Shown: positions 1-34,938 of the stretch, in pieces
Position numbering within the stretch: the stretch's first letter is position 1
Layout of the letters: the number at the start of each line of letters is the position of its first letter
The notes under the pieces: generated by a model
What the model was told of the DNA's origin: nothing
Databases searched by the model: none
Seen by the model: only the letters and a program-made list of their open reading frames with translations
Program-made: the position numbers and the translations under genes
Source: a bacterium
Lineage (GTDB): Bacteria > Auribacterota > UBA3054
Assembly: GCA_017554565.1 (NCBI GenBank)
Contig: JAFZID010000148.1
Location: 1 to 34,938, forward strand
Direction: 5' to 3'
Length of the DNA stretch: 34,938 bases

Positions 1-2
1 AT

Positions 3-812
3 TGCTGCCTGACCTACCGCTGCCCCGCGGCAAGAAACTACGCCCTGGGCCGCTGGGAAATGCCGCTGCCCACCAGCAGGGCCTGCAACAGCCACTGCCT
101 GGGCTGCATCTCCTTCCAGCCGGGAGACCATGTCTGCGCTTCCCAGAACCGCATCGCCTTCACCCCCACGCCGGAGGAGATCGCGCAGCTTGTCATCGAC
201 CACTTCGCCTCCGCGGAAAAACCCATCGCCAGTTTCGGTCAGGGCTGCGAAGGCGAGCCCTTGACGGAAGCGAAGGTCATAGCCGAAAGCATCAGGATGA
301 TCAGGGAGAAAACTCCCTACGGCACCATAAACCTCAACACCAACGGCGGGCTGACCAACGCTTTGGAAAAAGTGATAGAGGCCGGCCTCGACAGCGTCAG
401 GATCTCACTGAATTCCGCCAGGCCGCAGTATTACGAGGCCTACTGTCATCCAGCCTTCTCCTTCGACGACGTCATGGCCTCCATCAGGCTGGCCCGTTCC
501 AACGGCGTCTTCGTCTCCTTGAATTATTTCGTCTTCCCCGGCTTCACAGACCAGGTGGAGGAATACGAAGCGCTGAAAAAGATCCTTTCCGATCCCGGGG
601 TGGATCTCATCCAGTGGCGCAACCTGAACATCGACCCCGACTGGTACATCGAAAACATCGGCATCAAGACCAGCGAACCTTCCCTGGGCGTCCTGAACCT
701 TATGGATCAAATAAGGCATGATTTCCCCGAGGTCCGCTTCGGCTATTACAATCCCTTCCTGGGAAAAGAAGACCCGGCCGCGAAAACCGGCCTTAAGAAA
801 GTTAAAAAATGA
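3..812 (+). CDS. Radical SAM protein, 5' end cut by window start
   Basis: The reading frame is open to the window edge, so the true start lies upstream; the first in-window ATG (position 60) is internal because good family-like sequence precedes it. The cluster-binding motif CNSHCLGC (CxxxCxxC) has its cysteines at 84-86, 96-98 and 105-107. About 60 codons later comes GCEGEPL, the glycine/GEP-type SAM-binding motif, then NLNTNGG and a strand with RISLNS, all typical of the radical SAM TIM barrel. An extra CC...C group lies at 3-23, upstream of the main motif, and could bind an auxiliary cluster. The substrate cannot be told. The stop overlaps the start of the M28 peptidase gene (ATGA at 809-812), which implies translational coupling. 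The fold is secure; the reaction is unknown. Confidence 0.85.
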   Translation, partial: CCLTYRCPAARNYALGRWEMPLPTSRACNSHCLGCISFQPGDHVCASQNRIAFTPTPEEIAQLVIDHFASAEKPIASFGQGCEGEPLTEAKVIAESIRMIREKTPYGTINLNTNGGLTNALEKVIEAGLDSVRISLNSARPQYYEAYCHPAFSFDDVMASIRLARSNGVFVSLNYFVFPGFTDQVEEYEALKKILSDPGVDLIQWRNLNIDPDWYIENIGIKTSEPSLGVLNLMDQIRHDFPEVRFGYYNPFLGKEDPAAKTGLKKVKK

Positions 813-2269
813 AAAAAAGCGCTGATCAAAAATTCAAAAAAACTCTTCCCGCGGCTTCCGAAAAAGACTGGACTTTTTCCGGAGAGAACGCCTATGACTA
901 CCTTTACGACCTGTCCGAGACGATAGGCTCCAGGCTCGGCGGAACGAAAGGCGAATACGAAGCCGCCCTTTACATAATGAACAAATTCCGCGCCTTCGGC
1001 ATGAGGACCTTTTTGCAGAAATTTCCAATCTGGGCCTACGACAACCACGAGGCCAAAGCGGAAGGAAGGATCGGCAAAGGAAACTGGAACGCGATCCCCT
1101 GCGAAGTCCACATGCCCTGCTCCTCCACTCCCAAAAGCGGAATAACGGGGAAACTTTTCTTCGCCGTCCAGGGATATCAGGAGGCTATAACGCCGGAAAT
1201 AAAGGGCAAGATCGTCGTGGTCTCGCAGGGCATTCCCAAAGAGGAAAGGGAGCACTTCCTGAGTTACAAGCCTATGGCGCTGGTCTATGTTGACGGCCGC
1301 TATGAGACGCACCTGCACCGCCAGCTTTCCGGCCACGATTACTTCGCCAGCTGGGGCAACCTTCCCACCATCACCATCCCCTACCTCGACGCCCTTCCCC
1401 TCATTGAGGCGAAAGAAGAATGCGAGATGAGGATCACGATAGCTAACGAAGAAAAATACGTCTGGGGCCACAACGTCATCGGCGAGATCAAGGGAACGGA
1501 CTTCCCCGAGGAGATAATCGTGATCTGCGGCCACTACGACACGCACTGGCAGTGTCCCGGCGCCACCGACAACGGCGGCGGCACGGTCATCGCGATGGAG
1601 CTGGCCAGGGTCCTCGCCAAGAAGAAGCCGAAAAGGACCCTGAGGTTCGTGCTCTTTTCCGGCGAGGAGTCCGGTCTGCACGGATCCATCGCCTACGCCC
1701 ACGAGCTCATGGAAAGCGACAAAAAGGAAAAGGCCAAAAAGTCCTTCGATCCCGCCAGCGGACGGACGCTTTTGGAAAGGCACCGCCTCGGCCTGAACAT
1801 CGACGTCATGGGCGCCCTTCTGGCCAACGACGTCATCCTCTTTTCCGGACCGGAAGACCTGGGCGCCTCCATGCGCCTGCTCTTCTTCGAGAAGAAAAGA
1901 AACTGCCGCTGCTCCAGGGCTCCCATGAGCTCCGACGGAACGCCCCTGGCGGCCGTCGGCATCCCGGTCGTCCAATACGGCCGCTACGGCGCCGGCACCA
2001 GTTTCGGCCACACCGGCGACGACAGCATAAAATATCTTTCGTCAGAAGCGCTCTTCCTTTCCGGCGACATCTGCCTCACCTGGCTCAGGCGCTACGTAAT
2101 AGACACGCCGACGCTCCCCTTTAAACGAGAAGTCTCCCCCGAGGATATCAAGAAGTGCGAGGATTACTTCCAGGGACGCCGCGGCCGCGATCCCAGGTTC
2201 GAGACGAAAAGGCTCTTCCCGAAAGGCGATCCGAAGATCAAAGATCCCGCGAAAAAAACCTTGGAATAA
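809..2269 (+). CDS. M28-family zinc aminopeptidase
   Basis: 486 aa. The five zinc ligands of the M28 fold are visible in order: H242 in GHYDTH, D254 in GATDNGGG, the E286-E287 pair in FSGEESG (general base and ligand), D332 in LNIDVMG and H401 in FGHTGDD. Residues about 100-210 lie between the N-terminal part and the catalytic core and may be a PA-like insert. No signal peptide is seen (the N-terminus is lysine-rich without a hydrophobic stretch), so the enzyme is probably cytoplasmic and trims N-terminal residues from peptides. It overlaps the radical SAM gene by 4 bases and is followed after 27 bases by a DPP4-like peptidase, which suggests stepwise peptide breakdown. No clear Shine-Dalgarno precedes the ATG, which fits reinitiation from the upstream gene. 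Confidence 0.9.
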   Translation: MKKSADQKFKKTLPAASEKDWTFSGENAYDYLYDLSETIGSRLGGTKGEYEAALYIMNKFRAFGMRTFLQKFPIWAYDNHEAKAEGRIGKGNWNAIPCEVHMPCSSTPKSGITGKLFFAVQGYQEAITPEIKGKIVVVSQGIPKEEREHFLSYKPMALVYVDGRYETHLHRQLSGHDYFASWGNLPTITIPYLDALPLIEAKEECEMRITIANEEKYVWGHNVIGEIKGTDFPEEIIVICGHYDTHWQCPGATDNGGGTVIAMELARVLAKKKPKRTLRFVLFSGEESGLHGSIAYAHELMESDKKEKAKKSFDPASGRTLLERHRLGLNIDVMGALLANDVILFSGPEDLGASMRLLFFEKKRNCRCSRAPMSSDGTPLAAVGIPVVQYGRYGAGTSFGHTGDDSIKYLSSEALFLSGDICLTWLRRYVIDTPTLPFKREVSPEDIKKCEDYFQGRRGRDPRFETKRLFPKGDPKIKDPAKKTLE

Positions 2270-2296
2270 TTTTAACCTTAAACCACAAGACAAACG

Positions 2297-4390
2297 ATGA
2301 AGTCGATAACCATTGACGCGCTCTACAAGGAGAAGATCTTTTCTTCCAAAGGCATTCCGCAGTTCCATTTCATGAATTCCGGCAAAACGTATTCGCGCCT
2401 GGAAGATTCCAAGCGAGTGACCGTTTACGATCTTAAAAGCGGCAAGCTTTTGAAAACGCTCTTCGACATTGAAATAAATCCTGAGATCGGCGCTGAGAAA
2501 CTGCACAGCTACGCCTTCAGCAAGGACGAAAAGAAACTTCTCCTGGCCGTGAATTTCGAGAAGATCTACCGCCGCACCTTCTACGCCTCCTACTTTGTTT
2601 ACGACCTCGCAAAGAAGAGCGTGACCGCCGTCTCCATGAAGAAGCGCCAAAAGTTGGCCTCCTTCTCCCCCGACGGCAGCAAGGTCGCCTTCGTACACGA
2701 AAACGATCTCTACGTCAAAGACCTCGCGAACGGCAAGGAGATCCGCCTGACCAATGACGGCAAGGCTACGAAAATAATCAACGGCGCTCCCGACTGGGTC
2801 TATGAGGAGGAATGGTACATGACTTACGGCTACCAGTGGTCCCCTGACAGCCAAAGTATCGCTTATCTCCGCTTCGACGAGAGCAAGGTGAAAGAATACC
2901 GCATCGACTTCTACCACGGCACGGATTATCCCAAGCCTTTCGTTTACAAATACCCCAGGGCCGGCGAAGTCAACGCGACTGTCGCCTGCCACGTCTTCAA
3001 CCTGAAGAGCAAAAAGACCGTTAAGCTTGAGACAGGCTCAGACGACATCTACATCCCCACCATCCAGTGGGAGCCCAAGGGACAGTATCTGTATCTTTTG
3101 ATCGTCAACAGGCTGCAGAACCATTTCCAGTGGCTGCGCGCCAAATGCGGGCAGACGAAATTGGAGTGCGTTTACGAGGAAGCCAACGAGCGCTACTGCG
3201 ACATCGACCAACAGCTCTGCTTCCTCAAGCAGAGCCCGGAATTCCTTCTGAGGACCTCCAGAAGCGGACGCTGGCACGTCATGCTCTGCAAGCTGGACGG
3301 ATCCTACGTCCGCCATCTGACCAGCGGCGAATGGGACGTCACCGCCATCAAGGCTATCGACGAGAAGAAAAAGCTCGTTTATCTTGAGACCACCAAAACG
3401 AGCCATCTCCAGCGCCAGCTCTTCAAAGTCAGCTTTACGGGCGAAAAGCTTGAGCGCGTTACCGTCGGCTCCGGCACCCACAGCGTGACCTTCAATTCCG
3501 ACGCTTCCCAGTTCATCGACTGCCACTCCACGAATCAGGCGCCTCCCGTTTACGCGCTCTACTCTTCCGACGGCAAGAAGCTGCGCGTCCTGGAAGACAA
3601 CGCCAAATTGAAAAAGCTCCTGAAAGATTATCCCGTCACGAAAAAAGAGATGTTCCATTTCGTGACGCCGGAGAAGACCAAGCTCTACGGCTGGATAATA
3701 AAGCCCCATAAGTTCGATCCCAAAAAATGCTATCCCCTCTTCATGACTTTCTACAACGGCCCGCATTCCCAGGCCGCCGCGGAAGGCTGGCAGTTCGGCT
3801 GGGAGCGCTATCTGGCTGAGAGAGGCTGCATCGTGGCCTGCGTGGACGGCCGCGGCACCGGCTGGCGCGGCGAAGAGTTTTTGAAATGCACCTACAAGCA
3901 GCTCGGCCGCTACGAAGTCATTGACCAGATCTACGCCGCCAAATTCCTCGGCTCCCTCCCCTACGTCGACGAAAAGAGGATCGGCGTTTTCGGCTGGAGC
4001 TACGGCGGCTTCATGGCGAGCAGCCTGATGGTGAGAGGCGGCGACGTCTTCAAGCTCGGCGTCGCGGTCGCCTCCGTCACCGACTGGCGCTTCTACGACA
4101 CGATCTACACCGAGAAATTCATGGCCACGCCGCAATTAAATCCCGACTACGGCAAGTGGTCGCCCATAAACTTTGTCGATGGCCTTACCGGCAAGCTTCT
4201 CCTTATCCACGGCATCGCTGACGACAACGTCCACTTCCAAAATTCCCTGGCCCTGGAGGAAGCCCTCATCAAAGCCGGGAAACAATTCGAGATGCACTAC
4301 GTCCTCAACAAGGACCACGGCATCGGCGGACCTCACACCACCCCGCACCTTTACAACCGCATACTTGGTTTCATAACAGAAAACCTCTAA
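2297..4390 (+). CDS. S9B dipeptidyl peptidase IV-like serine peptidase
   Basis: 697 aa, close to the usual DPP4 length. The N-terminal two thirds is the DPP4 beta-propeller and the C-terminal third an alpha/beta hydrolase. The catalytic serine is S568 in GWSYGGF, the aspartate D642 in GIADDNVHF and the histidine H674 in KDHGIGG. The motif DWVYEEEW (E170-E172) corresponds to the double-glutamate motif that anchors the substrate N-terminus in DPP4, which supports release of Xaa-Pro or Xaa-Ala dipeptides rather than endopeptidase activity. No signal peptide is visible, unlike many Bacteroidota homologues, so a cytoplasmic location is inferred. It sits between the M28 peptidase and the EIIA gene, with gaps of 27 and 10 bases. 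Confidence 0.92.
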   Translation: MKSITIDALYKEKIFSSKGIPQFHFMNSGKTYSRLEDSKRVTVYDLKSGKLLKTLFDIEINPEIGAEKLHSYAFSKDEKKLLLAVNFEKIYRRTFYASYFVYDLAKKSVTAVSMKKRQKLASFSPDGSKVAFVHENDLYVKDLANGKEIRLTNDGKATKIINGAPDWVYEEEWYMTYGYQWSPDSQSIAYLRFDESKVKEYRIDFYHGTDYPKPFVYKYPRAGEVNATVACHVFNLKSKKTVKLETGSDDIYIPTIQWEPKGQYLYLLIVNRLQNHFQWLRAKCGQTKLECVYEEANERYCDIDQQLCFLKQSPEFLLRTSRSGRWHVMLCKLDGSYVRHLTSGEWDVTAIKAIDEKKKLVYLETTKTSHLQRQLFKVSFTGEKLERVTVGSGTHSVTFNSDASQFIDCHSTNQAPPVYALYSSDGKKLRVLEDNAKLKKLLKDYPVTKKEMFHFVTPEKTKLYGWIIKPHKFDPKKCYPLFMTFYNGPHSQAAAEGWQFGWERYLAERGCIVACVDGRGTGWRGEEFLKCTYKQLGRYEVIDQIYAAKFLGSLPYVDEKRIGVFGWSYGGFMASSLMVRGGDVFKLGVAVASVTDWRFYDTIYTEKFMATPQLNPDYGKWSPINFVDGLTGKLLLIHGIADDNVHFQNSLALEEALIKAGKQFEMHYVLNKDHGIGGPHTTPHLYNRILGFITENL

Positions 4391-4400
4391 GGATAAAAAC

Positions 4401-4859
4401 ATGATCAGCATTCTGCCTTATCTTACGAAAGAACGCGTCATCGACCTCAAAAGCCAGAACAAAATGGAAGTCTTGAGGGAAATGGCGGAGATAGCCGTCA
4501 ACGAAAACATCAGGGAAGACGTGGAAGCCCTCTACGACGAGCTCCTGGACAGGGAGCGCCTCATGAGCACCGGCATCGGCATCGGCGTCGCCGTCCCCCA
4601 CACCCGCTGCCCTGAGACCGAGACCTTCACCATCGCCATCGGCCGCTCATTGGAAGGCATCCGCTACGACTCCGTGGACGGCAAGCCCGTCAACCTGGTC
4701 ATCCTCATCATCGCCCCCGGCAACGACCGCAGGGAATACCTCCAGCTTCTGGCGAAAGTCGTCATGCGCCTCAAGGACCGCGAATTCTATCAGAAACTCC
4801 TGGACGCCCCCACCCCCGGCGACATTTACGACATCATAGCCGCGGACGCCGCTGAATAA
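4401..4859 (+). CDS. PTS EIIA type-2 (EIIA-Ntr/fructose-type) domain protein
   Basis: 152 aa, a single EIIA domain. The phospho-accepting histidine is H67 in GVAVPHTR, preceded by the typical RERLMSTGIGIG segment; the C-terminal part (LLAKVVMRL) also fits PTS_EIIA_2. No EIIB, EIIC or permease gene is adjacent, so this is more likely a regulatory EIIA-Ntr type protein than a sugar transporter component. A Shine-Dalgarno-like AAGGAT lies just upstream of the ATG. The stop shares one base with the start of the antiporter gene (TAATG at 4857-4861), which implies coupled translation. EIIA-Ntr is known to control potassium transport proteins in Escherichia coli; control of the neighbouring antiporter is an inference. 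Confidence 0.9.
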   Translation: MISILPYLTKERVIDLKSQNKMEVLREMAEIAVNENIREDVEALYDELLDRERLMSTGIGIGVAVPHTRCPETETFTIAIGRSLEGIRYDSVDGKPVNLVILIIAPGNDRREYLQLLAKVVMRLKDREFYQKLLDAPTPGDIYDIIAADAAE

Positions 4860-6088
4860 TGTTTGACAATTTTCAAAACTTCCTCGGCAGTCCCCTCCTG
4901 ACGCTTGGCATCGCCATGCTGATGGGCTTCTTCGTGGGCCGCCTGGCGGAGATGATCAAGCTCCCCAGGGTGACCGGCTACGTCATAGCCGGCGTTATCT
5001 TGGGACACACGATCTATTCCGGAAGTTTTGACCTTCTGCGCTTCGACATCACCAACGACTTCGCCCTGGGCTTCGTGGCCTTCACCATAGGCGCCGAACT
5101 CGAAATGGAACGGCTCAAGAAGGTCGGCCTCTGCGTAGCCACCATCGTCATCTTCGAGACGCTGGTCTCCTTCCTGCTGGTCTCTTTCTGCACCTTTTTG
5201 CTGACCAAAGACCTCCCGCTCTCCGTCCTTTTGGGATCGTTGGCATCCGCCACCGCGCCCGCCGCCACGGTCATGACGCTGCGGCAGATGAAAGCCAAAG
5301 GACCTGTCACCACCACCCTTTTGGCGGTCGTAGGCCTCGACGACGCCCTGGCGCTTATCGTTTACGCCTTCGCAGCGGCCTTTTTGAAGGGGTCTATCGA
5401 TTCGGACGGAATCTCTATCGTCCGGGCCTTCATCCTGCCGTTGCTGCGCATCCTGGGCGCTCTGGGGCTGGGCGGGCTCCTGGGTCTGGCCATGCTCCCC
5501 GTCCTTAAGAGCATCACCCTCCAGGCCGAGATGCTGCTCTTCGTCTGCGCCTCCATCATTTTCTGCGACGGCCTGGCCACCAGATTCGGCTTTTCGGAGC
5601 TTCTCTGCAACATGGCCTTCGGCTTCACCGTCGCCAACGTCGGGCGCTTCTCCACAATAAGGCTCCTCACCGCCATCGACCAGCTCACGCCGCCCATCTA
5701 TGCGGCCTTCTTCGTACTGGCCGGCGCGCAGCTCCGCCTCAACGCCTGCTGCAACGCCTTCATGCTCTCCCTGGCGGCCGTCTATACCGTAAGCCGCATC
5801 GCCGGCAAAGTCGGCGGCGCCTACATCGGCAGCCTGGTCGGCAAAGCCAGCGACACCATCAGGAAAAACATAGGCTACGGCCTTGTCTCCCAGGTCGGTA
5901 TCGCCATCGCCCTGGCCGTCATCATAAGAAGGGAATTCAGACCCTTGAACCTATACTTCGGCAATTTTGAAATGAGCCAGATGATCATCAATCTCTTGCT
6001 CTTCACCACCATCTTTACAGAAATAATCGGTCCTGCCCTGACGCGCTACGGCATAAGGCGCGCCGGAGAAGACCACAGCTTGGAATAA
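4859..6088 (+). CDS. CPA2-family cation/proton antiporter
   Basis: 409 aa, strongly hydrophobic almost throughout, consistent with about 12 membrane helices. Family features include GYVIAGVILG near the N-terminus, ASATAPAATV, and the acidic pair D161-D162 in VVGLDDALALI, which matches the two-aspartate ion site of electrogenic CPA2 antiporters such as NapA. The family exchanges Na+ or K+ for protons across the inner membrane; the ion preference is not readable here. There is no C-terminal RCK/TrkA-N domain as in KefB/KefC, so regulation may instead come from the co-encoded EIIA and PII-like proteins. The start overlaps the EIIA stop by one base and the next gene begins 4 bases after the stop. 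Confidence 0.9.
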   Translation: MFDNFQNFLGSPLLTLGIAMLMGFFVGRLAEMIKLPRVTGYVIAGVILGHTIYSGSFDLLRFDITNDFALGFVAFTIGAELEMERLKKVGLCVATIVIFETLVSFLLVSFCTFLLTKDLPLSVLLGSLASATAPAATVMTLRQMKAKGPVTTTLLAVVGLDDALALIVYAFAAAFLKGSIDSDGISIVRAFILPLLRILGALGLGGLLGLAMLPVLKSITLQAEMLLFVCASIIFCDGLATRFGFSELLCNMAFGFTVANVGRFSTIRLLTAIDQLTPPIYAAFFVLAGAQLRLNACCNAFMLSLAAVYTVSRIAGKVGGAYIGSLVGKASDTIRKNIGYGLVSQVGIAIALAVIIRREFRPLNLYFGNFEMSQMIINLLLFTTIFTEIIGPALTRYGIRRAGEDHSLE

Positions 6089-6092
6089 ACTC

Positions 6093-6407
6093 ATGCAGCT
6101 CCTCATCATTAAACTCGCCAAAGAAGAACTTCTTGAAGACCTCCTGACAGCCCTCACCGCTTCCGGTCTCGACACCGCCTGCATAGTGGATTCCAGCTCC
6201 ATCCAGAAATTCATGGGACAGCGGATCCCGATATTCGCGGGCCTAAGAACGGAGATGGACCACTACTCCTACTGCAAGGTCATAATCGCAAGGATCCTTT
6301 ACCCCGAGAACCTCGAGGAATTCCGCCGCCTCCTCAAGCGCGCAGGGATCGATTTTACAGACCTGGAGAACGGCACCGCCCTCCTCCTCCCCTGCGAAGA
6401 GCTGTAA
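6093..6407 (+). CDS. Small PII-like (ferredoxin-fold) protein
   Basis: 104 aa, no signal peptide or membrane segment. Its size and alternation of strands and helices (MQLLIIKLAKEELLEDLLTA at the start, a YCKVIIARI strand in the middle, a helix with EFRRLLKRAGI, then a last strand) resemble PII/CutA-type ferredoxin-like regulators. No nucleotide-binding PII signature could be identified, so this is a fold-level suggestion only. Lying 4 bases behind an antiporter gene in the same operon, it could be a cytoplasmic regulator of that transporter, as PII-like proteins are for several other transporters. No convincing terminator follows within the 76 bases before the convergent RhuM-type gene. Confidence 0.6.
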   Translation: MQLLIIKLAKEELLEDLLTALTASGLDTACIVDSSSIQKFMGQRIPIFAGLRTEMDHYSYCKVIIARILYPENLEEFRRLLKRAGIDFTDLENGTALLLPCEEL

Positions 6408-6483
6408 GATATTCTTTTACACCGAAAATTTACTGCCGATGTAATCTAAGGGACCTAATAGCGATTTGAAAGGACACATCAGT

Positions 6484-7326
6484 TCAAATTCTAGATTTCA
6501 AGCCCGAAATCTCATTTGTATCTAGTTTTGTGAAAGCAAAACACTTCCTGCCTAGATCTTTTATTGAGGCGCCAACAAGAAAGAGCTCCGCATCGTCAAT
6601 TATTAGAAAACGATCATGAAACCTTGAACTCTCCAGAACAATCAGATTCCCGTATTGTTCATTAAATTTTTCGATATCGCTTGCAGCAAGTTCATTCCCG
6701 CGCTTAGAAGTTACGATCTCAAGGCTTACTCCTTTTCCTTTTTTCGCCAGCATCTCAAGAGTTGTTATATTCACATAATTATCTATAAGAAGAATAGATC
6801 TTTTGGCTGAGAGAATATGCTTCGTCAAAAAGACATCAGCATCAAAGACCTGGCCGTCATAAAAGACTCCCTGTCTAGGAGGAAGCGAAGTTTTAATAAA
6901 GAAGTCAATATTTCCCTGTAGTTTTTCTATATGCTTACCATGTTCAGATAATTTTTCTTCAACTTTATCAAGGCGTTTGTTTAAACTGTAACCTCTGAGA
7001 AGATGTTCCCTTAAAACCTTAGTTGCCCATCTGCGGAATTGTGTACCTCGCAAAGATTTAACTCGATAGCCGACTGATATAATTACATCGAGGCTATATA
7101 ATTTTATTGGTTTGTCGGAAAAAGCAATGTGCAAATTTTGCACATTGCTTTTTTCATCGCATTCATTTTCCTTAAAAATTAAACTAATATGTTTTGTTAT
7201 TACACTTCGTTCTCTTTGGAACAATTCACACATCTGAGCTTGCGAAAGCCAGACCGTCTCGTTTTCATAACGAACATCAAGTTTAATTGTTTCATCAGGT
7301 TGATAAATTATTATCTCGTTTTCCAT
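6484..7326 (-). CDS. RhuM-family protein with C-terminal degenerate PLD-like domain
   Basis: 280 aa. The N-terminal part (about 1-115: VWLSQAQMCELF, then ...YSLDVIISVGYRVKS and FRRWATKVLREHLL) is the RhuM virulence-protein domain, a DNA-binding-like module common in mobile and defence-associated genes. A short coiled coil follows (about 116-145). The C-terminal half carries a phospholipase D-like half motif, H237-D-R239 then D244 and G252, in which the catalytic lysine of HxKxxxxD is arginine. The gene is AT-rich (about 30% GC in a sampled line), unlike both flanks, and stands alone between two operons, which suggests lateral acquisition. Its function is not established; the RhuM name comes from a Salmonella pathogenicity island gene. 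Confidence 0.82.
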   Translation of the reverse strand: MENEIIIYQPDETIKLDVRYENETVWLSQAQMCELFQRERSVITKHISLIFKENECDEKSNVQNLHIAFSDKPIKLYSLDVIISVGYRVKSLRGTQFRRWATKVLREHLLRGYSLNKRLDKVEEKLSEHGKHIEKLQGNIDFFIKTSLPPRQGVFYDGQVFDADVFLTKHILSAKRSILLIDNYVNITTLEMLAKKGKGVSLEIVTSKRGNELAASDIEKFNEQYGNLIVLESSRFHDRFLIIDDAELFLVGASIKDLGRKCFAFTKLDTNEISGLKSRI

Positions 7327-7463
7327 ATTGTGGGATGGTCGAATTAATTTTAATTAAACTACCCGCATAATATGAAAAAATCTTGATGGACACAAGGTTT
7401 TTGGCAAATACTATTTATTCTTGTAGCGCAATGTGGCAAAAAGGAGACATGCAAAATGGAATA
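7327..7463. other. AT-rich intergenic stretch upstream of the RhuM-type gene
   Basis: No gene seen. The stretch should hold the promoter of the minus-strand RhuM-type gene, but no convincing -35/-10 pair was found. An AT-only inverted repeat (arms TTAATT and AATTAA, within 7342-7357) lies 16-31 bases upstream of the start codon and could be an operator, though AT-rich sequence produces such repeats by chance. Confidence 0.35.
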
Positions 7464-7502
7464 AAAAAACGCGGAAGAGGGTGACCTCTTCCGCGTTTTT
7501 GT
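7464..7502 (-). terminator. Rho-independent terminator after the SUMF1-type gene
   Basis: A perfect 12-bp stem (ACGCGGAAGAGG at 7469-7480 with CCTCTTCCGCGT at 7485-7496) with a GTGA loop, flanked by a run of A on the left and T on the right. Read on the minus strand it lies about 28 bases past the stop of the SUMF1-type gene and ends in a T tract. It is symmetric enough to work in both directions. Confidence 0.9.
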
Positions 7503-7523
7503 TTTATGCGAGCGTTAGCCGCG

Positions 7524-9146
7524 TCACGGCAGCAATGCGATGCGGAAGCCGCGGAAGTTGTTGTAAGTGTAGGTGGAGGCTCCGCCTCTGCTATATGAGC
7601 AGCAGCTGCTGTCGAACCAGGATCCGCCTCTTATTGCGCGGCCGGAGCCCGTTTCAGGACCCACGGGATCTACCGTGGATTCTGACGAACCGTTCCGGTT
7701 GATACACCACTCCCAGACGTTTCCGTGCATATCGTAGAGGCCCCAGTTGTTCCCGCGGTACGAACCAACGACTGTGTGTTCGAAATATCCGCCTTTCCAG
7801 TCGTCCCTGTTGCCGAGATAGCGGCCAACTTCTTTCAAATTGTCATCCGTGCCGTTGTTATAGGCGGTGGTCGTGCCCGCCCTGCAGGCATACTCCCACT
7901 GGGCTTCCGTCGGCAGGTCGAAGATGTTGCCGGCCTTTTTCCTGAGCAGTCCCACAAAACTGTTTTCGTCAACATCATAGTTGGCGGGGAAGGCGGCGCC
8001 ATTTTCAGTCCCGCGCAGCATGTCGTAGGGAACGCTTTCAACGGGCCTTGTGGGGCCGACTAATTCGGAAGGATTGCCGCCCGCAATGTTCTGGCATTGC
8101 TTCTGCGTCATTTCAAATATGCCGATATAAAAAGCTTTCGTCAGCGTGACTTGCACTTTTTCTTCTCCTCCCATGCCGAAGGTCCCGGGCTCTATTCTTC
8201 TGAGCCAGAGTTCGTCCGTCTTGCACTTTTCGTCGCTGATATCGGGAGCGTTTGCGGAGATGCGCATCTTGCCGCTTGCCGTGTCAAGCACAAGATAATC
8301 GGCAAAACTGGTCACGTCGTCGGATTCCACCCTCAGCTCCACGTCGTCCATCTGATCGACGTATTCGGGATCGGGGATCCAGGTCAGCTTGTGGGTCCCG
8401 TTTCCGGCCACTATTCCGCTGGCGCCGTCGTATTCAAGTTTTCCCATTTCTTCCAGCAATTTTTCCGAACCGTCTTTCAGTTTGCCGTAGAACGCGGCCT
8501 GGAAGATCGGCAGGGTGCTTTCCGTCGAGGGCGTCAGTTCATATTCGAAGACCCTTTTATAAGAGGGCTTAGGAGTAAACGGGCTCAGGACCAGCGCAAT
8601 GCGGAAGCCTTCGAAGAAAGAAGCGTTATCAGGCTTGCGGAAGTCACGGGCGGCGGAGCGGCATCTGCCGGCTCTCCGGGATGCGGCGGCCCAAGGTCCG
8701 CTCTTTATGGTGCGGTGCATGCTCCATCTCGCTCCCAAGGGCTCTGTCGTCGCTTCGCTTCCAAGGTCGGCCTGGTAGAGATCAAGGACCCATTCGTTCA
8801 CATTGCCGTGCATATCGTAGAGACCCCAGTTGTTCGGCATGTAGCAGCCGACTATGGTATGGTCTTTAAACCCGCCTTTCCCGTCTTCGCGGTCATAATG
8901 ATAGCGGCCGACTTCATCCATGACGGAGGATTCGTCTTCGTGGGTCAGATCTTTCCCGCTGTTCAGGGCCGTGGTCGTTCCCGCCCTGCAGGCGAATTCC
9001 CACTGCGCCTCGGTGGGCAGATCGAAAGTCAGGCCGGTCTTGGCGCGAAGTTTGCCGAAGAAGGAGTCTTCGTCCACCTCATAGCTGTCGGGCCAGGACG
9101 CGCCAAGATTTTCTCCGCGGAGCATGTTGTAGGTTACGTATTCCAC
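7524..9146 (-). CDS. Downstream part of interrupted SUMF1-type gene (rest of domain 1 plus domain 2)
   Basis: 540 aa from the first ATG, but that ATG lies inside a SUMF1 domain (YVTYNMLRG), so it is probably not a genuine start; the frame is open back to the in-frame TAA at 9204-9206. It holds most of a first formylglycine-generating-enzyme-like domain and a complete second one. Both contain DLPTEAQWE(F/Y)ACRAGTTTA and NNWGLYDMHGNV. An all-beta linker of roughly 100 residues separates them. The second domain has GGSWFDSSCCSYSRGG where the true enzyme has two catalytic cysteines; the first position is aspartate, so sulfatase-activating chemistry is unlikely. Unless the TAA is read through or is a sequencing error, this piece is a non-translated remnant. 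Confidence 0.75.
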   Translation of the reverse strand: MEYVTYNMLRGENLGASWPDSYEVDEDSFFGKLRAKTGLTFDLPTEAQWEFACRAGTTTALNSGKDLTHEDESSVMDEVGRYHYDREDGKGGFKDHTIVGCYMPNNWGLYDMHGNVNEWVLDLYQADLGSEATTEPLGARWSMHRTIKSGPWAAASRRAGRCRSAARDFRKPDNASFFEGFRIALVLSPFTPKPSYKRVFEYELTPSTESTLPIFQAAFYGKLKDGSEKLLEEMGKLEYDGASGIVAGNGTHKLTWIPDPEYVDQMDDVELRVESDDVTSFADYLVLDTASGKMRISANAPDISDEKCKTDELWLRRIEPGTFGMGGEEKVQVTLTKAFYIGIFEMTQKQCQNIAGGNPSELVGPTRPVESVPYDMLRGTENGAAFPANYDVDENSFVGLLRKKAGNIFDLPTEAQWEYACRAGTTTAYNNGTDDNLKEVGRYLGNRDDWKGGYFEHTVVGSYRGNNWGLYDMHGNVWEWCINRNGSSESTVDPVGPETGSGRAIRGGSWFDSSCCSYSRGGASTYTYNNFRGFRIALLP

Positions 9147-9203
9147 CGGGCGGGTATCGCCTGTATAGATCGAGGGATTCGACCCTGTGACGAGCTCGTA
9201 CTG

Positions 9204-9206
9204 TTA
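9204..9206 (-). other. In-frame TAA splitting the SUMF1-type gene
   Basis: The two reading frames either side are in exactly the same phase. The protein reads FETTQ, stop, QYELVTGSNPS. The paralogous second domain of the same gene has FEMTQKQCQNIAGGNPS, so the stop occupies a position normally held by lysine. AAA to TAA is a single base change. No frameshift or deletion is needed. Confidence 0.85.
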
Positions 9207-10268
9207 CTGCGTCGTTTCGAAGACGCCGATGTAGTAACCGTTCGTCAGAGTCACTTCATGCGCTGTTTCGTTTACATCCCTGCCAACTTCGGATTCAACG
9301 CTTCCCATGGTGAAGGTTCCCGGATCGATCTTGCGCAAAACAAGCTTCGTGGTCTTGTACTCTTCTGTCCAGCCGCCTTCGGGAACGCTGTCCAGGTAGG
9401 TGACAGGGTATGAGGCGGCAGTCGGTCCGCCGGACAGGTCGATGACCGCATATCCTTCGCCAAACGTCGATTCCTCAGCTACGATCTTCACTCTCAAATT
9501 ACTTTTTGTGAAGTAGAACTGCTCGCCGGGCGTCCAGATGATCTTGTGTTCACCGGTTCCGGTCACGGTTCCGGCGGCGCCGTCTCCTAACAGAGCGCCT
9601 TTTTCAGAGAGGTCGAAGACCGTTTCCCCTTGGTCAACGGAACCGTAAAACTGCACGTTGAAAGAGGCGTCGGCGTTTTCAGACTGGAGGCCATAGGTAA
9701 TGACGACGCTTCTGGAGAAGGGCCATATCTGCAAGCCCCTGATGTAGCTTACGCAGTTGGCCTGCGCGCTGAGAGAAGTAAGGGAAACAACGGCGATCAA
9801 CGCAAGCAGGCTCTTTGTGCGCTTTCTTAAGAAAAGCGCTCCCACAAAAGCGATGAGCAGCAAAACTGCCGGCTCCGGAACGAGCGTCACTTTTCTGGAG
9901 AGGACCTGCGTTCCCAGTTCGGTCGAGATCGTTTCTTTCAGAAGATACGTGTCATCCAGGGGAAAATCCTTGTACGTATCGGAGCCATAATCCCAGCGAA
10001 TGCTGCCTTCCAAAGGAATGCACATGTAATCGCCGAAAAGGAGAGCGTTGATTCCGGAATCAGACGTGTCTTCCGTCGTGATCTCAAGAGACTGCGGTTC
10101 GCCCGGCACCAGATACGTGCTGTAGCAGATGTCGTCCGTGGTCCTCAGGACGATGGGCTTATCCGTGATCTCGCTTCCGTCGAAGCGGAAATCAGAAGAC
10201 CACAGTTCGTCGCAGAAAGCGGACGCACAGAAAATGGCCGCAATGCCGAATAGAATGACTTTTTTCAT
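9204..10268 (-). CDS. Upstream part of interrupted SUMF1-type gene: PEP-CTERM segment fused to SUMF1 protein start
   Basis: 354 aa, ending in an in-frame TAA (9204-9206) inside a SUMF1 domain. Residues 1-19 are a signal peptide (MKKVILFGIAAIFCASAFC). Residues 20-129 look like a short exported protein. Residues 130-153 form a complete PEP-CTERM signal: VPEP at 130-133, the hydrophobic stretch AVLLLIAFVGALFL, then RKRTK. Without a stop the frame runs into LLALIAVVSLTSLSAQA (154-170), which looks like a second signal peptide, then a beta-rich region and the start of SUMF1 domain 1 (RKIDPGTFTMGS). The frame continues after the TAA into the 7524-9146 piece, so the two are one 2745-base gene with a nonsense codon. 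The ATG lies 18 bases after the M16-GH36 stop, with AGAG as a weak ribosome site. Confidence 0.8.
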   Translation of the reverse strand: MKKVILFGIAAIFCASAFCDELWSSDFRFDGSEITDKPIVLRTTDDICYSTYLVPGEPQSLEITTEDTSDSGINALLFGDYMCIPLEGSIRWDYGSDTYKDFPLDDTYLLKETISTELGTQVLSRKVTLVPEPAVLLLIAFVGALFLRKRTKSLLALIAVVSLTSLSAQANCVSYIRGLQIWPFSRSVVITYGLQSENADASFNVQFYGSVDQGETVFDLSEKGALLGDGAAGTVTGTGEHKIIWTPGEQFYFTKSNLRVKIVAEESTFGEGYAVIDLSGGPTAASYPVTYLDSVPEGGWTEEYKTTKLVLRKIDPGTFTMGSVESEVGRDVNETAHEVTLTNGYYIGVFETTQ

Positions 10269-10286
10269 AGTGGTTCTCTATGTTGG

Positions 10287-13200
10287 TTATTTAATATTTA
10301 TTCTCCAGAGGAGGGAGGAACGTTTTTCGGGAAGTGCGGCTTTTACGCCCTCTCTGAGTTCTTCTCCTTTGCATTCCCATACTTTGCCGCTGTCCTCGTC
10401 CTTTAGCTGATAAGTCGCTTCAGGTTTGGCGAAGGGCAGTTTCAGAACGCAGGTGTCATCTTCGCACTCATCCTGGCGGAAAGCGAGGACGGCCGCCTTG
10501 CCTGTTTCCGGATCGTTGTAAGCGAAGGCCGTCCAGCCCTTGAGATCGTCTTCCGCGTGCCAGGGCGTCAGGACATAGTAGTCCTTGAGAAGAAGGTCGT
10601 TCAAGGAACGCCATTCCTTAAGGATGCTGCGCATAAGGTCGAGGTCAAGGTCGGGATTCTGGGTGACCTGGCCGCCTATGCCCCAGGCCGCGGGAAGGTA
10701 CGAGGCGCGGGAAATGTAAAAATCGGAGCCTTTGCCGGTGGGAGGATCAAGTTCGCCTTTGGTCTCTTTGTTGTTGCTTCCGTGGAATGGGATCCAATAA
10801 GGCAGCGTAGAGCTCATGGAAAGACGCAGTCCGGAAGTCGTCCTGTCGGCGTCGGAGCGCATGAAGGGAATGCCGCGGCGCATGGACTCTATGTCGTTGC
10901 GTCCCCCGCCGCTGGCGCAGGAATCGACGTAGGTGCAGCCGTTCCTGGTCCTCTGCCAATCGATGATGGCGTCCCAGAGCGCGTAGTGGCCCTGGATGAG
11001 GAAATTCTCGGTAAGGCCTTTGCGCGGGATGCCCAGTCTCTTGGCCTCCTCTTCGTCGTGGAATTTCCAGTTGGGGGCGTGGGAAAAATTGTTGTCCTCC
11101 CTGTAAATGTCGGCGCCCACTCTTTTCATGGTGCCCAAAACTCTGTTTTTCGTCCACTCGAAGCATTCCTTGTTGCCGAGGTCGTTGGTGGTCTGGCGGT
11201 TCTGCGCGCCGTCGTTTATCGCCCACTCGGGTTTGTAGCCGTAGTTTTGGACAAGGCCTTCCACGTTGGTGACTCGTTCCGGCTCAAACCACATGAGGTT
11301 CTTCATGCCCTTGTCGGTGCAGGCCTTGAAGTAATCCCTCAGCGTTTCATCGGGCCATTTGTATTTGTCAACTTCCCAGCTGCCGACGCTGGAATACCAG
11401 TAAAGGCCGGCGGTCTTGCCGTAGGGGTCGGTGTACCAGCCGGCGTCGAACCAGTGGACGTCGGCCACAAGGTCTTCCTGCGCCAGTTTGTCCAAGGTCC
11501 TCTGCCATGTGGTGTGATCTTCAGCGGAGGAGCCGTCCCACTGCTCGATGTGCTCTTTGCCGGCGTCGGGGTTGAAGCCGACCGCGGTGAAAGGCTTGAT
11601 AGGATCGCCTTCGGCGTTGGCTCTCGGCATGTTGCACTCGATGAACCAGCGGCGCCAATAGTTCCAGGCGGCGGTCTTGTCCCTGCCAACGTAGGGCAGA
11701 ATCACGACGAGACCGCTTCTGATCTTTTCACCGGGAAGCAAAGAGGCTTCGAGGTCGAGGTCGGATTCGAAAATTACATGCTCTCCGCCCTTGACGGCTT
11801 CAAAAGAGGCTTTGAAAGTGCCAGCCCAACCCAGGGCCATGAGATATCCGCCGTCGCCGATGACCAGGTCGTAATACGGGAAGGCGCCGTGCGTCGGGCG
11901 GCCGCTCTCGCTGGTGAAGTATATGCATTCTTTCAGGAGATCCCTTTCGTAAGGAGCGTGGTGGCTGCCCTGATCGCCGCCGATGCCTCTCAAAACGGGC
12001 TGGGAGCCCATGAATGAATTGTTCAGAGCCATTAAGTTCGCCAGGACTTTGGAAGGCTTATCTCCTTCGTTGGCGAAGTAGATCGTGTATTCCGTCTGCC
12101 GGTACTTGGCGTTGTATTTCGCTTTTATTTCGCCCGTGAGCTCCTCGTCGATCCTGACTTTCCTGCCGTAAACTTTTCCGTCTTTCGTGTCCTCAAGTTT
12201 TTCTTCGAGGACCGGGAAGGCGCCGAAGCCTTTGTAGGTCTTGCCGTCATAATCAAAGGAGAAAAATTCGCCCTCCGGCGAAGTGACGAGACCGAAGATA
12301 CTGTCCTCTTCCTCCGGTCCGACGACCACCGTCGTCATCTTTTCGGGGACGATGTATTTTTTAGCCAGTTCTTTAAATTCGGCAAGCGTCATGTTCTCGG
12401 TGATCTTCTGGCGCTTCACGAGATAATCTATGGGGTAGTCGAAGCGCAGCACGGCCTCCAGAAGGAGCCGGCGGTCGCTGACGGTCTCGCCGCGCCTGAC
12501 CAGGGACTTGGCGACGGTCGCTTTCGTATATTCGAGATCCTCTTCGGAAAGCTCCTCGGGATATTTCTTGACGAGGTCCTCTATTATCTGCAGCGCTTCT
12601 TCGGTGTGGACGGCGTCAACGGCGGTGGAGATGACGTAGGACCCGTAATCTTTTTCCGCGTCGAAATAAGAGCTGGCGCCGTAGGTGTAGGCTTTCTCTT
12701 CCCTCAAGACCAGATTGAGCCTCGAGCTGAAGCAGCCGCCCAGCATGAAGTTCATAAGATGAGCCTTGAAGAATTCCTCATCCTGGCAGCTCATGGCCGG
12801 CAGCCCCACTCTTATCTCGCTCTGCGCGGCGTCCTCGCTCTTCTTGAAGATCTTTCTGCCTGGGATGTATTTTTCCAGAGACGGCTTCCCGGCTTTCTGG
12901 ACTTTCGCTTTGGAATAGAATTCGATGATGCCCTTCGAGAGCTCCTTCAGTTCCTCAAGATCGATGTCCCCTACCGCCGCGATGGAAAGAGGCGAATTGG
13001 CGATCGTGTTTTTGTAATAATCGGAAACGTCTTTTTCGCTGAGCTTTTCAATGCTCTCAACCGTTCCGTTCAAAGGCATGGCGACCGGAACGCGGCCGTA
13101 AACGCTCTCATAGAAGAGATTGTCGGCCAAACATTCCGGATCGATGGCGTCCTGGCGCAGCTGATCCAGCTGTCTGGCTTTCAGGCGCGCAAAATCCTCC

Positions 13201-15044
13201 TTCCTGAAGGCCGGTTTGGTCAGAGCCTGCTCTATGAGCGGGAAAAGTTTCGGAACGTTGGCGGAAAGGGTCTGCACTCTCAGGAGAACGCTGTCGGCGG
13301 TCGCCCTGGAAGAGAGCGACACGCCCAGATCTCTCACAGCGCCGTCGAACTGCACGGCGTCGAGATCTTCCGTGCCTTCCAAAAGCATGTAGGAGCAGAG
13401 AGAGGTTATGCCGGAATTCTCAAGCGTTTCACCGGCCTGTCCGCCGTGGAGGATGAAGGTTATCTCCGCCATGGGGAGCGTTTCGTCTTTTTCCACCATA
13501 AGGCGGATGTTGTCGCCTATTTTTTCTTCCTGGACTTCCTGGACCTTTATTTCGGGCAGTTTCCCTTCAGGGGGTATATTTGAACGGTCGAAGCTGGAAG
13601 GCAGGTCTTTGACGGCCTGGTAGCCCTCGCCGGGCTGTCCGAAGGAACTTTCGTCAACCGTGGGCTCCTTGATCTCCGGGACGAGCGTCGAATCTTTCAT
13701 GGCGAGCTCGGCCTGGTCGGCGGGAAGGATCGTCAGCGTGAAGGAGGGCTTGCCCTTCACGTATGTTTCATAGACTCTTTTTATGTCGTCCATGGTCACG
13801 CTTTCCATCTGGTCGGCCATTTCGTTCAGCCTGTTCCAGCTGCCGGCGTATTCGTCGCTGTAGGCCAGCAAGAAGGCCTTGTCGATGCTCTTCTGGAGCT
13901 TGGCGTAGAATTCCCTCAGGCAGCGCGCCTTGTAGCGGTCGAGCTCCTTTTCGTAAGAGTCGAAATTGTCTTCAAAATCCTCAAGGGCCTCTCTGATCGC
14001 GGCGCTGGCGTCTTCAACCTTTACGCCGGGCAGAAGCCTGGCCGTGATGGTGAATTCTCCGTTAAGATCGCAGCCGTCGCTGTAAACGTCCGCGGAAGGA
14101 GCGAGCTTCTTTTCCACGAGATGACGGTAAACTGGCGACTCTTTGCCCGTGCCCAGAAGAGCGGCCAAGGCTTTCAGGGGAATGCTGTCCTCGGAAAACT
14201 CATGGGTTCCCGGGAAAACTACGGAAACGTCGGGAGCCCCCGCCAGCTTGTCGAGGTAATGGTAGTTCAGGTCTTTTTCAAGCTTGACGGGCCTGGGCTT
14301 CGGATCTTCCAAAGCCGTGCCGCCGGGAATGTCGCCGAAATATTTTTCCGCCAGGCGAAGAGCTTCCTCCCTGTCGAAGCGGCCGCACAGCACGAGCGTC
14401 GCGTTCCTGGGGATGTAGTACTTCTCGTGGAAAGCCTGGACATCCACAAGCTTGGCGTTCGTTAGGTCTCCCATGTCGCCTATCACGGTGTGTCCGCTGG
14501 GATGATCCGGACCGTACATCAGCTTGCTCTTTATCTCCCACCCGTAACCGTAAGGAACGTTCACCTCCGTCTGGCGCTTTTCGTTTATGACCACGCCCTG
14601 CTGGACCGCCAGGGCCTGGGGCGTCATAGTGGGAAGCAGATATCCCATGCGGTCGGCTTCCATCCACATGGCGGCCTCCATGCCGGAAATTGGGACGGTC
14701 TCATGATAGAAGGTGTGGTCCACGCTCGTCCAGCCGTTCATTGTGCCGCCCAAGCCCTGGATCATTTTCCAGGCCACTTTGGGCGGAACGTGCTGGGATT
14801 CCGAGAACATCAGGTGCTCGAAAAGATGCGCGAATCCGGTCTTGCCTTTTTCCTCCCTGTTGCAGCCGACATGGTAAAGCACGCCGACGGTTACCACGGG
14901 AGCGTATCCTTCCTGGCAAAGCAAAACGGTCAGACCGTTTCCTAAAGTGACTTTTTCGCAGCTCAATCGCATTTTTTCATCCTCGCACCCGACCGTTAAA
15001 GTGAGGGCCGTCAGGATAGGCAGGCAGTATCTTGAAAGCTTCAT
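10287..15044 (-). CDS. M16 metallopeptidase (double domain) fused to a GH36-like alpha-galactosidase
   Basis: 1585 aa. The N-terminus has a hydrophobic export signal (MKLSRYCLPILTALTLTVGC) with a weak lipobox-like Cys20. Residues about 30-470 are an active M16 domain with zinc motif H73-x-x-E76-H77 (FAHLFEHLMF) and the distal ligand E155 (VINEK). Residues about 510-910 are the second, inactive M16 domain, as is normal for 900-residue pitrilysin-like enzymes, ending with TTVVVGPEE. From about 915 to the end the sequence is a clan GH-D glycosidase: D1200 in HWFDAGWY, FEPERV near 1253, D1317 in YREDNN (nucleophile position), VDSCASGGGRND near 1373 and D1398 in RSDADRTT (acid/base position). The boundary falls exactly at the end of a full M16 protein and no signal peptide remains before the GH part. 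Both halves look intact. Such a fusion is not one I know. Confidence 0.88.
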   Translation of the reverse strand: MKLSRYCLPILTALTLTVGCEDEKMRLSCEKVTLGNGLTVLLCQEGYAPVVTVGVLYHVGCNREEKGKTGFAHLFEHLMFSESQHVPPKVAWKMIQGLGGTMNGWTSVDHTFYHETVPISGMEAAMWMEADRMGYLLPTMTPQALAVQQGVVINEKRQTEVNVPYGYGWEIKSKLMYGPDHPSGHTVIGDMGDLTNAKLVDVQAFHEKYYIPRNATLVLCGRFDREEALRLAEKYFGDIPGGTALEDPKPRPVKLEKDLNYHYLDKLAGAPDVSVVFPGTHEFSEDSIPLKALAALLGTGKESPVYRHLVEKKLAPSADVYSDGCDLNGEFTITARLLPGVKVEDASAAIREALEDFEDNFDSYEKELDRYKARCLREFYAKLQKSIDKAFLLAYSDEYAGSWNRLNEMADQMESVTMDDIKRVYETYVKGKPSFTLTILPADQAELAMKDSTLVPEIKEPTVDESSFGQPGEGYQAVKDLPSSFDRSNIPPEGKLPEIKVQEVQEEKIGDNIRLMVEKDETLPMAEITFILHGGQAGETLENSGITSLCSYMLLEGTEDLDAVQFDGAVRDLGVSLSSRATADSVLLRVQTLSANVPKLFPLIEQALTKPAFRKEDFARLKARQLDQLRQDAIDPECLADNLFYESVYGRVPVAMPLNGTVESIEKLSEKDVSDYYKNTIANSPLSIAAVGDIDLEELKELSKGIIEFYSKAKVQKAGKPSLEKYIPGRKIFKKSEDAAQSEIRVGLPAMSCQDEEFFKAHLMNFMLGGCFSSRLNLVLREEKAYTYGASSYFDAEKDYGSYVISTAVDAVHTEEALQIIEDLVKKYPEELSEEDLEYTKATVAKSLVRRGETVSDRRLLLEAVLRFDYPIDYLVKRQKITENMTLAEFKELAKKYIVPEKMTTVVVGPEEEDSIFGLVTSPEGEFFSFDYDGKTYKGFGAFPVLEEKLEDTKDGKVYGRKVRIDEELTGEIKAKYNAKYRQTEYTIYFANEGDKPSKVLANLMALNNSFMGSQPVLRGIGGDQGSHHAPYERDLLKECIYFTSESGRPTHGAFPYYDLVIGDGGYLMALGWAGTFKASFEAVKGGEHVIFESDLDLEASLLPGEKIRSGLVVILPYVGRDKTAAWNYWRRWFIECNMPRANAEGDPIKPFTAVGFNPDAGKEHIEQWDGSSAEDHTTWQRTLDKLAQEDLVADVHWFDAGWYTDPYGKTAGLYWYSSVGSWEVDKYKWPDETLRDYFKACTDKGMKNLMWFEPERVTNVEGLVQNYGYKPEWAINDGAQNRQTTNDLGNKECFEWTKNRVLGTMKRVGADIYREDNNFSHAPNWKFHDEEEAKRLGIPRKGLTENFLIQGHYALWDAIIDWQRTRNGCTYVDSCASGGGRNDIESMRRGIPFMRSDADRTTSGLRLSMSSTLPYWIPFHGSNNKETKGELDPPTGKGSDFYISRASYLPAAWGIGGQVTQNPDLDLDLMRSILKEWRSLNDLLLKDYYVLTPWHAEDDLKGWTAFAYNDPETGKAAVLAFRQDECEDDTCVLKLPFAKPEATYQLKDEDSGKVWECKGEELREGVKAALPEKRSSLLWRINIK

Positions 15045-15091
15045 TGTTAAGTTGTTTTTCAGTAAGTTTTATTAAGGTGATCCATTGTTAA

Positions 15092-15121
15092 ATTATAGTC
15101 ATTTCGTTTCCGCTTTCCCAA
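15092..15121 (-). promoter_or_regulatory. Candidate promoter for the M16-GH36 gene
   Basis: Read on the minus strand: TTGGGA (15121-15116), an 18-base spacer, then a perfect TATAAT (15097-15092), about 48 bases upstream of the start codon. It overlaps the 3' end of the GH32-like gene. The -35 matches the sigma70 consensus at four of six positions. Confidence 0.5.
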
Positions 15122-16823
15122 ACTTGCCGGCCCGGCGGCAGATCATCGTGCGAACGCAAGCTATCTCCACGTCGAAGATGGTGGCGTCGGACTTCCTGTC
15201 CCAGTACTGCACAAGTTTGACGCTATAAGCCGACGCGAACTCAGGCAGATTAGTGACGCAGAAATTGCCGGCTAGGTGCGCGGCCTCAAATTTGGCGTCC
15301 GCCGCGTCATCGCTGAAAGCGGCGGTGCGCGCCGCCGGATCAATGGTGAAGATTAACGGGTTGCCGCCCTCGCGTTCCGGCGCCATCACGAGGCTAAACG
15401 TCCGCCCGGGCTGCGCTGTGAACTCTTGAATCGGCGCCGGCGGCGCGATCTCCGGCACCCACTTCGTGCCGAGCGTGCCGTCGGGATTCTGGATCAGTTC
15501 GCGGAACACGAGCCAGCCGCCCCAGCCGTGAATGTGGTTGAGCCAGCCGGCCATGATGCGGCGGTTTTCGCCGAAGGGAGCGACCATCGGCACGGATAGC
15601 CCTTCGTAGGGAGCAAAGCCCGTGTCCGTCCAGTTTACGAAGGTGCCCGGTTCTCCCGTGGGGCTGTAGGCGAACTTCGTAAAGCCCTGGAACAGGTAAT
15701 AGCGGCCGTTCCACTCGAAAAGGCAGGGGCAGTCCCCGCCGATTGGTATCGTGTCGTCGTACAGCGTCCAGTCGCCGATGTGGTCGCTCTTCAGAATCGT
15801 TCCGGGCATGCCGTAGCCCGTCACCAGCCCAAGAAGACCGTCCATGCGGTTGTAGATGGTTGGATTCTGCGTGGCGTGGACGATCCGGCGCGACGGAGTA
15901 AAGCGGATGCCGTCCTCGGACACCGCGTAGGTGGCGCCGATCGGATAGGCGGGGTCTTTGGTGAGGCGGCTCGTGTGCAGACCGTAAGCAAGGTGGAGCT
16001 TGCCCTCATAAAGAAACGGCGTGCCGGTGCCCAGCGAAGTCCACCATTCGTCAAGCGGCACGGCGGCCGGATGTTCTTCCCAGTTGACGAGGTCAGATGA
16101 GGAGAGGTGCGCGAAGTAGTGCCGTCCCACGCCGCCGCCCGATCCGTGATGGCGCCGGTCGAAGAGGTAGAACACATGGAAGCGCCCCTTGAAGCTTCCG
16201 ACGGCCACGTCACCCACCCAGGCGTTGGGGTCGTCGGGCGTCCAATACTGGATCGGGCGCGTTATGCGGCGGGAATCAGGCGTCTCGGGAAGGGCGTCCG
16301 CGAGCGCGGGCGATGAGAAGGAGGCCTTCTTCACTCGCGGCGAGAGGATTCGCTCCTTAGCGTCGGCTGTCCAGGGGATGGAGTCCGGATCGGGCGGCAT
16401 GTCGTCGTCCCGCACGCCGTCCACGATGATCGTCCAGCGCGACAAGGCAAAATTAATGGTCACGTCGTGAATGACGTCCGCGCGCGGAAGCGCGCCGAGG
16501 GGAATTCCTACGCGTCCGCCAATCTCGCAGATCGTCGCTTCGATGACAGGGCACGAACCGTCGGGCATCGGGAAGTTGAGGTAGTTGCCGCTCCGGTCGT
16601 CATACGACTTCAGATCTTTGTTTTGCCCGGCCATGCGAAGCGCGAGCTTCGCGCAGCCGACCTCGTAGAGCGCTTCGTCGGCCTTAACATCGGAGAGATC
16701 GAGGCGGAGTTTCACGGTGAAACAAGGCGCGGCGGCCTGCGCTGCGAGTGTAGTGCAAAGGGCCAGCGCGGCGGCAAGGGGGCGATGTTTCACGGTCGTG
16801 GCCTTTTCATCGGAGTTAACCAT
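15099..16823 (-). CDS. Secreted five-bladed beta-propeller glycosidase, GH32/GH43-like
   Basis: 574 aa with a signal peptide after a basic n-region (...VKHRPLAAALALCTTLAAQAAA). Residues about 190-470 look like a GH-F/J-type propeller: YWTPDDPNAWVGDVAVGSF (D198 equals the WMNDPNG nucleophile position of GH32), FHVFYLFDRRHHGS, SSDLVNWEEHPAA and GGDCPCLFEWNGRYYLF. In GH32 the acid/base lies in ECP; here that position reads DCP (D364), so activity or exact family is uncertain. The C-terminal part is beta-rich, as in GH32. It probably acts on plant or host glycans outside the cytoplasm. GC is somewhat higher than next door (67-70% in sampled lines against about 63% in an M16 line), a weak hint of different origin. 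No Shine-Dalgarno is visible before the ATG. Confidence 0.72.
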   Translation of the reverse strand: MVNSDEKATTVKHRPLAAALALCTTLAAQAAAPCFTVKLRLDLSDVKADEALYEVGCAKLALRMAGQNKDLKSYDDRSGNYLNFPMPDGSCPVIEATICEIGGRVGIPLGALPRADVIHDVTINFALSRWTIIVDGVRDDDMPPDPDSIPWTADAKERILSPRVKKASFSSPALADALPETPDSRRITRPIQYWTPDDPNAWVGDVAVGSFKGRFHVFYLFDRRHHGSGGGVGRHYFAHLSSSDLVNWEEHPAAVPLDEWWTSLGTGTPFLYEGKLHLAYGLHTSRLTKDPAYPIGATYAVSEDGIRFTPSRRIVHATQNPTIYNRMDGLLGLVTGYGMPGTILKSDHIGDWTLYDDTIPIGGDCPCLFEWNGRYYLFQGFTKFAYSPTGEPGTFVNWTDTGFAPYEGLSVPMVAPFGENRRIMAGWLNHIHGWGGWLVFRELIQNPDGTLGTKWVPEIAPPAPIQEFTAQPGRTFSLVMAPEREGGNPLIFTIDPAARTAAFSDDAADAKFEAAHLAGNFCVTNLPEFASAYSVKLVQYWDRKSDATIFDVEIACVRTMICRRAGKFGKAETK

Positions 16824-16854
16824 TAAGAGAAAAACTAGATATTCAGTTATATTG

Positions 16855-16863
16855 ATTATACCA
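16855..16863 (-). promoter_or_regulatory. Extended -10 promoter of the GH32-like gene
   Basis: The minus strand reads TGGTATAAT, a perfect extended -10 element (TGN-TATAAT) with no clear -35. Transcription would begin about 25 bases before the ATG at 16823. Confidence 0.6.
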
Positions 16864-16904
16864 TATAAGCGCGCGGCAAATCACGCAAAAACGCTCCCCA
16901 TTAA

Positions 16905-16913
16905 TGCTATAAT
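16905..16913 (+). promoter_or_regulatory. Extended -10 promoter giving a leaderless PHP mRNA
   Basis: TGCTATAAT is a perfect extended -10 element whose last base is only 8 bases before the ATG at 16922. Start of transcription would fall at or within a couple of bases of the start codon, and the intervening TTAGATGT has no Shine-Dalgarno. No -35 consensus is seen. Confidence 0.65.
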
Positions 16914-16921
16914 TTAGATGT

Positions 16922-17674
16922 ATGACAAGAATACCTACACCTAAAACAGACCTGCACACCCACACCATCGCCAGCGACCACGCGGACGGCTCCTGGGAGG
17001 AGATGGCGCAGGCCGCCTTTGAAAAGGGCCTGCAGGCTTTCGCCGTGACCGAGCACGGGCCAAGTATCGCCCGCTGCCCGCACATCGGCTATTTCGCGAA
17101 TCTTCCTAAGATCGCGCCCAGGGATCTGCCCGTAGTCATGCTCTACGGCGTGGAGGACGACCTCATCGACACCGACGGCAGGACGGCCCTCCCGGACGAA
17201 ATAAAAGCGCAGCTGGACATCGTCCTAGTGGGGACGCACACCTTCGGCTGGGTCAGGAACACGCTTTTGAGCGACATAAAAAAAGGCTTGTACAAAGCGA
17301 TGGAAAACCCTCACATCGACGTCATAAGCCATCCCGTCAATCCCTGGTATCCCATGGATTACGTTGAAATAGCCAAAGTCGCCCTGGACACCGACACCGT
17401 TTTGGAATTCAACCTGAGCAAGATCGATTTCCAGGAGAAAGAGTGGCGGAAATTCCTTGGCGTGGCCGCGGAATACAAGCTTCCCATCATAATCAGCTCC
17501 GACTCCCATTCCACCGACAGGATCGGCTTCGACAACCTGCCCTACGAATGGCTGGAAGGGATCGAGCCTGAGCAAATCATGAACAGGGACCTTCCGACCG
17601 TGGTGGATCGCTTTAAGATCAAGCGGCCGGAAGTCATAGCCTGCACCGAAAAACTCAGGAAGGAGGCAAAATGA
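16922..17674 (+). CDS. PHP-domain metal-dependent phosphoesterase (YcdX-like)
   Basis: 250 aa. PHP-family metal ligands are visible: DLHTHT (H12, H14), the later VTEH (E44, H45), GTHTFG, VISHPVN and the C-terminal SSDSHSTDRIG. The layout and length match the YcdX/PHP hydrolases that bind a trinuclear metal centre and hydrolyse phosphate esters; the substrate is unknown. No signal peptide, so cytoplasmic. It is the first gene of an operon: its stop overlaps the start of the LolA-like gene (ATGA, 17671-17674). A histidinol phosphatase role is possible but no histidine genes are nearby. The start is taken at 16922 because the promoter leaves no room for a longer form. Confidence 0.88.
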   Translation: MTRIPTPKTDLHTHTIASDHADGSWEEMAQAAFEKGLQAFAVTEHGPSIARCPHIGYFANLPKIAPRDLPVVMLYGVEDDLIDTDGRTALPDEIKAQLDIVLVGTHTFGWVRNTLLSDIKKGLYKAMENPHIDVISHPVNPWYPMDYVEIAKVALDTDTVLEFNLSKIDFQEKEWRKFLGVAAEYKLPIIISSDSHSTDRIGFDNLPYEWLEGIEPEQIMNRDLPTVVDRFKIKRPEVIACTEKLRKEAK

Positions 17675-18408
17675 AAAGATTTTTTATCCTGACTCTTCTC
17701 GTCATGACGGCCTTTGCCGCCGAAAACGAAACGAAAAGCGAAGAGGTAAAAACTCCTCCGGCGGAGATCAAACTGAAGCAGGAAAACTCCCCGGCCAAAA
17801 GCGAAGCGGCGAAAAGCGCTCCCAAGATCGACAAAGCCCTGGAGGAGCTCGGCGTAAAGATCAAGGACCTCAAGACCTTCACCGCCGACTTCACCCAGCT
17901 GGACATCGATCCTTTGTTCATGGACGAAAGCACGCACAAGGGAAAGCTGAGTTTCCTGAGGGCCGTCATGGAAGGAAAGACGAATTGCTTTCTGCGCTTC
18001 GACTATACCGAGCCGGAAAAGTCCGTGACCATACTGACGCCCCTGGGCATCCTCATCTACACCGACGACATGACGGAGCCCCAGATCTCCCCGGCCAGGG
18101 ACGGCAACAGCGCCGACATAATTTTCTCCACCTTCGTCTCCCCCGCCGCCCTGAAACGCCACTACGAAGTTCTCCCCGGTAAATCCCAGAAAGCTTATTC
18201 CTTCAAGCTCGTTCCCAAAAGCCCCTTCGCCAAAAGCTTCTTCACGGAAGCCGAAGTTGACTTCTCCGAAAAGACCGGCCTGCCCGAAAGGCTGCGGCAG
18301 ATAAAGATCAACGGCCAGGACATCACCATCAATTTTACCAACGCAGAGCTGAACGCCCAGCTGCCTGTTGACAACTTCGATGCCGCTTCGCTTAAAAAGA
18401 AACCTTAG
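17671..18408 (+). CDS. LolA-like outer-membrane lipoprotein carrier
   Basis: 245 aa with a signal peptide (MKRFFILTLLVMTAFAA) and a Lys/Glu-rich linker to about residue 50. The LolA pattern follows: LKTFTADFTQLD, a KGKLSFLR strand, then CFLRFDYTEPEKSVTILTPLGILIYTDD, equivalent to the F-W-Y...P and LWxYD region of LolA. The family forms a half-barrel in the periplasm that carries lipoproteins or other lipids to the outer membrane. Overlaps the PHP gene by 4 bases and the next LolA-like gene by about 29. Whether this is the general LolA or a specialised paralogue is not decidable here. Confidence 0.8.
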   Translation: MKRFFILTLLVMTAFAAENETKSEEVKTPPAEIKLKQENSPAKSEAAKSAPKIDKALEELGVKIKDLKTFTADFTQLDIDPLFMDESTHKGKLSFLRAVMEGKTNCFLRFDYTEPEKSVTILTPLGILIYTDDMTEPQISPARDGNSADIIFSTFVSPAALKRHYEVLPGKSQKAYSFKLVPKSPFAKSFFTEAEVDFSEKTGLPERLRQIKINGQDITINFTNAELNAQLPVDNFDAASLKKKP

Positions 18409-19348
18409 TTTTGTCCTGGCTTTCTGTTTGTCCCTCGCCCTGGCGGCCGGAGAGGAGGATTTCGTGGAAAGCGAAGAAGAGCTTTCCCCCGCCACCAACG
18501 TTGTCGTTAAGATCGAGGACAAGCATCTTAACGAGATAATCTCCGGCATCGAGAATTCCGCCAGGCACACCCGCACGTACTGCGCCTATTTCCACCAGTG
18601 CGAATACAATAAATACGACGTTCCCGGCGCGGAGACCAGCGGACGCTTCTTCCTGGAACGCCAGCGCTATTCCGCCGAGGAGGACGAGAAGCCCAGGCTT
18701 TACTTCCGCATGCGCTTCGAATATCTGCAGCCCAAGGCCGCCGTGACCATATTGGACGGCGCGAACCTCTATTCTCTCAGGCAGGACAAGAAGGAAGCCC
18801 AGACGCTCCTGGTGGACAACCGCAAGATAGAGGTGGCCTTCGCCGGCTTCATGTCCATGAAGGAGCTGCTGGAGCACTTCAACGTCTCCATAGCCGCGGA
18901 AAACACCAAGGAAGTTGCCTTGGAACTTACACCCTCCAGCGAGATGGCCCGCAAGCTTTTCGCCTCCGTGAGACTGACTTTTGACAAAATTAGTTTTCTC
19001 CCGACCTCAGTGACCCAGAACCGCCACGACGGAGGACGCAACCTTTTCATCCTGGCCAAGCCTCAGAGGAACGTGATCTTCGAATCGAGGACCTTCGAGC
19101 CGGCCTTCATGAAAGATTTCATAAAGCTGCATTACGTCAAGCCGCCTCCCATGGTCTGCGTCACCAACGTCACGCCCTGCGTCGTGACCAACAACGTTTT
19201 CTACACCGTCACCAACACGCTTCTGACCGCCCAGGGGGAAAGAGATGACATCTGCCAGGCTGTCAGGACGGAAATTAAAGACACTATCGTTACGAACATA
19301 ACGAAAGTCCCGGCGAAACAACAAAAAGAGCGGCTTTTGCCGCTCTGA
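18380..19348 (+). CDS. Second LolA-like exported protein with a VTN-rich C-terminal tail
   Basis: 322 aa from ATG 18380; a TTG at 18368 would add four residues but spoils nothing and gains nothing, so ATG is preferred. Signal peptide MPLRLKRNLSFVLAFCLSLALAAG. The core repeats the LolA pattern of the previous gene: TRTYCAYFHQ, FRMRFEYLQPKAAVTILDGANLYSLRQD, then KIEVAFAGFMSMKELLEHF. The C-terminal about 75 residues form an extension with repeated VTN (CVTNVTPCVVTNN...TVTNT...IVTNIT) not present in ordinary LolA. It overlaps the first LolA-like gene by 29 bases in another frame, so the two are translationally linked and may work as a pair. The last codons and stop lie inside a hairpin. Confidence 0.75.
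   Translation: MPLRLKRNLSFVLAFCLSLALAAGEEDFVESEEELSPATNVVVKIEDKHLNEIISGIENSARHTRTYCAYFHQCEYNKYDVPGAETSGRFFLERQRYSAEEDEKPRLYFRMRFEYLQPKAAVTILDGANLYSLRQDKKEAQTLLVDNRKIEVAFAGFMSMKELLEHFNVSIAAENTKEVALELTPSSEMARKLFASVRLTFDKISFLPTSVTQNRHDGGRNLFILAKPQRNVIFESRTFEPAFMKDFIKLHYVKPPPMVCVTNVTPCVVTNNVFYTVTNTLLTAQGERDDICQAVRTEIKDTIVTNITKVPAKQQKERLLPL
19317..19346 (-). terminator. Terminator of the metG-nikR-like operon, overlapping the convergent LolA gene end
   Basis: A perfect 8-bp stem (AGAGCGGC 19327-19334, GCCGCTCT 19339-19346) with a TTTT loop. On the minus strand it is followed by TTTTTGTTGTTT, a good Rho-independent tail, just 10 bases beyond the NikR-like stop. On the plus strand the hairpin contains the final codons and the first base of the stop of the LolA-like gene and lacks a T run. 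Confidence 0.85.
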
Positions 19349-19356
19349 GAAGATCG

Positions 19357-19776
19357 TTACTTGTGGCAGGGCGGCTTGGTGTCCGCGAACTGCGTCTGGC
19401 TTGACAATATCCCCTTGATGCTGGTGAGCTGTTCGGCCGCCAGCGAGACTTCCTCCGACTTGCCGTAAAGAATGGTGAGATCCAGGAAATACTCGTTCTC
19501 CTCGTGGACGATCTGCGATCCTTTGATGAAGCCGTTCAATTTTCTCTTGGCCTTCGCCAGCTCCCCCAATATCTCCGGAGACGACCTTACGATCATGCTG
19601 ACGATGGCGAAGACTTTGTCTTCCGGCGCGGCGCTGCTGTTGGCGTTGAGAAATTTTCTGACCAGATCCCGCAGAGCTGCGGAGCGGTTCCTATAGCCCG
19701 CTTTCGCGATCTTTTTATCGAAATTCAAAAGGAGCCCCTCTTCCAGGGAGACTCCGAACCTGGTCATCTTCGCCAT
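19357..19776 (-). CDS. NikR-family ribbon-helix-helix regulator lacking most nickel ligands
   Basis: 139 aa. Residues 1-45 form a ribbon-helix-helix DNA-binding domain (TRFGVSLEEGLLLNFDKKI, GYRNRSAALRDLVRKF), very close to NikR. Residues 54-125 match the NikR ACT-like tetramerisation domain (FAIVSMIV..., then FLDLTILYGKSEEV...EQLTSIKGI). By alignment with Escherichia coli NikR, the nickel ligands H76, H87 and C95 correspond to R78, I89 and F97; only H89 is kept (H91). A terminal PPCHK could offer new ligands. It is therefore probably a transcription factor with a different signal. It starts one base after the stop of the lipoprotein gene and is last in the metG operon. Confidence 0.85.
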   Translation of the reverse strand: MAKMTRFGVSLEEGLLLNFDKKIAKAGYRNRSAALRDLVRKFLNANSSAAPEDKVFAIVSMIVRSSPEILGELAKAKRKLNGFIKGSQIVHEENEYFLDLTILYGKSEEVSLAAEQLTSIKGILSSQTQFADTKPPCHK

Positions 19777-19777
19777 C

Positions 19778-20224
19778 TCACCACTCTCTGAAGGATTCCT
19801 CTTCCAGATCTTTTTCGCTTTCCTCGAAGCGCTTGTACTCCTTATAGCGAGTATTGGCTTCCTCTTCCCGCTTTTCCGTATTTTTCTCGTCCTTCAGGAC
19901 CGCCATGCAGCTTTTCGTCATGGGATACAGTTCGCTGGGCGCCAGGGCTCCGAAGGGCCAGAGGATGTAGCCCGGGAGATAATAGACCCAGGCGGTATAG
20001 GCCGCCAGGTCTCCGTAGGTGGTGTTCCTGGTCTCCTCGTAAACTTTCATCTGATGATCGTCGCCCAGGTCGATAAGTTTGTCGGAGCACCATTCGATGC
20101 CGTTCAGGGGCGCCACCAGAGTGTCGCCTATGGCGGCGAAGGGCAGGGCGCAGCCCGCGCCGACCTTGCAGCCGCTAAGAGAAAAAGCAAGAAGAAAAAC
20201 TATCGCGAAAAGACTTTTTTTCAT
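19778..20224 (-). CDS. Small lipoprotein of unknown function
   Basis: 148 aa. Signal peptide with lipobox: MKKSLFAIVFLLAFSLSGC, Cys19 being the lipidated residue. The middle holds an aromatic, weakly hydrophobic stretch (AYTAWVYYLPGYILWPFGALAP). The C-terminal 40 residues are highly charged (many Glu, Lys, Arg) and probably helical. I do not recognise a family. The gene lies 3 bases after metG and 1 base before the NikR-like gene, so it is co-transcribed with both; no functional link is evident. Confidence 0.72.
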   Translation of the reverse strand: MKKSLFAIVFLLAFSLSGCKVGAGCALPFAAIGDTLVAPLNGIEWCSDKLIDLGDDHQMKVYEETRNTTYGDLAAYTAWVYYLPGYILWPFGALAPSELYPMTKSCMAVLKDEKNTEKREEEANTRYKEYKRFEESEKDLEEESFREW

Positions 20225-20227
20225 AGG

Positions 20228-22345
20228 TCACTGAATGGGGGTGCCGGGGCCCACTTCCGGGCTGTCGGTGGTTAAGAGCGTAACTTTGTCTTCCGTGCAG
20301 GCGCACAAGAGCATGCCCTGGGATTCCAATCCTCTCAGCTTGCGGTAAGGCAGGTTGCAGACCGCCACCACGTTCTTGCCGATGACATCCTCGGGCTTGT
20401 AGTATAGCGCGATGCCCGCCAGGATCTGGCGTTCCTCGGTCCCGAAGGAGACCTGCAGCTTCAGAAGTTTGTCGGCTTTGGGAACGGCTTCGGCGCTCAA
20501 TATCCTGCCCACCCTAAGGTCGATCTTCTCAAGGTCCTCGATGGAGATCTTCGCAAGGGATATCGTGCCCTCCGGCGTCTCGCCGGAAGCCTTTTTCTCT
20601 TCGGCAGCCTTGGCGTATTCGTCCGCGGCTTTCTTCTCCTCGGCCTCTTCCTTTTCCATGCGCTCCACGGCCTTGGCCAGGCGTTCAAGCTCCGGCTCGA
20701 TATCCTTGTCCTCCAGCTTGGAGAAAAGGATCTTGGGCTCGTTGATCTTCAAGCCGGCCGCTTCCAGTTTCCAGGCTTCGTTCCAGGGCGTTTCCTCAAG
20801 TTTTCCTTCAAATCCCATCATGGAGAAAAGCTCTTCCATGGAGAAGGGAATGAAGGGGAAGAAGACCGTGTTCAAAGCCCTGATGATCCTGACGCAGGTG
20901 TACATGACGGCGGCGCAGCGCTCCATGTTTTCTTTCCTGAGTTTCCAGGGCTCCGAGGCGTCGTAATAGCGGTTGGCGGCCCTGGCCATATCCATGGCCC
21001 TCCCTACAGCCTGGCGGTTCTTATAGTGGTCGATGAGATCGCCGGTCTCCTGAAGGCCCAGCCTCATCTCGTCCAAGACCGCCTCGTCGTCCGCGGAGAG
21101 TTTCACGTTCTCCGGGACCTTGCCGTCGAAATACTTCTGCAGGAAAGTCGCCGTGCGGTTGATGAAGTTGCCCAGAATGTTGGCCAGTTCGTCGTTGTTG
21201 CAGCGCTGCAGCATCTTCCAGGAGAAGTCCGCGTCCTTGTTTTCCGGCAGGTTGGCGGCCAGGGTGTAGCGCAGGATGTCGGGGGCGAAACTCTTCAGGT
21301 AATCCGGCACCCAGACGGCGTAGTCGCGGCTGGTGCTTAGTTTCCTGCCCTCCAGGTTCAAAAATTCGTTGGCGGGTATCTGACTGGGCAGATTATAGCC
21401 TTCCTGGGCCATCAGGACCGCCGGGAAGAAGATGGCGTGGAAAACGATGTTGTCTTTGCCTATAAAGTGTATGATTTCGCACTCCGGATTCTTCCAGTAG
21501 TCTTTCCAGCGTTCCGGCTCCCCTATCTTTTCCGCCCACTCTTTGGTGGCGGAGATGTAGCCTATGGGCGCGTCGAACCAGACGTAGAGGACTTTGCCCT
21601 CGCTGTCAGGCAGCGGAACGGGGATGCCCCACTCCAGGTCTCTCGTGATGGCGCGGTCTCCCAGGCCTTCCTTGAACCAGCCGCCGCAGTAGTTCATGAC
21701 GTTGTCCTTCCAGTCCTTTTTCGTGGCCAGCCATTCTTCCAGTTCCTTCTGGAAGCGCGCCATGGGAAGATACCAGTGCGTAGTGGATCTGACCACCGGC
21801 ACGGTCCCGGATATCGTGCTCCTGGGATTGATGAGGCTCATGGGATCGAGCCAGCTGCCGCATTTCTCGCACTGGTCGCCCCTGGCGTTGGTGTTGCCGC
21901 AGTGCGGGCATGTGCCCTGGACGTAGCGGTCAGCCAGGAACATCTTGTGCTCCTCGTCGTAGAACTGTTTCGATTCCTTGGAGACCAGCTTTCCGTCGCG
22001 GTGCATCTTCAGGAAAAACTCCTGGCTGGTGGCATGGTGTATCAGAAGCGAGGTCCTGGAAAAGTTGTCGAATTTGATGCCCAGTCCCGCGAAGCTGTCC
22101 CTGTTGAGCACATAGTATTCGTCCACCAGCTGCTGGGGCGTTATGCCGCGCTTCCTGGCCGCGATGGTGATGGGCACGCCGTGCTCGTCGGCGCCGCAGA
22201 TGAAGACCACGTCGTCGCCTTTCAGGCGATGGTAACGGACGAAAATGTCAGCGGGAAGATACGCTCCGGCGATATGGCCGATATGGATGGGGCCGTTGCT
22301 GTAAGGGAGCGCGCTGGTAACAAGTAGCTTGCGTTTTTTAGTCAT
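20228..22345 (-). CDS. metG: Methionyl-tRNA synthetase with C-terminal tRNA-binding domain
   Basis: 705 aa. Charges tRNA-Met with methionine in the cytoplasm. The HIGH motif is PIHIGH (H21-H24), the zinc knuckle is CPHCGN...CEKCG, and the KMSKS loop is GRKLSTSRD near residue 336. An anticodon-binding helical domain follows, then a Glu/Lys/Ala-rich linker, then the EMAP/Trbp111-type domain (IEDLEKIDLRVGRI ... NLPYRKLRGLESQGM) that promotes dimerisation and tRNA binding. All catalytic motifs are intact and the length is typical. It heads a three-gene transcription unit with a small lipoprotein and a NikR-like regulator. AGGA about 10 bases before the ATG serves as ribosome site. Confidence 0.97.
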   Translation of the reverse strand: MTKKRKLLVTSALPYSNGPIHIGHIAGAYLPADIFVRYHRLKGDDVVFICGADEHGVPITIAARKRGITPQQLVDEYYVLNRDSFAGLGIKFDNFSRTSLLIHHATSQEFFLKMHRDGKLVSKESKQFYDEEHKMFLADRYVQGTCPHCGNTNARGDQCEKCGSWLDPMSLINPRSTISGTVPVVRSTTHWYLPMARFQKELEEWLATKKDWKDNVMNYCGGWFKEGLGDRAITRDLEWGIPVPLPDSEGKVLYVWFDAPIGYISATKEWAEKIGEPERWKDYWKNPECEIIHFIGKDNIVFHAIFFPAVLMAQEGYNLPSQIPANEFLNLEGRKLSTSRDYAVWVPDYLKSFAPDILRYTLAANLPENKDADFSWKMLQRCNNDELANILGNFINRTATFLQKYFDGKVPENVKLSADDEAVLDEMRLGLQETGDLIDHYKNRQAVGRAMDMARAANRYYDASEPWKLRKENMERCAAVMYTCVRIIRALNTVFFPFIPFSMEELFSMMGFEGKLEETPWNEAWKLEAAGLKINEPKILFSKLEDKDIEPELERLAKAVERMEKEEAEEKKAADEYAKAAEEKKASGETPEGTISLAKISIEDLEKIDLRVGRILSAEAVPKADKLLKLQVSFGTEERQILAGIALYYKPEDVIGKNVVAVCNLPYRKLRGLESQGMLLCACTEDKVTLLTTDSPEVGPGTPIQ

Positions 22346-22381
22346 GGGCTTTTCCTGTCATTTAAATTACATTATTTATTT

Positions 22382-22390
22382 ATTATAGCA
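22382..22390 (-). promoter_or_regulatory. Extended -10 promoter of metG
   Basis: The minus strand reads TGCTATAAT, the same extended -10 as before the PHP gene. It lies about 37 bases upstream of the metG ATG; no -35 consensus is visible. Confidence 0.6.
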
Positions 22391-22424
22391 AAACTGACCT
22401 TGCCGCGGACGGCGGAGCGGAGGC

Positions 22425-22459
22425 AAAAAAAATACCCGCGCTTTCGCACGGGTATTTTT
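22425..22459 (-). terminator. Rho-independent terminator after the Cys-rich gene
   Basis: An 8-bp stem (AATACCCG 22431-22438 with CGGGTATT 22449-22456), extended by A-T pairs, with a 10-base loop and, on the minus strand, a T run. It lies about 20 bases past the stop of the Cys-rich gene and isolates it from metG. Confidence 0.88.
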
Positions 22460-22477
22460 ACCATTAAAGTAATTTAA

Positions 22478-23074
22478 TTACTTCTGGGGGCATTCGCAGC
22501 TTTCGCTGTCTTCCCAGATGGCGGGGAGCTTCGGCCAGCAGTCTTCTTCCCAAACCGGGGTCAGGCTGACGGCATCATAGAAGCTGTTTTCAGCAAAGCC
22601 GAAGAGCAGGCAATCGGAGAGACCGCAAAGGAAGCGGGCAGTGCCGATGAAAACGCCTTCAGCGGCGCCAAGAACGAAACCGAAGATCGGAACAGCAGCG
22701 CTGCCCATGAAAGCTTCTTCAGTCACTTCAGCGGGGCTGGCGACCATGTTGTCGATGCCGCGGGCCCAAGCTTTGTTGATCTTGAACCAAATGTTCTCGG
22801 TGGTCTTGGGTTCGGGCTTGCAGGGCTGGCAGGGCTGGCAGCAGTTCACGAAAGTGAAACCGCAGCAGGGGCTGCAGGGTTTGCAGGCGGGCTTGGCGCA
22901 AGTCCCGCAAGAAACGACGTTCAGGTTGCAGGGCTGGCAGGGGGTTTTCTCGACGCACTTGTAGTTCACGGCGACCTGCTGTCCGCAGGAGCCATCGTTG
23001 CACTGCAGTTCGACATCAGCGAAAGCGGTGCCAACAAAAGCGACCAGAACCAAGAGGGTCATGAGTTTCTTCAT
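22478..23074 (-). CDS. Exported Cys-rich protein, TIGR04073 exosortase-associated type
   Basis: 198 aa from the ATG at 23074, chosen over one 14 codons upstream because AGGAAGG sits 7 bases before it and the signal peptide (MKKLMTLLVLVAFVGTAFA) begins there. Residues about 24-90 are packed with cysteine, mostly as CxPC or CC units (CQPC, CKPC, CSPCCG, CCQPCQPCKP). The C-terminal half, from FKINKAWARGIDNM through GFVLGAAEGVFIGTARFLCGLSDCLLFG to FYDAVSLTPVW, matches my recollection of the TIGR04073 family, found in genomes with PEP-CTERM/exosortase systems. Location is the periplasm or cell surface; the role is unknown. The Cys region could bind metal or form disulfides. It is monocistronic, with its own promoter and terminator. 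Confidence 0.75.
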   Translation of the reverse strand: MKKLMTLLVLVAFVGTAFADVELQCNDGSCGQQVAVNYKCVEKTPCQPCNLNVVSCGTCAKPACKPCSPCCGFTFVNCCQPCQPCKPEPKTTENIWFKINKAWARGIDNMVASPAEVTEEAFMGSAAVPIFGFVLGAAEGVFIGTARFLCGLSDCLLFGFAENSFYDAVSLTPVWEEDCWPKLPAIWEDSESCECPQK

Positions 23075-23113
23075 AGTTTTCCTTCCTACTTGTTTTGTTG
23101 TTGATGTGTTTTC

Positions 23114-23134
23114 CACCGACTCTAGGAAAAGTCG
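23114..23134 (-). other. Hairpin in the 5' leader of the Cys-rich gene
   Basis: On the minus strand CCGACT and AGTCGG pair across an 8-base loop, about 40 bases before the start codon in an 80-base leader. No T run follows, so it is not an ordinary terminator; it may stabilise the mRNA or be regulatory. Confidence 0.4.
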
Positions 23135-23163
23135 GAGGCGTTAATTAAAAATTATTTTGCTTT

Positions 23164-23172
23164 ATTCTATCA
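23164..23172 (-). promoter_or_regulatory. Extended -10 promoter of the Cys-rich gene
   Basis: The minus strand reads TGATAGAAT, an extended -10 with one mismatch to TATAAT. It would give a leader of about 80 bases. No terminator separates it from the NPCBM gene ending at 23196, so read-through is possible. Confidence 0.5.
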
Positions 23173-23195
23173 GATGTGCCCCCGCAAGTCAATAC

Positions 23196-24569
23196 TCACT
23201 CCTCCACCAGGTCAAGCAGGACCCTGAGGTGGAGGGTCTGGCTCTTGGTCATCTTCAATTTCTCCCCGTACTGGGTGACCATGACGCCGTTTTTGGAGTT
23301 GTAAAGGGAGAGCCTGAGACCGTCGTAGGGATAATAGCCGTTGTCGGGAGTCTGCGTTTCGGACTGGAAGTAGCCTTTCTTCCTTACAAGAAGGAAATCC
23401 CCCGACTTCCTTTGAAGAAGCTTCTGGGGCCCTGTCAGGGGATACCAGGCTTCCAGCTGGTTTATCAAAACCACCCCCTCCTTGGCCACGATGCCCTCGT
23501 CGGACCCTTTGACCAGGGAGTAGCCCGGACGTTCCTTTTCCGCCTTGATGGCCACCGGGGCGCCCGCGGGGAACTTGGTTACCAAACTGAGGCAGGACAT
23601 GACGTCGTGGGAAGTGATGTTTTTGGACATGACGTCGACGGACAGCTCCCCGCTGCGGGGGTTCAGACGGTAAACGATCATGCGCCGGACGCCGTTCAGA
23701 AGATCCGGGGCCGCCAGCACTCTTATGGCGCCGTCTTCCTCAACCCGCCATTTCCATTTCTTGGGATCGGCCACCACGGCCTTGTAATTGCGGGTGGGAA
23801 CTATCTCCTCCTCGGGCTGCAGGAAAGACTGCATCGTGCCGCCGAAGTTCTCCCGGCTGTTCGGACCGTAATGCACCAGCATGCCGTGGTGCTCCGGAGC
23901 GATCATGACGCAGGCGTAGGCGTTGCTCGCCCCCACCAGGGGGCCGTATTCTCCGCCGGACGCCCGGCAGAAGACCGTCACGCCCTTTCTGGTCTCCGTG
24001 GGAAAGGCCTGGAAGCTGTCGCTTTTGCATTGCGAGACGTAGTTGGTCCGGCCAAAGATCATGGTCTCCCTAAGTCTCACGCCGCCCTCCAGTTCGGGGT
24101 CCAGAAGGTCGACTACCGCCTCGCTGTCCCCTTCCACGGTTATTGTAAGGTCTTCCGTGCCCTTGAAAGTCTGGTTGACTTCCTCGAAGGAGCCTTTTTT
24201 GATCTCGGCTTCCCAGATGGTCTTTTTGTTGCCGCTTATGCTGACCTTGGCTTTGGCTTCCTTGGGGGAAGACTCGTCCATGCAGACGCACATTTTCAAT
24301 GTGGCTTTGTCCTGGGGCAGGGCGTAAACCAAGATGGCGCTGCCCTTGACGCTCAGGCCTTTCTCAAAGACCGCGCCGCCGTTTTTCAAAGGCTTACCGT
24401 CGAAAGTCTCGTTCCTGGTCACTTTGGGGAAGCCGCCCTTCTGGGCGTAGCACTCCACGCCCACGGGTTCGCTGAGGCTGACGTGGGAACGGTCATAGAC
24501 TCTCTGATCCACGCTGGCGCAACCTAAAATAAGCAAAGCCGCGCCGCTAAAGAAAAGAACGTTTTTCAT
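23196..24569 (-). CDS. NPCBM-domain lipoprotein
   Basis: 457 aa from the ATG at 24569, preferred to one 8 codons upstream because it overlaps the metzincin stop (ATGA) and begins a signal peptide, MKNVLFFSGAALLILGC, with lipobox Cys17. Residues about 30-160 fit an NPCBM carbohydrate-binding module: a target sentence of FEKGLSVKGSAILVYALPQDKATLKMCVCMDE then KAKVSISGNKKTIWEAEIKKG. The remaining 300 residues are beta-rich and resemble no enzyme I can name; a glycan-binding or sugar-epimerase-like sheet fold is possible. It is probably anchored to a membrane and binds glycan. Translational coupling to the protease gene upstream suggests they act together at the cell surface. Confidence 0.72.
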   Translation of the reverse strand: MKNVLFFSGAALLILGCASVDQRVYDRSHVSLSEPVGVECYAQKGGFPKVTRNETFDGKPLKNGGAVFEKGLSVKGSAILVYALPQDKATLKMCVCMDESSPKEAKAKVSISGNKKTIWEAEIKKGSFEEVNQTFKGTEDLTITVEGDSEAVVDLLDPELEGGVRLRETMIFGRTNYVSQCKSDSFQAFPTETRKGVTVFCRASGGEYGPLVGASNAYACVMIAPEHHGMLVHYGPNSRENFGGTMQSFLQPEEEIVPTRNYKAVVADPKKWKWRVEEDGAIRVLAAPDLLNGVRRMIVYRLNPRSGELSVDVMSKNITSHDVMSCLSLVTKFPAGAPVAIKAEKERPGYSLVKGSDEGIVAKEGVVLINQLEAWYPLTGPQKLLQRKSGDFLLVRKKGYFQSETQTPDNGYYPYDGLRLSLYNSKNGVMVTQYGEKLKMTKSQTLHLRVLLDLVEE

Positions 24570-26542
24570 TTTTGGATATACATGCCGCCGCACATCTTGA
24601 AGAAAGCGCCCTTCTCGCCGACGTCCTTAAGCCAGAAACGCTCGCACATCCCGTTGCCGCCGACAAGGAAATTGCTAAGGATGTAAGCTTTGCCGTTCAC
24701 TATGACTCTTGTCAGCATCTGCTTCTGCAGATTGATGACGAAGATCCAGTCCTGCCAGGACTCGTCGATCCTGGCCTTGGTCGTGGTTGTCTTCTCTTCG
24801 CTGCAGATCTCCATCTTGCCTTCTTCGGTAACATGAACGTAGAAAAGCGAATCTCCGCTAATATCCTTGACATCGAAATAAGTGCTGCCGAGGCTGGGTT
24901 TCAGTCTGACCCTGAATTCCAGAGTCTTGGCGCTATTATCCTCGGGCTTCAGGGCCATGGGCGCCATAACGCCGCTGCCGCCGTGATGGGACCACAAGAC
25001 TTTCCCCTCCTCGGGATCTTCCACTATTTCGCCCTGAGTGTCGCTGTCAAGCGGCATAAAGCCAAACTGTTTGTCGACCTTGCCCAGTTCGAAATCGCTG
25101 AAATCATATTTCCTGCTGGAGGCGGAAGGAATGGGGGCCGTCAGAGTGACGGTGCTGTAATTTCCGTAGGAGTCGATGGCGTCGATCTGCACCATGCCCT
25201 TGTCATAGAGTTTCAGGGCTTCAAAAATGTTGATCTTCGCGACCTTTTCGCTATAGGGAGCGGGATAGTAATGCGTCTGTTCAAGAGAGCAGACGAAGAA
25301 CGGGTCCGTTATGGTGTACCATACCAGGCCGTTCTCGGCTTCGATCTTTATAGTCTCCCTGTCCTCTTCCAAGGTAATAGAAGGGCCCTTCTCGCTGACA
25401 AGCCCTTTCACCTCATTGAAGAAAGGCGAAACGTTCAGCCAGGCCGTTTCCGGCTTGTTCCAGCAGTATTCTTCCTCTTCCGTGAAGTAATAGTTCGTGG
25501 GGCAGCGCGCAGTCGGTGTCTCATAGAAGGTAAAGATCCTGTTGATGTGGTCGCCCGCCCTGGCCATGATGCCCGGGCCCTCGATGTGAGGCAGCCCGAA
25601 GCTGTGCCCCAGTTCATGCTGATAAGCGCCCAGAGTCGTGGCCACGTGCCCCCACTGGACGTCTCTCCATATTGAGTCGTTGTTGGGGGAAGTTATGGGC
25701 GTATTGTTGGTGAAAGCCTGCACCACGTCGGAAAGCGAAGAGGGCCAGCCGTAGAGGCCGTTGGCGCCGAACTGGCCGAGAAGCTGGCCGCCCAGGGCCG
25801 TGTTACCCGATAGTTTTCCGTTCCTTATCATCTGGGTGTTGCAGAGCCCCGTGATATGGCGGTTGCCTTTTCCTTCCTTGCCTTTGCCCACCGTGCGCAA
25901 AAATTCTTCGTAGAGCTTGTCTTCGTTGAAGTCGTCGTTCAGGCGGCGCCATTCGTTGATCTCCGCTCTGGAATATTTGCTGGTGATGATCTGGACGTCT
26001 ATTTCGCCGTCCTTATCGAGATAGAAGCTGAAGGTCTTCCTCGGATAGCCGTTCCTGACCAGGCTGTCGGCGCTGTAGGACTGCAGCAGTTCAAGGGACG
26101 TGCGGTACTTCTTCAGCCAAAGGTCAGGGTCCTGTTCCTGCGGGTCGTTCTCCAGGTTCGTCAGATATTTCCTGTCCCCGGTGTTGTCCACCAGATAATA
26201 AGCCTGGTATAAGTAATCCGTCTTCGGCCTTTCGTAGTTAAGAGAGATATTGCAGACTGTTTCACCGCTCTTGATCTCAATGTCGTTCTTGCCGAATTTG
26301 AGTTTCGTCCAGGCTTTGAAGCGTCCCTTGTAAGCCGGGCACTGCAGAGTCAAGCCGGTCGTCTTGTTCACGACCGTCACTTCCGTGATGTCGCTGGGTC
26401 CGTGGCCGCGGAACAAAGGCACTGGATAAGTTATCCTTTCGCCGTCTTTGAAGTTGTCCACGACGATCGGGGAAAGATCTTTCTTTTTCCCGCAGGCGGA
26501 AAAGAGTAAGCAGATTGCCAGAAGAAGAAGTACTTTTTTCAT
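24566..26542 (-). CDS. Lipoprotein metalloprotease with HExxHxxGxxH (metzincin) motif
   Basis: 658 aa from the ATG at 26542, preferred to one 21 codons upstream because GGAG precedes it and it starts a lipoprotein signal (MKKVLLLLAICLLFSAC, Cys17). The zinc site is HELGHSFGLPH (H309, E310, H313, H319), followed by GPGIMARAGDHINRIF, which supplies a Met-turn. This arrangement resembles the putative zincin family of PF12044 (fungal YIL108W type). The N-terminal 200 residues include an Ig-like region. The C-terminal 170 (from about FSDFELGKVDKQFGF) look like a concanavalin-type sandwich. It probably acts on proteins at the cell surface. It overlaps the NPCBM gene and has its own extended -10 promoter. 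Confidence 0.8.
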   Translation of the reverse strand: MKKVLLLLAICLLFSACGKKKDLSPIVVDNFKDGERITYPVPLFRGHGPSDITEVTVVNKTTGLTLQCPAYKGRFKAWTKLKFGKNDIEIKSGETVCNISLNYERPKTDYLYQAYYLVDNTGDRKYLTNLENDPQEQDPDLWLKKYRTSLELLQSYSADSLVRNGYPRKTFSFYLDKDGEIDVQIITSKYSRAEINEWRRLNDDFNEDKLYEEFLRTVGKGKEGKGNRHITGLCNTQMIRNGKLSGNTALGGQLLGQFGANGLYGWPSSLSDVVQAFTNNTPITSPNNDSIWRDVQWGHVATTLGAYQHELGHSFGLPHIEGPGIMARAGDHINRIFTFYETPTARCPTNYYFTEEEEYCWNKPETAWLNVSPFFNEVKGLVSEKGPSITLEEDRETIKIEAENGLVWYTITDPFFVCSLEQTHYYPAPYSEKVAKINIFEALKLYDKGMVQIDAIDSYGNYSTVTLTAPIPSASSRKYDFSDFELGKVDKQFGFMPLDSDTQGEIVEDPEEGKVLWSHHGGSGVMAPMALKPEDNSAKTLEFRVRLKPSLGSTYFDVKDISGDSLFYVHVTEEGKMEICSEEKTTTTKARIDESWQDWIFVINLQKQMLTRVIVNGKAYILSNFLVGGNGMCERFWLKDVGEKGAFFKMCGGMYIQK

Positions 26543-26573
26543 ATGTTTCTCCAAAACAATTAAACAACAAACT

Positions 26574-26582
26574 ATTTTAGCA
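26574..26582 (-). promoter_or_regulatory. Extended -10 promoter of the metzincin gene
   Basis: The minus strand reads TGCTAAAAT, an extended -10 with one mismatch, about 32 bases before the ATG at 26542, and no clear -35. It lies in the 52-base gap after the AT-rich operon, where no terminator was seen. Confidence 0.5.
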
Positions 26583-26594
26583 AAAACACTGTCT

Positions 26595-27455
26595 TCAAAT
26601 CTCATTAACGATAGCTAACAAACGATATCTTTCACTTAAAACAAAAGTTATTATATCTCTTCTATTTTCCATGTCGCTCTGATGAGTCAGCCACTCATTT
26701 AACTTAGAACAATACAACGATATAAAATTGACATCATCTATACTAAGCAAAGACGCAACTTGAGTCACAAAGCAGCGCATAATAAAACCCCTGGCATTAT
26801 AATTCGAATCAAGCCATTTAATAATACCTTCTTTTATTTCTTCGTCTGACAAACCTGAATAAAACAAAACGGCGAGATTATATACTTCACCTTTATTTCC
26901 ATTAAATTGGCTCAAAAAATCCTTCATTGTTGAACGGCAAGATTTTCTTTCCAAACAGGCATACAAAAGATTAACGAAATCAAATTCAGCATTTTTATCA
27001 TACAAAACAAGTTTTTTTAGAGTATTGTCATGAGATTTAGTATCATGCAATGACCAGTAATAAGCCATCAACAACCTGTAAAGGTCTGCGCAATAAGGTG
27101 AAAAATCCAATTTTGAATTTTTGTCAATTAATTGATTTAAATAACAGGGCAAAACTGGATCATCATTTTTAGCATTAAACAAATATGAAGCATAAGCATA
27201 TCCTATAACAAGATCTGCCCTCTCACTACAGGCAAGAGTTTCATCAGTTTGTTCTTCTAAAATATCTTTCAATGCTATAGCGGCTTCTCGCCATTCTTTC
27301 CTTTTGGCCAAAACTTCAGACTTTTTCACCGCATCAATCAAATATGAACCAGATCCTAAATGTTCAGAAATATAAACTATTCCGTCACGTTTTTCACACG
27401 CAAACGAAGTGATAGTTATTATTGAGATAAAAATTAATAAAGCTGATATCTTCAC
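26595..27455 (-). CDS. Exported alpha-helical protein, paralogue of the operon's first gene
   Basis: 286 aa, starting with GTG at 27455 that overlaps the previous stop (GTGA). Signal peptide MKISALLIFISIITITSFAC. The next 45 residues (RDGIVYISEHLGSGSYL..., LAKRKEWREAAIALKD) resemble the start of the 31101-33032 protein (RNGVWFLHPHITGSVYL..., LAKQKKWEEAANKAGE). The remainder is predicted helical with TPR-like spacing, but no consensus TPR was counted. It has no catalytic motif I can identify. It is the last gene of a five-gene AT-rich operon; about 28% GC in a sampled line. Its function is unknown; helical repeats suggest protein binding in the periplasm or at the surface. Confidence 0.75.
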   Translation of the reverse strand: MKISALLIFISIITITSFACEKRDGIVYISEHLGSGSYLIDAVKKSEVLAKRKEWREAAIALKDILEEQTDETLACSERADLVIGYAYASYLFNAKNDDPVLPCYLNQLIDKNSKLDFSPYCADLYRLLMAYYWSLHDTKSHDNTLKKLVLYDKNAEFDFVNLLYACLERKSCRSTMKDFLSQFNGNKGEVYNLAVLFYSGLSDEEIKEGIIKWLDSNYNARGFIMRCFVTQVASLLSIDDVNFISLYCSKLNEWLTHQSDMENRRDIITFVLSERYRLLAIVNEI

Positions 27456-28693
27456 ATTATTTTCTTATTTATATAAACCAGTGCTGCAAGGACAATCAAA
27501 GCGACAAAACTAGGCTCAGGTAATTGCGAAATAAGGTAAGGAAAAGATTCGCCTTCATCAATGTCCCAAACATTTTCAAAATCCCAGTTTTTAAAAGTTG
27601 AAGAAACCTTCATTTCTTCTTCCGTTTTACCAATCGCAAAATTATCATCAGCTTTAGTTAAACTTGCATTAAAAAAGCAATCGGAAATGAATAAATAATC
27701 ATTTGTGCTGAACACTCCTATAAAAGCTTTCCTAAAACCATTTCCACCATCAACCGATCCTGACGAATAACATCTGGAAATGTTGATTTTGGAAAGTGCG
27801 TTACGATTATTAACCGCTGAAATGAACCCACATGCTTGTGGATTATTCCCTCCTTTGACAATTTTAACAAGGCTATAAGAATTTTGAATATTGATTTCAG
27901 CGTTGTTTGAAACCAAATATCCAATAAAGCCACCAGCATAACCTGAATCGCCATCATCATAAACAAGATCTGATTTTGCCCAACACTTGTCTATATAAAG
28001 ACCTCCGCTACAATCGACATGGGATATAAGTCCACCGGAATAAAGTAAAGAATCAATAAAAGCTTCAGATCCGCAATTGATTATTTTCAAAAAAGAATTT
28101 GTTTCTATCAATGCTGTTCCTATCAATCCGCCATTATAAGAACCAGGAAAAGCATCCAAATTAATAATTCCGGTCGTAAAACAATTCTCAACGCTGGAAT
28201 TTTTCCCGGAGTTAGATACTATCGTGCCCACCAAAACACCACTGCCATAATATGCAGCGCCTTTTAAATGCATATTTTTTACGACAATGTTTTTCAGCTG
28301 AAATATACCATAGGAAAAAACACCATGTGGATAAAGTTTTATTTCATAACCATAATAGGGATTAATAATAGAGTAACCCTGTCCGTCATAATTCAAAACA
28401 AAAGAGCCCTTTTGATTATAAGTTATCACCGGGCGCCATCCATAATTGATATCTTTCTCTTGGTCATAACCCCTTTGCGTGTCGGTGGCGTCTATATCTC
28501 CTATCTGTTTGCAATAAATAATACTATTCGCCTCAAAATTATCACTATTTTCGCTGAGCCAGAAAAAGTTTTCGTATCTTTCAAAAAGATAAGGATCTGT
28601 TTCCGTACCATCGCCTTTGGGTTTTATCGGTTCATTAACAGCCCAAAGCGAAAAAGCATAAATGCATATCAATACAAGTAATTTGTTATTCAT
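27452..28693 (-). CDS. GLUG-like beta-helix surface protein with PEP-CTERM signal
   Basis: 413 aa. Signal peptide MNNKLLVLICIYAFSLWA, then GDGTETDPYLF, the entry motif common before GLUG repeats in surface proteins. Several glycine-rich turns follow (GQGYSIINPY, GSGVLVGTI, NGGLIGTALI, SGGLISHV, AGGFIGYLV), each ending a beta strand, as in a right-handed parallel beta-helix. The C-terminus is PEPSFVALIVLAALVYINKKIM in form: PEP box, hydrophobic stretch, basic tail. Exosortase would cleave there, releasing it to the extracellular matrix or surface. The role could be adhesion or glycan contact. AAGGAT precedes the ATG; its stop overlaps the GTG of the next gene, and the previous gene ends 11 bases upstream. 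It belongs to the AT-rich operon. Confidence 0.82.
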   Translation of the reverse strand: MNNKLLVLICIYAFSLWAVNEPIKPKGDGTETDPYLFERYENFFWLSENSDNFEANSIIYCKQIGDIDATDTQRGYDQEKDINYGWRPVITYNQKGSFVLNYDGQGYSIINPYYGYEIKLYPHGVFSYGIFQLKNIVVKNMHLKGAAYYGSGVLVGTIVSNSGKNSSVENCFTTGIINLDAFPGSYNGGLIGTALIETNSFLKIINCGSEAFIDSLLYSGGLISHVDCSGGLYIDKCWAKSDLVYDDGDSGYAGGFIGYLVSNNAEINIQNSYSLVKIVKGGNNPQACGFISAVNNRNALSKINISRCYSSGSVDGGNGFRKAFIGVFSTNDYLFISDCFFNASLTKADDNFAIGKTEEEMKVSSTFKNWDFENVWDIDEGESFPYLISQLPEPSFVALIVLAALVYINKKIM

Positions 28694-28704
28694 AGAATTT
28701 ATCC

Positions 28705-29667
28705 TTACTGCTTCATAGAAAGATTGATGGCTTCAAATATTTCGGCTTCAGAAATATCGTTCCTGTCAGGAATAAAATAATACCAATACCTCTTATTATC
28801 TTTTGTTTGAGAATAATATTCCTCAGCCATTCTATACCATTTAGGCATACTATCGTTCAACCACTTTCCTAGTTTAAGATCTCCGTTTGATATCATTTTT
28901 TCAATATAACGCCACCCCTTTGGCTCTGGGAAAGCATATTCTTCGTTGTGTTCTTCCCACCAAGAAATAAACTCACCTCTTATGGGTGAGTTGCTTACTT
29001 TTTTTAAAGCGGAAACTAATAAGGTTAAATTAGTATCTCCATCTTTAATTGCCGAGTAAACATAAGGAAAAGAATAGAACCCAAGCTTTGACATATCATT
29101 TATAAGTCTTTCTTTAACAATTGCCCTTGTTTCTTCTCTATTACATTCATTTTGCCAACAATCATACCAAGTATTCCAAATTACTGGCATATGAAGCCTA
29201 TCATAATGCCACCAAAAATAACATATTTCATCATTGTTAAAAACAATCTCTCCTTCTTTGTACTTAAACCAGCAAAAAGCTATATTGCCGTAAGTCTCAA
29301 AGCCTAATTGAAGACCACCTTTAGAATTTATCTGTTTACAAACTCCCTCAAAAACAGAATTGGTTATATATCCGACATTATCGCAATATCTCAAACAAAA
29401 GCAATTGTTATTAAAGTTGGTTTCAAAGAAAGAAAAGAGTAAAGGCAGCGCAACTTTTGGAGGTATATTTGAAAGCTTTCTTCTTGCGACAATTCCAGCC
29501 AAAAAATCATTTTTTACCGAATCAGGATACTTTTCCCATGAAAAATCAAACTTATCAAAAAGTATAATTGGAGTTTTTTCAACAGTTTGTATTAAGTTTA
29601 AATAATCTAAAAAGTCACCGCTGAAAGCAGAAAATGTTATAAAAAAAACAAATAGTATTTTATTCAT
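28705..29667 (-). CDS. Exported protein of unknown function
   Basis: 320 aa with a short signal peptide (MNKILFVFFITFSAFSG). The rest is rich in Trp, Tyr, Phe and Cys in the middle (NNNCFCLRYCDN, ICYFWWHYDRLHMP, WNTWYDCWQNEC), then a charged helical C-terminal third. No family or catalytic motif was recognised. GAGGAAG lies 5 bases ahead of the ATG. It is the third gene of the AT-rich operon, 12 bases after the previous stop and 11 before the next start. The cysteines suggest disulfides in an exported protein. Confidence 0.7.
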   Translation of the reverse strand: MNKILFVFFITFSAFSGDFLDYLNLIQTVEKTPIILFDKFDFSWEKYPDSVKNDFLAGIVARRKLSNIPPKVALPLLFSFFETNFNNNCFCLRYCDNVGYITNSVFEGVCKQINSKGGLQLGFETYGNIAFCWFKYKEGEIVFNNDEICYFWWHYDRLHMPVIWNTWYDCWQNECNREETRAIVKERLINDMSKLGFYSFPYVYSAIKDGDTNLTLLVSALKKVSNSPIRGEFISWWEEHNEEYAFPEPKGWRYIEKMISNGDLKLGKWLNDSMPKWYRMAEEYYSQTKDNKRYWYYFIPDRNDISEAEIFEAINLSMKQ

Positions 29668-29679
29668 ATTGCTTCCTCG

Positions 29680-31104
29680 TTATTCTATTGGTTCGATTGT
29701 TGGACATATAACATAATGATGTAATATTGTCATATTGGCTCCGAGTTGATAAGGCCTATGTAACATTTTTGGCAAATTAAAAAATCTGCTTTTAAACATA
29801 GCCCAGGATTCAAAGCAATTAACTCTTAGATCATTGCTAACTTTTCTAGCCGCATGAGATCCACTGTAATAAATTAAATCGCTTGCGAAAATAGAAACAT
29901 TATTGTTTTTCAAAAAATATTCAGGCCAAATAGCGGAAGCAAAAAAAGCCTCGGCATCACTATCAACGTCAAATGTTAAATCCCTATTCCCAAACGTGTC
30001 CATACTAATGCAACGGCAAGGGCAACTATTATAAATCATGGTAATCAATGTGTTTATATTTGGGCAAAGGGGAGTTTCATCTGTCGCCACAAAGGGCTCA
30101 CCATACACTGACCATTGTTCATCAACGGATTCCGATATTGAATTACAATCAATGGCACTTTCTCCAAGAATACACCATTGGCAACCTTTTAATTCGCATA
30201 TGGCATCAAGTGCTTGCCTTTCCAACGGATAAGGTTGTCTACCAATAGTTGCTGCATAACCCTTGAATTTGAGCGTTGCAAACTCAACGTCATTACAATA
30301 AAAAATTATCCTCGCATCGGCACATACATCTGGATGTACTACCCATTCAGTATAAAGATTGGTAAAAGCGTTATCGATAAACCATTCCTTAATATCACAA
30401 TTCTTAATTTCTATATCACTCCCGTTTATGCTCCAATACCCATCTTTAAATCTATTTTTCCATAGGTGTAAAGCCGAAGGGACAGATATTTTCAAATTGC
30501 AATCAGTTGTGTCAAGTTCTGTGTTTGTTATCCAAGCGTGAATTTTGTAGAGGTCATCATCAAGGATAGACGATTTGCTAATTTTTCTATAATCTTCATT
30601 AAATAGAGAATTACACATTACATCGAGACAATCGTTGTCAATATTCCAATGAATAGGCGCTGTCCCCTCGGCGGTATGATTGAAATCTATTCCCTCTCTA
30701 TTTGCAGACAAATTCGGTTTGCGCACATATATTGTTTTTGTTGAACTCAAATAATGCGGTTGAGTTTGACCGGTTTCTTCAGTAGTATAATAAATGGAAG
30801 CGTTTATCGTCAGTTCCTTTTCCGTACTCGGCATTTTATCTATAATTAAAAGTTGATTTATAGTTGACTCTGAAATAACAGTATTGCCATCTGCTACGTA
30901 AAAACTACTATCTCTTATTGTGCCATTGCAATTGTAATCGACACAAAATACTGTATTGCTCTTACCAACAGCCAAATAAAAAGAAGAACCTATAATGTCT
31001 ATGTAATTTTCAACATTACCCAACACTGACACTGAAATTGCACAAATTGAAAAAGTAAAAAGTAAAAGAAGTTTTATAAATCGATGTTTGTATGTTGAAA
31101 TCAT
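29680..31104 (-). CDS. Exported Cys-rich protein of unknown function
   Basis: 474 aa with a basic n-region and signal peptide (MISTYKHRFIKLLLLFTFSICAISVSVLG). Residues about 30-130 are beta-rich and Ig-like. A middle part (about 130-290) is also beta-rich. The last 180 residues hold clustered Cys (ELKGCQWCILGESAIDC, NSCPCRCISMDTFGNRD) and SGSHAARKV, which might be an enzyme domain of Cys-His-Asp type, but no family was recognised and no triad can be assigned. Its start overlaps the stop of the 31101-33032 gene (ATGA) and AAGGAAAT precedes it, so it is translated with that gene. Confidence 0.7.
   Translation of the reverse strand: MISTYKHRFIKLLLLFTFSICAISVSVLGNVENYIDIIGSSFYLAVGKSNTVFCVDYNCNGTIRDSSFYVADGNTVISESTINQLLIIDKMPSTEKELTINASIYYTTEETGQTQPHYLSSTKTIYVRKPNLSANREGIDFNHTAEGTAPIHWNIDNDCLDVMCNSLFNEDYRKISKSSILDDDLYKIHAWITNTELDTTDCNLKISVPSALHLWKNRFKDGYWSINGSDIEIKNCDIKEWFIDNAFTNLYTEWVVHPDVCADARIIFYCNDVEFATLKFKGYAATIGRQPYPLERQALDAICELKGCQWCILGESAIDCNSISESVDEQWSVYGEPFVATDETPLCPNINTLITMIYNSCPCRCISMDTFGNRDLTFDVDSDAEAFFASAIWPEYFLKNNNVSIFASDLIYYSGSHAARKVSNDLRVNCFESWAMFKSRFFNLPKMLHRPYQLGANMTILHHYVICPTIEPIE

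Positions 31105-34938: not shown

Follow-up and report, generated by a model that had tools for sequence, protein, structure and literature searches.

A conserved fusion of an M16 metallopeptidase with a GH36-like glycosidase, predicted as a lipoprotein, in bacteria from ruminant digestive tracts

The M16 metallopeptidases enclose peptides or small proteins in a chamber and cut them (PMC12731061). A review of the family lists the HxxEH zinc motif, the distal Glu, the two homologous halves and the R/Y pair as its elements, and gives FusC and PqqL as single-chain M16B cases (PMC12731061). The distal Glu of pitrilysin is 77 residues away from the zinc motif (H92 to E169) (PMC12731061), and the substrate of FusC is imported ferredoxin (PMC6793856). 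In the GH36 glycosidases, the nucleophile and the acid/base are located in the KWD and SDxxDxxxR motifs, respectively (PMC8509150). The first-pass annotation of the DNA described here knew of no described case of an M16 peptidase joined to an alpha-galactosidase, and no M16 fusion to an alpha-galactosidase or melibiase was found in the literature searched. The window, i.e., the whole stretch of 34,938 nucleotides that was analysed, encodes a protein of this kind, which is a true, conserved domain combination of two known families, previously unreported in the searched literature.

A single frame with two enzyme modules

The frame starts from ATG at 15044, ends with the stop at 10287, and encodes 1585 amino acids with zero internal stops. 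The M16 frame thus continues into the glycosidase without a stop, as the first-pass annotation had read it, and the joint is crossed in eight of eight genomes of the genus. Along the chain, a signal of the lipoprotein type comes first, an M16 metallopeptidase complete with both halves second and a GH36-like glycosidase last, and the computed mass of the mature protein is 176.4 kDa. The features of the N-terminal side are as follows.

10287..15044, minus strand: whole fusion gene, 1585 codons and the stop; a single frame conserved in eight genomes
14985..15044, minus strand: lipoprotein-type signal MKLSRYCLPILTALTLTVGC, residues 1-20, with candidate acylated Cys20, from a lipobox pattern match
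13710..14972, minus strand: M16 first (zinc-binding) half, residues 25-445 (PF00675/PF05193), of which 413 residues align to 4nnz (E 1e-37)
14814..14828, minus strand: zinc motif HLFEH, residues 73-77 (H73, E76, H77), aligned with M16 relatives
14580..14582, minus strand: distal zinc ligand Glu155, aligned with M16 relatives
13545..13709, minus strand: hinge joining the M16 halves, residues 446-500 (approximate bounds), the gap between two Pfam stretches
12312..13544, minus strand: M16 second half, residues 501-911, without HxxEH (second PF05193 stretch)
12681..12704, minus strand: R/Y motif REEKAYTY in the second half, with Arg781 and Tyr788, from alignment

The lipobox pattern ends at Cys20 and is invariant in the six relatives whose sequence includes the N terminus. 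The presence of the lipobox and its invariance in the genus suggest a lipid-anchored envelope protein. Thr at the -3 position of a lipobox, as found here, is less usual. LolA-like genes located about 2.5 kb from the fusion gene fit a diderm envelope that has lipoprotein transport. The proposal of a single exported polypeptide carrying both enzymes is thus supported by the single frame with one predicted lipoprotein signal at the N terminus of the peptidase.

Pfam assigned Peptidase_M16, best at residues 40-155, and Peptidase_M16_C in two stretches, best at 201-373. Glu155 is located 78 residues past H77, and the R/Y pair is present in the second half. The active and inactive subunits of 3amj were both matched by the two halves, and the match of the second half to 3amj_B, the inactive subunit of a zinc peptidase, had an E value of 1.5e-29. 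The nearest solved structures are M16B-type chains: the first half is closest to 4nnz, and the second to the inactive subunit of 3amj. From the Pfam matches, H73/E76/H77, Glu155 and Arg781/Tyr788, the complete two-domain M16 peptidase with HxxEH and a distal Glu proposed in the first-pass annotation is confirmed. As regards a Fus-type import system, no TonB-dependent receptor family was found among the 25 frames of the window searched with Pfam.

The glycosidase half consists of the following parts.

11550..12257, minus strand: N-terminal domain, residues about 930-1165 (approximate bound), with two allelic types in the genus
10545..11549, minus strand: catalytic barrel region, residues about 1166-1500 (approximate bound), from PF02065 and the profile alignment with GH36 structures
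11094..11096, minus strand: Asp1317, candidate nucleophile (YREDNN), aligned with D482 of 2xn0 (KWDMN)
10851..10853, minus strand: Asp1398, candidate acid/base (MRSDAD), aligned with D552 of 2xn0 (SD motif, ASDN)
10290..10544, minus strand: C-terminal domain, residues about 1501-1585, from the module alignment

Pfam Melibiase (PF02065) matched residues 1182-1392 with 46.4 bits against a cut-off of 27; PF16874 matched the stand-alone relatives and was not reported by Pfam for the fusion itself. A profile made from the module and six relatives aligned with 2xn0 over positions 58-647 of 665 (E 1.5e-43), so that the N domain, barrel and C domain were all aligned with solved enzymes over about 590 positions. 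The N end of the module is complete, as the conserved blocks begin at FSFDYDGK (residue 930), likewise in the stand-alone relatives of 667-819 amino acids. D1317 and D1398 are conserved in all seven aligned modules, and they are invariant in the genus and the stand-alone relatives; conservation of the module is highest in the barrel core around this Asp pair. D1384 (GRND) had been taken as the acid/base, and was replaced by D1398 after the 2xn0 alignment and comparison with the SDxxDxxxR motif.

The alpha-galactosidase motifs are changed in the fusion, with DAGWY for LFVL/MDDGWFG, RED for KWD, and SDADRTTSG for SDxxDxxxR. The stand-alone relatives have equal or nearly equal changes (RQD, DAGWY), and therefore, the changes are a trait that the fusion shares with a GH36-like group rather than a sign of its decay. 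As far as found here, this group with altered sugar-binding motifs has no solved or assayed member. The catalytic residues, which had been called apparently intact, are thus kept as the Asp pair, but the motifs around them are altered. Similarly, the module is a complete one of the GH-D/GH36 type, but the specificity motifs of alpha-galactosidases are not preserved. Because of the altered KWD, DDGW and SDxxDxxxR motifs, galactose specificity is an unproven guess and alpha-galactose is only a candidate substrate.

The RED for KWD, the DAGW for DDGW and the unmatched SDxxDxxxR would also suit a glycosidase half that works as a weak or inactive sugar-binding module, steering the peptidase to glycosylated substrates. 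We consider this unlikely, since neither carboxylate varies within the genus or among the stand-alone relatives, and the surrounding barrel core is where the module is best conserved.

The joint and its conservation in the genus

The last residues of the M16 core are KMTTVVVGP, up to residue 911. The two modules are about 18 residues apart, and a low-complexity linker is absent.

12258..12311, minus strand: joint, residues 912-929, from the M16 core end (VVVGP) to the first glycosidase block (FSFDYDGK); crossed in all eight genomes

The joint had been placed just at the normal end of M16. This is correct for the M16 core; in the closest stand-alone M16 relatives, however, the chain continues past the core with a tail of roughly 25-30 residues, which is absent from the fusion. 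The closest of them, G499, is 39% identical over the whole length and ends with a short tail (...LKELGLGEPILLNKDGDEVIQ) that the fusion does not have. The glycosidase lacks its own signal peptide, as was noted in the first-pass annotation, but this is not peculiar to the fusion; no obvious signal sequence is seen at the start of two stand-alone relatives (L013 and L056) either, and two others do carry a signal.

The fusion was found in all eight genomes of the genus, and one contig crosses the joint in each of the seven relatives of the source genome. The whole gene is present in five (the source genome, G001, G003, G006 and G007), and in the other three (G002, G004 and G005) the contig ends within the gene yet crosses the joint. 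The search for the same architecture in related genomes, which the first-pass annotation had proposed, thus gave a positive answer; separate genes in related strains, which would have spoken against the fusion, were found only in other families and phyla and in none of the genus. The genomes are separate metagenome-assembled genomes; those with named records are RGIG bins, which came from the omasum and rumen of yak, the rumen of sheep and of goat, and the rumen and jejunum of buffalo. G002 has two different copies of the glycosidase end (L035 and L041), on contigs C36 and C14, which represent either a second gene copy or mixed strains.

Since every genome is metagenome-assembled, an assembly artefact or a local deletion fusing two neighbouring genes was considered. 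This was rejected as highly improbable, because the same joint is shared by eight separate assemblies with 83-92% protein identity and synonymous differences around it.

In residues 880-940, the differences are mostly at third codon positions (e.g., 3, 3 and 23 at the three positions between L034 and L038). This bias extends across the joint, and therefore, the joint itself is read as protein. The median dN/dS values (Nei-Gojobori) were 0.058, 0.139 and 0.113 for the M16 first half, hinge and second half, and 0.117, 0.101 and 0.144 for the three glycosidase domains. With median dN/dS of 0.06-0.14, purifying selection acts on every module across the eight species.

All eight sequences read share an in-frame ATG at codon 903, and thus the translation might restart inside, or the fused chain might be cut, to give two separate enzymes in the cell. 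This is very improbable, as the ATG has no clear ribosome-binding site, lies within the last M16 strand and would give a product without a signal peptide; moreover, the codons of the joint change in the manner of coding sequence, and nothing was recognised as a known cleavage motif.

The N-terminal domain of the glycosidase occurs in the genus as two types, which differ by about a third. The borders of the types are sharp, one at the joint and the other near residue 1100 (11750-12311, residues about 912-1100). The dS values were 1.2-1.7 inside this region and about 0.6 in the surrounding sequence, and the grouping into types departs from that of the remaining gene; for example, L033 and L034 are 98-100% alike over residues 1301-1550 and 52-64% alike over 901-1100. 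The sharp borders, the raised dS and the independence from the rest of the gene point to an exchange by intragenic recombination. The variation may mark varying substrate contact or exposure to the outside.

Gene neighbourhood and distribution outside the genus

The gene order around the fusion is common to the relatives whose contigs reach that far. The adjoining genes are as follows.

15099..16823, minus strand: GH32-N-like protein of 574 amino acids, 54 bp upstream of the fusion (Pfam), in the same order in relatives
7524..10268, minus strand: FGE-sulfatase (SUMF1-like) domain protein, 18 bp downstream of the fusion (Pfam)

The match of the GH32-N-like protein covers part of the family and its NDPNG region reads WVGDVAVG, and its activity is therefore putative. 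The downstream gene has an in-frame TAA at 9204-9206 (minus strand) in the source genome only, with Lys in the seven relatives, which reflects either an error in the sequence or a nonsense mutation of recent origin. In L038 (10783-16033), this gene is followed by a second copy with 45% identity. Within the region scanned, the strongest resemblance to a promoter is TTGGGA-18-TATAAT, 48 bp before the start of the fusion, a candidate from the consensus match only. A same-strand gene run at 24566-34935 encodes secreted-looking proteins, most of them without a Pfam match, and includes a putative metallopeptidase (PF12044) at 24566-26605.

The distribution was surveyed in some 500 genomes outside the genus, with one genome per species, from the matches listed. 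The joined frame was absent from the seven other genomes of the order and from the rest of the 44 genomes of the phylum examined. When 132 genomes of another phylum were searched with the glycosidase, and 384 genomes across the domain with either half, no fusion was among the matches listed at the E-value limits used. Both modules occur outside the genus as separate genes, with 28-39% identity. The closest M16 proteins are from other phyla and have no adjoining glycosidase. No ancestral adjacency was observed, in that no glycosidase was near the M16 gene in G499, G363, G504 or G455, and no M16 gene was beside the glycosidase in L056 or L057. The glycosidase module was not found on the viral contigs searched, and on plasmids it matched only ordinary alpha-galactosidases with 22-25% identity.

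Possible function and comparison with known enzymes

Rumen microbes must overcome glycosylation, which shields the proteins of plants and hosts against proteases. The fusion is a real gene fusion kept by selection, and the explanation that we prefer, with modest confidence, is that its 176-kDa lipoprotein product tethers two hydrolases at the envelope, where glycopeptides would be stripped and cut. The protein would consist of a single-chain M16B-type zinc peptidase whose core is followed directly by a GH36-like retaining glycosidase, and the lipoprotein signal of the peptidase would export and anchor both modules. If both halves are active and the chain stays whole, the tethering would bring peptide cleavage and the release of terminal sugars to one place at the envelope, so that glycosylated peptides of plant or host proteins could lose their sugar and be cut. 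The attached exo-glycosidase could trim terminal sugars from glycopeptides too bulky for the M16 chamber.

This explanation is supported by the single frame, both sets of catalytic residues, the fused state in eight of eight genomes, the purifying selection, the third-position bias and the invariant lipobox, as well as by the stand-alone relatives of each half, the LolA-like genes and the conserved order with the GH32-like gene upstream. Against it are the altered substrate-binding motifs of GH36 and the Thr at the lipobox, and no neighbour or relative of the glycosidase points to glycoproteins; furthermore, conservation within one genus alone does not prove coupled activities. AlphaFold models of residues 480-1585 and 22-1180, made with 8-10 relatives, were set aside, with mean pLDDT of 32-33.

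The simpler alternative is co-export only, in which two independent enzymes with unrelated substrates share one signal and anchor, and the fusion is kept to carry the glycosidase to the envelope. The stand-alone relatives that begin without an obvious signal sequence, next to the two that have one, fit this alternative; so do the different evolutionary rates of the modules and the separate exchange of the glycosidase N domain, and the upstream GH32-like gene would suit a sugar substrate, e.g., a fructosylated oligosaccharide. However, bacteria often gain enzyme export by a signal peptide alone, and a 90-kDa peptidase is a costly carrier. We hold co-export as a tentative reading; it is nearly as likely as the coupled-hydrolase reading.

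A mucin-like substrate, which had been suggested in the first-pass annotation, is not established, as the adjoining gene is GH32-like and the ruminant hosts eat plant material; mucin is one among several possible substrates. Plant wall extensins carry galactose on Ser (PMC7933510), and extensins and arabinogalactan proteins in the rumen are as plausible as mucin. In the bolder form of the preferred explanation, a bifunctional glycopeptide-degrading lipoprotein, a GH36-like enzyme of new sugar specificity would strip the glycans and the M16 chamber would cut the same peptide; we regard this form as rather doubtful. If true, no earlier case would be known in which a single chain couples these two enzyme classes. 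If both halves share a substrate, the protein would combine a protease and a deglycosidase for glycoproteins in one natural chain and would lend itself readily to enzyme work, and the sugar specificity of the GH36-like group is a directly testable question whichever reading holds.

The peptidase half resembles FusC, PqqL, 4nnz and 3amj in its two hinged M16 halves, with the zinc motif in the first and the R/Y pair in the second, and in its exported nature. FusC and PqqL are soluble, reside in the periplasm and carry no glycosidase (PMC6793856, PMC12731061), whereas the fusion has the lipobox and 670 extra residues, and it is without the C-terminal tail of its nearest stand-alone M16 relatives. 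The glycosidase half shares the three-part order and the aligned Asp pair with the GH36 alpha-galactosidases of Lactobacillus acidophilus (2xn0) and Geobacillus (AgaA/AgaB, 4fnp-4fnu), but its N domain is shorter and its motifs are altered, and those enzymes have no peptidase fused. Its nearest relatives are the stand-alone L013, L053, L056 and L057 (YRQD, DAGWY), which are 28-33% identical with the same altered motifs. These are separate genes for 667-819 amino acids, a few with their own signal or an NPCBM domain, and the modules of the genus are distinguished from them by RED-N-N and by 11 residues inserted between the two catalytic Asp. AgaSK (2yfn) is a precedent for a GH36 alpha-galactosidase fused to a second enzyme, although its partner, according to the PDB title, is a sucrose kinase and not a peptidase.
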